56,000 bases of DNA from a filamentous cyanobacterium CCP2 (lineage in GTDB: Bacteria > Cyanobacteriota > Cyanobacteriia > Elainellales > Elainellaceae), in contig PVWD01000008.1 in the NCBI GenBank assembly GCA_003003615.1, positions 1 to 56,000 on the forward strand, in the 5' to 3' direction. A program made the translations under genes and the position numbers. Position 1 is the first letter of the stretch. Each line of letters starts with the position of its first letter. This document shows positions 1 through 56,000 of this stretch, one piece after another. The notes beneath the pieces are model-generated. The model was not told the DNA's origin. It worked only from the letters and a program-made list of their open reading frames with translations, and did no database searches.

Positions 1-7
1 CGCCAAT

Positions 8-682
8 ATGACCCAACCCGCGATCGACGTTCGTGATGTTTGTTTTCAATGGTCAGAAGGGGCTCCCGTCCTGCAATCTTGCTCTCTAAAAGTTCCGAAG
101 GGTGAGTTTTGGATGCTGCTGGGCACAAACGGCAGTGGCAAATCGACGCTATTGCGAACCTTGACGGGCTTGCTCCAACCCCAATCTGGGCAGATTGATG
201 TGATTCCGCCGATCGGGTTTGTTTTCCAGAATCCAGACCATCAGCTTGTGATGCCCACCGTCGGGGCAGATGTTGCCTTTGGTTTAGTGGAAGAAAAATT
301 ATCCTATCCGCAAATTCGGGAGCGGGTCGCAGATGCCCTGGCCGCTGTCAATTTGCTTCACCTACAGCGTCGTCCCATTTATGCCCTTAGCGGTGGACAA
401 AAACAGCGCATTGCCATTGCTGGGGCGATCGCAAGGCATTGTGAAGTCTTATTGCTGGATGAACCAACGGCTTTACTTGATCCCGACAGCCAAATTGATT
501 TGGTTGAGCAAGTGCAACGGTTGATTAAACGACGCGGACTGACCGCCCTTTGGGTGACGCATCGCCTAGAAGAATTAGACTATTGCGATGGCGCATTTTT
601 GCTAGAGCAAGGTCAGGTGGTAGATCAAGGAGAACCAGGACGCTTAAAACAACGGCTCATGCAGCGATTAGAAAGTGATTAG
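8..682 (+). CDS. ABC transporter ATP-binding protein, ECF/CbiO-like
   Basis: ATPase subunit of an ABC transporter, probably the energy-coupling (A) subunit of an ECF-type vitamin or metal importer, acting at the inner face of the plasma membrane. The 224-aa single-domain protein has Walker A at residues 39-47 (GTNGSGKST), a Q-loop (FVFQNPDHQ), the LSGGQ signature near residue 128, Walker B with LLLDEPT near 150 and an H-loop (WVTHR). The FQNPDHQL stretch is typical of CbiO/EcfA rather than of drug exporters. No transmembrane T or S partner is visible beside it; cyanobacterial ECF subunits are often scattered. The start lies only 7 bases inside the window, so the upstream context is unknown. 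Family certain, substrate unknown. Confidence 0.85.
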   Translation: MTQPAIDVRDVCFQWSEGAPVLQSCSLKVPKGEFWMLLGTNGSGKSTLLRTLTGLLQPQSGQIDVIPPIGFVFQNPDHQLVMPTVGADVAFGLVEEKLSYPQIRERVADALAAVNLLHLQRRPIYALSGGQKQRIAIAGAIARHCEVLLLDEPTALLDPDSQIDLVEQVQRLIKRRGLTALWVTHRLEELDYCDGAFLLEQGQVVDQGEPGRLKQRLMQRLESD

Positions 683-778
683 AGAATAAAGAGAATCGTT
701 TACAGAATGCAACAATTCGCGGCATCATATAAGTAGATGAAATATATCCACCGCAATGTTGCCTTGAATGTGTGAACT

Positions 779-1342
779 ATGGCCTCCTCTGACCCGCAAG
801 CAATTCTTCTCGTTGATGGCTACAACGTCATTGGGGCTTGGCCGAGTCTGCTGCAAATTCGTGATCATCACGGTCTAGAAGAAGCACGGCGCGAGTTAGT
901 CACCTCACTCATTGACTATAGTGCCTACCAAAACTTTGACACACACATTGTTTTTGACTCCCAGTATCAGGACACTCCTGGTACTCGCGAGGTCATTACC
1001 GGCAATCTAATGGTTTGCTACACCGACTATCGGCAGACCGCAGACACCTACATTGAAAAGACTTGCGCCCAGTACCGCAAAGATATTCGCAAATTTGTGC
1101 AACGTCTGATTGTGGCCACCTCCGATCGCGCTCAGCAGTTAACCGTTGTGGGATATGGAGCGGAATGGATGTCAGCCCATAAGCTGCGAGCAGAGGTGGA
1201 TTTAGCTGGGTTAAGAGTTCGCCGCAAACAGCAATCCCAACGCAAACGGCAACCCTCTGGAAGATTTCTTGCCAATAGCCTTGATCCGGTGGCACGGCAA
1301 CAGCTCGCCAAGCTGCGGATGGGTAGGCACGAAAAAAGTTAA
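779..1342 (+). CDS. NYN-domain (YacP/Rae1-like) nuclease-family protein
   Basis: A 187-aa protein of the NYN/YacP family. These PIN-fold proteins include the ribosome-associated endoribonuclease Rae1 of Bacillus. The N-terminus carries the family hallmark LLVDGYNVIG (residues 10-19), with the first metal-binding Asp. Further acidic positions follow in HIVFDSQ, in TDYRQTADTYIE and in VATSD. The basic C-terminal tail (RKQQSQRKR) suggests RNA or ribosome contact. The ATG start sits just after a stretch with no obvious Shine-Dalgarno sequence, which is common in cyanobacteria. It is followed directly by a tRNA gene. Nuclease activity is inferred from the family. Confidence 0.8.
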   Translation: MASSDPQAILLVDGYNVIGAWPSLLQIRDHHGLEEARRELVTSLIDYSAYQNFDTHIVFDSQYQDTPGTREVITGNLMVCYTDYRQTADTYIEKTCAQYRKDIRKFVQRLIVATSDRAQQLTVVGYGAEWMSAHKLRAEVDLAGLRVRRKQQSQRKRQPSGRFLANSLDPVARQQLAKLRMGRHEKS

Positions 1343-1403
1343 AGTTTTTTGGGGATAAGACTTGCCAAAGTGTACCTCTTATCGCTACTATTGTTAATCG
1401 TGA

Positions 1404-1475
1404 TCCTCAGTAGCTCAGTGGTAGAGCGGTCGGCTGTTAACCGATTGGTCGCTGGTTCGAATCCAGCCTGGGGAG
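1404..1475 (+). tRNA. tRNA-Asn (anticodon GTT)
   Basis: A 72-nt cloverleaf. The acceptor stem TCCTCAG pairs with CTGGGGA (one T-G pair), followed by discriminator G. The D-arm holds AGCTCAGTGGTAGAGC, the anticodon loop reads CTGTTAA with GTT in the middle, and the T-arm GCTGGTTCGAATCCAGC is perfect. CCA is not encoded. Expected to decode AAC/AAU. Confidence 0.96.
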
Positions 1476-1560
1476 TTTAAAAATCAGCAGTAGCAGGCTG
1501 TACAACGCAAGTTTGAGGCAGCGTGGCATTGTTTAGGTCAGTTGTCGTAGACTGCATTCT

Positions 1561-2787
1561 ATGACTCATTCTCAAACTAGTTCCTCCTCCCCAAAGCCTG
1601 CGGTGCTGCCAGACTCCTCGTTTCCCTGGCGAGCGTTATGGTCACTTGATCCAACGGTCACTTTCCTGAATCATGGATCGTTTGGGGCCTGCCCGATCGC
1701 CGTTTTGGAACAACAACGCCTGTTCAGAGAACAGCTAGAAGCAGAACCCGTTCAATTCTTTGAAACTCAACTAGAACCCTTACTGGATATTTCCCGCTTA
1801 GAGTTGGCGCAGTTTGTGGGTGCCGAGACGGAAGATTTGGCGTTTGTCCCCAATGCCACAACCGGGGTTAATACCATTCTGCGATCGCTCACCTTCCGGC
1901 CCGGAGATGAATTACTCACAACAAACCATGAATATAATGCCTCGCGGAATGCTTTAAACTTTGCGGCAAAGCGCAGTGGGGCAACGGTTGTGGTGGCAGA
2001 GGTGCCCTTTCCCATTGGCTCAGCAGAACAGGCGATCGAAGCCGTTTTAGCCAAAATTTCGCCTCGAACCCGACTCGTTTTAATCGATCATGTCACCAGC
2101 CAAACGGCTCTGGTTTTCCCCCTGGAGCGGCTGATCCAGGAATTGTCCGATCGCAATATCGATGTATTAGTAGACGGTGCCCATGCGCCAGGAATGCTTC
2201 CGTTGCGGTTGAAGGAAATGGGTGTAGCATATTACACTGGGAACTGCCACAAATGGCTGTGTGCTCCAAAGGGTGCAGCATTTCTGTACGTTCGTCAAGA
2301 TAAACAGTCTGAAATTCACCCACTCACCATCAGTCATGGAGCAAATTCACCTCGTCGCGATCGTTCTCTGTTTCATCTAGAGTTTGACTGGACTGGAACA
2401 ACTGACCCAACCGCATATCTTTGTGTGGCAAAGGCAATTCGCTTGATGGGGGCACTCTTTCCTGGCGGTTGGACAGAGTTAATGGCGCATAATCGAGCCA
2501 TGATTCTTGCGGCTCGTCATCGGTTGAGTCAGGCTCTTGGCGTGGAACCGCTTTGCCCGGAGGAAATGCTGGGGTCAATGGCAGTAGTTCCTTTGCCGCC
2601 TGGGTCGGCCGAATCTTTGCGAACTGCTTTATTTAGGCAGTTTCATATCGAGGTTCCCATCATTCCCTGGAAAACCGCACCCGATCGAGTGGTTCGGATC
2701 TCGGCTCAGGTCTATAACACCCGAACAGAGTATGATCAGTTGGCTGATGCACTTGGGCTGCTCTTGGCAGAAACAAAGGATACTTGA
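1561..2787 (+). CDS. Class V aminotransferase (isopenicillin N epimerase / cysteine desulfurase-like)
   Basis: PLP-dependent enzyme of aminotransferase class V, 408 aa. The N-terminus has the group signature FLNHGSFGACP. The PLP-binding lysine is K231 in YTGNCHKWLCAPKG, preceded by the cofactor-contacting Asp in VDGAHAPG. This combination is typical of the isopenicillin N epimerase-like branch, whose real substrates in cyanobacteria are mostly unknown. It could equally act as a cysteine desulfurase-like lyase, but the conserved catalytic-loop cysteine of IscS/SufS is not evident. It starts 85 bases after the tRNA and stands alone. Fold and cofactor are secure; substrate is not. Confidence 0.8.
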   Translation: MTHSQTSSSSPKPAVLPDSSFPWRALWSLDPTVTFLNHGSFGACPIAVLEQQRLFREQLEAEPVQFFETQLEPLLDISRLELAQFVGAETEDLAFVPNATTGVNTILRSLTFRPGDELLTTNHEYNASRNALNFAAKRSGATVVVAEVPFPIGSAEQAIEAVLAKISPRTRLVLIDHVTSQTALVFPLERLIQELSDRNIDVLVDGAHAPGMLPLRLKEMGVAYYTGNCHKWLCAPKGAAFLYVRQDKQSEIHPLTISHGANSPRRDRSLFHLEFDWTGTTDPTAYLCVAKAIRLMGALFPGGWTELMAHNRAMILAARHRLSQALGVEPLCPEEMLGSMAVVPLPPGSAESLRTALFRQFHIEVPIIPWKTAPDRVVRISAQVYNTRTEYDQLADALGLLLAETKDT

Positions 2788-2838
2788 ACGCATGGGCAGG
2801 TTGTATGGCAACGCAGCGTGGATGGAGGCAAATAGACC

Positions 2839-4593
2839 GTGAGGGCACTCTTAGCGCATCCTCAATTCCATCTTTTCTTGTTGCTGCTCTGGACGGTGGT
2901 CGGGCTATGCTTGCGGTTAACAAACCTAACCGCTAAACCCCTCTGGACGGATGAATTCTCAACGTTCGTCTTTAGCTTGGGAAACAGTTTTACCACCATC
3001 CCTCTCGGTGAAGTTCTCACTTCAGAACAACTGCTACAACCTCTTCAGGCTAGCCCTGCGGTTGGGCTTCGCTCTGTCATTCGCAATTTACTCAATGAAA
3101 GCAACCATCCCCCTCTCTACTTTGCCCTGATGCACCTCTGGCTGAGGCTGTTTGCAGTGCAAGGTGGAGAACTGCTGGTTTGGTGGGGGCGGCTGTTTTC
3201 TGTGATCTGGGGGACGCTAGCCATTCCAGCAAGCTATGGTTTGGGGCTGTTTGCCTTCCGTTCTCGGTTGGTGGGGCAAATGGCAGCCGTTTTGATGGCA
3301 GTCTCTCCCTTTGGGATTTATCTTGCTCAGGAAGCCCGTCACTATACCTTGCCCATTCTCTGGGTCATTGCGTCACTCGCCTGTCTCATGACTGCGGCCC
3401 GCACTATCCGCGATCGACTGCCTTTGCCCGGTTGGCTTTGTCTAATCTGGATTGTGGTCAATGTGTTGGGCATTGCGACTCACTATTTTATGTTTCTGGT
3501 GCTGCTGGCAGAAGGGATTGTCATTGTGGCGATCGGGTTAGTCCAAAGCTGGAAAGAGCAAGGGCAATGGCATCCCTTTAACCACTGGTGGCGGATTGTG
3601 GGTGTGGCGTTGGGAACTGTTGCAGGGGGAGCCGTCTGGCTACCCTATTTACAAGACAGCGATAGCCAGTTGACATCATGGATTATTCGCAGCGATCGAA
3701 GCGGACTTGAATGGTTAGACCCGATCGGCCAGTCTATTGCAGGCTGGATCACAATGATTTTTCTATTACCAATTCAGGCTGCCAATCCTGGGGTAGTGCT
3801 TGCATCGGGTGTCGCCTTAATTCTACTGACCCTATGGACATTCCCCAAGGTGCTTCGGGGGCTGTTGTTACAGCTAAAACGGTTTGAAACGCGGCTAGCA
3901 GTATTCGTTCTGGGATGCTATTTTGTTAGCTCGGTGGGCTTGTTTTGGGGCGTTACCTATTTGTTCGCCCTCGACCTGACCAGTGCATTTCGCTATAACT
4001 TCGTCTATTTTCCAGCGGTTGTGGTTTTGGTGGGAGCTGGTTTAGCTTCCGTTTGGACGGGGGTAATGTCCAACCCTCGCAAAGACGCTGGCCCGCTAAA
4101 ATTTCTCTCCACAGGTAAGGCTCGGAGTGTGATTGTTATTGGACTAATGAGCCTGCTGGGTGCTTTGACGGTAGTGACGAATTTGGGGTATCAGAAAACC
4201 CACCGTCCCGATATTGTTGCTCAAGACATCCAAAACCGATCGCAAGGAGACGCACTCGTTGTCATTGCCCACCAAACCCATGGGCAAACCGGGCGACTCA
4301 TGGGTATTGCCTGGAACTTGCAGCACTCAGCAGGCTCTCCTGAACAGCCTCCGACCCTCAATCCCCGCTTTTTGCTCGCACCGCTTACCCGTGATGAACG
4401 ATCGATTGTCCGAGTGTTGCGGAATGCGTTAAATCAATCACCGCGCCCGTTGGATTTGTGGATCATTAATTTTCGAGATAGCCCCGAACGCTCGATCGAT
4501 ATTTTGCTCGATCGACAGAACTGCGAGGCTGTAACGAAACGTCGGCTGATAGATGGCTACCGCTATCGGCTCTATCGCTGTGGCGAAGACTAG
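2839..4593 (+). CDS. Membrane glycosyltransferase, GT39/ArnT-like family
   Basis: A 584-aa multi-pass inner-membrane protein resembling dolichyl/undecaprenyl-phosphate sugar glycosyltransferases of the PMT/ArnT clan. After the first hydrophobic segment comes the signature acidic loop with LWTDEF (about residues 34-41), where these enzymes place the catalytic Asp. The stretch NESNHPPLYF further on is the second conserved loop. About ten hydrophobic segments follow, then a soluble C-terminal region with IVAQDIQNRSQGDAL, typical of the cyanobacterial members. The start is GTG. It would glycosylate a lipid or protein acceptor on the periplasmic face; donor and acceptor are unknown. Confidence 0.75.
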   Translation: MRALLAHPQFHLFLLLLWTVVGLCLRLTNLTAKPLWTDEFSTFVFSLGNSFTTIPLGEVLTSEQLLQPLQASPAVGLRSVIRNLLNESNHPPLYFALMHLWLRLFAVQGGELLVWWGRLFSVIWGTLAIPASYGLGLFAFRSRLVGQMAAVLMAVSPFGIYLAQEARHYTLPILWVIASLACLMTAARTIRDRLPLPGWLCLIWIVVNVLGIATHYFMFLVLLAEGIVIVAIGLVQSWKEQGQWHPFNHWWRIVGVALGTVAGGAVWLPYLQDSDSQLTSWIIRSDRSGLEWLDPIGQSIAGWITMIFLLPIQAANPGVVLASGVALILLTLWTFPKVLRGLLLQLKRFETRLAVFVLGCYFVSSVGLFWGVTYLFALDLTSAFRYNFVYFPAVVVLVGAGLASVWTGVMSNPRKDAGPLKFLSTGKARSVIVIGLMSLLGALTVVTNLGYQKTHRPDIVAQDIQNRSQGDALVVIAHQTHGQTGRLMGIAWNLQHSAGSPEQPPTLNPRFLLAPLTRDERSIVRVLRNALNQSPRPLDLWIINFRDSPERSIDILLDRQNCEAVTKRRLIDGYRYRLYRCGED

Positions 4594-4645
4594 AAAAAAT
4601 AAAGGATCTATATAGGATAGAGGGATCTAGCAACGTGATTCCTCA

Positions 4646-4987
4646 TCAAAAATCCTCATCAAATAATCCTTTGCTTTCTCCTAACCCTCCCGATCGGCTT
4701 TTGCTCTTTGCCCAGCATCGTTCTAAAAAGCGGACAAATTCCGGGTTTAAGCGTGGTTCGGTGTGCCAAGTTTGCTTACCCCAGCAATTTTCCAAAAACT
4801 CCGAAACATCAGCATCCTTTATTTCGGCACTTTCGCTTTTAGCCCAGATCATCTCTAACTGTTCAATGTTATGAAGCATCCAAAACCGCATTGGGTTAAG
4901 GGACTTAAACTTTGGGCTAAAGAGCGGTTGGTTTAAGTAAGCCCAAAGCGGAAATCTCAGGTTGGTTTGCTCGTTATTTTCGTTCAT
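4646..4987 (-). CDS. Hypothetical protein, 113 aa
   Basis: An uncharacterised frame rich in Trp, Phe and charged residues, with no signal peptide or membrane segment. The chosen ATG gives a protein beginning MNENNEQ. An in-frame TTG upstream would extend it to 5032. The internal echo FLENCWGKQ / FLERCWAKS, with cysteines about 26 residues apart, suggests a short duplicated motif and argues mildly for a real protein. It converges on the preceding glycosyltransferase gene. No family was recognised. It could be a chance frame. Confidence 0.35.
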   Translation of the reverse strand: MNENNEQTNLRFPLWAYLNQPLFSPKFKSLNPMRFWMLHNIEQLEMIWAKSESAEIKDADVSEFLENCWGKQTWHTEPRLNPEFVRFLERCWAKSKSRSGGLGESKGLFDEDF

Positions 4988-5413
4988 AGGGATATTGATC
5001 AAAACAATAAACAATACGATGCGGCAACCCAAAATTCAGGGAAAATTGTTTGCCACAATCAATTTTTCCTTGGGAATTACCCCACTCCCCCCTGGGAAGC
5101 GTTTGCACCTGGGTTGGCAAACACATTCTTTCAAGCGTTGTTCACTAACCACAGTTACACCCATGTTCTAGCAAAGCACTAACACGATGAAGACGGCATC
5201 TACCTTTCCGATTATGTTGACGATGTAAGTTAAAGAGTTTTTAAAGAGCCAACTGTAGAGAACCAAACCGGGCCGCACCGACTTGAGCTTTAAAGCCAAC
5301 TTGAAGCAAGCGTTGGGCGAGAGCCGACCATCCAAACCCTCGCCCGACTGTAATGATGCTAGAGGTCGCTTGAGCGGGTCTGTTTAGGAGCCAAGCGTAG
5401 AAGCGGGTATGGT
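4988..5413. other. Intergenic stretch with a possible decayed reading frame
   Basis: No complete gene is supported. On the minus strand, 5241-5435 is an open frame of about 64 codons with protein-like content (for example ITVGRGFGWSALAQRLL) but no usable start codon, overlapping the end of the thioredoxin gene. It is probably a remnant of a lost downstream gene. The rest shows no clear signal. Confidence 0.3.
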
Positions 5414-5731
5414 TTAGGTAAAGAGGTGTAACCGTTCAACGAGTTGCTTTGCAGAAACGACCCCTTCAATGCGATCGACGGGTTGCCCATTCCGGAACAA
5501 AACCAGAGTTGGCAGCGCGTAAACCTGATAGCGGGATGCCAAATCAGGATAGTTCTCTGTGTTAATCTTGACGATCTGCACTTGCTCACCAATCCGCGAT
5601 TTCACATCATCCAGGATTTTTGACATCATCTGGCACGGGCCACACCAAGGCGCATAAAAATCCACTAACACAGGCGTTGTAGAACCAGCCACTAGCTCCT
5701 GAAAACTACCAAACTGTTTTTTTGTTGCCAT
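5414..5731 (-). CDS. trxA: Thioredoxin
   Basis: A 105-aa thioredoxin. The active site WCGPC has cysteines C30 and C33, after the buried Asp of LVDFYAPWC, and the cis-proline loop appears as YALPTLVLF. Length and motif order match typical cytosolic thioredoxins, which reduce disulfides using thioredoxin reductase. The start ATGGCAACA was chosen because it gives the usual N-terminal length. An ATG five codons upstream (5746) is also possible, and neither has a strong ribosome binding site. It appears monocistronic. In cyanobacteria several thioredoxin types coexist; which one this is cannot be settled from motifs alone. Confidence 0.9.
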   Translation of the reverse strand: MATKKQFGSFQELVAGSTTPVLVDFYAPWCGPCQMMSKILDDVKSRIGEQVQIVKINTENYPDLASRYQVYALPTLVLFRNGQPVDRIEGVVSAKQLVERLHLFT

Positions 5732-6009
5732 AGGACATTTATTCATAGGATTCGATTACGGGCGTTCCCACCGAAGCCATGACCCAATTCGGTTGCCCCG
5801 CTAACTACCCGTATCTTTGATCCTAATGAACTTTTTCAGAGTCTGGAGAGGGTTACTCAAATGTCTTAATATTAATTCTAGAGTTGCCCCTATGCCTGTG
5901 GGGCTGAGCAGTTTTCAAACGCTACATTCTAAAGGATGGCTGTTTCACATCGGGGAGGCGATTGTCTCTTGTATTCCACGACTCAAGAATGATTTAAATC
6001 GCTCCTAAT

Positions 6010-6240
6010 CTACAGCTAGAGCCGACACCAATTCAGTTTGACCAGTACATAAGCTGGTGTCCACCTGCCAAGTTTGAGTTTTTTGATGGCAAGCCGCAGA
6101 TTAGCTACAAGCGAGGGCAAAGCGGATATTGGGCTTACTGCTGATGACATTTGGACTGGACAGCGTGGTGAAGGTGCTGCCGCCGCAAACCTGGATGCAG
6201 GCGTTGAAACAGCGAGTGGCATGGGAACAGCAGGATGAGC
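6010..6240 (+). pseudogene. Remnant of a Uma2-family (DUF820) endonuclease
   Basis: Translating from 6010 gives LQLEPTPIQFDQYISWCPP followed by KFEFFDGKPQIS. This closely resembles the C-terminal half of cyanobacterial Uma2 restriction-endonuclease-fold proteins. The frame then breaks near 6100. The neighbouring frame continues with family-like text (LLLMTFGLDSVVKVLPPQTW). There is no start codon, an upstream in-frame stop and at least one frameshift, so the gene is dead. It points downstream into the convergent hydrolase gene. Confidence 0.55.
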
Positions 6241-6260
6241 AGCGCATAGATAAATTAAAT

Positions 6261-7961
6261 TTATTGCCTCAGCATTTCTGAGAGTTGTTCTTCAGTCAAC
6301 GATCGAATCAAGCTAAATTCAAAGGGCGGATCGCCTAGCGTTCGTACATGGTAGGGTTGCAAGTAGGGTTCATATTCAGCGCGATCGGCGAGATAAACCT
6401 GTAGGAATGCCAGTAACAAAGCTCTAGCATTACTGCGAAACAGCGCAATCTCTTCATCAAGCTGCTGTTGGTCGAGCGAGGGCGAGAGAATACGGTTGAT
6501 CAGAGCGGTCAACTGGGGAATGTGTGCTCCACCCCTTGCCAAGAGCAAATATCGTTCAGGGGCGGTGAGCCAGGTGAAAGAGTAGGCTTGTTCGGGCACC
6601 AGGGGAGCCGCTGGATCATATCCACTCGCTCCAATGACGATCGGTGTCTGAATTTGACGCAACCCATTAGATCCAAAGATGCTGGCATTAACGGGATTAA
6701 ACGCAATCACCAACCCAACTCGATCGTCTTTCAATCCTTGGGTCAGTTGCTGCATTGCTTCTGGTGAAGACTCTAACGCCCGACACTGCAACAGCACAGC
6801 CGGATCGAGGAATTCGACGAATGTTTCTCGACTGCAATCTTGCCGCAGATGCTCAAAATCAACCGTTGCGCCAGCCAATGCCAATACCGTGTAGCCGCCA
6901 AAAGAATGTCCTGCTGCGGCAACCCGCTGTAAATTCAAACGCCCTTGCCATTCGGTTTGGTTGCGCCGCTCTAATTCATCGAGCAGAAAACTGATATCCA
7001 GAGGGCGATCGACAAATTCGCTGACCCGAAACACTTCCGAAGCTCTTCCGGCTAGAACCGCCTGCTGTAAGTCATGGTTACTGCCAATGTGTTCTGGCAA
7101 AGCAACTGCATAACCATAGGTAGCAAAGTATTGGGCAATATCGCTAAAATCAGCGCGGCTCGACCCCAATCCGTGCGATATCACTGCAACCGGAATAGAG
7201 GCAGGAACAGTATTGTTCGTTTGTGGCAAGTATAAATCAACTGGATAAGTGCGATCGCGGCTCGTATCTTCCAAAACGATCGTTTGCTGGGAGAACTCAA
7301 ATAGTCCAGGCTGCCGTAAATCTGGAATATCAGTAGGTTGAATCGATGCTTCCGTTTCGGACTGCTGGGCTAATTGCTCAATTCCGGCAATTACCGCGTT
7401 GGTTTCCTCAAAAAATGCTTCACCTCGCCGCAGCGCATGAAGGGCGACTTCCAGATTAATTCGCATTCCCGAAGTGGGAAATTGACGCAAAACATCAAGC
7501 AGTGTGAAGCCTTCGGGTTGAGCCGCCGCCAGAATCAGTGCCGATCGCAGCGCATAGAGACCGTTTTGGCGTTTTCCAGTTTGAATCAAGTTACCCACAT
7601 AGCCGAGTGCCCGTTCTCCCATTGGTTCATAAAAACTTTGGGATACAACAACTGGACTGATTTGGTAGGAGGTCGTTAGTGCTGTGCGGAACTCATCCCG
7701 TATGTCCTCATCAAGAAATCTCAAGAAGAACGCCAGATCCGGATTGACCGTACCCTCTTCGGCGTAAGCTTCCAGGGAGGAAACCGCAACCGATCGCTCC
7801 AGTAAACCATAGCTGAAATAGACTCTCTCTGCTGCCCTAACAGGTAGTGCCGTTAGTCCGACAATAGCAGTTCCAATGAGCACTCGTATGCCAAACTGAT
7901 AAAGTCTACGATGATGTTTTTTGAAATCTCGATGGAGGTGCATGGAAAATTGCCAATTCAT
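6261..7961 (-). CDS. Secreted alpha/beta hydrolase with DUF1400 domain
   Basis: A 566-aa protein. A basic N-terminus and a hydrophobic segment ending ALPVRAAE (about residues 25-44) form a signal peptide, so it is likely periplasmic or extracellular. The next about 130 residues match the DUF1400 region found almost only in cyanobacteria (for example VYFSYGLLERSVAVSSLEAYA). The rest is a dienelactone-hydrolase/PAF-acetylhydrolase-like fold. The nucleophile is S353 in GHSFGG and the oxyanion region is AVISHGLGSSR. A candidate catalytic His lies in RGGAHIPQL. An esterase or lipase role is likely; substrate unknown. Confidence 0.8.
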   Translation of the reverse strand: MNWQFSMHLHRDFKKHHRRLYQFGIRVLIGTAIVGLTALPVRAAERVYFSYGLLERSVAVSSLEAYAEEGTVNPDLAFFLRFLDEDIRDEFRTALTTSYQISPVVVSQSFYEPMGERALGYVGNLIQTGKRQNGLYALRSALILAAAQPEGFTLLDVLRQFPTSGMRINLEVALHALRRGEAFFEETNAVIAGIEQLAQQSETEASIQPTDIPDLRQPGLFEFSQQTIVLEDTSRDRTYPVDLYLPQTNNTVPASIPVAVISHGLGSSRADFSDIAQYFATYGYAVALPEHIGSNHDLQQAVLAGRASEVFRVSEFVDRPLDISFLLDELERRNQTEWQGRLNLQRVAAAGHSFGGYTVLALAGATVDFEHLRQDCSRETFVEFLDPAVLLQCRALESSPEAMQQLTQGLKDDRVGLVIAFNPVNASIFGSNGLRQIQTPIVIGASGYDPAAPLVPEQAYSFTWLTAPERYLLLARGGAHIPQLTALINRILSPSLDQQQLDEEIALFRSNARALLLAFLQVYLADRAEYEPYLQPYHVRTLGDPPFEFSLIRSLTEEQLSEMLRQ

Positions 7962-8004
7962 GAGCTGCGATTAATTTAAGACAAAGTTGTGAAAATATAT
8001 TGTT

Positions 8005-8916
8005 TCAAATAAACAACAAATCCCAGGGAAGGCGTGAGAGTTGCAGAAAGGCAAACAGACCAACATAAGCGACTCGAACCGCTGTGTGTTTAGAAGGACA
8101 TTGAGCAAACCCCATGATGATCAAAATATAGGCAAATCCCAGCACTGGCAACAGAAAATAAGTGGTGGCAATGAACACAATTAAGAACCAATCTCGGAAT
8201 CGCGAGAATAGCCGCAGTGGATTGACCAGAAACGCGATCGCAACACTACCTTCAATGAACAGTGTCCAGTAAGAAGCGGCTAGAGTGAACGCCTGCAACC
8301 GAGGACTGGTGGTTAAAGTGACATTCCCGATCGCCTGTGGAAACTGCTTAAGTAATACTTCCAGTAGTCGATTTTGCGGTAATGTATTAGGCGATAAGCT
8401 ACCGATCGCTGTAGCAACAGACTCGACGCGATCGTCTGCTAGAAAGGTATAGTGCAAAAACGCTCCATCCCAATACTCACCTGCCAGCATTTTCCAGGTC
8501 GTAGCAAACAGAAACGTTAGTCCAATCAACACTCGTCCATTCCATGCCAACACCCCATCCGCATCTTTGGCAGATACTGCCAGCGCACAAACCAAACACC
8601 AGTAAGTAATCAAAATTTTGTGATTATCAATCCACAGCCAATCGGTGGCATTCACCCACCAGACAATGCCGCAGATCAGCATCCACATTACCTGGTTAGT
8701 CAATAATGTGGGGGAGAGCAACATTAGCCCACACAAAACACGTAAGGGAATATCGAGAAATACGGTGCTAGAGCCGTATAGCAGCAAAAACAATGCCGTG
8801 AAGCGTAGAACCAATAAATGCCGGGGTTGAGCCAGTAGATCGTTCAGAAAGTGGAGGAACTGAGGAGCAGCGATTAGGGATGAGGAAGATGGGGAAGAGA
8901 TTTGGGTCATTGCCAT
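8005..8916 (-). CDS. HTTM-like multi-pass membrane protein
   Basis: A 303-aa integral membrane protein with roughly six to seven hydrophobic helices. The stretch FATTWKMLAGEYWDGAFLHY resembles the conserved part of HTTM-domain proteins, the bacterial relatives of vitamin-K-dependent carboxylase, but the match is partial. Its start overlaps the stop of the upstream gene (8907-9569) by 10 bases, implying translational coupling. The two products probably form one membrane complex, as HTTM proteins often pair with a bitopic partner. No enzymatic residues can be assigned with confidence. Confidence 0.6.
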   Translation of the reverse strand: MAMTQISSPSSSSLIAAPQFLHFLNDLLAQPRHLLVLRFTALFLLLYGSSTVFLDIPLRVLCGLMLLSPTLLTNQVMWMLICGIVWWVNATDWLWIDNHKILITYWCLVCALAVSAKDADGVLAWNGRVLIGLTFLFATTWKMLAGEYWDGAFLHYTFLADDRVESVATAIGSLSPNTLPQNRLLEVLLKQFPQAIGNVTLTTSPRLQAFTLAASYWTLFIEGSVAIAFLVNPLRLFSRFRDWFLIVFIATTYFLLPVLGFAYILIIMGFAQCPSKHTAVRVAYVGLFAFLQLSRLPWDLLFI

Positions 8917-9569
8917 GCTCCTGCTTCAACGACTTGACTTAACGGTTCAGCCCATAGCTGATGTTGGACATGATCAAACCGCAGTCGCCACCATTGCAGG
9001 CGAATCGCTTTCACGGTTTTAACGGCTGCTGGTACATCCGGGTCGTACATTGTTTTGAGGCGGTAGAGCGGCTGCGCTAGTGGATGCGTGGGTAAATCAG
9101 GCAGAAGATTAGTGATGCGGTCTGGCGGCAAATTTTGATCTCCCAGAAGATCAGGATTTTCGAGTTGGAGCTTTTCATAAATCGCTTGTCTCTCTACCGT
9201 AGTGGGAACAACAAACTGAGCCACAAACTGCGGCGCAATTTGCTCCAGATCGCTTTGTCGGGGTAAGGTGCGAATGCGGCGAATGGTGCGATCGTCCAAC
9301 GCACTATACACATCTAGCTGAATTGAATTGCCATCTTGATCCAATGCTTCTGCCTGGATGACTCGCATGGCAGGGGCATCGATCGCCCCAAACATTCCGA
9401 ATCCTCCCCCCTTCCAGGGTGAGAGGTTTGCAGTTTGCGTTAAGTAGATTTGCAGCAAGGCAACCAGCACGAGAATCGCCGCAGGCAGTCCTCGTTCGAT
9501 GATGCGCTGCATTCGACCATGTGGATATCTTCTCGTCCAGTTGGTAGAGCGAAAACGATCCATCCCCAA
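8907..9569 (-). CDS. Membrane-anchored partner protein, 220 aa
   Basis: A protein with a single N-terminal transmembrane helix (about residues 27-45, LPAAILVLVALLQIYLTQT) and a soluble domain of about 170 residues that would lie outside the cytoplasm. The domain starts with PWKGGGFGMFGAIDAP, a pattern I associate with proteins next to HTTM-type membrane genes. It overlaps the downstream membrane gene and follows a small membrane-protein gene. No catalytic motif is visible; a structural or assembly role for the partner is inference. Confidence 0.55.
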   Translation of the reverse strand: MGMDRFRSTNWTRRYPHGRMQRIIERGLPAAILVLVALLQIYLTQTANLSPWKGGGFGMFGAIDAPAMRVIQAEALDQDGNSIQLDVYSALDDRTIRRIRTLPRQSDLEQIAPQFVAQFVVPTTVERQAIYEKLQLENPDLLGDQNLPPDRITNLLPDLPTHPLAQPLYRLKTMYDPDVPAAVKTVKAIRLQWWRLRFDHVQHQLWAEPLSQVVEAGAWQ

Positions 9570-9591
9570 TCCCCTTTACATTCAAATTTTA

Positions 9592-9849
9592 TTATTCTTC
9601 ATTATTTTCTGCCCATCGTCTGGCATCATCACGCCGTTCTTCCAGTTTGCCGTCTTCTCGCAATTCATCGCGATGATCAATGATATCCTCGCCATCAATT
9701 CCCTCTTCTGCGATGTCGAAAATAGTTCTGGCAAGCAGTGGTGATGAAGTTTGATTTGGATCAACCTTGACGGTAGTAGAAGCTCCAACTAATGGTGCGA
9801 TTACTAGAATGGCGATCGCAACAATTCCTAGCAAGATAATCTGAGACAT
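9592..9849 (-). CDS. Small membrane-anchored acidic protein, 85 aa
   Basis: One hydrophobic helix at residues 4-24 (ILLGIVAIAILVIAPLVG) is followed by a strongly charged acidic tail (EEGIDGEDIIDHRDELRED). There is a good ribosome binding site: TAAGGAGTAAATC precedes the ATG on the minus strand. It leads the three-gene membrane set 9849-8005 and probably shares its transcript. Family not recognised. Confidence 0.5.
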   Translation of the reverse strand: MSQIILLGIVAIAILVIAPLVGASTTVKVDPNQTSSPLLARTIFDIAEEGIDGEDIIDHRDELREDGKLEERRDDARRWAENNEE

Positions 9850-9864
9850 GATTTACTCCTTAGG

Positions 9865-9960
9865 TTGGTAATTGGTAATTGGTGATTGGTAATCGGTAAT
9901 TGGTGATTGGTAATTGATAACGCTTGAAAGCTATTACCCATTACCCATTACCTATTACCG
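9865..9960. repeat. STRR heptanucleotide tandem repeat with an inverted companion
   Basis: Eight tandem 7-bp units of TTGGTAA and close variants run from 9865 to 9920. After a 13-base gap come four units of the complementary type (TTACCCA, TTACCTA) at 9934-9960. The two arms can pair into a long imperfect hairpin. Such short tandemly repeated heptamers are known in filamentous cyanobacteria. The stop codon of the minus-strand gene at 9955 lies inside the last unit, and the hairpin could act as its terminator. Confidence 0.85.
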
Positions 9961-11067
9961 AATTTCAAACGAATCAAGAAACTGACTGATATTCACCACA
10001 TCATCAGCACGAGCACCAACGCCATACAGCCGTTGACCTACTAAATAGAAATTAACCCCGACAATTTGTCCATCTTCAGTCGTGGCGACAAACGATCGAC
10101 CGGGATGACCATCCAATGAAATCTCTCTGCCGCTTTCAATCACGGCTTGAGGCTGTAGGCGTTCGACCAAATTGCTACCCAACTGTTCCAGTAAGGCATC
10201 CTCACCGCCCTGTAAATCATCAGCAGACACGTCGGTATAGGCGACAGCATAGGAATCGTTGGGAGCGGTGAAGCTGCGCGATTCGATCACTGTCCAGTTA
10301 AACTCTTTGCCAGTCCATGGAGTTATTTCGGTTTCCTCATCGGGAGCCATTGGCAAACTGACGCTGAAACCACCATCTTCTGACACATAGGGTTGCCAGG
10401 GTTCGATCGCAAACGAACTTACAAACTCTCCCACATTCTCCAGGCTGTCAGAGGTACTCATGACCGCATAGAGGCGTTGGTCGGCGAGAATCAGCCGCAA
10501 GACGGACAGTTGATTATTCTGAGTGCCAATGATTTCGCGAGTAGGATATCCATCCACTTCAATGGGTCTGCCGCGACCATTCAGGGCTGACCAGTTGAAC
10601 TCCTCAGCCAGGGTATTTTCGATACTGTCAATGGCGGCATTGGCTCCCAATTCGATCGCCTCTGGTGTTAAATCGGTGTAGGCAACGGCATAGAATCCGG
10701 TGTCGTCCTGAACGCGAAAAATTGTCCAGTCGGTTGATAGTCCCGCGATCGCAACAGAACGAGTGCGCGTTTCGGGTTCACTGGGGAACTGAGCCGAAAA
10801 CTGAGCTTCTTCGGAACCATATGGCTGCCAGTCGGTGATTTGGCTGATCAAAACTGGTTCTGCTGAATGGTCTTCGATCGGTTCAGAGGCATTCAAGGGA
10901 AATGTGAAGCCGATCGCCATGCAAAGGCTTGTTGTAACGACGTGTGTGAATTTCATAGTGGAAGCAAGGATACGTTGCTTGTGAGAAGGCGGTACTGCTG
11001 ACCATTGTTTTTGTTGCATCACGGCTGATATTTTATTGGTTGAAGTAGGTACATAATTTGATCTCAT
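9955..11067 (-). CDS. Secreted hypothetical protein with two tandem copies of one domain
   Basis: A 370-aa protein made of two related halves. One runs from WQPYGSEEAQFSAQFP to about residue 225. The other starts at WQPYVSEDGGFSVSLP. They share YAVAYTDL/YAVAYTDV, a GYPTRE/GHPGRS turn, a QRLYAV/QRLYGV strand and a closing SFAI/SFEI. A signal peptide fits a start at the internal ATG 10956 (MKFTHVV), leaving NASEP after cleavage. The listed start overlaps the upstream gene as ATGA, which favours coupling, so the start is undecided. The domain occurs in lipoprotein-like proteins of unknown function. Its stop codon lies in the STRR repeat. Confidence 0.6.
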   Translation of the reverse strand: MRSNYVPTSTNKISAVMQQKQWSAVPPSHKQRILASTMKFTHVVTTSLCMAIGFTFPLNASEPIEDHSAEPVLISQITDWQPYGSEEAQFSAQFPSEPETRTRSVAIAGLSTDWTIFRVQDDTGFYAVAYTDLTPEAIELGANAAIDSIENTLAEEFNWSALNGRGRPIEVDGYPTREIIGTQNNQLSVLRLILADQRLYAVMSTSDSLENVGEFVSSFAIEPWQPYVSEDGGFSVSLPMAPDEETEITPWTGKEFNWTVIESRSFTAPNDSYAVAYTDVSADDLQGGEDALLEQLGSNLVERLQPQAVIESGREISLDGHPGRSFVATTEDGQIVGVNFYLVGQRLYGVGARADDVVNISQFLDSFEIR

Positions 11068-11456
11068 AAAATGGATTGAAGTGCAGGCTGTTGTTGAGTT
11101 TTTTCCTCCAGTTCATAGGACTCTTCCAGTTCCTTGCTCAGGAAGTAGTTGAGAAATGTCCGAATCAGAGCGATCGCCCCTAGTTTTGCCAGAGCTTCCA
11201 GGGTAGGAGTTACCGTTGTGTTGAGGATGTCAGCTCCGAGTTGAAATTCCAGCGCGATCGCTAACCAGGCACCGAACCGCAGGCGCAGCTTCAGATAGGG
11301 AAGCGGAACGTTACGTCGTCGTCGAGTCGCTACAACCAATTGCAGGGTTCTGATCAAGCCAATCAATACACAAATGGCAGCGATCGCTTCCAACAACAGT
11401 CTCAGAATGGTGATAAAAGAATCTAAATATTGTTCTAGAGGTTCGACAAATTCCAT
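11064..11456 (-). CDS. DUF1622 family membrane protein
   Basis: A 130-aa inner-membrane protein with about three hydrophobic helices. The text FGAWLAIALEFQLGADILNT is the conserved core of DUF1622, placed between helices two and three. The ATG at 11456 begins MEFVEPLEQYL, as family members usually do; a GTG ten codons upstream (11486) is the alternative. It lies between a DUF202 membrane protein and the duplicated-domain secreted protein, whose start it overlaps. Function unknown. Confidence 0.75.
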   Translation of the reverse strand: MEFVEPLEQYLDSFITILRLLLEAIAAICVLIGLIRTLQLVVATRRRRNVPLPYLKLRLRFGAWLAIALEFQLGADILNTTVTPTLEALAKLGAIALIRTFLNYFLSKELEESYELEEKTQQQPALQSIL

Positions 11457-11503
11457 TACTAATTCTGAATCCCCTCTGTGTAACACTTTGTCTCTGTAGC
11501 GGT

Positions 11504-11956
11504 TCAGATCAACCGGACGATCAGCGATACCAGCGTGACGATGCCAATCAGCACCAGGAGCGTTGCCACCATGCTGGCAGGTGTCCAGGCTGGACGCTCT
11601 CCCAAACCTGCAATATCCCTGAATTCAGGACTCCACAGGTAGCGAATCATGGTTCGATATTCTCTCAATGCCACGAACACCGCTAATGTGCCAACCCCAA
11701 CTAGAGCCAGACTAACGGTGCGTGACCAGTTGATATCAACGAGGGCTGGATCCACCTCCTGGTCGCTGTTCAGTCCCTCAAAGAACTGAAAGATCGTGAA
11801 GCCAAAACCGATCATGGCGGTTCCGGTTCGCACCCAGGACATCAAAGTCCGTTCTGTGCTCAGGCGCGTTCGCAGCCAGGAGAAGTGGCTCTCTCTTTTG
11901 TCGAGAATGCTGGGTTTTACTGGGGGAGTGCCTCGATTGGGGGGAATGGCAGCCAT
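11504..11956 (-). CDS. DUF202 (YidH-like) membrane protein
   Basis: A 150-aa protein. The family signature LSTERTLMSWVRTGTAMIGF lies at about residues 31-50, followed by two more hydrophobic helices, the last at the C-terminus. This is the standard layout of DUF202/YidH small inner-membrane proteins. A good ribosome binding site (GGTGAC, 6 bases before the ATG) supports the start. It is first in a minus-strand run with the DUF1622 gene. In other organisms DUF202 domains occur in stress-related membrane proteins; no specific role can be given. Confidence 0.85.
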   Translation of the reverse strand: MAAIPPNRGTPPVKPSILDKRESHFSWLRTRLSTERTLMSWVRTGTAMIGFGFTIFQFFEGLNSDQEVDPALVDINWSRTVSLALVGVGTLAVFVALREYRTMIRYLWSPEFRDIAGLGERPAWTPASMVATLLVLIGIVTLVSLIVRLI

Positions 11957-12159
11957 AATATGTCACCTGGTGTTGTATTGCAAATTCATCGTGTTTTTCA
12001 CATCATCGTTTTTCTGTGGTTCTGAAGTGGGTTAAGAAAAAATCTCAACCCACTCCATTTGCTCATTGTGATGTGCTTAGTGGTCAGTTCCACTGGCAGT
12101 ATTGTTTAGCTTCTTCAGCCTGCTCGATCGCAGTGCAATGGCTGCGTGCCTATTTCCCG

Positions 12160-13683
12160 CTAGTCGCGGCTGGCTGTCAACTTCTCCAATGCCTGGTCGA
12201 TCGTGAAGCTAGCTGCCTTTTGTCGGGGCGGGAAGTCCTTAAACGTTTCCAGGAACTTGCTGACGATCGCCTGTGCCGCCATGATCCGATAACCCTTGTT
12301 CAGGTACCAATCCCAGTAGGTATTAGACGTAAAGTCGGCACGCTCAAAGGGGTCAGTTCGCAGGTTGTATAGCTTGGGAGAGCGCAGCACCGTGAATGGT
12401 TCCGCCCAGATCTGCAATGTTCCCGTACAGCGTTGCTCCATGAAGACCATCTTCCAGTTGCCATAGCGTAGTGCCACCAGATCGCCGTCATCACTGAAGT
12501 AGATCAAGCCTTCACGGGGGCTTTTTTCTTCTTGTCCGGTCAGGTAGGGCAGCAGGTTGAAGCCATCAATGTGAACCTTGAACGTTTTGTCGCCCGCTTG
12601 GTGTCCCTGCTTGCACTTCTCAACAATGTCGGGTTCGCCTGCTGCTGCCAGGAACGTGGGTAGCCAATCGTGGTGTTGGACAATCTCATTGGAAACCACC
12701 CCTGCCGGAATCTTGCCGGGCCAGCGCACCAGTAGCGGCACGCGGAATGCCCCCTCCCAGTTGGTAGCCTTCTCGCTGCGGAACGGGGTCATCGCTCCAT
12801 CGGGCCAGGTGTTCATGTGAGGACCGTTATCGGTGCTGTACATGACGAATGTGTCTTCGGTAATGCCCAGTTCGTCGAGCAGATTTAAGAGTTCACCGAC
12901 ATGCTTATCGTGGTCAATCATCGTATCGTGATAGGGCGATTGACCGTCGCCTGCTTGACCCAGGCTTTCTGGCTTCGTATGGGTCCGGAAGTGCATATGG
13001 GTCGTGTTAACCCAGCAGAAGAAGGGGTTACCCGCATTGTGCTGCCGCGTGATGTAGTCCTTGGCAGCGGCAACGAAGTCATCGTCGCAGGTCTCCATTC
13101 GCTTCCGGGTCAGCGGACCAGTGTCCTCGATTTTCTGCTTGCCCACTCTGCCCCAGCGTGGCTGTTCAGTTGGGTCGTCGGCGTCGGTTGCCCAGCAGCG
13201 CAGTACGCCACGTGGACCGAATTTCTCCTTGAATTTGGGATCTTTCGGATAGTCAGGATCTTCAGGGTCTTCTTCAGCGTTGAGATGATAGAGGTTGCCG
13301 AAGAACTCATCGAACCCGTGTACGGTCGGCAGGAACTTGTTCAGATCGCCGAAATGGTTCTTACCGAATTGACCCGTGGCGTAACCCAGCGGTTTGAGTA
13401 GCTCGGCGATCGTTGGGTCTTCTGCCTGCAATCCGATCGGCGCACCAGGCACCCCCACCTTCGAGAGTCCGGTTCTAAAGACGCTCTGCCCGGTGAGGAA
13501 AGCCGCACGTCCCGCTGTACAGGACTGCTCACCATAGGAATCGGTGAACATCATGCCTTCTTTGGCAAGGCGATCGATGTTGGGGGTTTTGTAGCCCATT
13601 GTGCCGTGGCTGTAGCACGAGAGGTTCCAGATACCGATGTCATCTCCCCAGATTACGAGGATATTCGGTTTACCGTTAGGCAT
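12160..13683 (-). CDS. Arylsulfatase-type sulfatase
   Basis: A 507-aa type I sulfatase of the alkaline phosphatase superfamily, which hydrolyses sulfate esters using Ca2+ and a formylglycine. The N-terminal metal site is D14-D15 in IWGDDIG. The modification motif is C55-T-A-G-R59 in EQSCTAGRAAFLTGQ, a cysteine-type C-x-A-x-R form. A conserved second metal region reads MYSTDNGPH. A matching formylglycine-generating enzyme is encoded 7 kb away at the other end of the same co-directional cluster. No signal peptide is seen, so it is probably cytoplasmic. The ribosome binding site AAGGAG 9 bases before the ATG is clear. Substrate unknown. Confidence 0.9.
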   Translation of the reverse strand: MPNGKPNILVIWGDDIGIWNLSCYSHGTMGYKTPNIDRLAKEGMMFTDSYGEQSCTAGRAAFLTGQSVFRTGLSKVGVPGAPIGLQAEDPTIAELLKPLGYATGQFGKNHFGDLNKFLPTVHGFDEFFGNLYHLNAEEDPEDPDYPKDPKFKEKFGPRGVLRCWATDADDPTEQPRWGRVGKQKIEDTGPLTRKRMETCDDDFVAAAKDYITRQHNAGNPFFCWVNTTHMHFRTHTKPESLGQAGDGQSPYHDTMIDHDKHVGELLNLLDELGITEDTFVMYSTDNGPHMNTWPDGAMTPFRSEKATNWEGAFRVPLLVRWPGKIPAGVVSNEIVQHHDWLPTFLAAAGEPDIVEKCKQGHQAGDKTFKVHIDGFNLLPYLTGQEEKSPREGLIYFSDDGDLVALRYGNWKMVFMEQRCTGTLQIWAEPFTVLRSPKLYNLRTDPFERADFTSNTYWDWYLNKGYRIMAAQAIVSKFLETFKDFPPRQKAASFTIDQALEKLTASRD

Positions 13684-13813
13684 AGGTTAAATCTCCTTGT
13701 TGGCATTCAGGTTGATGTTCAGATAAAAACTCTAGATCTATTCAGTTTTTAATGGCGGTTAGTCTCCTCCCGCAATTCGTAATTTCTGTTTACTCAGGTT
13801 TCTGTACAAAATT

Positions 13814-14821
13814 TCAAAACACCTGCTTCCAGTCGTTCTTAATGCTGACGACATTCCAGCCGTTTGTCTGTGCCGCGTTCAAGGAAGCGTTGTCGGATTC
13901 CTGATAGGCAAATTCCCGCTGGGCATCGTCATGGTTAATCAAAAGCTGGAATGAGGCACCGGGTCGTCCCTGCGAGTAGGTGAGCATGGCAATATCGCCG
14001 CCCGATCGCTCATTTCCAGCGGCAAACACCGGACGCTTGCCAATGTGCAAATCAATCCCAACAGGTTTTCCTGTTTTGTCATTGTTCCGACCCAGTTCAG
14101 GTAAACGCCAGATCGTTGCCTTGCCGTCCTGCTCGATGAATTCAGTTTTGATACTGCTGCCAATCACCTGCTGTGGAGGAATGCCATAGAACTGCTGGGA
14201 AATTACCCGCATAAAATCAATGCCGCCTCCCGAACAAATCCAGGTTTGGAATTCGTTAGCCCGCAGGTACTCCAGCAACTCGACCATCGGCTTGTAGGTG
14301 ACTTGCGTATAAGGCACTCCCAGCGTGGGATGCACACCCGTTTCAAAGAACGATCGCACCTCCTGCTCAAATTGCTCCTGAGTCATATTGGCGTGGGTAG
14401 CGGCGAGCAGTTCCATGATTGCCTCTTCACCGGCTTGCTTGAAATACTCCACATCTCCTGTCAGCGCTGCTTGAAAGGGCTGTCTCTGATTCAGAGAAGG
14501 GTCTGCCGCTGCCATTTCTTTTAGCCTTGCCAGGACGAACATTCCCTGGACGACGGGCTGTTCTGCCCAGAGGGTGCCGTCGTTGTCAAAAGTGGCAATC
14601 CGGTCTTCAACAGGTACAAAGTCGGGACTGTCGGTGGTTGTGACGCGGGAGACAAACTCGACGATCGCCTGTTTCGTTGCGCCATCATTCCACGAAGGCA
14701 GCGGATCGGATGGAGCCATTTGAGCCGGAGTGGAGCCAGTCAACCCACCCAGCCAAACCACTGCGGTTGTGATGAATGCTAATAGCAATAGGTAAATCTG
14801 TTTCATGCTTTTAAGACGCAT
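13814..14821 (-). CDS. HAD-family phosphatase with N-terminal signal/anchor
   Basis: A haloacid-dehalogenase-superfamily hydrolase, 335 aa. A hydrophobic N-terminus (residues 8-28) points to export or anchoring. Motif I is D79-N-D81 in IATFDNDGTLW, motif II the ICSGGG stretch and motif IV the FAAGNERSGGDIAML region. It is clearly paralogous to the gene at 19425-20372, which has the same SWN-G-KA-I--FV-RVTT lead-in but no signal. The start at 14821 was chosen over 14890 because GAGGT lies 7 bases upstream and the longer form would overlap the previous gene. It probably removes phosphate from a small molecule of the cluster's pathway. Confidence 0.8.
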   Translation of the reverse strand: MRLKSMKQIYLLLLAFITTAVVWLGGLTGSTPAQMAPSDPLPSWNDGATKQAIVEFVSRVTTTDSPDFVPVEDRIATFDNDGTLWAEQPVVQGMFVLARLKEMAAADPSLNQRQPFQAALTGDVEYFKQAGEEAIMELLAATHANMTQEQFEQEVRSFFETGVHPTLGVPYTQVTYKPMVELLEYLRANEFQTWICSGGGIDFMRVISQQFYGIPPQQVIGSSIKTEFIEQDGKATIWRLPELGRNNDKTGKPVGIDLHIGKRPVFAAGNERSGGDIAMLTYSQGRPGASFQLLINHDDAQREFAYQESDNASLNAAQTNGWNVVSIKNDWKQVF

Positions 14822-14831
14822 ATCAAGCACC

Positions 14832-15959
14832 TCAACCTCCTGGAAACAGCAATGTCGTTTGAAACCGCAACGTCCAATCAGCTCCGGCATCGGGGCGCAC
14901 TACGTTATAGAAACCTCCTAAGGCAAACTGCACAGGCTGCCGCCCGAACACGACCAGTTTGCTGACCGTTAAGCCAACGGGCACTGTCCATTTGTCCTCG
15001 TTTTCTGCATTCCAGTTGGCGGTGATCGTTGGTGCTGAACTGATCGTCCAGCCCTGCGGCAAGCTGTAACTGACAAACGGTTGCAACAGGAATTGGCTGA
15101 CTTCGGGACGATCCTCGTCTCCAGCAAACGACCAGAGTTGATTAGCTAACACGCCATATTGCCAATTCCCGCTCCTGACCACCGCTACGCCAGTTGGTCC
15201 AGCACTCCAGCGACCAGTTCCCAGCACGTCATTGGTTGCGGTTGGGAAGGAAAAGACGGGACCGATCCCCCAGGTAATGTTGCTATCCGTTTGTGGAACG
15301 AAGAAGAATGACGGGTTAATATCTCCCAAGCCAAACACCGAGCCGCCTGACTCTAATACCGGAGTTACAACCCCATTGGTTTCTACGGTATCTACATCCA
15401 CCGTCGGCTGCAAAATCAGTGGGGTAACGATGCGGCTGATCAGCAGCAAGTCGTCACTCAGTTCGATGGGAATCACAGGCTGAACATTCAGCACATATTG
15501 CGTCTGGTCGAACGATCCGACGTTGAAATTAACGTTGTGTTGCAACGGAATGCTGATTAAATTGGCGATCGGATTCTGGGCTTGCTGCGCTAAATTCCCA
15601 ACCCCTGCTTCAGCGGGTGCTGGCTCTGCTGGCGTGACATCTGGCTCGCTCTGTGCCACTTGAATGACAGGCAGAAAATCGCCTGGGGTGTGCGATCGAG
15701 ATAGCTGATCAGATTCCCCCTTCAGATCAGCAGCGGCGGTGCTAATCGCACTATCTAGTGGAGCAGGTTGAGGTTCCGAAGCAGGCTCTTCAGAGGGAGT
15801 AATGATCTGAGCCAGTTCAGGCAAGACCATAGTTTGCACAGATAGGTCTGTTTTGATGCTTTCTGCCTTCTCTCCAGCCAGCGCGATCGATGGGCTAAAC
15901 AGAAGTGTCAACACCAGCGCGGAAATGGTTGATACGCAATCGCTAACTCGATCGTTCAT
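14832..15959 (-). CDS. Outer-membrane beta-barrel protein
   Basis: A 375-aa protein with a signal peptide ending near SIALAGEK. A low-complexity Pro/Glu/Ala linker follows (about residues 50-125). Then come about 250 residues of alternating short amphipathic strands ending in an aromatic (FQTTLLFPGG), typical of an outer-membrane barrel. The pattern LISIPLQHNVNFNVG...LNVQPVIPI is shared with proteins often mislabelled neuromedin U. It sits inside the sulfatase cluster, 10 bases from the secreted HAD phosphatase. It may provide the entry channel for the substrate; that role is inferred from position only. Confidence 0.65.
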   Translation of the reverse strand: MNDRVSDCVSTISALVLTLLFSPSIALAGEKAESIKTDLSVQTMVLPELAQIITPSEEPASEPQPAPLDSAISTAAADLKGESDQLSRSHTPGDFLPVIQVAQSEPDVTPAEPAPAEAGVGNLAQQAQNPIANLISIPLQHNVNFNVGSFDQTQYVLNVQPVIPIELSDDLLLISRIVTPLILQPTVDVDTVETNGVVTPVLESGGSVFGLGDINPSFFFVPQTDSNITWGIGPVFSFPTATNDVLGTGRWSAGPTGVAVVRSGNWQYGVLANQLWSFAGDEDRPEVSQFLLQPFVSYSLPQGWTISSAPTITANWNAENEDKWTVPVGLTVSKLVVFGRQPVQFALGGFYNVVRPDAGADWTLRFQTTLLFPGG

Positions 15960-16000
15960 TAATCTCTCACTTTGTATCTTTCACATTCGGTTTTCTCCGT

Positions 16001-16981
16001 TCAACTCACGGGCTGCACTTCAGGAAATTTGTATGTGCCGTCGAGAATTTCTTTGCGCGGGCGATAGAGCCGCACCCAATAGTTCCATCCTTCGGTGATG
16101 GGAATGCAGTTTGGAACTGTGCCGTCGCATCCACCAAACTGAATCGTCACCGAGCCATCCGCGTCCCTCTTTGCCGTGACGTTGTTAATCGAGTAGGAAT
16201 TCTGCTCGTTCTTGTGGAAATAGCCGTCGGCACCGTAAACGCTGATCGACCAGAAGCCGTCCACCGGCACGTCATCTTTGACCGTCAGTTGATGCACCGT
16301 CTTGCCATCATTCTTGGGTGGAATGACCGTCAGGTAGGTTGCATTTTCTTCCGAATTTCCGCCCCAGCCGGTGGCGGTTCCAATTAAGTGCCGTTCCGGA
16401 TCAACTTTTCCTCTCGCGCCAAACATTCCCTTGGTATCTGGAATACTTGCGGCACGTTTGATCAACTCGTCACGCACCTGTTTCTGGCTGATCAAGTCCC
16501 AGTTTGGAACTTCAAAACTGCCGGGACTTTGCTGTTCGATTTTTATCGCATCCTGCAACGCATGCACTTTCTCAATGTCTGCCGAGTCGCTTGGGTCAAC
16601 GAACGTACGTATACCAAGGAGGATGTAACGAGTCTCGATGTCTCCCTTGGAAAAGGTGAACGTCCCTGGCGCATAAACAGTGGTAACAATGTAATGATCT
16701 TCATCGATCACTTGCAAGGACATAAACCGCTTGCCAGAATCGGGCAGTGTGACCGTTACAGGTCCGGCTTCGAGATCAAAAACCCCTGCCGAATACAGCG
16801 TGTCACGATTCGCACGGATAACTGCCTGGTTTTCGATCGGCATCACTTCAAATTCGTGATGCAATTTGCCGATGCCGGGGTCCCTGGCTCGAGTGCTGAA
16901 ATACATATCGGTTTCAGCACGTACAAAGTTTTCTTCAGTAACCTGTATCGGTTCGCCGATCGCGGCTGATTGTGCAGTCAT
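16001..16981 (-). CDS. DUF1254/DUF1214 domain protein, short form
   Basis: A 326-aa protein with an N-terminal DUF1254 part (VIRANRDTLYSAGVFDLEAG, about residues 52-72) and a C-terminal DUF1214 part (VDGFWSISVYGADGYF through the end). This two-domain layout is common in bacteria and has no established activity. No signal peptide is present. A clear ribosome binding site (AAGGAGC, 9 bases upstream) fixes the start. It lies 18 bases from the longer DUF1254 gene, almost certainly on the same transcript. Function cannot be given. Confidence 0.8.
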   Translation of the reverse strand: MTAQSAAIGEPIQVTEENFVRAETDMYFSTRARDPGIGKLHHEFEVMPIENQAVIRANRDTLYSAGVFDLEAGPVTVTLPDSGKRFMSLQVIDEDHYIVTTVYAPGTFTFSKGDIETRYILLGIRTFVDPSDSADIEKVHALQDAIKIEQQSPGSFEVPNWDLISQKQVRDELIKRAASIPDTKGMFGARGKVDPERHLIGTATGWGGNSEENATYLTVIPPKNDGKTVHQLTVKDDVPVDGFWSISVYGADGYFHKNEQNSYSINNVTAKRDADGSVTIQFGGCDGTVPNCIPITEGWNYWVRLYRPRKEILDGTYKFPEVQPVS

Positions 16982-16999
16982 ATTTTCTTGCTCCTTTGA

Positions 17000-18364
17000 T
17001 TAACTGATCGGCTCAATGTCTGGTAGCGTCCATGTCTTGTCAAATAGCGGCTTCTCCGGACCGTAGAAGCGGAACAGGACCTCGAACTGTCGCTGCGGGT
17101 CGATCGGCACAAGGTTGGTTTCCTTGCCCGCTGGTGCCTTTGCCGCGAAGTAGATGTCTATCGAGCCGTCGGCATTCTTTTGAAGGTCTGAGATGGTGGA
17201 GGCGCGGCTGTTGCGCGACATCCCACGGATCAGCGCGTGGGTTTCGCGGTCATACGCTGTTGCCGACCAATACTGTTGCACTGGCGCGTTGGGCGGAACG
17301 GTCAGTCGATAGGTGTATTTACCGTCCAGTTGATTGCCTGCGCTGTCGCTGAACGACATCAGGTAGTACTGACCCGCGCCCAGATGCTTTGCGCTGAAGT
17401 AGCCCATCGCATAGGATGTCGCTCGCTTGTCTACGGGATAGCTGTTCGGATCGGCAAAGCCCGTCCCCATGCCCGTGACCACATCCATCGAGGCTGGCAC
17501 CGCCCAGTGCGTGCCCTCGTTGAATGGCGGGACGAACAGAGCGGCGTACTGTAGATCGATCGCCGCTCGCGCCTCGAGGGCAGCTTCATCGAAGATCGCT
17601 TTTGTTTTCTCATCGGGATCGAACGGCTTGCCCTTCTCGATCCCGATAGATTTCAGAAGGTCGATCATGACCTTGTCTCGTGTCAGCCACGGCTCGACCT
17701 GTATGAAGCTGTGGAGCGACTCGAAGAAACGCCATCCATACGGGATTGTGGCATCGAAGACCTTATCGTACACGTCAACGTAGACGGTTGAATCGGGTGT
17801 TGTCCCAAGCGGATAGATCTTGATTTTCTTCCCATACTCCACCGCAGCGGCAATATCGGCATCGCTGCGGCTTTTGAAGTTAGACCGCAGAATCACAAAG
17901 CCCTGAAATGTATCCGAGGGAAGCACGATGTATTCATCGGGCGCTTTGTCTGTATACCCCGGCGGAGTGATGAGATACTTGCCGCCCTTGCCCTTATCGG
18001 CACCCGCTGGCCCGACATCTTCCAACGCATTCTGCCATGAGTTGTCGATGCTGCCCACGATCACGGCATCGGACTCTGCCGCCGGGATCTCCAGAACGAT
18101 CGGCCCATTCCGCGTGTCATAAAAAGGGTTTAAGTAGATTGTGTCGGGATTGGGGGTGAGCGTTTGGTTTTTCGAATTTACCGGCTGCGACCAGTAGATC
18201 ATCTGATTCGCCTTCCCACCGTTGTCGATCGCCGCCCTGAGCATGCGATCGAAATTGACCGCTGGCATTCCCCAGATCACGGCTTCGACGGCACGACGGT
18301 ATATCATGCGATCGACCAAATCATCTGCGCTCAATGGTTCTGTCCTTTTTGGTTGTGTTTGCAT
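17000..18364 (-). CDS. DUF1254/DUF1214 domain protein, long form
   Basis: A 454-aa protein from the ATG at 18364 (MQTQPKRTEP). Upstream in-frame codons to 18508 look like untranslated leader and would overlap the previous gene. DUF1254 covers AVEAVIWGMPAVNFDRMLRA and the NPDTIYLNPFYDTR region. DUF1214 covers the C-terminal third (YQYGMSFSD-like LMSFSDSAGNQLDG, then YWSATAYDRETHALI). It is paralogous to the next gene and overlaps none. Such pairs are often found with transporters and hydrolases. Activity unknown. Confidence 0.8.
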   Translation of the reverse strand: MQTQPKRTEPLSADDLVDRMIYRRAVEAVIWGMPAVNFDRMLRAAIDNGGKANQMIYWSQPVNSKNQTLTPNPDTIYLNPFYDTRNGPIVLEIPAAESDAVIVGSIDNSWQNALEDVGPAGADKGKGGKYLITPPGYTDKAPDEYIVLPSDTFQGFVILRSNFKSRSDADIAAAVEYGKKIKIYPLGTTPDSTVYVDVYDKVFDATIPYGWRFFESLHSFIQVEPWLTRDKVMIDLLKSIGIEKGKPFDPDEKTKAIFDEAALEARAAIDLQYAALFVPPFNEGTHWAVPASMDVVTGMGTGFADPNSYPVDKRATSYAMGYFSAKHLGAGQYYLMSFSDSAGNQLDGKYTYRLTVPPNAPVQQYWSATAYDRETHALIRGMSRNSRASTISDLQKNADGSIDIYFAAKAPAGKETNLVPIDPQRQFEVLFRFYGPEKPLFDKTWTLPDIEPIS

Positions 18365-18449
18365 TGCTTCTAATCCCTGTTGAGAAGATTCTTTTTGTCG
18401 CACTAGGTGTTTCAGCCTGGCTTCATCTGTGCTGCTGGCTTTAATGCAA

Positions 18450-19310
18450 TCAACCCACGGGTCTTGCTCGCTGGCGCTTGATCCGCGCAAGATAGAACGC
18501 AGACACAATGCCGCTGAGAATCAGGTACCAAAGGACTGCTGCCCCCGCCAGCGGCTGCTCAGGAAAATTGGCGTGGGCGATCGCAATTGCCACTGCCGGA
18601 TGACGTGATGCGGTTGACAGTGCCAGTACAGTACGGTTTTCGGGTTCTGGACCACCTAGCAAGTGACCGATAATCAACCCAATTAGCGCAAAACCCGCCA
18701 GGCTGAGAATTGTGCCATCCCCCACTAAAGAAAACACCGTTCGCGCCGAACCAATCAGAATCGGTAGAGCACTCAAGACCAGCAGCGCGGAAGCAAGTAT
18801 GCCGATCGGTTTTGCTGCTCGATCCGCAAGGGCAGGGGCGATTTTTCCAATGACAATTCCTGCAAGCAGCGGCAGCAAAACTGTGGTCAGAACCACTACC
18901 GAGATCGATCGAGGCTGCATGGCGAGCGATACACCAGTGATTCTTTGAAAGATCTCCATTGCGATCGGGATGACGAAGATTGAGAGCGCTGAGATTGCGA
19001 CCAGTAGCCCGATCGTATAGTCTTCTTTGCCACCCGCTTTCATCGCCTTGTTCGGCAAGATCGGGGGGATTGGCGACACCGAAATGGCAACCAGGGCGAT
19101 CTTCACGGCTGGGTGGAGCGCAAATGCTGTATCGATCGCCAACGCCACCAAGGGCATCAGCACATTCATCGACAGGAGCGCACGAATCAAGTAACCGGGA
19201 CGGCGAAACAAGAAGGCTGCGTCCGCAAATGTAGCCTTGAGACCAATAGCGAACACACTGAGGATAATGCTCGCTTTTAACGCCAATACAATGATGGCTA
19301 CCATACTCAT
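18450..19310 (-). CDS. BASS-family (bile acid:sodium symporter-like) transporter
   Basis: A 286-aa inner-membrane protein with about nine hydrophobic helices. Family-like features are the SPIPPILPNKAMKAGGK loop and a second conserved crossing with LALSTASRHPAVAIAIA, the region that holds the Na+ and substrate sites in BASS proteins. The start was moved to 19310 because GGGAGGAC lies 9 bases upstream of ATGAGTATG; the upstream extension is hydrophilic and unlike the family. Such carriers move organic anions, including sulfated ones, with sodium. In this cluster an organic sulfate or its product is a reasonable but unproven cargo. Confidence 0.75.
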   Translation of the reverse strand: MSMVAIIVLALKASIILSVFAIGLKATFADAAFLFRRPGYLIRALLSMNVLMPLVALAIDTAFALHPAVKIALVAISVSPIPPILPNKAMKAGGKEDYTIGLLVAISALSIFVIPIAMEIFQRITGVSLAMQPRSISVVVLTTVLLPLLAGIVIGKIAPALADRAAKPIGILASALLVLSALPILIGSARTVFSLVGDGTILSLAGFALIGLIIGHLLGGPEPENRTVLALSTASRHPAVAIAIAHANFPEQPLAGAAVLWYLILSGIVSAFYLARIKRQRARPVG

Positions 19311-19424
19311 TGCTGAAGTCCTCCCGTGATGGCAAAGTGCTCGCTGATTACCGAGTCGCCTGCTCCGTTTTTCTGAAATGCTTAAACTGCGATAAGCATC
19401 GGAATGCTCCAATTGACGGTTCCA

Positions 19425-20372
19425 TCAACTAAATGGAAACACTTGTTTGAAATCCTGCTTCATGCTGACGATGTGCCCACCATTCAGCTTGGGGACTGCC
19501 TCCAGTCCCTCTCGTAATGGGCTGAATTTGAAATCCCGATCGTAGGCATACTCCCGATCGCCATCGTCGTGATGCAGCAACAATGCTAGTCGTGCGCCAT
19601 CTCCAGCAGCAGTATATTGCAGCATGGCTAAATCACCATCAGAGTTACCAAAGGCAAGAATGGGACGGCGACCAATGTGTAACCCGATGTTGACTACCTT
19701 TTCATCCCGATCGTCAAAACTGTTTAGCTCCGGCAGCTTCATGAGTGTGACTTTGCCGTCTTGTCGCTCTAGTTTGAGCTTGCCGCTGCTGCCGATCACC
19801 TGTTCCGGTGGAATACCGTAGGTATTTTCGGCAATGGCACGCACAAACCCGTTGCCTCCACCCGTGACGATGAATGTTTTAAACCCGTATGCCCGCAGGT
19901 AAGCCAGGAGTTCTAGCTGGGGTTGGTAAACGCATTCCCGAAACAGGTGGTGAAATCGGGGATGCTGAGCGGAGTCGAACCAGGTTTTGGCGATCGTCTC
20001 AAACTCCTCTGTGGTCATGCCCGTGTGGGTAGCAAAGCCCAGCGTCACGATCTCTTTTTTGCCAAAGGTGGCAAGAGTATCTTTATCGTGTTCCAGGATA
20101 GCTTTGTAGGGCTGTTGCTCTGCCAACTCTGGATTTTGCGTGGTGATGGCTTTGACGCGATCGAGCAAGAAAAATGCCTGCACATAATTAGGCTGCTCGC
20201 ACCACAGCGTACCGTCATTGTCAAAGGTGGCAATCCGCTCTGGCACTGGCACAAAATCGGGACTTCCTTCTGTTGTGACCCGACGAACGAAATCAAGAAT
20301 GGTTGCTTTTATCGTTCCCTCGTTCCAGGAAGGCAAAGGGGCGATCGTCGGTAAATCAGAATTTGAACTCAT
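19425..20372 (-). CDS. HAD-family phosphatase, cytoplasmic paralogue
   Basis: A 315-aa haloacid-dehalogenase hydrolase closely related to the product of 13814-14821 but without a signal peptide. Motif I is D51-N-D53 in IATFDNDGTLW. Motif II is the IVTGGGNGF stretch, motif III includes K in GSSGKLKLE, and motif IV is FGNSDGDLAML. The two copies share a long N-terminal block around SPDFVPV. One exported and one cytoplasmic phosphatase in one cluster suggests action on the same compound class on both sides of the membrane. Confidence 0.8.
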   Translation of the reverse strand: MSSNSDLPTIAPLPSWNEGTIKATILDFVRRVTTEGSPDFVPVPERIATFDNDGTLWCEQPNYVQAFFLLDRVKAITTQNPELAEQQPYKAILEHDKDTLATFGKKEIVTLGFATHTGMTTEEFETIAKTWFDSAQHPRFHHLFRECVYQPQLELLAYLRAYGFKTFIVTGGGNGFVRAIAENTYGIPPEQVIGSSGKLKLERQDGKVTLMKLPELNSFDDRDEKVVNIGLHIGRRPILAFGNSDGDLAMLQYTAAGDGARLALLLHHDDGDREYAYDRDFKFSPLREGLEAVPKLNGGHIVSMKQDFKQVFPFS

Positions 20373-20426
20373 AACTTAGACTCACATCGATTCAGAACAC
20401 TCAATTCATATGGCTAACTCGAATGA

Positions 20427-21404
20427 CTATCTCCGCACAATCAGGCGAAAGCCTAGATGGCAAGTGCTGGTATCGATCGCCTGTGCCATCCGAGCGGCTG
20501 GACGGTAGCGTTGGCAATAGCTGGGCGCACACAAAAACGAGCCACCTTTAGTCACCTTGCGGGGAATTTTGATCTCCGGCATTTGTGGGTCATAGCTGTT
20601 TTCTCGTTCTCCGCCACGCGGATTGGCAGTTGTACAGCACGGGCTTTTTTTAATCTGCCGATGCTCCTGATACCAATCCGTTGTCCATTCCCAGACATTG
20701 CCAATCATGTCGCAGAGTCCGTAGCCGTTTGGGGGAAAGGCTCCGATGGGAGAGGTGCGATCGTACCCATCCGTACACAAGTTTTCAAACGGGAATTCGC
20801 CCTGCCACGTGTTTGCCATCTGTTTGCCTTTGGGATTGAGTTCATCGCCCCAGGCAAAGGCAGCCCCTTCCAATCCTCCCCGTGCTGCAAATTCCCACTC
20901 TGCTTCCGTAGGAAGTTCCTTACCAATCCACCTCGCGTAGGCTTCTACATCTTCGTAGGCGAGATGCACTACCGGGTGCTGCTCCCGTCCTTTAATCGAA
21001 CTGCCTTTACCTTCGGGATGTCGCCAGTTTGCACCGGGTACATAGCTCCACCAGTTGTAGTGATTGCTCTTGCTGACGGGGCGATCGGGCTTAACAAAAA
21101 CAGTGGAGGATGGTTGCAGCAACTCTGGCTTGGCACCGGGGTAATCATCCGGATTGGCAGGACGTTCGGCAAAGGTGATGTAACCTGTCGCTTTCACAAA
21201 CTTCTGAAACTGGGCATTCGTCACCAGATACTTGTCCATCCAGAAGCCATCGACCGCGACTTTGTGAGCCGGGGCTTCCTCCGGGTAGTGATGATCCGAA
21301 CCCATCAAAAAAGTGCCTCCTGGAATCCACACCATATCTTTGGCAGGGGGGCGACCAGATACATAGGTGGAAATAGCTTTGGTGGAGATAGTAAATTGAG
21401 TCAT
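20427..21404 (-). CDS. Formylglycine-generating enzyme (sulfatase maturase)
   Basis: A 325-aa FGE/SUMF1-family protein. It begins with WIPGGTFLMGSD and keeps ELPTEAEWEFAARGG, NVWEWTTDWY and the closing GFRL. The copper-binding active-site cysteines are C292 and C297 in GGSFLCAPSYCQRYR, with the same five-residue spacing as in human SUMF1 and aerobic bacterial FGE. Many FGE-fold proteins lack these cysteines; this one has them, so it should oxidise the sulfatase motif cysteine (C55 of the product of 12160-13683) to formylglycine. It is cytoplasmic, in the same cluster as its presumed client. Confidence 0.9.
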   Translation of the reverse strand: MTQFTISTKAISTYVSGRPPAKDMVWIPGGTFLMGSDHHYPEEAPAHKVAVDGFWMDKYLVTNAQFQKFVKATGYITFAERPANPDDYPGAKPELLQPSSTVFVKPDRPVSKSNHYNWWSYVPGANWRHPEGKGSSIKGREQHPVVHLAYEDVEAYARWIGKELPTEAEWEFAARGGLEGAAFAWGDELNPKGKQMANTWQGEFPFENLCTDGYDRTSPIGAFPPNGYGLCDMIGNVWEWTTDWYQEHRQIKKSPCCTTANPRGGERENSYDPQMPEIKIPRKVTKGGSFLCAPSYCQRYRPAARMAQAIDTSTCHLGFRLIVRR

Positions 21405-21433
21405 GAAATACTCTCGATCAAGAAGCGATAGAT

Positions 21434-22282
21434 TTATGACACCCGCGTGGGAAGATGCCAGGTCAGATAGGCGATCGTGATTGCAACCGACACCAGCACG
21501 TAAACTGCAATAGCAGGTGATATAGATAGGTGAGGGAAATTTAATGCGGCGATAAACAACGCCAGTGCCGCACTATGGGTCGCAGTGGTCGTGGCTAGTG
21601 TCATGCGAGTAAACGATTCTCTCCCTCCCAGGAGATGCCCCACCCAGAGCGAAATTAAGACCAATAGCCCAATCACAATCAGGGAAACGATGTCAATGTG
21701 TAAAACCGCGTCTAACTGCTGTGCTAAAACCCAGATGATCAAGATGCAAAATAATACGTTTGCTACCTGAGTAATCAGGGCTTCTAAGTTGTTCGCTAAA
21801 TCTGACCAGCAGTGCCGTACCGCCACGCCAATCAACAAGGGCAAGAGTTGGGCAACCGTCAGTTGCCGAACGACATTGAGTGGTGAAATCTGCGCCTCAG
21901 GTGGAAAGAATGCTTGCAACATGGTGATTGTCAGCGGCACAGTAATCACCGCCAGCAGAGAAACGGTTGCCTGCAATGCGATCGCGTAGGGCTGCGATCG
22001 GTTGTAGTGAGGTAGATGAAAGGTTAACGATGTGCCTGGTGCGATGGCGATCAAGATCAGTCCCACCTCAATCTCTGAAGGTAGCCGAAAACACAGCACC
22101 GTCAGAACCGCAAGCACTGGCACCACAACGACGATCGCCAAAATAGAACGATTGAGCAGTCCCGGTCTTTGCCATAACAAGAGAACCTGTTCCAGCCTCA
22201 GCGTCATCCCTAAGGACAACATCAGCGAGAACAACGTTAGCTTGGCTAAATTAATGCATAGTAGTGTAATTGAGTCGTCCAT
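21434..22282 (-). CDS. BASS-family transporter, second copy
   Basis: A 282-aa protein of about nine hydrophobic helices, a distant relative of the product of 18450-19310. It shares the GHLLGG turn followed by a Thr-rich crossing (MTLATTTATHSAALAL), equivalent to GHLLGGPEPENRTVLALSTASRHPA in the other copy, and an IAIAPGTSL loop. The start was set at MDDSITLL (22282). It is the first gene of the minus-strand sulfatase cluster. An anion or sodium symport role is inferred. Confidence 0.65.
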   Translation of the reverse strand: MDDSITLLCINLAKLTLFSLMLSLGMTLRLEQVLLLWQRPGLLNRSILAIVVVVPVLAVLTVLCFRLPSEIEVGLILIAIAPGTSLTFHLPHYNRSQPYAIALQATVSLLAVITVPLTITMLQAFFPPEAQISPLNVVRQLTVAQLLPLLIGVAVRHCWSDLANNLEALITQVANVLFCILIIWVLAQQLDAVLHIDIVSLIVIGLLVLISLWVGHLLGGRESFTRMTLATTTATHSAALALFIAALNFPHLSISPAIAVYVLVSVAITIAYLTWHLPTRVS

Positions 22283-22674
22283 AGGCAGCACCGCTAGTCG
22301 CACTGGCTGTGCAACTAGGGATAATGATAGGAATGACTAAGGAATTAAAGAATTGACAAATCAGTTAATTAGCTGAGGAATTGCAGTGGAAAATTGCTCT
22401 GAACCAGAAGTTAAACCAGCGATCGATGCAAGGTCATGCAACCAAATAGTGACATAACTGATGGGTTGGAGCGTGAAGTTAAGGGGCTGGGTTGAGAAGT
22501 TAAGTAAAAGATAAGGATTTTTGCCAGTTCACCCCGGCTGCCAAATGTAGTAAATTGAGGAATTCTCTGTCTGACACTGAACGGGTATAACTGAGCAGAA
22601 GGACGGCAATTGTTACGACTAATCAGGATTCGGTAATCTGCTCTGGCAGCTCTCAAATGGGTAAAGGTTGCCCT
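22283..22674. other. Intergenic region upstream of the sulfatase cluster
   Basis: No gene supported. It should hold the promoter for the minus-strand cluster. It contains AT-rich runs around 22330-22390 but no operator-like symmetry that I could see. Short frames here have no protein-like features. Confidence 0.4.
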
Positions 22675-22808
22675 TTAAGGATGAAGGTTGGGGTCATCAG
22701 CAAGTAGATTCTCAGCTTGCGCGATCGTGAGTAGGCGAGTATTCGCTGTCAAAAAGGTGAAGGATGCAACATTGGGGGGTGACAGTTGCTTCTGAAGGCA
22801 TTTATCAT
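22675..22808 (-). pseudogene. Truncated PIN-domain (VapC-like) toxin remnant
   Basis: The minus-strand frame ending at 22675 reads FLTANTRLLTIAQAENLLAD, which matches the last part of a PIN-domain ribonuclease. The N-terminal part with the catalytic acids is missing. The only start, ATG at 22808, overlaps the antitoxin stop as ATGA but is in another frame and stops after 19 codons. An internal deletion that removed most of the toxin explains this. Confidence 0.55.
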
Positions 22809-23110
22809 TCACCACGTTCCTCGATAACTGTCTCTGAAAGGGGTTTACCCGAAATGTGAATAGAGTTAACCATGACTTTGAGATCTGCTTCAGAGATGGC
22901 TGGAATGTCTGAATGGTGTGCTGGTGGAACGATTCTTCCTGCCGCAACGAGGAATTGAAGGATCTGTTCGCCTGTTTCCCCAGAATTGGACTGACTTAAA
23001 TGGGGCGCTGCCGTCTGTGCCTCGGCAAGTTTTTTTGACAATACTGCTTGTTCTTCTTCTGGTAATGCCAGAATGACTTGCACAAGTGATTCAATTAGCT
23101 GAATATTCAT
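22805..23110 (-). CDS. Orphan antitoxin-like protein, 101 aa
   Basis: A small protein starting MNIQLIESLVQVILALPEEEQAVL, a helical N-terminus typical of cyanobacterial antitoxins that precede PIN toxins. The C-terminal half is acidic and probably disordered until bound to toxin. Its stop overlaps the degenerate toxin remnant (ATGA), the classic toxin-antitoxin arrangement. With the toxin destroyed it is an orphan. Family assignment is by layout rather than by a firm motif. Confidence 0.5.
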   Translation of the reverse strand: MNIQLIESLVQVILALPEEEQAVLSKKLAEAQTAAPHLSQSNSGETGEQILQFLVAAGRIVPPAHHSDIPAISEADLKVMVNSIHISGKPLSETVIEERGE

Positions 23111-23149
23111 GAGTTTTCCCTCTATTTTGGATTCCGCCTTTGGTAGTTT

Positions 23150-23254
23150 TTAGTAACTTGCGATCGCTTCTGCTAACGCATTTTCAGCCCACCACTGCTC
23201 ATAGCGCTGACAAATTTCTTGTAGATAGGACTGGCAATCGTCAAGGGCAATCAT
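23150..23254 (-). pseudogene. Short remnant frame, 34 codons
   Basis: Reads MIALDDCQSYLQEICQRYEQ then WW and a short tail with AEAIAS before TAA. The YLQ--C--YE-WW pattern resembles the N-terminus of cyanobacterial NACHT/pentapeptide proteins. It is too short to be a full gene and is likely a leftover. Confidence 0.3.
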
Positions 23255-23552
23255 ACGAGCGGAGAAAACACAGAATTTCGAGAGAGGTTTTTCTATGATA
23301 GGCTGGCAATCCAAAAGACGTTAGCCTATCCCATCGATCGCCCCTGATCCTCTAACCAACTCAACCACTCCATTAACGGCAAATAGGAGGGTCTGAAAGG
23401 TTATCTGTCCGGTCAATGAGGATTATTAGTTTTGTCTGGCTACGGTATCTTCGGCAGCTTCCAAGCAACCCAAATAGAATAATGCTGAGTAAGCATATTT
23501 CTACCAGTGATAGACTTGAAGCGGAACGCGTAATCAGTATGGTGAGGTCAGC

Positions 23553-23780
23553 ATGAACACAGAGTTCACGCAGGTTTTTGAGTTAACCCTCTCGGAAAAA
23601 CTGCAATTACTGGAAGATTTATGGGACAGCATCGCCCAAGCTCCAGAGCAAATTCCTGTGCTTGATTGGCAAAAAGAGGAACTTGCTAAGAGAAAGGCTG
23701 CTTATTTGCAGAACCCTGACTCAGGAAGTTCATGGGAAGCAGCGAAGGAGCGAATTCGTCGCGGACGGTACGGTGCTTAG
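23553..23780 (+). CDS. Antitoxin, addiction-module component family
   Basis: A 75-aa protein with FELTLSEKLQLLEDLWDSIA (about residues 9-28) and the tail SSWEAAKERIRRGR. This is the layout of the addiction-module antitoxins that precede RelE/ParE toxins. The helical N-terminal LxLxEKLxLLExLWDSI motif is typical. It overlaps the toxin gene by 8 bases, so the pair is translationally coupled and probably autoregulated. Confidence 0.8.
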   Translation: MNTEFTQVFELTLSEKLQLLEDLWDSIAQAPEQIPVLDWQKEELAKRKAAYLQNPDSGSSWEAAKERIRRGRYGA

Positions 23781-24072
23781 AAATCTGATCATTCTGCCAG
23801 AGGCGGAACTGGATATAACCCAAGCTTATATTTGGTACGAAGATCAGGAACTTGGGTTGGGTGAAGAGTTTCTTCGTTGTGTCGATGCTTGCATTCAATT
23901 CATTCGGCGTAACTCTGAAATGTATCGGGTAGCTCACGAAAACTATCGAAGGGCTGTCGTGCGGCGCTTCCCCTACGTTGTTTTCTACGAGCATTCAGAT
24001 ACTACAGTTATTGTCTATGCAGTTTTTCACTGTTCTCAAGACCCGAAAAAATGGCGTAGTCGGTTGCCGTAG
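23773..24072 (+). CDS. RelE/ParE-family toxin
   Basis: A 99-aa toxin starting at GTG 23773 (VLRNLIILPEAELDITQAY), inside the antitoxin stop. Family features: the N-terminal PEAELDI--A--WYE helix, the central FRRxN-like Arg-rich stretch YRRAVVRRFPYVVFYEH and the closing VFHCSQDPKKWRSR. The ATG at 23662 would add 37 residues that merely run inside the antitoxin gene in another frame, so it was rejected. ParE-like gyrase poisoning and RelE-like mRNA cleavage are both possible. Confidence 0.8.
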   Translation: MLRNLIILPEAELDITQAYIWYEDQELGLGEEFLRCVDACIQFIRRNSEMYRVAHENYRRAVVRRFPYVVFYEHSDTTVIVYAVFHCSQDPKKWRSRLP

Positions 24073-24102
24073 AAGTGACCGATCGCGGCAGAACGCTCCT
24101 GT

Positions 24103-27100
24103 TCAATTGTTAGGGGCATCGCTGACCACATCACAGAGGGTACGATCGCTCTCTGGCAACTCAGAATTGTTTTGGAGATACCCCTTAATCCACTCACAGC
24201 CAAACTTCAAAACATTGTCAGAATTAATCACCGTGTTTACATCCCAAACGATCGCGGTACGATCCGTGCTGGCAGAGATGACGTTTTGACCATCCGCGCT
24301 GAACTCTACTTTATTCGCCGCCCCAGTGTGTCCATTAAATGTCGCCATTAACGTCCCGTCTGGTTGCCAAAGTTTGACGGAGCGATCGGTAGATGCAGAG
24401 GCAATCAGGATACTGTTTGAACCATTGGTATGTTGTGCTTGACTGGTGTATGCCACACTTGAAATCGGCGCTTTGTGCTGAGTGAAGGTGGTTAATAACT
24501 TGCCATCCGGTTGCCAGAGCTTTGCTGTACCATCCACAGAGACAGAGACAAGCTGCGTTCCGTCAGGGCTAAAGGCAATATCTCGAACCGTTCCTTGATG
24601 CCCCTTAAAGACTTGCAGCAGCTTGCCGGTCGTGCTCCACAGTTTGACCAGCGTATCGCCGCATCCGGTTGCGATCGTCTGGCTGTTGGGTGCAAATATC
24701 ACGGTGCCAACGATCGCCTTACAGGCTGGAATGGTTTTCACCCTGGTGAGATTTTTATCCCACACAATGAGATTGCCTCCGTTGGTATCCCCAGCCACCA
24801 AATAAGCTCCATTGGGGCTGTTCGCATCGCGTTGCGGAGCAAATGCAACGGTTTGTTGGGGGTTAAACGTAGCGGCTGCCTCAACTAACACTTCGAGTAA
24901 TTTCCCATTGCGATCCCAGAGCTTGACGGCTCCATCTCCACCCGCAGTCGCAAACTGTTTACCGTCGCCATCAAACGTAATATCCTGAATTTTGCCGGTG
25001 TGGGCATTGAGGGAACGCAGCAATGCTCCCTTTTGATCCCACAGGTAAAGTTCACCGCTATTCGTACCTGATATAATGCGCTTTCCATCCGGGCTAACTG
25101 CCAATCCAGTCACTTCTGTTTCGTGTCGCAGGATGGTTAGGAAGGGCATTCCTCCCGGTTTCCAGAACCGCACCGTTTTATCTAAACCGCCCGAAAGAAT
25201 TGTTTGCCCATCCGGACTAACCACTACCCCTCGAATCTCACCGTCGTGCCCCTGGAAAGTGGTGAGGGCTGTTCCGTCATGTCGCCACAGCTTCACCACT
25301 CCATCTATGCTGACCGAAACAAAGGTTTGACCATTGGGGCTAAAGGCAAGATTGTTAATTCCACTATCGTTTTTTAACGTCCTGACTAAACTACCATCAG
25401 GTTGCCACAGGTTAATTGTGCCATCTAGCCCTGCGGAGATAATCAAGTCATTAGTTGGGTGATAAATCACGCTCATGACACCTGCACCATGCCCGCTGAG
25501 GGTTCTCAGGAGTGTGCCAAACTCTGGAGCCGATGGGTTCCCGACTTGCCAGAGTCTCACCTGGGTATCGAATGAACTGGTCACCAACGATCGCCCATCG
25601 GGACTGAAACTGAGACCAAATACAAGACCTTGATGGGGCAAGGTTTTCAGCAACGTGCCGTCTCGCTTCCATAGTTTAACGGTTTGATCAGGGCTAGCAG
25701 AGGCAATCAATGACCCATCTGGGCTGAAAATTGCCCGCCATACACCACCTTGATGGGCATTGAGCGTCTTCAACAATTTTCCGTCTAGGTTCCAGAAATT
25801 AATTTTTCCATCCGCTCCAGATGACATCAACACTGAACTGTCAGGGCTAAAGGCAACGCTCCAGGCTCGATCGCTGTGTCCCTGCATCGTCACCAGAGGC
25901 GTACCATCCGGTTTCCAAAGCTGTATGCTTCCGTCGAGGCTGGCTGTAGCAATATAGGCACCATTGGGGCTGACAGCAATACTGTTAACGCCAATCTTGA
26001 ACCCAGAGATCCGATTAGACTCGATCGCCCCATAGACGGCTTGCTGTAAGGTTAACTCGACTTGCTGATTCAATGCCTCTGATGCCTCATTTGATGCCCG
26101 ATTGTTCTGTTCCAGGGTTTGTAGTCTGGTTTGCGCTCGAATGGCTTGTACCAGCGCATCTAACCGTCGCCCTGAGGCGAACAACGCTTCTGAGGATGAG
26201 GCGATCGCTTGAATCTCGCTAGTGCGTAGCCGCTGTTCTCGCTCTAGTGCCCGACGATACTGCGTAAATATCGCCCCTCCCAAACCGATCGCGATCAGTA
26301 GGGCAATACTGACCAGCGACAGAATCAAATTTTGCTGTCGGAGATTGCGCTGCTCCAGCTTGCTTCGGGTTTCCTGCTGCTCCAATTCCTGACTCGCTGC
26401 CAAAAAGCGATAGTCGAGATCGCTCAAGCTTTTGCCCGTTGACCAGTCCAATGCGCTTCTCAAGGATTGTCCTCGCAACAGGCGGGATAAATCTTTCTGG
26501 TCAGAAGCAACCCAGGCATTAAACGCTTCTGAGTAAGGGCGCAGGACGGCAAGCTGTTGTTCAGTCCAGGTTAAGTCAAAAATCTTTTCGTAAATGGGAC
26601 ACCGAACTTGCAGGAACCCCTGTTCTTGAACCACCAATCCAGAGAGAAGCAGTTCAATCTGTTCGCGGCTATCATCTGCTTTAATCCCATCGGTTGTTAA
26701 ACGCTGCTCTTCACAGGTTCGCGTTCGCGGAAACAGCAAAATCTGCTGATAGATGCTCAGCATTCTAGCCGCCCGTTGCTCGTTGCGCTGAATCCGATCG
26801 CGAATCGTGCGGAGATGTTCAGGGTTGTCTTGAGCCTTCCAATTATGAATAATTCGAGATTGCACCAATTGATCGACTAGATCAGCGCTGTCGGCTGGTT
26901 CTGTATCCCGGTCTGTGAATCGATTGTTTTGCTGGTTCTCAACGATTAACTGACACAGCTTTTGCGTTAGAAACGGTTGCCCATTTGTCCAATCTAAAAC
27001 GCGATCGAGGGCAGCCTGCGGAGCGTCAACCATTCCGACCAATCCTTTCACCAGCGGTTCAACTTCGTTGGGCTGGAAGCCGTGTAGTTCGATCGCCTGA

Positions 27101-27699
27101 CCAATATTAAAGGGAGTGCGCTGGCGATCTTGCATTAAGTCAGTAGGAGTGGCTACCCCAAACAAGGCAAAATTTAAGCGCTGATAAGCTGGGTTATTCG
27201 ATCGCTGAATATAGCAAGAACGGATGAATGCAAAAAAATCATTCACCGGAAAACTTAGACTGAGAATGCTATCAATTTCATCAATGAAAATCACTAAGTG
27301 CTCACCCGGAAAAGCAGGCAGCAGCACCTCTTCAATAAACACACTGAGTTGCTGAATGGGTGAAAGATCTTCAACCTGCTGTCTCCAGGTTTTGAGATTA
27401 ATCTCCAACTGAAAACTGCGCCATAGCTCCAGAATAATCCCCCTATACCACTGATTCAGCGAAACCGTTTCGCTACCAATTCGCGTCATGTCGAGAAAGG
27501 CAGTCCGAATCCCCTGCTGAGTCAAGAGCCGACGGGTACGAAACAGCAAGGAAGACTTTCCCATTTGGCGGGAATTAAACACATAGCAAAACTTGCCTGC
27601 CAGTAATGCCTCAAACAGTTCAGCATCTGCCTGACGCACCACATAAGTAGGCGCATCGACTGATAAGCTGCCGCCAACATAGTATTGATAGGAGGTCAT
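24103..27699 (-). CDS. AAA-like ATPase with transmembrane helix and 14 WD40 repeats
   Basis: A 1198-aa multidomain protein. Residues about 1-420 form the AAA-like domain common in cyanobacteria, with a P-loop in [11 protein letters not shown] and Walker B in [12 protein letters not shown] coiled stretch and one transmembrane helix follow (about 455-478, [18 protein letters not shown]). Fourteen WD40 repeats run from about residue 565 to 1165, each ending in the KLW/LW type with DG turns, enough for two seven-bladed propellers. The start overlaps the stop of the upstream ATPase gene as ATGA. Proteins of this design act as signalling or conflict NTPases; the ligand is unknown. Confidence 0.8.
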
Positions 27700-29072
27700 C
27701 CATTTACCTGAGGATTATGAGCCGCAAAAAACTGTTGATAAAGCTTGCAAAGGGGTTTAGCATGGCAAACATCATCAAATTTTATCAGCCCCAAACTTTC
27801 TAATTTATAGGCGATCGCCAGATCCAAACACACTCCTGCATCTGACTGCAAAACTTGCTGAAAAGCCTCGGCTAATTCTGCTCCATCTCGCAACTTGACC
27901 AGGCATTGATTCAAGTGACTGGCATAGATCCCAGCAGGGGTAGACGCTTTCTGCAGCAGATTTTCCAGAGTAAATTGACCACTCCAAAGATGATAAAGTG
28001 CTAACTGGGTTAAGTAAGGATGCCCACCGACCAACTCCATCAAAGAGGGTGCAACGTCCTTGGAAAGACGATAAACCTGAGCGAGAACCTGAACCTCCTC
28101 CGTGCTTAAGAGCGGTAAATTGATCGGCAACCCCACATTAAACGGAGATTGATTCAGGTTTAGAGGCACATAAATTTCAGTGGAATATTTAAGTATAAAG
28201 CGGAGTTTTTGGAGTGTTGTATCACTCTTTGCTTCTTCGTACCAGGAGCGCAGCAAGGGTAAAAATTCACGGAAAATTTCAGGATATTCAAAGACGCGAT
28301 CGATTTCCTTAAACAACAAAACAATTGGAACGTGAACTTCTTTTAATAGAACCTGTTGTAGATAAACTGTACTACTGACCTTACTACCTGCTTCTGTATC
28401 CCAGTAATCATCCAACGTAGGAGAAAGATTAAGCTGATAGCTCAAGATAGTACAAAGCCAACGGAGAAAGCGATCGATGCTGGAAAAGACCGTCTCATCG
28501 GCTCGTTTCAGATCAACCTGGAGGATGTGGTAGCCAAGCGATGTGGCATGATGGAGCAACCGCAGCGTAAACGAACTTTTTCCCATTTTTCGGGGGGCTT
28601 TAACCCGGATCAAGCCACCGGCTTGGCTAATCTCAGCCCTTGCTCGTGCTTGTAATACGGATTGTTCAATGTAGTAAGGAGAATCCAGGGGAACAGGCCC
28701 ACCGGGAAATTCAGGCGATTGATTCTGCTTTGACTCGATCACCCTCGGTTCATCGCTTGCATCAACCAGCTTAATCAGGCTTTCCTGGTGATTGGCTGAA
28801 TTGTAATCCTGAGGCTCAAGTTCAAGCCCCAATGACTGAAAAATAGTCTTGATCGATCGCTCATCTACGCCTGTTTGTTGCTCAAATATCTTTTTAATCG
28901 TCGCTGAGTGCAACCCTTGCGGATCAACTAATTGAGTTTGGCGAGCCAGAACTGCCAGCGTGAATTTGTAGCCTTTTTGGGATTCCAATTCTGACAATTG
29001 CACCTGTAGCTTGTGTCGCCCAGCCTCGCTTAGAATATACCCGCGATGCCGTTTGAGTTGTCGCGCTTCCAT
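27696..29072 (-). CDS. AAA-like ATPase with N-terminal vWA-MoxR-associated HTH-type domain
   Basis: A 458-aa protein. Residues 1-88 ([20 protein letters not shown] ... TIKKIF) match the helical N-terminal domain that cyanobacteria attach to AAA-like and conflict NTPases. The AAA-like domain follows, with a P-loop in [16 protein letters not shown] and a second conserved segment [15 protein letters not shown]. No WD40 repeats. It is the first gene of a two-gene operon with the WD40 protein. The two ATPase domains are homologous and may assemble together. Exact function unknown. Confidence 0.75.
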
Positions 29073-29337
29073 ATTTTCTAAAGCCTTTTTGATTGCAATG
29101 CAGCATTGTTATGAAAAAGGTGAATACACCAACATGTGGTACGGATAATACATGAAATATTAATAGCGTATCTACCTTTTGGCTGATTGCAAATCTAAAC
29201 TCGCGAAAAATGAAGCTTGCTTCTCTAAACAGGAGGATACAGGCAAGCGTATAGAGACTACCGTATGGTTTCTATTTGGTTTCTATTTATATAGAGCAGA
29301 GAATAATCAGGCAATTTGATTGTGGAAAGAATAATCT

Positions 29338-29421
29338 TAACGTCAGTTCGGGATAAGAAAGGGGCAAACCCTAACCTGAGTTTGGGATAAGCTGAAAAGC
29401 CCTTAACCCGAATTGACGTTA
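29338..29421. repeat. MITE-like element with 20-bp terminal inverted repeats
   Basis: The left arm TAACGTCAGTTCGGGATAAG (29338-29357) and right arm (29402-29421) are inverted copies with two mismatches. A third, direct copy of the left arm sits inside at 29372-29391, with three mismatches. The 84-bp unit has no coding capacity. It ends 6 bases beyond the stop codon of the porin gene and could fold to terminate its transcript. Confidence 0.7.
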
Positions 29422-29426
29422 CTTAG

Positions 29427-31442
29427 TTAGAACTGGAATGTTGTTCGTAATGTGGCAATAAAAGCATCCCCATTGGCATTATCCTGATTTGGAGCGGTCA
29501 ACCAAATTACTCCAGGGGTGATGGAAATGTAGTTATTAATGCGGTGGCGATAGAAGGCTTCTATATGAAAAGGAATGTCCGTCTCGAAGTCATCCGGATC
29601 GCCCCCTTCAAATCGAGTTAAGTAAGGCTCTGCCCCAAACACCAATCCCAGTAAGTTGCCTTCTTGCCCTAAATCTGGGAAAGCAAGCGTCAAGGCATAG
29701 TTGAGGATCTGTCCGTCTCCCTGTTCAATCAAGCGGGCATAAGTGGCACCAAACCAACCGCTAATGGCAAAGCTGGGGCTAGGTTGAAAGGATGCTTGAA
29801 CGCCGTAAGAATTTGTGACTACAGAAGGAAATTCAAACAAGCGCTGTGCTGAAAGACGAGTTTGACCTGCCAATGTGTTTGCCACTGCGGTTCCTGACAC
29901 AGCCAAAGTATTGTAGTTGAAGCCAAAGCGTCCGCCTGGGAAATAAGCATGGATGTAAGTGCCCGCAATACTAAATGACTCAGCCGGAGTCCAGGTGATT
30001 TGTCCGATTGTGGAATATCCACCATTGAACAAACCACCTCCGGGACTTGGATTACCGATGTTTAACCCGTCTGCCAAATAACCTGCCGAAAACCTGAGCT
30101 GCCTACCCAAGAAGTAATTTAAGCCAATACCACCGCCTGCTCCCAGGGTATAGATAGCATTACGCTCCCCAAACACTGAAATCGCACCGTTACCAGCATC
30201 GTTATCGTCCAGGTAAGGATTGACCGTAGGAGCAATTGCATTTAAGGGCAGAAAGCCACCGGGGGCAACTGTCACCGCTAATTGTTCTCCAATTGGGAAA
30301 GTGTAGGCAATTACAGCGGGTAAGAAATTGTTGTTCGTATTAGCACCAAACTGAGAAGATAGCGTACCTTCCGCAGTGGGAATCTCAACACCGCCGACTC
30401 TGTTTCCAGGCAGGTCAAACCCAACATCAATCGAGGGAACATTTCCTGTAAATAAACTGAGAGTGAGAAAATCTCGTCCTGTAAAGCTCGTTAAAAAATT
30501 GAGATTGGTGCGGTATTGCCCAACCGTCACGGTTTCATCACCGCTGTCTCCAAATACGTCGGCGATTGCAAAAATTACGTTCCCTGAAATCTTAGTGGTG
30601 GTGGAAAACTGATTGGCTTCTAGCTCGGCGGTGCGTGCTTCTAGTGCATCTACTCTGCCGTGCAATGAAGCTAACTCCGCCGCAAATTCCTCTTGCAAAC
30701 GTTGCAAAGTTGCCAAATCTTCTTGGGTTGCTAAATCAGCCGTACTGGCGGCAAGCAATTCACTGATGCGATCGAGACAAGCATTCAACCCCGCCGCAAA
30801 CTCATAGCGAGTCAAGGCACTTTGTCCACGATAGGTGCCATCGGGATAGCCCACAATACAGCCATATCGTTCTACTAAGGATTGCAATGCCTGAAACGCC
30901 CAATCTGTAGGTTGCACATCCGAGAGTTGCGTGACAGATGTGACTTGCTCTACGGAATTTAAATCAATTTGCTCCAGAGAATCAGCCAGCTCAGCATCAC
31001 TGGTATCTGACGTGGCTGTACTTGATTCAGTGGGTTGTTCCTCAATAGCTTGAACCTCAGTCAGTTGGCTGACAGGCATAACCTGGCTGAACCAGCTTGC
31101 GTCGATCGCCGCATCTCCTGTCTGCGGTGCCAATTCATCGATAAACGAGTCGATCGATGGCAAATATTCAGCTTCACGAATATTTTCTGTATTCTGATTG
31201 ACGATCGGAGTGGGTTCTACGCTTTGATGCTCAATACCGTTATTCTGTACACCGATCGATGCGACTGAACTGATATCCGTAGTTGCTAAAATATCTAAAT
31301 TTTCGACAAAACCTGATTCTAAAAAACGTTCTTCTGATTGCTCTTTTGTATCAACAGTCGAAGGTTCGATCGCATGAACAACGGATAAGTTAAGCAATCC
31401 GATTGCATAGACAAGAGTTGGCACAAACAGGTAAACGCGCAT
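29427..31442 (-). CDS. Outer-membrane porin with SLH domain (iron-uptake porin / OprB family)
   Basis: A 671-aa cyanobacterial porin. It has a signal peptide (MRVYLFVPTLVYAIGLLNLS). A variable region follows, then an SLH domain near residues 185-235 (DWAFQALQSLVERYGCIVGY, with YPDGTYRG). A coiled coil of about 50 residues (LATQEDLATLQRLQEEFAAE) leads to an OprB-type barrel to the C-terminal Phe (TFQF). The SLH domain binds peptidoglycan and the barrel passes small solutes; family members are linked to inorganic-ion uptake. The start MRVYLF was preferred over a codon 21 residues earlier because it opens directly into the signal peptide. A candidate Pho box lies about 250 bp upstream. Confidence 0.85.
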   Translation of the reverse strand: MRVYLFVPTLVYAIGLLNLSVVHAIEPSTVDTKEQSEERFLESGFVENLDILATTDISSVASIGVQNNGIEHQSVEPTPIVNQNTENIREAEYLPSIDSFIDELAPQTGDAAIDASWFSQVMPVSQLTEVQAIEEQPTESSTATSDTSDAELADSLEQIDLNSVEQVTSVTQLSDVQPTDWAFQALQSLVERYGCIVGYPDGTYRGQSALTRYEFAAGLNACLDRISELLAASTADLATQEDLATLQRLQEEFAAELASLHGRVDALEARTAELEANQFSTTTKISGNVIFAIADVFGDSGDETVTVGQYRTNLNFLTSFTGRDFLTLSLFTGNVPSIDVGFDLPGNRVGGVEIPTAEGTLSSQFGANTNNNFLPAVIAYTFPIGEQLAVTVAPGGFLPLNAIAPTVNPYLDDNDAGNGAISVFGERNAIYTLGAGGGIGLNYFLGRQLRFSAGYLADGLNIGNPSPGGGLFNGGYSTIGQITWTPAESFSIAGTYIHAYFPGGRFGFNYNTLAVSGTAVANTLAGQTRLSAQRLFEFPSVVTNSYGVQASFQPSPSFAISGWFGATYARLIEQGDGQILNYALTLAFPDLGQEGNLLGLVFGAEPYLTRFEGGDPDDFETDIPFHIEAFYRHRINNYISITPGVIWLTAPNQDNANGDAFIATLRTTFQF

Positions 31443-31688
31443 CAAAATTGGAGAAACCACAAGCTTCACTCCTTCATTCGCAAATTGTACTGTTGAGGAA
31501 CCCAAGTAAAACGGAAGCGCAGATTCAACTGGATAAATTCAACTGGAATATATGTATTTGAGAGGGCTTAACTTTCGCTTCACAGGGTTACAATGGGTAA
31601 TAGAACGATCGCCTTTGAGTACAAGATTCTAGAGTAAAGCCTGAGAAATTAGGGCGAACTTTTTGGCTCTTGCAGCAGCTTTTGCTTG

Positions 31689-31747
31689 AAGTTAAGCAAA
31701 AGTTAAGCGTGAATCATCTACTTGCTTGAAATTAAGCAAAAGTTAGA
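31689..31747 (-). promoter_or_regulatory. Candidate Pho box (SphR/PhoB-type direct repeats)
   Basis: Read on the minus strand, 31707-31689 is CTTAACTT-TTG-CTTAACTT, two perfect 8-bp units with a 3-bp spacer. A second pair at 31747-31729 reads TCTAACTT-TTG-CTTAATTT. The cyanobacterial Pho box consensus is repeated PyTTAAPyPy(T/A) with 3-bp spacers. It faces the porin gene. An additional plus-strand unit occurs at 31566-31573. Regulation by phosphate is inferred. Confidence 0.5.
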
Positions 31748-31936
31748 CAAGACAAAAATACTACGATCGTCACCTTCTCTTCTAAATCTTTCACCCAAAA
31801 GCCCAATCCCCGGTCATGTAACCCATCCCCCTTTCCTCAAATGTCTAAACAGCGGCTTTACGAATTTCTAAAAGATTGCGCCCAGCCAGGAGAAACCCCA
31901 GCCAAGCGCAATTTAAGAATTTGGATTTGATCAATG

Positions 31937-32085
31937 GGAATAATGTTCTTTACTGGCAATGGCTGAAACCTTTGATTTTACGTTGCCGTTTTCGCTGTCT
32001 CTTAGAACTAAAGTTCTTTGCTAGAGGTAGTATTCATCCAAAGCCTTCTGAAGTTGATGTAAATAAAGTTCTTTACTGTCACACA
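31937..32085 (+). repeat. Three TnsB-site-like direct repeats (candidate Tn7-like transposon end)
   Basis: A motif A(A/C)TAA(A/T)GTTCTTT(A/G)CT occurs three times; its GTTCTTT core lies at 31945, 32013 and 32068. On the complement the last copy reads TGTGTGACAGTAAAGAAC, resembling the Tn7 terminus (TGT, then GACAATAAAG). Three spaced sites in about 140 bp is how a Tn7 left end is built. The polarity places the element body to the left of 32085, away from the tns genes, which is unexplained. Confidence 0.5.
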
Positions 32086-32199
32086 GATATAATTGCTTAT
32101 TGATTAAATTTTAACAAGGCTCATGTGAAAACGCCCCAAACCTACAAGAACCTGGGTACCATCATCAAGAGTGTACTCACACTTCTTGAGGAAGATGAG

Positions 32200-34170
32200 C
32201 TAATCTTGTCTAAAAATAGATTCAAGTTTACCTAGAGCAATATCAATCGCTTCTTGTATTTCCTTTGAACGTGAAACAGCATTTCCAATACCGAAGCCGA
32301 AACCACTTTTTTTAATAAACAATGTTCTAGAGGGAAGGATTCCCGCCTCCTGAAATTGTTTCATTGTCCAGTCAATTCGGCGCATAGCAGCTTCTGCATA
32401 AGTTTCTGTAAATTCGTCGAGGCTCTGCTTCGTTAAGGGCAATTTAGACAAATTATGTTGTATGCGCCCTGATTGCCCCATTTGTCTGCCAATCACGTTT
32501 ACTGTAATGCGTTTAGGACGCGATGGATCATTTCGTAAGCGTTGACCTACATCGCGAACTAAGACCGCCAGTTCACGATCGATTTCTTCCCAGTCTCTTC
32601 GAATCACTTTCTTAGGATTTCTTATTTTGTTCTTCTTGGATGGAAAATTAATATTCAACCAATCTCTATCATTTCCATATATAAAGTCATAAGCTTTTCG
32701 GTATTTTTTCTTGAAGTAGCTTCTGGTTTTGTCTGGATTTTTTGATTTGGCTTCTAAAAGCTCATCCCTATATTTTTTCTGTATATTAGACGCGTTTTCT
32801 TGAGTCAGATCCTGAGCTGAGTAGTCAATAGGTCTTGCTCCTTTTGTACCCTGTCTATATAAATCAAGTTTTAAGTGATAAGCATATTGTTCAAGAGCTT
32901 TTTCCCTCATGCGAAATATCTTAATGATTTCGCAAAGTGTCACATCTGAATTGTTCCAGTATCTAGTGAACTTTTGTTCCCATTGCTCTCCACGTTCTAC
33001 AACTCCAGAATAGCGAAACTTATCTTCTGGCAACTTGTCAGGTCCAAGTCGGTAATAAGAAAAACCACACCCACACTTAAACAAACCTGTTGGTTGAGGT
33101 CTGGGGCGACCATCTTTATATCTGATTAACTGATACTCCTGAATCACAGGTAGGTTGAAGAATTTACAGGCGTGATTTAAGCAAGGCCAGGGTCCATCAC
33201 CAAAGGGTTTAATTTCAAGAGGCAAACTAAAAAAATCTTTGGCCGAATAACCTAGAAATCTTATCAAGAGCAAATGATAAAGTGGATTAAGTGATTTTTG
33301 CGAAGTTCCAATTTGTAATATTCGATCAAGCCAACTCTCAAGAATTCCCTCTCTTATTTCACAACCAAGTTGCTGAAGTAGCTCCCTTCCATAAAACTTT
33401 TCAAAGCAGTTTACCAATTCAGTCATATTTCTTATTCTACGCCCACTTGATATTGCAAATCCTTTCTCAGCAAGTAATCTACGATAATTTTGGGATAAGA
33501 AATTTAATCCAGGAGCTAAATTTTCCTGATTTAATAGCCAAGAAATATCCTGTGCAATATTGAGTAGGATAATATGCTTGCGGTTTGATAAATCTATAGG
33601 TCGCGCCGGTACAATTTGTATTTCATTTTCAGCTACAAAATAATAAGATGGCCTACCCCCATTTCTAGGATTAATATGGCTTCTCTCCAGAAGAACTTGA
33701 TGTGTAGAACATACTTCCGCTCCTGGGCATTGATGTGGACGATGCCAGTAAGTCTCGTTAAATTCTTTTCTATCATTTTCTACACAGAGTGGGCAAAACT
33801 TCAAATTTTCCTGTCGTTGATTTACTAATATCCCTAATCGACCATAGATTTTCATGCCGTTACGATGGGTCATATCATTACGCGCAAGAGCAATTTGTTC
33901 ATGTCTAGAGAAAGGAACATATATGGGTAGCAGCGTTCCTCCGTTAATGAGCTGATTGACTGTAAATGGGTGTCCAGAGGGTAAAGTACTGACAAAATTC
34001 TCAAGATGACTAGGAAAATCAACAACTGCCCTGGTAGATGCACCAAACAGACTTTGTGATAAGTCATTATCAGCTGGATAACGTAATACTTCTTGATAAC
34101 GTCCAAACAGACTATAAAGCAATTCGTCAGGATAGCGGTTTAAACAAAACCCAAGAGTATGTTTTGTCAT
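32200..34170 (-). CDS. tnsD: TnsD/TniQ-family target-selection protein
   Basis: A 656-aa TniQ-family protein, long enough to be a TnsD-type DNA-binding target selector rather than the short TniQ of CRISPR-guided elements. The N-terminal TniQ region opens with NRYPDELLYSLFGRYQ. It carries a zinc ribbon with C126-x2-C129 (FCPLC), an intervening YWHR, and C154-x2-H157 (VCSTH). A second Cys cluster appears near residues 325-375 (CLNHAC, KCGCGF). The long basic C-terminal half probably reads the attachment site. It is last in the minus-strand tns operon, 53 bases after tnsC. The target site is not identifiable here. Confidence 0.85.
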   Translation of the reverse strand: MTKHTLGFCLNRYPDELLYSLFGRYQEVLRYPADNDLSQSLFGASTRAVVDFPSHLENFVSTLPSGHPFTVNQLINGGTLLPIYVPFSRHEQIALARNDMTHRNGMKIYGRLGILVNQRQENLKFCPLCVENDRKEFNETYWHRPHQCPGAEVCSTHQVLLERSHINPRNGGRPSYYFVAENEIQIVPARPIDLSNRKHIILLNIAQDISWLLNQENLAPGLNFLSQNYRRLLAEKGFAISSGRRIRNMTELVNCFEKFYGRELLQQLGCEIREGILESWLDRILQIGTSQKSLNPLYHLLLIRFLGYSAKDFFSLPLEIKPFGDGPWPCLNHACKFFNLPVIQEYQLIRYKDGRPRPQPTGLFKCGCGFSYYRLGPDKLPEDKFRYSGVVERGEQWEQKFTRYWNNSDVTLCEIIKIFRMREKALEQYAYHLKLDLYRQGTKGARPIDYSAQDLTQENASNIQKKYRDELLEAKSKNPDKTRSYFKKKYRKAYDFIYGNDRDWLNINFPSKKNKIRNPKKVIRRDWEEIDRELAVLVRDVGQRLRNDPSRPKRITVNVIGRQMGQSGRIQHNLSKLPLTKQSLDEFTETYAEAAMRRIDWTMKQFQEAGILPSRTLFIKKSGFGFGIGNAVSRSKEIQEAIDIALGKLESIFRQD

Positions 34171-34223
34171 TTATTATGATTTAGAGGAACTTTTGATTAT
34201 GTGTGATTGCAAATGCTACAAAC

Positions 34224-35804
34224 CTAAACAGGCGATCGCATATAACCTGCCTCTACAAGAGATTTGTGGTAAGGGATTGAACCATCTTTAGCCTGGAATA
34301 ACGCAATTTCCAAAAGGCTTTTTCCTGTAAAATCCACACTGAATGTTTGAGTTTCAGACTCCGCTACTTGCGAGGAAGTAGAGCCTCCTTCTGCTCCTTC
34401 TTGCATTTCATCACCGGAATTCTGTTCGAGCTGTGTCGTATCCTCTTCCGAATCGCTCTGCTCCTGCTCAGCTTGAGTTTCTGGCGACGCAACGTTGATA
34501 TTTTGATCCATCAATTTCCTGTGAATTTTCTTGATGAATGATTCTTTATCTATGAAGATATCCTCATAGTCCTCAAGAGCGTCCCAATCTTTTGCTCTAA
34601 GAGCCTTGAGCATTGGACCTGGTAGATTCAAATCGTCTTTTGCTGCCGATCGGATTATTCCAACTGTAATTTTCTCAACCCCGGAGACGATCGCTCGAAT
34701 CTGAGCAAGCATGTAGATCTTGACAGCGAAATCTATAATGCCAAAGCTCTCTTCGTGAAGCGCATTTTTTAGCTTCCGAGTTAAGGGAGAGACCTGTGTA
34801 GTATACTGATATTTCCAAATGGACTCTACAAACAAATCCCAGCACTCATCCAAATCCATTGGCTCCCAAACAGCGTCCCCTAAGCCAGCACCACGACGCG
34901 TCTGATGCATCTTCCTACTCAAAATTGATTTTGCTCTAGGAGTGCCGACAAGTACTACTGGAATTTGCATTCTATTTCTCAGTTCAACAAAGAAATCCAG
35001 CATTTCTTCATGACCGCCACTTCTTAACTTACTTAAGAATTGAATTTCATCGACTACTAATACGCCAATGCAATGTATAGCAGCTATACGAGCCATATCT
35101 GGAACCATGTCCCTAGCTGCTCGTTTATCTTTGCAGTAACGGGAATAGTAGTCTGTTCCCAATAGACTATCAATCGCTTTAAAGAAACTGAGAACAAGAC
35201 CCTTAATTGAACCATCGTAAGGGCAATCAAGTTTGAGCCATACAATTTGTTTAAAGATGAAATCTTTACCCTTGTAATGAGTGTGGCAGATTACTTGCGG
35301 AAACCAAAGTAGAATTTCCTCAATAGTGCTTGTTTTCCCCATACCAGGTGTACCTAGAAATGTGAATCCCGCAAGTTTAGAGCGCCGAGATTTTTCTTTA
35401 AAGGGTTCACCGCGACGTAAGGCTTCCACCTTAGAATTTACATCTCGAAAGTGTTTTGGAGAGAGAGGATTACGATGTCTCAATCCTCCACGAATGAGTC
35501 GCTCAAATTTAGAGAAAATATCTGTATGGATATGCCAAGGCTTAAAAATGTCAAATAACGAGAGCGTTAAATGAATACGGTCGTGAGGTGGTAGATTTCG
35601 TTCCTCCTCGTCATAATCAGGTGAGCAAATCAAAGCCATTCCTTGCTCTTCCTCTGACAAGGTAGGAGGAAGAGGTTCAATCAGTGGATTGTCTCGATAA
35701 ATAGAAACAGTTTGCTCATTGTACACAGCATCAATAACATCCCCCATTAGAAGAGCAGAAGGTTCCTTACTCACTGATTCCTGGACAACTGATTTTTTCT
35801 TCAT
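34224..35804 (-). CDS. tnsC: TnsC-type AAA+ transposition regulator
   Basis: A 526-aa AAA+ ATPase. Walker A is GTPGMGKT (151-158), Walker B VLVVDE (248-253), with sensor-like text VVLVGTPRAK near residue 290. In Tn7-like elements TnsC assembles on target DNA and bridges the target selector to the TnsAB transposase. The C-terminal 100 residues are acidic and low-complexity (EEDTTQLEQNSGDEMQEGAE) before a conserved final segment. A ribosome binding site (GAGG, 8 bases upstream) supports the start. Longer than many cyanobacterial TnsC/TniB proteins, consistent with a TnsA-containing, TnsD-guided system. Confidence 0.88.
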   Translation of the reverse strand: MKKKSVVQESVSKEPSALLMGDVIDAVYNEQTVSIYRDNPLIEPLPPTLSEEEQGMALICSPDYDEEERNLPPHDRIHLTLSLFDIFKPWHIHTDIFSKFERLIRGGLRHRNPLSPKHFRDVNSKVEALRRGEPFKEKSRRSKLAGFTFLGTPGMGKTSTIEEILLWFPQVICHTHYKGKDFIFKQIVWLKLDCPYDGSIKGLVLSFFKAIDSLLGTDYYSRYCKDKRAARDMVPDMARIAAIHCIGVLVVDEIQFLSKLRSGGHEEMLDFFVELRNRMQIPVVLVGTPRAKSILSRKMHQTRRGAGLGDAVWEPMDLDECWDLFVESIWKYQYTTQVSPLTRKLKNALHEESFGIIDFAVKIYMLAQIRAIVSGVEKITVGIIRSAAKDDLNLPGPMLKALRAKDWDALEDYEDIFIDKESFIKKIHRKLMDQNINVASPETQAEQEQSDSEEDTTQLEQNSGDEMQEGAEGGSTSSQVAESETQTFSVDFTGKSLLEIALFQAKDGSIPYHKSLVEAGYMRSPV

Positions 35805-35916
35805 CTCTTTTGCCTCTTGAATTTCAGAATTTTGTTTTGTGGATGTCTGCCAACATATGACTTCTTGAATTACTAGAAGTACTGGTATTCCTGTCTGGTC
35901 GGAGTTTTTTGGCCCA

Positions 35917-36315
35917 TTAGGTGTCTAAATTCCCTTTTTGTTTTATTGCCTCATGGACAATTTCTTCCACAGCAAGCTTAAATTTGTCATGAGAATGTTG
36001 CGTTCGTTTTTTGATGTCTGCCGTTCGTTCTTTGATGTCCGCCAAATAACTTCTGGCTTCAAACCAACTTTGGCCAAGCATTGGTCTGTACTGAGGAGTC
36101 AGATGGCAAACCTCCTCATCACCATTGGCGGCAATAAGATAAACCACATCTATACACCGAGGATCGTAAGCTAAAGCGCCCTTACTCCTCACACCAACTC
36201 TTGCGCGGGTAAACCATTGCTCATCAATTGCAGTTTTGCAGGTGTAGTACAGACCTTGAAAGGCAATGCCCCTTGAGGTGATAGAAGCTGTAGCTTTTGG
36301 CAGAAGGTTCAGCCG
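35917..36315 (-). pseudogene. C-terminal continuation of the TnsB-like paralogue, beyond an in-frame stop
   Basis: Immediately after the TAA that ends the 226-aa TnsB-like frame, the same reading frame resumes with RLNLLPKATASITSRGI, then LYYTCKTAIDEQWFTRAR and YDPRCIDVVYL. This aligns with the beta-barrel/C-terminal region of the intact TnsB (RLNLLPSAEASVTERGIYF..., YYTCELAIKEEWFVRAR, YDPRDLSNVYL). No frameshift is needed: the two pieces are separated only by one stop codon (36316-36318). Either the gene carries a nonsense mutation, or the stop is read through. Confidence 0.65.
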
Positions 36316-36996
36316 TTACCTTTCGAATGGTGCAGCACGCAGAGAATTGCTGCTACTGCAAAGTCCCCAATTCCATAAGTCGATGGGGACCAAGTCGGTG
36401 TGTTGATCCGTTTGTTCATCTATTAGGTAAGGTTCTAACTTCTGATGATTGTTGTAGTGGAGAATGTATTGAACTAACAGGCGTCGAAATTGTTTGAGAT
36501 CAAGAATTCCATTTAATTGGCGATCACTAGCACCACAAGATCCTAACGAAAGGATGTCGTGACCAAGACTAGCTTCAATCTTTGCATTTTGTGCCGATTG
36601 CCTAGAATTTGGAGATTTGACATGAACACCAAACTCGAGAAGAGAGTTGGAAAACCATTCGGTGGGAGTGAAGCCAAGCAACAAAGACTCACAGATGTGG
36701 TGACAAGGATAATCAGCATCACTGATCTCGATTCCAAGCTTCCTGCAAAACGAGATTTTTTCTGCCAATGCGTTTTCAAATGCCAATAAACATCCTAATT
36801 GGAAACCTTCCTCTAAACTTACATGGGAACCTACAATCATCTGGCTCCATCGATCAAGTACTAAATGAACAGTAGGTTTTCCGAGTATCCGAGAACGATC
36901 AATTGAACTCGCAATCTGGTGGTCGGTAGAAGCACTGGCAACAAACCATTCTGAATTTAGAGCAGGCAAAGATTGATTTGAAAAAATGCCATTCAT
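36316..36996 (-). CDS. TnsB-like protein lacking catalytic aspartates
   Basis: A 226-aa protein homologous to the RNase H-fold core of the adjacent TnsB. Ungapped alignment over the first conserved block puts Ala where TnsB has catalytic D309 (WFVAS against YQIDA) and shares DR-R---GKP-V--V-D-WS-MI-G. The second catalytic Asp (LVGDRGE in TnsB) is replaced by LLGFTPT, while the Glu region (KIEA) is kept. The N-terminal DNA-binding domains of TnsB (about 300 residues) are absent. The gene has its own strong ribosome binding site (AAGGTGA, 5 bases before ATG) 14 bases after the tnsB stop, so it should be translated. It may be a dead accessory subunit or a decaying duplicate. Confidence 0.7.
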   Translation of the reverse strand: MNGIFSNQSLPALNSEWFVASASTDHQIASSIDRSRILGKPTVHLVLDRWSQMIVGSHVSLEEGFQLGCLLAFENALAEKISFCRKLGIEISDADYPCHHICESLLLGFTPTEWFSNSLLEFGVHVKSPNSRQSAQNAKIEASLGHDILSLGSCGASDRQLNGILDLKQFRRLLVQYILHYNNHQKLEPYLIDEQTDQHTDLVPIDLWNWGLCSSSNSLRAAPFER

Positions 36997-37010
36997 AGTT
37001 CACCTTGCAA

Positions 37011-39233
37011 TTATTTACTGTACTTCTCAAGATTCTTAGGACGAGGAACGTATTCTTCATCGTCATCGTCATCTTGACTAATTTGTTGATTTGGCGGTAC
37101 TTCTACTTGAGGCATGGGAGCTTCTGGGCAATTTGGTCGCCATGCTTCAGAGCTTCGTAAATCATCACGGGCTTCCATGCGATTTGGGCGTATTCCCGAA
37201 ATTTGTGCAGTTTTGCTACGTCCGTCATAAGCCTTTTGTGTTTGCTCTGTCGCAGTATTAATGATGTGATCCATTTGGGCGTGATAATCTGCTACCCCTT
37301 GGCGATCACGAGTTTGTGCCGCATGAGATGCTTGCCCTTTTAGAGCGAGATAATCTGCAGCTTCGTAAAAATTTCGCCCCTGAAAGATCTTTGACCGCGG
37401 AAGAAGGTAACAAACTTCCACCGTCTCGAAATGTTTGGGACGGAGATAAACATTTGACAGGTCGCGAGGATCGTAGGCAATGGTAATTTTCCATCTGCCC
37501 TTGTCCCTCGCTCTAACGAACCACTCCTCCTTGATTGCCAACTCGCATGTGTAGTAAAGTTCTAGCTTGTACTGCCCGTAGTAGAAATAGATTCCACGCT
37601 CAGTTACAGAAGCTTCGGCAGATGGCAACAGGTTAAGGCGAATGAGATCAGTCGGCATTTCATTCAAGCAACCAGTGCGATTCGCAATTCCCCAATTCCA
37701 AAGATCAAGTGGATAGGGAGCGACCTGATCCCGAATCATGTCCTCCTCGAATGGGTAATTTTCAAGGCGACGATATGTATTGTGCTTGAGAACAATATGT
37801 CCTATTAATTGCCGGTACTGAAAGATGTCTAGCGCTGCATCTAGACGAGGATCTCTTTCCCCCCGCTCAAGAGGTTTGGCTGTGCCTCCGGGAACGAAGT
37901 CTTCGTGATCATCTTGAGCGAGGTCATGGATCTTCTCAACTTGACACTTCCAATCTGCTCGAAAGGGAGCCGTATTATCAACCCGAATATTTAGCGATGA
38001 ATCTGCGAGGTTATCGGCGTGTTTACTTAAAAGTTCGCCGCGATCGCCGACTAAAGTATTACAGATGCCTTGGCACGGATACTCCTCCTCTGTGATGTCA
38101 ATCCCAATATTTTTATAAGCCTCAACTTTGGGTGTGAACGCATGCTCAAGGGCCATCATCATACCTAGCCAGCTAGGTCCCTCCAGACCTACGTACCAGC
38201 CAGTTATCATCCAACTGAATTCATCTACAACAAAGTAAACTACAGGTCTCCCAATGCGTCGGTTGCGATCGAACCAGCTCACTAGATGAAGATTGCCGAT
38301 CATCGCATCGATTTGATAGCACGACCCGGGACCCCGGGATCTTTTGGGAGAACCAGAAATATCTCTGTTTTCTAAATCAAATTTACGTCTGCCTCTTCTA
38401 TCAATAAGAACTTTAGAAAGTTCAAATCTACGCTCAAACCAATATCGGAATTCACCAATAGTTGGCAGAGTGCTGGTATCTTCAGGAAGAATGGGCGTGA
38501 GAACATCCTTCTTGAACTCATAACCAACGTTGTAGTACTCCTCTAAAGTTCTTTGATATGCAACTGTGAGCGATTTTTTCTCAGAACCCAGGTAAAATTT
38601 TCTAATTCCTCTATCAAATTTCTCCTGGTCACTCGTTGTGACGTTGACTGAGGTCTGTTTGCCGGTTTGCTTCGTAACATCACTTTTACGACCTCTTTTA
38701 TGTGGTCCTGGCTCTGCCTTTACGCGAGTTTCTCCTGGAGCGCCACAGTTAAAGTAGAGTTGAAGAAGGGCATTCTTATTCTGTCCTCTTTGCCAAAAAG
38801 CTCTTAAATAATTTCGTACGGTTACTTCTGAAACTGTCTGCCTACCATATTTTTCTGAAGGCTTGCACCAAAGGCGTTCAATAGAAGCTGCAATCTCTAT
38901 TAATCGCTGTCTCTCAGCAGGAATAAAGGCTGAAATTCCACTGTCTATAATTGGAGAAATAACTTCCCAAGCTTGATCTCTACGAGTACGATGCTTATCA
39001 AGATATTCCTGAGAAGGCAACAAGAGGGAAGCGTATGGATCAATTTGTAGAATTTCAGCACTTCCCGACATAAGTGCCATTTCTAAGTCACCATATTTCC
39101 ACCAATCTGGAAGTACCTTCCCCACCAACTCAATAACAATAATATGAGGCTTTTCAATATGAAGAACTCGGATTTTTTGTTGTTCCGAGTCATTCCTGTG
39201 CAAACGCAAAATCTGATTTTTAACGAGTGACAT
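37011..39233 (-). CDS. tnsB: TnsB-type DDE transposase
   Basis: A 740-aa Mu/Tn7-type DDE integrase. The catalytic triad is D309 (YQIDAMIG), D397 (LVGDRGELLS) and E433 (QVEKIHDL), with the expected roughly 35-residue D-E spacing. The N-terminal 300 residues hold the end-binding helical domains (FWQRGQNKNALLQLYFNCG is a typical segment). The C-terminal beta-barrel is followed by a charged tail (QDDDDDEEYVPRPKN) that in TnsB contacts TnsC. It cuts and joins the 3' ends of the element. The start was placed at ATG 39233; an upstream TTG at 39248 directly after the tnsA stop is the alternative. All catalytic residues are intact, so it is probably functional. Confidence 0.92.
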   Translation of the reverse strand: MSLVKNQILRLHRNDSEQQKIRVLHIEKPHIIVIELVGKVLPDWWKYGDLEMALMSGSAEILQIDPYASLLLPSQEYLDKHRTRRDQAWEVISPIIDSGISAFIPAERQRLIEIAASIERLWCKPSEKYGRQTVSEVTVRNYLRAFWQRGQNKNALLQLYFNCGAPGETRVKAEPGPHKRGRKSDVTKQTGKQTSVNVTTSDQEKFDRGIRKFYLGSEKKSLTVAYQRTLEEYYNVGYEFKKDVLTPILPEDTSTLPTIGEFRYWFERRFELSKVLIDRRGRRKFDLENRDISGSPKRSRGPGSCYQIDAMIGNLHLVSWFDRNRRIGRPVVYFVVDEFSWMITGWYVGLEGPSWLGMMMALEHAFTPKVEAYKNIGIDITEEEYPCQGICNTLVGDRGELLSKHADNLADSSLNIRVDNTAPFRADWKCQVEKIHDLAQDDHEDFVPGGTAKPLERGERDPRLDAALDIFQYRQLIGHIVLKHNTYRRLENYPFEEDMIRDQVAPYPLDLWNWGIANRTGCLNEMPTDLIRLNLLPSAEASVTERGIYFYYGQYKLELYYTCELAIKEEWFVRARDKGRWKITIAYDPRDLSNVYLRPKHFETVEVCYLLPRSKIFQGRNFYEAADYLALKGQASHAAQTRDRQGVADYHAQMDHIINTATEQTQKAYDGRSKTAQISGIRPNRMEARDDLRSSEAWRPNCPEAPMPQVEVPPNQQISQDDDDDEEYVPRPKNLEKYSK

Positions 39234-39248
39234 AACAAGTTCCGACAA

Positions 39249-40025
39249 TTAGAATTCAAGTGGCGGTTGCAGCAGAAAGTTGAGTTTTTTTGAAGTGTCA
39301 ATATTTTGCCTGATATCAACTATCCATTTTCGAGTAGCAATTAGATACCAAGCCAATGCTAAGCAGCTACCATGTTTTAAGGCAAGTTTAGTGTCACAAT
39401 TCTCTGCAACTTTAGCTAATGATTCATCGTTTTCTAAAATCGATTGAGTCAATTCAGAATAAGCTTGAACCAATAAGCTCTCCCGAATAGGTGGCTTTGC
39501 ACCCTCGTGCATATACTTACGTATATGTTTCACATTTTCTACCAAATCTGTTGAGATCTCCTTCTCTGTCATAATCATGAAGCGAATGTTGCGAGCTTCC
39601 CAGTATCTCCGCCGGATCTCTAACTTTTCAAGATGCCTTTTTCCTGATTTAGTTAAAGGATTTAGTTCCTCAAGAGGTTTGACCTCAATTGCAAAATGGT
39701 CTTCGCCAAAATTTGTTTCTATACAAGCAATAAGATCTGTAGTTGCAGTTACCGGCTTCTGCGTCTTTTGATCTACTGGGTGTTTAATATCTAACTGCTC
39801 TGCAATCCACAGCGTTTCTGTTAAGTCAAGCTCGACTTGCATATAGAGATCGGAGATCTTAGTCGCCCATTCGATCATGCAAAAGACCGAGAGTTCAAGC
39901 CCACTCATCACGTGATAGGTTCTTCCCGTAATGTGGCTTTTGATCCGACTCACTCGCCCTCTTGAAGAGAACTTCCGAACTGTCAAATTCGAGCGATATT
40001 TTGGCTGTTCATCTTTGTGTGTCAT
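39249..40025 (-). CDS. tnsA: TnsA-type endonuclease
   Basis: A 258-aa protein with the restriction-endonuclease-like TnsA core. Catalytic residues by family pattern: E52 (FCMIEWATKISDLYMQVEL), D97 (TATTDLI) and K116 (AIEVKP), spaced much like E63/D114/K132 of Tn7 TnsA. The C-terminal half (KRHLEKLEIRRRYWEARNI) matches the end of the nuclease domain and the TnsC-contacting domain. TnsA cuts the 5' strands so that the element moves by cut-and-paste. The ATG at 40025 was chosen; a TTG at 40052 would add nine residues without a binding site. tnsB begins just after the stop. Confidence 0.88.
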   Translation of the reverse strand: MTHKDEQPKYRSNLTVRKFSSRGRVSRIKSHITGRTYHVMSGLELSVFCMIEWATKISDLYMQVELDLTETLWIAEQLDIKHPVDQKTQKPVTATTDLIACIETNFGEDHFAIEVKPLEELNPLTKSGKRHLEKLEIRRRYWEARNIRFMIMTEKEISTDLVENVKHIRKYMHEGAKPPIRESLLVQAYSELTQSILENDESLAKVAENCDTKLALKHGSCLALAWYLIATRKWIVDIRQNIDTSKKLNFLLQPPLEF

Positions 40026-40109
40026 AATTTTCTCTCTTACGAACCGAGGCAAAATAGCTTCAGCAGGAGTGCGTCTAATGCCTTTGCAATTGTTGTTCCG
40101 ATTGCAAAG

Positions 40110-40514
40110 TTACTGCAACCCTTTCTGCTCATAACCTAGGTACTTGCCAACAATGAGACGTGAGTACGGGTCTATCACATACACTAGATGCGGATGGTAG
40201 GTTGTCGTCTCTTGTTTAGACATAATTTGCTCAGATGCAGATGGAGAAAAAGATCTTAGAAATTTGGAAAAATCTTTTAGCTGAATCCATACTCTTAATA
40301 CAATGTTTCGTATTGAATGCTGAGCAAATTGTCTTGTCCTCCCACCTCTGAGTTGATTTAAAGAATTTCGCAAGCTTGCAAAGCAGCATTTCGGCGATTT
40401 ATCCATCATGCTCTTGCTTGAATTTCTACCTGATACCAGGTGAACATCAAACCGGGTTGAACCGACATAGTAGATCCTCAATTCGGGAAGATTCGGCTGC
40501 TCTTCTTCAAACAT
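40110..40514 (-). CDS. Truncated TnsB-like protein upstream of tnsA
   Basis: A 134-aa protein with a strong ribosome binding site (AGGAG, 7 bases before ATG). Residues about 12-32 (LRIYYVGSTRFDVHLVSGRN) align with the first strand block of TnsB (CYQIDAMIGNLHLVSWFDR), with Gly in place of the catalytic Asp. After an unrelated insert of about 65 residues, HPHLVYVIDPYSRLIVGKYLGYE matches the next block (RPVVYFVVDEFSWMITGWYVGLE). It then ends. It therefore contains only the first half of an RNase H fold, with an insertion, and cannot be catalytic. It leads the tns operon. Remnant or accessory protein: undecided. Confidence 0.55.
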   Translation of the reverse strand: MFEEEQPNLPELRIYYVGSTRFDVHLVSGRNSSKSMMDKSPKCCFASLRNSLNQLRGGRTRQFAQHSIRNIVLRVWIQLKDFSKFLRSFSPSASEQIMSKQETTTYHPHLVYVIDPYSRLIVGKYLGYEQKGLQ

Positions 40515-40681
40515 AGAAAACTCCTATCATGATGCTGAAGGTCATTTTGATAGCATGTTTAGGAGAACTAAATATTGCAATTCCGTTATCTTTTGCTAGG
40601 GCAGCAAAGTTTAATCGCTGCACTCAAGCGGGAAGATGAGTCAAAATATTGGGGATTAGCTCATCTGAACAGAGATCAGAA

Positions 40682-40805
40682 AAATGACCACTATTTGGAA
40701 CCTTTATGCGAGGGTTAAACGGTGCAATATCGGTATGGCGGAGTTTGGAATGAAATTTAAGCACTATCCTCATCAAAATCTATCTTAAATTTCATTCGGT
40801 CATTT
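40682..40805. promoter_or_regulatory. Nested inverted repeats in the divergent tns / integrase-like promoter region
   Basis: GAATGAAATTTAAG at 40748-40761 is perfectly inverted at 40784-40797, leaving a 22-base loop. Outside it AAATGACC (40682-40689) is inverted as GGTCATTT (40798-40805). The inner repeat ends 49 bases before the start of the plus-strand recombinase-like gene. It could be an operator, a recombinase-binding site or an RNA hairpin. The remaining 40515-40681 shows no gene. Confidence 0.6.
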
Positions 40806-40846
40806 CTATTGGAATACCTATTGATAAATCTTGGTTTAACTCAACA

Positions 40847-42523
40847 ATGGCTTCATATAACTTAAAACTAGCCTTTGAGCAATTTACCCAAGCGGACTCG
40901 GTCAAAACCAAGAAGCGGCTTTCGACAACTTTGAAGTTCGTACTTAAGCAATATGTTCTGCCTCTATGGAAAGGTCAGAAATATAAGGATAGGGAAATAG
41001 AAAGCCATTTTGAGGGCTGCCTTGCCAAGATTTCGATCGAAGAATTTAGGCATCCTCCTTTGATTGAGGATGTTGTGGCACATAAACTACAGGCGCTTGT
41101 AACTGATGGAAAGCTGAAGAGGGGTACGGCTGACAACTATCGTTCTGCTCTAAATAAATTTATTAAATGGATGCAGAGTCAAGATTGGTATCTCGAAGCT
41201 GTAGGAACAGAAAATGTTGAGGCAGAGTCTTCACCCTTTAAAAGCCGAGATTTGAGAACTGCTCGCAAGAGACAGAAAAGAACACGCGTAAAAATTTTCG
41301 ATTTTTATCCTGTTAAAATACCTTTGAGATTAGAAAGGCAAATTGAGGCTGGACCAGATGAGTTAAAAGTTGAAGATTTTGGGGTTCAGCTTCAGCATAA
41401 ATTTCAGCAACGACAATGGAGATTGCCCACCACTGGACTTCGCTGCTTCTACTTATTGAAACCTGAGCTTTTTCAAGAAACACCTTCTAATTCTTCTCTG
41501 GAAAAGCAAGTAAAAGACTTAGTGGATGACATTCACCAGTTTCTTTGGTGGAAGAGAATAGTTCGGCAACAATCGTTGGATCAATTAGATTTAGTGGATA
41601 TAACTAACCCTGATCTATTATCCGAATTTACGGCATGGGGGCATGACAAGAGAAGATGTCTTAGAAACGGAGCAGCAGGTGTTTTAAGTTTTGCCTTAAA
41701 GGTTTCACAATGGTTATACCACTTAAACTCAAGTGATCTATTCCTTCAAGATATTGAGGAGTTGAACTTGCTTTCAGAAATGTTCAAAGAAAACTTTACT
41801 ACTAAAAGCACACCTGCAAAAGATTCCAATCATGTTGTATTAGAGGAGTACCTATCCATTGAGGAATGTGAAAAGATTCTCTTGGAACTACGACAAGACT
41901 GTGAACCTAATGATGTGAGGGGATTACCTCGAACACATAGAGCAATTATGTTGTCTTGGCAGCGCTATTTGATTAGTGGCTTAACATACTATTCAGGATT
42001 ACATCCTGCAGAAATTCGTCAACTTAAGATTCAACAGTTAATCTTTAAAGAGGATATTGGTGACTGTGTAGTAATTTACTTAGATTTTCAAGAATGTACA
42101 TGGCAAAGTCGGCATGTTCTTCTTCCTAAATTCATAGTTGCAGATCTAAATGACTGGATGACTATTTGGAGAAATAGAGTTAATCCTAAACATGATTTTG
42201 TATTCTTCTCTTTGGGCGCTAATAATAACCTAGATACTGAAGGGCAGCCTTTAGACAGTACAGCGGTTAATGCAATTCTATCTAGAGCTATATACAAACA
42301 TAGTGGGAAGATGTTGGCACCATCTATATTGAGACGGTTTGCTGCACTCCGTCTAGTTCCTCTATCTTTGCTGAGTAAATCGCTGCTACACGAAATGCTT
42401 GAAATTGATCTCTCAAATACCTCTTCAACAAAAGGAATCAAGAATTTTTTTAGTCAAATACTTCTACGAGATAGAATTATCAGAGACTTAGGTCTGTCTT
42501 TTAATGACTTTACAGAAGATTAA
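40847..42523 (+). CDS. Tyrosine-recombinase-like protein without an intact catalytic set
   Basis: A 558-aa protein with integrase-like architecture: an N-terminal SAM-like helical part (GTADNYRSALNKFIKWMQSQ, about 90-115) and a C-terminal phage-integrase-like domain from about residue 370. The first catalytic Arg is replaced: GLHPAEIRQL has H386 where the family has Arg in GLR--E. The H-x-x-R box reads S493-I-L-R496. The segment after it shows neither the third His/Trp nor a nucleophilic Tyr. DNA binding is plausible, strand cleavage unlikely. It is transcribed divergently from the tns operon across an inverted repeat. It could regulate or dock the element. Confidence 0.6.
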   Translation: MASYNLKLAFEQFTQADSVKTKKRLSTTLKFVLKQYVLPLWKGQKYKDREIESHFEGCLAKISIEEFRHPPLIEDVVAHKLQALVTDGKLKRGTADNYRSALNKFIKWMQSQDWYLEAVGTENVEAESSPFKSRDLRTARKRQKRTRVKIFDFYPVKIPLRLERQIEAGPDELKVEDFGVQLQHKFQQRQWRLPTTGLRCFYLLKPELFQETPSNSSLEKQVKDLVDDIHQFLWWKRIVRQQSLDQLDLVDITNPDLLSEFTAWGHDKRRCLRNGAAGVLSFALKVSQWLYHLNSSDLFLQDIEELNLLSEMFKENFTTKSTPAKDSNHVVLEEYLSIEECEKILLELRQDCEPNDVRGLPRTHRAIMLSWQRYLISGLTYYSGLHPAEIRQLKIQQLIFKEDIGDCVVIYLDFQECTWQSRHVLLPKFIVADLNDWMTIWRNRVNPKHDFVFFSLGANNNLDTEGQPLDSTAVNAILSRAIYKHSGKMLAPSILRRFAALRLVPLSLLSKSLLHEMLEIDLSNTSSTKGIKNFFSQILLRDRIIRDLGLSFNDFTED

Positions 42524-42653
42524 CTTAGGCTCAACAAAATACAAGCGGGTGCAGAGATTTGGAGAGAGCGTGCTATCTAAGTCTGTTCTTTGCTGAACTC
42601 TTTGGGGCAAACTAAGATTGGCACTCTGAGGCTTTTGTGGGAGATGAACGGTT

Positions 42654-45566
42654 GTGGATATTCAAGAACTTGAAGAGCTTGTTAGACATCCTCAAGAGAG
42701 CGCAAAGCTAGATTTCAAGTTACTCAGTTATAAGCTCTTTGAACCACAACCTACTAAACCTATTGATCCAAGTAAACAGAAGATTTGGAAGGAGCAAAGA
42801 GATAAGTGGGAGGATGACCGAATTCGGCAATGGGGTGAGCTTGTTAAGGATATCATTTCCTTAACAAACGGAAACATTGGGACAGTAAACCAGACGGCTC
42901 ATCTGATAATTGGAGCAGATGACAAGTTAAAGCCAGATGGAACCCCGAATATTCTGGATGTTGGCGACCAAACTCCTCCCCGCAAGGATATTTACGAAAA
43001 AGTAAACTCATACTGCCAACCTCGCCTTCCTGATTTACACTGCAACATTTACCAATTTGAGAGCAAACGGCTTTTGGTGATATCGGTTCCACCTAGTCCT
43101 TACCTGCATAAGCTCTCAAAACAATTAAAAACTCCTAAAAAAGATTTTTCTCCGTATACTGTTTTGATCCGTCGGGGAGATGGCGAAGAAATTTATGAAG
43201 CTTCACGAGAGGAACAAGAGGCTATTGAGAAAGAGAAACAAGCTTTCAGTCAAATCCTGCCTAAAGTAGCCAAATATGAAAACATTCGTTTGGGCGGGGT
43301 GGAAGAATTTGAGTTTTTTGGTCGAGAACAGGACATTGAAAAACTGAGGCACTTGTTTGAGAACCGAGATCGCCTTACAATCGCCTCCATCACTGGCATG
43401 GGTGGAGTTGGCAAAACTGAACTTGCTATTCAATATGCTCGACGGCACTTTCAGCACTTAGGCCACAACTCGGGAGGAGTTTGCTGGATTGATGCCAGAG
43501 AGGAGAATGTTGGAATTCAATTAGTCCGATTTGCTGAAACCTCACTAAATATAAAACCTCAAGAAAGCTGGGATCTCAAAACACAGTTGCACTTCTGTTG
43601 GCAGAATTGGGGCGTGGGAGATTGGTTATTTGTTATTGATGATGTCGGTCATTATAAGGAGCAGGTAAAACCTTACCTACCACCGGATTCATTTGGATTT
43701 AAGGTATTGCTAACAACGCGAGAGGGAATCGGTCGCCCTGTCAAGGAATTACCAATTCGAGAATTGCAGCCAGAAGCAGCAAATGAACTACTAAAATCCT
43801 TTATTAATTTAGAACGAATTGAACAGGAACTAGGGCTTATTGAGGAAATTTGTGAATGGATGGGTTATCTACCACTTGGTCTGGAGCTGGTTGGCCGTTA
43901 CTTGTCTCTTGATCCGGGACTTCCTCTGAAGGAGGTTCTATGTTCTTTAAGGCAAAAAGGACTTGGATATAAACCTTTAGTAAATGTTGACAATTATGCA
44001 ATAACAGCCGAGCGAGGGGTAGCTGCTGCATTTGAGCTGAGCTGGGAGCGTCTAGATAAAAATGCACAGGTACTTGGCTGTCTGCTTAGCTTATTTTCAC
44101 CGACTGATATTCCTTGGTCACTAGTACGGTTTGTATATAAAGAATCAAATTTTACAGAGAATGATTTTCTTGAACAGGACTTCTATGAGAATTCAAAAGT
44201 AGATTTAATTCGCTATAGCTTATTGAGGCATACAGGACAACAAAAATATTATCTCGAAGGTTTACATCAAGTCGAATCCAACTCGGAAATTCAATTCTCT
44301 TCTGTTGGGGATAGTCTGTATAGTTTACACCAGCTAATTTGGAGATTCTTTCAAAAGAAACAAGATAAGGTATTATCTGATGATCTAAAGCGAAATTTTG
44401 TAAATTCAATATTGACTATAGCCAAGCATTTACCGTCCAGATCCGAAATTCAATACCAAAAAGCACTTTCACCTATTTTCCCTCATGTACTAAAACTGTC
44501 TCAAGATCAAAAATTAGAAATACTGATGAACAATGAAAATAAAGCTACTCTTTCTCAGAGTATATCCAATTTTTACTTAAATCAGAATTTATATAATGAA
44601 GCAGAAGCTTGGCAGTCAAAAAATCTTTCGATTTTGCTAGATCTGCATGAAGAAACACATCCAGACGTAATAAAAAGTTTAAACAATTTAGCCTTTTTAT
44701 ACTTTGAAAGAGGTGAATATAGCAAAGCAGAGGAATTGTATTCTAAGAATTTAGAGCTTTTAGAATTGTTGGCAGATCAGGGTGAAATAAAGCAGCTGGA
44801 AAACCTAGAAGCATTGATGTATTCCTTGAGCAATCTTGGGATGATTTATTATCAAAAAGGAATTTTGGATAAAGCCGAAGAAAAATATATTCAAGCCTTT
44901 GAACTTAGTCAAAAAATATTTAAAGATAAACATTTACAGATAGCACTTATAGTCAACAATTTAGCTATGGTATATCATGACAAGAATTTTTTTTATGAAG
45001 CTGAAACTTTGTATTTGAAGTCACTCGAAATTAGAAAAGAGCTTTTGGGTGAATACCATTCTGATGTGGCAACTAGTTTTAATAATCTTGCTGATCTCTA
45101 TAGCGCGAAGCGACAGTTTAATAAAGCAGAGCCTTTGTACCTTCAATCCTTACATTTGTACAAAAACTGCTTGGGAAATAAGCACCCCCGTGTGGCTGGA
45201 ACCCTAAGTAACTTAGGTTATATGTATCAATTGCAAAAACGGTATGAAGAAGCAGAAGTATTTCTCTTAGAAGCGATTGAAATCGAAAAACTTATTTATG
45301 GCGATACTCACCTAAATGTAGCAATTAGTTTAGGAAATCTTGCTATTGTTTACTATCAACAGAGAAAGTTTCAGGATGCTGAGCCTCTCATTAAACAAGC
45401 GTTAAAGATTAATCAGATCAGACTAGGTAACAGTCATCCTCGTACTGTTGATTGTCGTGAAAGTCTTGAAAGGATTCGTGCTGTTACTATGAATAAACTA
45501 GGAAGACCAAGGACAAAAGCAAAGAAAAAAGGTAGAGGATTCGGAAACCATCAAAATTCCCCTTAA
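42654..45566 (+). CDS. STAND NTPase: AlbA_2 (Schlafen-like) - NB-ARC - TPR
   Basis: A 970-aa defence-type protein starting at GTG. Residues about 1-185 match the AlbA_2/Schlafen-type domain (SAKLDFKLLSYKLF, SLTNGN, HLIIGAD), a nucleic-acid-linked effector module. The NB-ARC domain follows: Walker A GMGGVGKT at 248-255, Walker B LFVIDDV with D329-D330, and an LPLGLELVGRYL motif near 410. From about 640 on there are roughly seven tetratricopeptide repeats of the 42-residue type (NLA--Y--k--y--AE-LY--SLEI). In STAND proteins the repeats sense a trigger, the NTPase oligomerises and the N-terminal domain acts. An anti-phage role is inferred from architecture and neighbours. Confidence 0.82.
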   Translation: MDIQELEELVRHPQESAKLDFKLLSYKLFEPQPTKPIDPSKQKIWKEQRDKWEDDRIRQWGELVKDIISLTNGNIGTVNQTAHLIIGADDKLKPDGTPNILDVGDQTPPRKDIYEKVNSYCQPRLPDLHCNIYQFESKRLLVISVPPSPYLHKLSKQLKTPKKDFSPYTVLIRRGDGEEIYEASREEQEAIEKEKQAFSQILPKVAKYENIRLGGVEEFEFFGREQDIEKLRHLFENRDRLTIASITGMGGVGKTELAIQYARRHFQHLGHNSGGVCWIDAREENVGIQLVRFAETSLNIKPQESWDLKTQLHFCWQNWGVGDWLFVIDDVGHYKEQVKPYLPPDSFGFKVLLTTREGIGRPVKELPIRELQPEAANELLKSFINLERIEQELGLIEEICEWMGYLPLGLELVGRYLSLDPGLPLKEVLCSLRQKGLGYKPLVNVDNYAITAERGVAAAFELSWERLDKNAQVLGCLLSLFSPTDIPWSLVRFVYKESNFTENDFLEQDFYENSKVDLIRYSLLRHTGQQKYYLEGLHQVESNSEIQFSSVGDSLYSLHQLIWRFFQKKQDKVLSDDLKRNFVNSILTIAKHLPSRSEIQYQKALSPIFPHVLKLSQDQKLEILMNNENKATLSQSISNFYLNQNLYNEAEAWQSKNLSILLDLHEETHPDVIKSLNNLAFLYFERGEYSKAEELYSKNLELLELLADQGEIKQLENLEALMYSLSNLGMIYYQKGILDKAEEKYIQAFELSQKIFKDKHLQIALIVNNLAMVYHDKNFFYEAETLYLKSLEIRKELLGEYHSDVATSFNNLADLYSAKRQFNKAEPLYLQSLHLYKNCLGNKHPRVAGTLSNLGYMYQLQKRYEEAEVFLLEAIEIEKLIYGDTHLNVAISLGNLAIVYYQQRKFQDAEPLIKQALKINQIRLGNSHPRTVDCRESLERIRAVTMNKLGRPRTKAKKKGRGFGNHQNSP

Positions 45567-45625
45567 ATAAACAGTTCGTTGTATTCGACCAAGCCAAAGA
45601 AGTTGTAAATTTTGAATGGTTTTTA

Positions 45626-45952
45626 ATGCGTAAAATTCACAACAAGCTAATCCGCGATCGCATTCCTGAAATTATCCAGGCAGCAGGGAAACAATGTGTG
45701 GTAGAGGTTTTATCTGAGGAGGAGTATCAGCAAGCTCTACGTCAGAAGCTAATTGAAGAGGCACATGAAGTTGAGATCGCAACGGGTGACGACTTAATTC
45801 AAGAACTTGCTGATCTTTATGAAGTCATTGATGAGTTGATGGCTGCTCACCAGATTGAGCGTGAAGCAGTGGTAAAAACTCAGGAAGAACGTAGAGTTGA
45901 GCGCGGTGGGTTCAAAAAGCAACTTCGCTTACTTTGGGTTGAAGCTGAGTGA
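45626..45952 (+). CDS. MazG-like nucleotide pyrophosphohydrolase family protein
   Basis: A 108-aa all-alpha NTP pyrophosphatase of the phosphoribosyl-ATP pyrophosphohydrolase-like group. It starts with the family phrase HNKLIRDRIPEIIQAAGK, has the metal-binding EEAHEVE (about residues 46-52) and ELADLYEVID helices, and ends with ERGGFKKQLRL. These enzymes hydrolyse NTPs or modified nucleotides. It stands between the STAND gene and the Dnd-linked operon and is followed by a good terminator. Confidence 0.82.
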   Translation: MRKIHNKLIRDRIPEIIQAAGKQCVVEVLSEEEYQQALRQKLIEEAHEVEIATGDDLIQELADLYEVIDELMAAHQIEREAVVKTQEERRVERGGFKKQLRLLWVEAE

Positions 45953-45961
45953 ACTGTAGAA

Positions 45962-45982
45962 AGCCGCCCGTCTTTGGCGGCT
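45962..45982 (+). terminator. Rho-independent terminator
   Basis: AGCCGCC (45962-45968) pairs with GGCGGCT (45976-45982) across a 7-base loop, followed by a T-rich stretch (ACTTTAAT). It lies 7 bases after the end of the pyrophosphohydrolase gene. Confidence 0.8.
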
Positions 45983-46111
45983 ACTTTAATAAAAATTCTG
46001 TGAAGAATACTGATATACCAGCTTGTTCTGCGGAATTGCCCTGTTAGATGGGAACACTTATCTAGTCATACAGTGCTGATATTTGGGAATCAGTTTGGCT
46101 GAAACTGTTCC

Positions 46112-46438
46112 ATGAACAAGGTCGAGTCTGGGATTATCAATGTGCTAAGACAGGGTGTGCCACTTGGAGCTAGAGCGATCGCTAACGTCTTGGGCGTGAG
46201 CCGTAGGGAGGTGAATCATTACCTTTACACATCGCTGCAAGCCTTGGTCATCCAGGATCAGCAATACCGATGGGTGCTGAAATCATCGCTAAGACAAGCA
46301 GAGCAGCTTTCACTAACTTTTGAAATGGAACAGGAACCATCCTCGCTGGACGAACTGTTGGAGCAGCATCAGCAACAGGTGAGGGAAACTACTCTGGAAC
46401 GAACCTTGAGGTCATTGATAGATTTTTCGGAAGAATAA
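46112..46438 (+). CDS. Zalpha-like winged-helix protein, 108 aa
   Basis: The first 58 residues form a winged helix. The recognition-helix pattern SRREVNHYLYTSL, followed by YRWVL, matches the Zalpha layout (KKEINRVLY...W in ADAR1). The three key Z-DNA-contacting positions are present as N35, Y39 and W54. The C-terminal part is acidic and Gln-rich (SSLDELLEQHQQQVRE). It is the first gene of a tight operon and lies 5 bases before the PLD-helicase gene, so it probably supplies DNA binding to that enzyme. Left-handed DNA or RNA binding is inference; it may bind ordinary DNA. Confidence 0.6.
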   Translation: MNKVESGIINVLRQGVPLGARAIANVLGVSRREVNHYLYTSLQALVIQDQQYRWVLKSSLRQAEQLSLTFEMEQEPSSLDELLEQHQQQVRETTLERTLRSLIDFSEE

Positions 46439-46443
46439 TATCT

Positions 46444-48477
46444 ATGGTCGAGAGGTTAAATAATCATTTAGAGGGGCAGGGTGTTATACGGGGGCTATCG
46501 GGTCATTACCGCAGTGGAGCTTCCAGCCTTGGTAAAGAATTTTTTGCTCCCTGTCTCAAGTATTGTTCAGCATATCGACGAGCCGTTGGTTATTTTTCTA
46601 GCAAAGCATTACTTGCGTGGTTGGAAGTGTTGCCTCGCTTTGCTACAGAGTCCGTAACAATTCATCTACTCATTTCTCCTGAGTTATCCGACGAAGATCG
46701 TGATGCTTTAGAGAAAACACTCAACGAAGAGGAGCGTCAGCAACTGAGAAGAGTTTCAGTTGAGCGATTGGTGCAAGAAACTCTAGATGACTCATCCCTG
46801 CCCAAGTCTATAAAAGCTAGAGTTCGACTGTTTGCCTGGATGGTAGCCAATGATCACCTCATTCTCCGGTTTGCCTTTCCAGAGCACATCGAACAACCTG
46901 GAATTTTTCATGAGAAGATTGGCATTTTTCAATTTTCTTGGGGTGATCAGGTTGCGTTCACTGGCTCAGCAAATGAGTCAGAACATGGCTATGAGCGTAA
47001 CTATGAATCAATTGATGTCTACCGAAGCTGGATTGTTGGTGACGAAGAGCGAGTTCGGATTAAGCAGGAGCAGTTTGAGGAAGCCTGGTCAGCAAAGGCT
47101 GTTGGGTTAAAAGTATTACCACTATCTCCTGAATCAGCCGCATTGATTCGCAGTAAAGCTCCTAAGGAAAAACCAATAGTTGCTCCCAAAAATGGCTTTA
47201 ACTTACCAAGTGTAAAGGAAAAGCCAACTGGTTATGGACATGAGTCAGAAGAACCCCCAAACCATATCAATATTAAACATCAGTGGCGGCATCAGGATGA
47301 AGCAGTCGCTAAGTTTCTGGCAGTGAAGCACGGGGTTTTAGAAATGGCAACGGGCACAGGCAAAACCCGCACTGCTATTCAAGCCCTGACAGCTTTGGAT
47401 ATGCAGGGGCAAATTGATGGAATTATTATCAGCACTGACGGCACCGATTTATTGGATCAGTGGCGCAAGGAAATTGAATCCTGGGCGATTAAACGCCCGC
47501 AGCCTTATCGGGTGTTAAGGCATTTTGCCCAGCATCATGAATTGGGTGAATTTGCCTTAAATCCGAAGCGGGCTATCCTGGTTATCTCTCGCGAACAATT
47601 GGCTTCTTTATTCAGCCGTCTTGAACCTGCTCAAAAAGAGCGACTGATTATTATCCAGGATGAGGTGCATGGCTTGGGAAGCCCATCACTGCGATCGCAG
47701 TTAGCGGGTCAGCATCAGGCATTTGGCTATCGATTAGGGCTGAGTGCAACACCAGAACGAGAGTATGACCAGGCTGGGACGCAGTTTATTTTTGATGAAA
47801 TTGGTGAGGTTTTCTTTGAGTTTGGCTTGGAGGAAGCGATCGAGCGCGGAATCTTGTGTGAGTTTGACTATATTCCGTTAACATACCTCCTCACGGATGG
47901 TGATCGCCAACGCCTGCGGCAGGTTTATGCGAAACGTTCGGCACGCCAGCGAGAGGGTAGACCCATGACGCAGCAAGAATTATGGACAGAACTTGCACGG
48001 GTCTATAAAACCGCTGAGAAAAAGCCGGAAGTCTTTGCTGATTTTCTACAACAAAATTCCCAGATTATTGAATCCGCCATTATTTTTGTGGAGGACAAGG
48101 CTTATGGAGAGCCAATTTTAGAAACACTGCACACCTACACGCACCGTTATCGCACCTACTATGCAGAGGATGATCGCCGTAATTTAGTCGATTTTGCAAA
48201 AGGCAAAATTGATTGCTTGGTCACCTGTCACCGAATTTCACAGGGGATTGATATCCGAAATCTAAAAAATGTCATTTTATTTTCGTCCGCACGGGCACGC
48301 CTAGAAACCATTCAGCGAATTGGGCGATGTCTACGCTCTGATCCTAATTTGCCTGATAAACGAGCAACAGTCATTGATTTTGTGCGATCGGCGGAGGATG
48401 ACGAGAGTGAATTTAATGCAGATGACGATCGGTGTATGTGGCTGTCTGAGCTTTCGCAAGTTAGGAGGGTGGAGTAG
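46444..48477 (+). CDS. PLD-nuclease / DEAD-type helicase, Dnd-linked restriction enzyme
   Basis: A 677-aa fusion. The N-terminal phospholipase-D-type nuclease has H156-x-K158 (FHEKIG), then GSANESEHGYERNYE with S175, N177 and E188. A superfamily 2 helicase follows: Walker A ATGTGKT (302-308), DEVH (406-409), GLSATPERE (motif III) and QRIGRCLR (motif VI). The whole matches the helicase family annotated as the DNA phosphorothioation system restriction enzyme, which travels with dnd genes. It presumably cleaves unmodified DNA together with the next three genes. The stop is followed immediately by the start of the next gene. Confidence 0.8.
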   Translation: MVERLNNHLEGQGVIRGLSGHYRSGASSLGKEFFAPCLKYCSAYRRAVGYFSSKALLAWLEVLPRFATESVTIHLLISPELSDEDRDALEKTLNEEERQQLRRVSVERLVQETLDDSSLPKSIKARVRLFAWMVANDHLILRFAFPEHIEQPGIFHEKIGIFQFSWGDQVAFTGSANESEHGYERNYESIDVYRSWIVGDEERVRIKQEQFEEAWSAKAVGLKVLPLSPESAALIRSKAPKEKPIVAPKNGFNLPSVKEKPTGYGHESEEPPNHINIKHQWRHQDEAVAKFLAVKHGVLEMATGTGKTRTAIQALTALDMQGQIDGIIISTDGTDLLDQWRKEIESWAIKRPQPYRVLRHFAQHHELGEFALNPKRAILVISREQLASLFSRLEPAQKERLIIIQDEVHGLGSPSLRSQLAGQHQAFGYRLGLSATPEREYDQAGTQFIFDEIGEVFFEFGLEEAIERGILCEFDYIPLTYLLTDGDRQRLRQVYAKRSARQREGRPMTQQELWTELARVYKTAEKKPEVFADFLQQNSQIIESAIIFVEDKAYGEPILETLHTYTHRYRTYYAEDDRRNLVDFAKGKIDCLVTCHRISQGIDIRNLKNVILFSSARARLETIQRIGRCLRSDPNLPDKRATVIDFVRSAEDDESEFNADDDRCMWLSELSQVRRVE

Positions 48478-48684
48478 ATGTCCAATTTAGATCATGAGGT
48501 GATTAAGGCAGTTCAAGAGGCAGTCCGCGAGGCAGGGCAGCCCGATAAAGTTGCCAAGCGCATTGAGGCATGGCTGAATGCGATGAGCACCTCTGAACTC
48601 AGTGCCACCGATGAGCAAGGGTATTTGGAAAATGTGCGGGCTGCGATAACCGTCAACGTGACTGGAGGCAGTGATGAGGATTGA
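48478..48684 (+). CDS. Small acidic protein of the Dnd-linked operon, 68 aa
   Basis: A helical, acidic 68-residue protein (MSNLDHEVIKAVQEAVREAG). Its start directly abuts the helicase stop and its end overlaps the ATPase gene by 11 bases, so translation is coupled on both sides. No known motif. The position suggests a bridging subunit between the helicase and the SMC-like ATPase. Confidence 0.65.
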   Translation: MSNLDHEVIKAVQEAVREAGQPDKVAKRIEAWLNAMSTSELSATDEQGYLENVRAAITVNVTGGSDED

Positions 48685-50647
48685 GTTAGCAGGTTGGAGT
48701 AGTGAGGGGTTACGCTGTCCCGACATTGAAATTAAATTAATGACTGACGACAGGATCGCCCCTGTATCACTGATCCAGATGCCCAACGGCACGGGTAAAA
48801 CCACAACTCTGACGATGATTCGAGCCGCTATGAGTGGTGAAGCTCAGGGGTGGACTGCCGGGAAAATTAAAAGCCTACGCCGTCCAGGTGAATCACATTC
48901 AGAGGGTAGATTTATTCTGGATTTGAGAGTTGATGACCAACCCTTGACGTTTGAATTAACTCTAAATTTTGAGGCTGGAAAAGCTGAATATCGAACGACT
49001 TCGGTGGGAAGCGGAGGAATTAAACCGGGTTGGGAACCACCGCCAGAGGTCAAAAGATTTCTCGATCCTCGATTTGTCCAACTGTTTGTATTCGATGGTG
49101 AATTTGCCGATAAACTGCTGGATTCTAATGAATCAGAGGCATCCAAAGCGATCGATGCCTTATTTCAACTCTACTTGCTGCAAGACATTCAGCGAATTGC
49201 AGAAGATTCTTGGGAGGCAGCCACTAAAAATAAGACTGCAAAGGCTGAAAAGGGGTTGAGTCAGCGCAGGAAAAAAGTTGATACGTTAAAAGCCCGTATT
49301 GCTCAGGTGACAGAGGCACGAGATAAAGCGAGTGCGGAATTAGAAACTCTGCAACCTGAAATTGATGCACTGGAGCAGAAAATCAGTGAGCAGATTGGTA
49401 CTGAACAAAGCCTGCGTGAAGAATTTGAGGCAAAGAAGCGGGATGAAATTAATGCCCGTAACCAAGTTGAAGTTTCAGCCTCAGAGGTCATGGCACGTGT
49501 TCGTCAACCCCATTTATTGCACGAAGCCTTCGCCCAGTCATTGAGTGAGTTAAAGCTTCAGCTAGATCGTTTACGGCTACCTGCTAGTACCTCTAGCCAA
49601 TTTTTTAGTGAGCTTTTGGAGGAAGAAGAATGTATTTGCGGTCGCCCGTTAGACAGCCATTCACGCGAAGTCATCGGCAAACGGCGTGAACTCTACTTGG
49701 CTGAAGATACATCGGGTATTCTGAACGCACTAAAACAAGACATTCATGACCTGGTACAACAAGATGGAAATGAGACAGCGGCAGATTTAACCCAGAAACT
49801 AGAGCAACTAGAGCAAGCAGTTTCGGTAAGCAAATTTGCGGAAACCGCTGTCAGAGTGCTGGAGCAAGAGCTAATTGATAGCGGCGATGACGAGTTGAGG
49901 GTATGGACTGAGGAGCGTGACCTGAAAACTAGACGCAAACAAGAGCTAGAGAATTTTCTGAGGGACATTAAGCGGGCTGCAAGCTCCAGCGATGATGAAA
50001 AAACATTCTGTTTAGCATCCCTTAAAAAACAATTGAAGGAAGCGGGAGACGATCTGGCAGAAATCACAGGCACACTGGAGCTTCGAGCTAAAACGGATGT
50101 TTTGTTGGTGATCGCTGATCTAGCCCTGAAAAAAGCCCAGGCAAATTTGCGGGTAGCGATCGCAGACGAATGCAATCAGCGACTAGAAAAGGTGCTGTCG
50201 CGTGACCCAATTCGGATTGAAAAAATCGATCGCTCTCTCAAACTCCGTAATCAGGAGGGCGCTAGCGTTGGGCAAACCTTATCTGTTGGCTATACATTCC
50301 TGACAACCCTGTTGAGCCGAGGACAACACCAATTTCCGCTAATTGTGGACAGCCCAGCAAACCCACTCTCAATGGAGGTACGGCGGGAGATCGCTAAGCT
50401 AATCCCAACCCTGTGTAAGCAATTTGTCGCGTTTACGATCTCGTCAGAACGGGCTGGGTTTACAGATGTAATCCATACCAGTTCTGGTAATAGAACCAGA
50501 TTTCTGACTCTATTTAGGCGTACAGCAGGAACCGAGGGGTTAGTGGAATCACTTCCTGACAAAGGAGTTACTGAGACCTCGAATGCTGTTTTGGTCGAAG
50601 GAAAGGAGTATTTTGACCGATTTGATCTGGATGAGGCAGAGGGCTAG
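48674..50647 (+). CDS. SMC/Rad50-like ATPase with coiled coil and CxC hook
   Basis: A 657-aa ABC-type ATPase. Walker A is PNGTGKTT (37-44). An N-terminal lobe with LFVFDGEFADKLL is followed by a coiled coil (about 180-290), a hinge with a CxC pair (C320, C322 in EECICGR), a second coil, and Walker B in FPLIVDSPANPLS (D559). The FDGE stretch and hinge resemble DndD and other defence ATPases. The start was set at ATG 48674 with GGAGG 5 bases upstream, rather than the GTG one codon earlier. It is probably the ATPase of a Dnd-dependent restriction complex rather than DndD itself, which normally follows dndC. Confidence 0.75.
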   Translation: MRIELAGWSSEGLRCPDIEIKLMTDDRIAPVSLIQMPNGTGKTTTLTMIRAAMSGEAQGWTAGKIKSLRRPGESHSEGRFILDLRVDDQPLTFELTLNFEAGKAEYRTTSVGSGGIKPGWEPPPEVKRFLDPRFVQLFVFDGEFADKLLDSNESEASKAIDALFQLYLLQDIQRIAEDSWEAATKNKTAKAEKGLSQRRKKVDTLKARIAQVTEARDKASAELETLQPEIDALEQKISEQIGTEQSLREEFEAKKRDEINARNQVEVSASEVMARVRQPHLLHEAFAQSLSELKLQLDRLRLPASTSSQFFSELLEEEECICGRPLDSHSREVIGKRRELYLAEDTSGILNALKQDIHDLVQQDGNETAADLTQKLEQLEQAVSVSKFAETAVRVLEQELIDSGDDELRVWTEERDLKTRRKQELENFLRDIKRAASSSDDEKTFCLASLKKQLKEAGDDLAEITGTLELRAKTDVLLVIADLALKKAQANLRVAIADECNQRLEKVLSRDPIRIEKIDRSLKLRNQEGASVGQTLSVGYTFLTTLLSRGQHQFPLIVDSPANPLSMEVRREIAKLIPTLCKQFVAFTISSERAGFTDVIHTSSGNRTRFLTLFRRTAGTEGLVESLPDKGVTETSNAVLVEGKEYFDRFDLDEAEG

Positions 50648-50652
50648 AAATT

Positions 50653-51141
50653 ATGGCATTCAAGAACTTTCGGATGCGTAGAGATGCTGAAAACTGGTTC
50701 TCTCACATTCAGGATCAGAAACCGATTCGGACTAAATTTGACCTCTATTATTTTTGCTTGATGGTAGGGCTTGCAACTGGGCGAAAAAGCGAGCCAGCCA
50801 AACGTTGTCCTGAGTTTACCGATTTTACGGATAACTTTGTCAGTGAATATAGACCCTACCAACGGTTAATTATTGGGTTGCTAATCAGGGCAGAGCTTTC
50901 CCGCCTGGGGGTCAGTGTGATGGAGAAGGATGAGGTTCGTAAGATCTTCGTTGATTTAGTCAACCCTCAAAACCCGACCAACTTGACTGACATGGGAATG
51001 GACAGGCTCAACGAGTACTCTAGCGGCGGTTACGACTATCTGGCAGAGAAGCTCGACTCAAAACCCTATCATGTGGAAGAATTCCTCAGAACCTATGCAA
51101 AATTATTAAGGGGCGCGATCGAGCAAAATTCGGATTGGTGA
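50653..51141 (+). CDS. Dnd-linked small protein (DNA phosphorothioation-associated protein 4-like)
   Basis: A 162-aa protein starting MAFKNFRMRRDAENWFSHI, with KFDLYYFCLMVGLATGR and a closing helix FLRTYAKLLRGAIEQ. Length and position after the SMC-like ATPase (5-base gap) fit the family annotated as DNA phosphorothioation-associated protein 4. It does not resemble DndE, which is shorter and differs at its N-terminus. Last gene of the operon 46112-51141; a hairpin follows. Role unknown. Confidence 0.6.
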   Translation: MAFKNFRMRRDAENWFSHIQDQKPIRTKFDLYYFCLMVGLATGRKSEPAKRCPEFTDFTDNFVSEYRPYQRLIIGLLIRAELSRLGVSVMEKDEVRKIFVDLVNPQNPTNLTDMGMDRLNEYSSGGYDYLAEKLDSKPYHVEEFLRTYAKLLRGAIEQNSDW

Positions 51142-51216
51142 TATTTTTGGATGTAGAAGCAATTATCTAACTTCTTACATAAGACAGATACAAACAACTG
51201 ATGAGGCAACTTTAGT

Positions 51217-51239
51217 CTAGGTTTCATGTTTCAACCTAG
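51217..51239. terminator. Hairpin between convergent genes
   Basis: CTAGGTT (51217-51223) pairs perfectly with AACCTAG (51233-51239) over a 9-base loop, followed by CTTTGTT on the plus strand and preceded by TTTAG. It lies between two convergent operons and could terminate both. Confidence 0.5.
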
Positions 51240-51254
51240 CTTTGTTAACAAACA

Positions 51255-53291
51255 TCAAAAATCATCTAGCTTAATTCCTAGTTTATTAGGAATTTCTTCA
51301 TCTTCAAAATCATTTGAAGAAGTCTCTTCATGAATTAATTGATCATCAGGTGGTTTGGGGAAATCAGGTAACCCAGCCGCAAAAACAGCACTAAATCTAC
51401 TACGAACAAGCTCATCTTTTTGTTTATCACTCAATTGATCTGCATCTCTACCAAAGAAAGCACTTGTATCAAACCCTCGATACAATGTTTCAAATAACTT
51501 CTTACAATCTGGCCACTGAGTAGTATTTTTGTCTGCTGAAAAGAAGTTGAGAAGTTTTCGAGGAGATGTATGCCAAATATTATTGGACGCATCCAGTTGA
51601 ATTTTTCGCGTGCCATAATACCAAAGGCTGAGGAGAGAGAAAATTTTATCTTCTACAGTTTTCGCAACTTTAATCTTGTCATTTCCTGGGTTTAAAGCTA
51701 CAAAAGTCCAGAGACGAAAAGGATTATCAAGGAGTGTAGCATCTAGTCTAAGAATTTGATCATCATATAACTGATCAAGAAAAGTTAATAAATCACTAAT
51801 GCTACCAAGATGGTCTTCTTTATATTTAAACTCAATCACTTTTCCTAGTCGAATCATTGCTTTTTGAAAGATAGCTTTGAACGCCCATTGCTCTTCTTTC
51901 ATTTTTGCAATATCTTCTTGGGGCTTCAAAATCTCTCGCTTCAACCATTCACTATCTCTAGCATTCTCCTGATCACGGATAATGCCTTTATGCTTACTAG
52001 TTTGAGCTTGAAAATTAGCAAAAACTCCCTCAATCAAATTTTTCTCTCGGGCGTAAGCAAGCAGATTTTTATATGGCTTGAATTCTATCAACAGCTTTAT
52101 GAGCCAGGGATAAAAATTTATTCTAAACCCTTCAACGGCTGATTCAAGATAGTTGTCAGGTAATCGTGAAAAGGGAGTTTGTGGCTCCCCCTCTTCATCG
52201 CAGCAATCCTCCCGATAGTATTGACTAAGAGATCTACCTTCGTACTCTACTTCACAATTATTGATACCTAAAGCAAGATTAACGCTATCAATAAACGACT
52301 TAACGTGGTTCCGTTCCATTGGATCTTTTGGTAGTTGGAGATCCAAGAGGTCAGAAATAAGCAGATCAAGATGCACAAGGGAGTTAATATAATACGATGT
52401 ATCAAATCGATTAGAGTCGTCTTGCCATCGAACTAGCGATAAAGGGATTAAGTAGTCGCTATCCTCAGCAGTTTTTTCAGTGAGAAGAGTTCTGACGCAA
52501 CGGGCATTAATACTTCTGTCATCTAAAATTAGTTCGCGTGCTCTATCAACCGTTTTTGCATTTTTGTTGAGATCAGTGAATAACTCGCGAGATATTCCTC
52601 GTATAGAATAATCAGTCTGATTCTGATTGTTTTGAAAACCTGCTTCGGGATGAAGCAAGATAAAAATGACAGGAATCTTCGTTTGCTTTTCAGTTTTAAG
52701 AAGAGTACCGGCTCTAAAACTTGTATCCTCCCTAAAGGTTCTTAAAGCCCATAATCTATGCTGGCCATCTACAGCAACAGCGAGAACGCGATCCTCATCC
52801 CATCGCAATCTCGCTGATAGTCCGAAAGATGCAAATTGTACGCCACCAAAATTTGAAACTTCAATTCCTTCTTGTTTCCATTGAGCATCTTCAGTATCAG
52901 AACTATCCCAAGGAATCGCTGGCGGCTCAGTAGGTTCTAATTCGTCGAAAGTGTCTAGAATTTTCCCGTCAACGTTTCTAGGCATCAAAACAATAGTAAT
53001 TGCATTAAAAAACTTCAACTTTCTTGGGTCTAGCAAGTAGCCTTTAATAATGTCGTTTCTAACCCTCGTTTCATCGATCTCACGTTGAAATAGTTCTTTA
53101 AGTGACCACTTTGTTTCAATTGAGGGAGGAACTTGTTCTGCAATTCTTAATTCATCAATTGCTCTATCAATCTCAAGGAGAGAGAGAAAATAGGGTAGCG
53201 ATATTCCTTCAGACAGGGTATACGATCCAGTCAAGCCATAGATTGGCTTGTTAAATCTTGCCTTTTGTTGTCCTGTTGAGATGATGAACAT
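51255..53291 (-). CDS. Large DGQHR-domain protein (DndB-related)
   Basis: A 678-aa protein with the signature DGQHR at residues 175-179 (AVAVDGQHRLWALR), the motif that defines DndB-like proteins. It is almost twice the size of DndB; the C-terminal half has no recognised domain. A typical DGQHR-family continuation follows: TKIPVIFIL, then ELFTDLNKNAKTVDR. The ATG at 53291 has GGGTGA 5 bases upstream; a GTG at 53300 overlaps the upstream gene's stop. It is paired with a GIY-YIG gene and transcribed opposite to the neighbouring dnd genes. AT-richer than the flanking operons. Probably a DNA-modification-linked regulator or effector. Confidence 0.7.
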   Translation of the reverse strand: MFIISTGQQKARFNKPIYGLTGSYTLSEGISLPYFLSLLEIDRAIDELRIAEQVPPSIETKWSLKELFQREIDETRVRNDIIKGYLLDPRKLKFFNAITIVLMPRNVDGKILDTFDELEPTEPPAIPWDSSDTEDAQWKQEGIEVSNFGGVQFASFGLSARLRWDEDRVLAVAVDGQHRLWALRTFREDTSFRAGTLLKTEKQTKIPVIFILLHPEAGFQNNQNQTDYSIRGISRELFTDLNKNAKTVDRARELILDDRSINARCVRTLLTEKTAEDSDYLIPLSLVRWQDDSNRFDTSYYINSLVHLDLLISDLLDLQLPKDPMERNHVKSFIDSVNLALGINNCEVEYEGRSLSQYYREDCCDEEGEPQTPFSRLPDNYLESAVEGFRINFYPWLIKLLIEFKPYKNLLAYAREKNLIEGVFANFQAQTSKHKGIIRDQENARDSEWLKREILKPQEDIAKMKEEQWAFKAIFQKAMIRLGKVIEFKYKEDHLGSISDLLTFLDQLYDDQILRLDATLLDNPFRLWTFVALNPGNDKIKVAKTVEDKIFSLLSLWYYGTRKIQLDASNNIWHTSPRKLLNFFSADKNTTQWPDCKKLFETLYRGFDTSAFFGRDADQLSDKQKDELVRSRFSAVFAAGLPDFPKPPDDQLIHEETSSNDFEDEEIPNKLGIKLDDF

Positions 53292-53296
53292 ATTTC

Positions 53297-53950
53297 TCAC
53301 CCGTATCTAAGAGTAAATGATGGTAGAAACAGTCTAGATAAAATATCCTCTACCAACAACTCTGGCTCCGCTTCAGGAAGCTCAGAGTCAAAATTTTCAG
53401 TGTCCGTATCAGATAGTTTGGAAGGTTCAGAGGATATTCCTACGAGAAGTAATCGACATTGGTCAATGTTATGCCCTGCTAAACTTAGGCGCTCTCTCAA
53501 TCGGCTTCCTTCACTTAAGTGATTACGAATACGATTCTGTAGATTTGTAGCTTTACCTATATACAGAGGCTGCTGAAATACAAGGGAGTTTTCCAGAAGA
53601 GTTAGAACAAGCTTACGAAAAGGTTTACTAGCGGCAAATCTTTTTAATGAATCGGCTTTAGCGAATGTAGTTCCTGATCTTAGCGCAACCCTGTACATTG
53701 GCGGGAGTTGCCCTTCTCTCTCAGCACAGTGATCCTTATAAATCTCCTCTAAAATTGCTGCGATAAATACCTCTGGGTCATCAAATGCTTTCTCGTTGAA
53801 ACTGAAACGACGGTATAAAGCATAGATGCCATTGAGATTTTGAGGAATACGACTCAAAATAGCGTTAACACCACGCATTTTTGATAGGTCATAGAGAATC
53901 ACACCATCACTTATTTCTTGTACAGCGCTATCAGCATATATCCAAGGCAC
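53297..53950 (-). CDS. GIY-YIG nuclease-like protein
   Basis: A 217-aa protein. The second half of a GIY-YIG domain is clear at residues 128-144 (PLYIGKATNLQNRIRNHL: YIG, R140, H144). A canonical first GIY strand is replaced by NSLVFQQ. The N-terminal 120 residues are unassigned, with LNGIYALYRRFSF near residue 40. The tail is acidic. It lies directly upstream of the large DGQHR gene, overlapping or 5 bases apart depending on that gene's start. The pair could act as a sensor plus nuclease. Active-site completeness is uncertain. Confidence 0.6.
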   Translation of the reverse strand: MPWIYADSAVQEISDGVILYDLSKMRGVNAILSRIPQNLNGIYALYRRFSFNEKAFDDPEVFIAAILEEIYKDHCAEREGQLPPMYRVALRSGTTFAKADSLKRFAASKPFRKLVLTLLENSLVFQQPLYIGKATNLQNRIRNHLSEGSRLRERLSLAGHNIDQCRLLLVGISSEPSKLSDTDTENFDSELPEAEPELLVEDILSRLFLPSFTLRYG

Positions 53951-54073
53951 AAAACAAATCTCCCGCCGCTAAAGCTAAAAGCACCTTTGTAGCCAGTATT
54001 CCCTATTCCTCAACACGCAGTAGCTCTTAATTCTATACATTTTATAAAGATTACCAATCTCGTTTCTTAATAG

Positions 54074-54109
54074 CATACTATGTATGTTGAAATAAACATG
54101 CATAGTATG
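54074..54109. promoter_or_regulatory. Operator-like inverted repeat abutting the dndB start
   Basis: CATACTATGTATGTT (54074-54088) and AACATGCATAGTATG (54095-54109) form a 15-bp inverted repeat with one mismatch and a 6-base loop. Each arm is itself nearly palindromic (CATAC-TAT-GTATG). It ends 2 bases before the ATG, leaving no room for a Shine-Dalgarno sequence. It may be bound by DndB, known elsewhere to repress its own operon, or may fold in the mRNA. Confidence 0.6.
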
Positions 54110-54111
54110 TG

Positions 54112-55179
54112 ATGGCTCTTCCTTTTCACCATACTTTTCCAGCAATTAGGGGTATTCAAGCGGGGCGCGAATACTATGTTTCTATGTGTCCTGTACGACT
54201 GATCCCAAAGCTTTTCTCCTTTAATGACGAGGAGATTCCTACCGAATTGCGAGCGCAACGGACTTTAAATAAAGTACGAGTGCCAGATATTGCCCAATAC
54301 ATTTTGGACAATCTGACCAGCTATGTTTTTTCAGCCATTACCGTTTCCATTAATGCAAACATTAGCTTTGAGCAATCTGGTTCAGAAGATATTGGACTAC
54401 TGAAAGTGCCTATGGATGCACGGTTCATCATCAACGATGGGCAACATCGCCGCGCTGCCTTTGAAATGGCATTGAGAGAAAATCCAGAGATTGGGGATGA
54501 GACAATTGCGGTTGTTTTCTTTCTAGATATTGGATTGAAGCGCAGCCAACAAATGTTTACAGACCTCAATCGCTATGCTGCTCGTCCAGATCAGTCGCTC
54601 AATATTTTGTACGATCACCGAGATCGCAAGGCAGTGCTATCAAAAGCAGTAATGAAAGCGGTAAAGATCTTTGACAAACTCACTGACACTGAACGTAGCA
54701 GTCTTCCCCCTCGCTCTAGCAAGTTATTTACTCTTAGCGGTATTTATACTGCAACAAATTTGCTTCTATCCCAACATAAGGATGTTGATTTAGACAAACA
54801 AACCAGTATTGCTGCTCAATATTGGAATTCAGTGAGCGCTCAAATGCTTGATTGGCAGAATGTTTTACAGAAAAAAGTTGTGGCGGGTGATATGCGCCGC
54901 GACTATGTTCATAGCCATGCAGTTACTCTCGTCGGCTTAGGTGGAGCAGGGGCAGCATTGCTTGCTCTTTACCCTGATGACTGGACGGGGCGACTAAAGC
55001 CGTTGCAAAAGATTAATTGGGAACGGACCAATCCAGACTGGCAAAACTCGGTCATTACAGGTGGCAGCGTTCATAATAACCGGACTTCCAGAAGCTTTAT
55101 GATTAGTTATTTGAAAAAAACTCTAGGTTTACCCTTAACGCCTGAAGAAGAGAAGCTCTTAAGCGATATACAGCGATGA
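54112..55179 (+). CDS. dndB: DNA sulfur modification protein DndB
   Basis: A 355-aa DGQHR protein (D109-R113 in INDGQHRRAAF) with the DndB layout: an N-terminal block ending at RVPDIAQYILDNLTSYVFSA, the motif, then MFTDLNRYAARP. DndB is not needed for phosphorothioation itself; in other bacteria it modulates its level and represses the dnd promoter. The start is ATG 54112; the preceding GTG 54109 is part of the operator-like repeat. The stop overlaps the dndC start (ATGA), so the two are coupled. Confidence 0.9.
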   Translation: MALPFHHTFPAIRGIQAGREYYVSMCPVRLIPKLFSFNDEEIPTELRAQRTLNKVRVPDIAQYILDNLTSYVFSAITVSINANISFEQSGSEDIGLLKVPMDARFIINDGQHRRAAFEMALRENPEIGDETIAVVFFLDIGLKRSQQMFTDLNRYAARPDQSLNILYDHRDRKAVLSKAVMKAVKIFDKLTDTERSSLPPRSSKLFTLSGIYTATNLLLSQHKDVDLDKQTSIAAQYWNSVSAQMLDWQNVLQKKVVAGDMRRDYVHSHAVTLVGLGGAGAALLALYPDDWTGRLKPLQKINWERTNPDWQNSVITGGSVHNNRTSRSFMISYLKKTLGLPLTPEEEKLLSDIQR

Positions 55180-56000
55180 CCCCGAACCGAAAAAATACAC
55201 AAAATTTAACCCAACCTGTTCTGGCAGAGACAGTTAAACAAGATATTGAACGATTAACAGTTGAGATTCAAGAGCTTTACTGTCTTGATTCCGTCCCCTG
55301 GATCATCGGCTATTCTGGCGGCAAGGATTCAACAGCAGTGCTTCAGTTAGTATGGAATGCGATCGCTGATCTCCCTCCCCACCAACGCACAAAACCTGTC
55401 CACATCATCTCCACGGATACCCGTGTTGAAAATCCCATTATTTCCACATGGGTGCATCAATCTTTAGAACGAATGGCGATCGCTGCTCAACAGCAAAGCT
55501 TGCCCTTTTGCCCCCATCCCCTCCAACCTGAAGTTCAAGATAGCTTTTGGGTCAACCTGATTGGCAAAGGTTATCCTGCGCCACGTCAAAAATTTCGTTG
55601 GTGTACTGAGCGGCTCAAAATTCATCCTGCCAACCGTTTTATTCGCAATATTGTCAGAGCCAGTGGTGAAACCATTCTGGTATTGGGTACTCGCAAAGCC
55701 GAGAGCCAAAAGCGGGCTGCAACAATGGCAAAACACGCCGAAAAACGAGTGCGCGATCGCCTAAGTCCCAACGCCAGCTTGCCTAATTCCCTCATCTACA
55801 GCCCGATCGAAGACTGGGGAAATGATGAAGTTTGGTTATATCTGATGCAATGGCAAAACCCTTGGGGGCACAGCAACAAAGACTTGTTTACCATTTATCG
55901 AGGTGCAACCGCTGATAACGAATGTCCACTTGTTGTTGATACTTCCACTCCAAGCTGTGGTAGTTCTCGCTTTGGTTGTTGGGTTTGCACACTCGTAGAT
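55176..56000 (+). CDS. dndC: DNA sulfur modification protein DndC (partial, runs off the window)
   Basis: The first 275 residues of DndC, the PP-loop ATPase that adenylates DNA during phosphorothioation. The PP-loop SGGKDST is at about residues 46-52 (IIGYSGGKDSTAV). Cys residues of the FeS-binding region appear in RWCTERLK and in CGSSRFGCWVCT near the window edge. TRKAES and SPIEDWGNDEVW are further family blocks. The frame overlaps dndB by four bases and is open at 56000. dndD and dndE would be expected beyond the edge. Confidence 0.9.
   Translation, partial: MTPNRKNTQNLTQPVLAETVKQDIERLTVEIQELYCLDSVPWIIGYSGGKDSTAVLQLVWNAIADLPPHQRTKPVHIISTDTRVENPIISTWVHQSLERMAIAAQQQSLPFCPHPLQPEVQDSFWVNLIGKGYPAPRQKFRWCTERLKIHPANRFIRNIVRASGETILVLGTRKAESQKRAATMAKHAEKRVRDRLSPNASLPNSLIYSPIEDWGNDEVWLYLMQWQNPWGHSNKDLFTIYRGATADNECPLVVDTSTPSCGSSRFGCWVCTLVD

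Follow-up and report, generated by a model that had tools for sequence, protein, structure and literature searches.

A Tn7-like element in the 56,000-nucleotide stretch of cyanobacterial DNA analysed here (the window) carries, between tnsB and tnsC, a gene that, judged from its sequence, is a pseudo-transposase derived from TnsB. Two of the three catalytic residues are replaced, the end-binding domains are absent and a single in-frame stop codon interrupts the reading frame. An intact homologue is found in a second genome of the same family and another genus (G009). We tentatively read the intact gene as one that formerly acted with TnsB, as a non-catalytic partner or a dampener, and that is now broken in the window; the decay of a duplicated transposase gene is considered nearly as likely.

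The interrupted gene and its element

All four genes of the element, tnsA, tnsB, tnsC and tnsD, lie on the minus strand as one operon-like array (Table 1); the draft genome comprises 528 contigs. By analogy with a characterized system (PMC9371665), the C-terminal tail of TnsB, EEYVPRPKNLEKYSK, would sit at the position of the TnsC hook. The TAAAGTTCTTTACTG-like repeats beyond tnsD are probably TnsB sites of the transposon end on that side, and they fall in a block (31925-32099) that is 91% conserved in G009. The opposite transposon end was not found in the window and is perhaps located outside the 56-kb contig.

Table 1. Features of the Tn7-like element, in window coordinates
Feature	Position	Strand	Remarks
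ORF134, small gene before tnsA	40110..40514	(-)	relatives in G009, G142, G001
tnsA	39249..40052	(-)	Pfam PF08722, PF08721
tnsB	37011..39248	(-)	745 codons from TTG (ATG at codon 6); D314, D402, E438 intact
Shine-Dalgarno AAGGTGA upstream of paralogue	37000..37006	(-)	identical in G009
TnsB paralogue, predicted dead; 359-codon full frame with one internal stop	35917..36996	(-)	ATG at 36996, stop at 35917; intact 353-aa homologue in G009
226-aa ORF: predicted dead RNase H-like domain and following helices	36316..36996	(-)	
In-frame TAA, codon 227 of the paralogue	36316..36318	(-)	CAA (Gln) in G009 copy
91-aa ORF: tail of paralogue frame, end of middle domain and oligomerisation helix	35917..36192	(-)	
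tnsC (AAA+)	34224..35804	(-)	Pfam PF13401, PF05621
tnsD (TniQ domain and TnsD domain)	32200..34170	(-)	Pfam PF15978, PF06527
Three TAAAGTTCTTTACTG-like repeats (at 31941, 32009, 32064), beyond tnsD	31941..32078	.	

The paralogue starts 14 bp past the tnsB stop codon, upstream of tnsC, and the strong ribosome-binding site that the earlier note placed just after tnsB is present in both genomes. The TAA at codon 227 is the sole internal stop of the window copy and splits the frame into the two shorter ORFs. These were considered as two separate genes, a possibility that was rejected in favour of a single 359-codon frame. The dead RNase H protein of 226 residues proposed in the earlier note is accordingly a real ORF, but it makes up only half of the gene. 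The difference between the two genomes at codon 227 is a C-to-T change. A working paralogue subunit is doubtful in the window element, because the stop removes the middle and oligomerisation domains. No recognisable remnant of a TnsB tail was found in the 112-bp spacer before tnsC. Past the stop, the divergence of the window copy from TnsB is not clearly greater than that of the G009 copy, which implies either that the stop is recent or that the tail has always been loose.

The G009 copy is 89% identical to the window frame, and the two differ in length by two indels, both in frame. It lies directly after a tnsB that is 93% identical to the window tnsB, and its presence rejects the idea that the paralogue is private to the window genome. 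The G009 contig with tnsA, tnsB and the paralogue keeps the spacer that precedes tnsC and then runs through about 95 bp of unrelated sequence to the contig end. Another G009 contig carries tnsC (97% identical) followed by tnsD (71%); a few bases ahead of tnsC this contig, too, turns into unrelated sequence and ends. The unrelated ends of both contigs open with a similar stretch (GAGTTACGCAGTTGAG on one side and, in the inward direction, GGACTTACGCAGTTGG on the other), the pattern expected of the two ends of one insertion sequence. We therefore infer an insertion sequence between the paralogue and tnsC in G009, in which case the gene order across the contig break would be that of the window. 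Conserved synteny, which the earlier note proposed as a check, is supported on the tnsB side by the position of the G009 gene right after tnsB, but it extends to two carriers only.

Other genes near the tns operon were also noted. The relatives of ORF134 each lie upstream of tns genes, and in G142 the relative shares 4 bp with a tnsD. The two closest copies of ORF134 give an omega of 0.85, not different from 1. A profile search with this family returned, after its own members, TnsBs alone. That ORF134 is related to the N-terminal half, or first strands, of the RNase H fold in TnsB is no more than a suggestion, because the hits are not independent, their best E value is 0.002, hhalign gives 6% probability and the model of ORF134 is poor (pLDDT 43). 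Divergent from the tns operon, on the plus strand at 40847-42523, is a gene for a 558-aa tyrosine-recombinase-like protein, with a 48% identical counterpart in the same place in the distant element of G142. Positions 46444-55179 encode PbeA, a PbeC/DndD-like ATPase and DndB, phosphorothioate-linked defence genes that are probably cargo of the element; the segment 46462-48948 is 95% identical in G009.

Homology to TnsB and loss of the active site

The earlier note described a catalytically dead TnsB-like gene at this position, and sequence and profile comparisons support its homology to TnsB. The intact homologue matches E. coli TnsB (7PIK) with E=3e-36 in phmmer, and the paralogue matches a TnsB profile with 100% probability and E=9e-55 in hhalign. 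Identity to the nearest TnsBs is 33–37% over most of about 340 residues, which excludes chance similarity, and is 33% to the TnsB of the same element. In the phylogeny the paralogue is placed as sister of the local TnsB with weak support (62/70), a position that bears on whether it arose by duplication within the element or by capture from elsewhere.

The homology spans TnsB residues about 305 to 670. The N-terminal end-binding domains are absent, as the earlier note had it, with the similarity beginning at about residue 305. The match is not limited to the first RNase H block, as had been proposed; it continues through the middle domain into the oligomerisation helix. The Mu-transpos_C domain (PF09299) is recognised in the intact copy at 24.4 bits against a Pfam cut-off of 21.7. 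The intact copy consists of the RNase H core, the middle domain and the oligomerisation helix. The protein stops at that helix with no linker or tail, and the C-terminal TnsC hook is missing.

Both copies show the same state of the DDE triad predicted from the window alone: D314 is replaced by Ala and D402 by Gly, and E438 is kept (residues counted from the TTG of tnsB, equivalent to D309, D397 and E433 in the numbering of the earlier note). From 19 TnsBs, 55 conserved positions were defined in the shared region. The paralogue keeps 2 of the 11 that lie within 8 residues of the triad and 28 of the 44 elsewhere (Fisher p=0.015; the 8-residue cut is the most favourable of four, the other cuts giving p=0.026–0.064). 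Judged by these positions, residue loss in the paralogue is concentrated at the active site.

An AlphaFold2 model of the paralogue has a mean pLDDT of 71. Its Z scores are 22–23 against 7PIK and against the short ordered chains of V-K CAST TnsB strand-transfer complexes (8aa5 chain C, 297 residues numbered 196–522, and 7svw chain A, 296 residues), a fold match to TnsB that is partly built in because 15 of the 16 rows in the model's input alignment were TnsBs. For the intact copy against residues 196–522 of 8aa5 chain C, VIA-align gives a Z score of 22.6. In the 8aa5 strand-transfer complex two protomers are catalytic and two are structural; in the structural protomers the catalytic residues are misplaced, NTD1/2 are unseen, and an ordered OD ties the complex together (PMC9527255). 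According to the model, the intact paralogue covers just the segment that is ordered in the non-catalytic TnsB protomers.

Selection and distribution

Under a codon model with kappa, the window and G009 copies yield an omega of 0.51 for the paralogue (likelihood-ratio test against 1, p=0.009), a figure that, like all those on selection in this gene, comes from one pair of sequences. The earlier note had raised the prospect of a private gene with neutral codon substitutions; a second carrier and this omega were found instead. Simple counting between the two copies gave a dN/dS of 0.36, with a strong transition bias, and a neutral simulation of the pair gave P=0.014. Codons 1–226 have an omega of 0.41 (p=0.003) and the codons after the stop an omega of 0.89 (p=0.8), indistinguishable from neutral, with overlapping intervals for the two parts. 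For reference, the same model gives 0.16 for tnsB and 0.25 for tnsA. On average the paralogue appears to be under purifying selection, with a constraint that is modest and weaker than that on tnsB. Its branch, 1.41 long compared with 0.62 for the local TnsB pair, points to fast earlier evolution.

A search of about 390 cyanobacterial genomes (the class and related orders) revealed no carriers beyond the window and G009, all other matches being TnsBs, and there were none in genome contigs, viral contigs or phages. Plasmid searches returned only matches below 60% identity, and those with a name were TnsB-like transposases. Junctions were also surveyed at 61 further TnsB loci, most of them in other bacteria, and both genes could be placed in 55. 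At these 55 junctions the tnsC start ranges from 302 bp before the tnsB end to 18 bp after it, leaving no room for the paralogue. A truncated second TnsB after tnsB in G068 (L022:7275-7775, a 192-codon frame) was considered as the same gene and rejected; it keeps D, D and E. In G388, a 567-aa ORF (L060:5015-6718) fuses part of TnsA to the catalytic part of TnsB, without the TnsB N-terminal domains, and from its composition looks like a deletion derivative. The earlier note knew of no described Tn7-like element with such an arrangement. We likewise found no comparable dead TnsB paralogue in the open-access literature, which does not prove that a description is absent.

A different partial TnsB gene is well supported in three Paenibacillus Tn7-like loci (L113:3290-3658, L118:3240-3617 and L119:3284-3661). 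Here a separate gene some 2.4 kb upstream of tnsB encodes 122–125 aa that correspond to the TnsB middle domain and nothing more. Purifying selection on it is clear (omega 0.17, p=1e-7).

Possible roles and relation to known systems

It is quite possible, though we stop short of calling it probable, that the intact gene served TnsB as a non-catalytic partner, or damped it, and has since been broken in the window. The G009-type protein would join the TnsB assembly in place of the two non-catalytic structural protomers, or compete for that place, and its presence there would tune transposition, most likely downwards. Speaking for this reading are the intact copy in another genus, the matching contig ends in G009, the rejection of neutrality, the in-frame indels, the shared ribosome-binding site, the loss centred on the active site, and the fold match to structural protomers. 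Set against it are the restriction to two carriers, the weak constraint, the reliance on one sequence pair and the broken window copy. The dead transposase-fold subunit proposed in the earlier note thus fits the G009 copy but not readily the interrupted window gene, whose function is probably lost or reduced, since the C-to-T stop would deprive the product of its middle and oligomerisation domains. As tnsABCD are open despite the break in the window copy, the element can be maintained without the paralogue protein.

Almost as likely as a partner of TnsB, and a serious possibility in its own right, is the decay of a duplicate. In that case an old tnsB copy, left behind when the gene was duplicated in tandem or when a newer tnsAB cassette replaced it, would have lost both its ends and its active site and would now be drifting, with a low omega that reflects past selection or chance. 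The stop in one of the two copies, the long branch, the neutral appearance of the codons after the stop and the small number of carriers would all follow from decay. Simple drift fits less well with the rejection of neutrality for the whole gene and for codons 1–226, with 353 codons still open in G009 after long divergence, with a ribosome-binding site kept in both genomes and with the preferential retention of residues far from the active site. The apparently stronger constraint before the stop than after it could instead mean that the truncated 226-aa product is itself functional in the window, perhaps by binding TnsB or DNA as a small dead RNase H domain. This is very unlikely: the omega intervals overlap, a single truncated allele is known, and the product is without the middle and oligomerisation domains, the parts with which structural protomers keep the complex together (PMC9527255). 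The chance is slighter still that the paralogue, which adjoins tnsC, is a target-immunity or other TnsC-directed factor. In V-K CAST, TnsC recruits TnsB through a 15-residue hook at the TnsB C-terminus (PMC9371665), and recruitment needs this hook; its absence from the paralogue speaks against the target immunity that the earlier note had suggested.

If the intact gene works as a partner of TnsB, nature would here have divided between two genes the catalytic and structural roles that a single TnsB polypeptide fills in the solved complexes. The role of the structural protomer would then be directly testable, and Tn7-like and CAST transposition would have a possible natural means of damping or tuning. 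If it is a relic, it is an example of a duplicated transposase gene decaying inside an operon. A wider proposal, which we regard as rather doubtful, is that in some Tn7-like elements a separate dead gene takes over the non-catalytic role within the TnsB tetramer, as a dedicated structural or inhibitory protomer. Were this so, then together with the Paenibacillus middle-domain gene, partial TnsB proteins would be recurrent regulators of Tn7-like transposition.

With the TnsB of Tn7 and Tn7-like elements (7PIK, 8AA5, 7SVW) the paralogue shares the RNase H core, the Mu-transpos_C middle domain and the oligomerisation helix; it differs from active TnsB in having neither the end-binding domains, nor the first and second Asp, nor the TnsC hook. 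The transposase inhibitor (Inh) of Tn5 is an N-terminally shortened transposase with an incomplete end-binding part, and is believed to enter mixed complexes that are inactive. It arises from a second start within the transposase gene and keeps the catalytic domain. Unlike Inh, the paralogue is a diverged, apparently dead, separate gene and not an internal-start product. Inh is mentioned in PMC3347997. TnsB protomers 3 and 4 (PMC9527255) present the same segment, with a DDE fold not in catalytic shape, the middle domain, NTDs that are not engaged and an ordered oligomerisation helix. Those protomers, however, are the same polypeptide as the catalytic ones, whereas the paralogue is encoded separately. 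With TnsF of Tn6022 a Tn7-like element has likewise taken a catalytically inactive recombinase into service as an accessory protein, but TnsF has a tyrosine-recombinase fold and is a target selector essential for transposition (PMC10293859).
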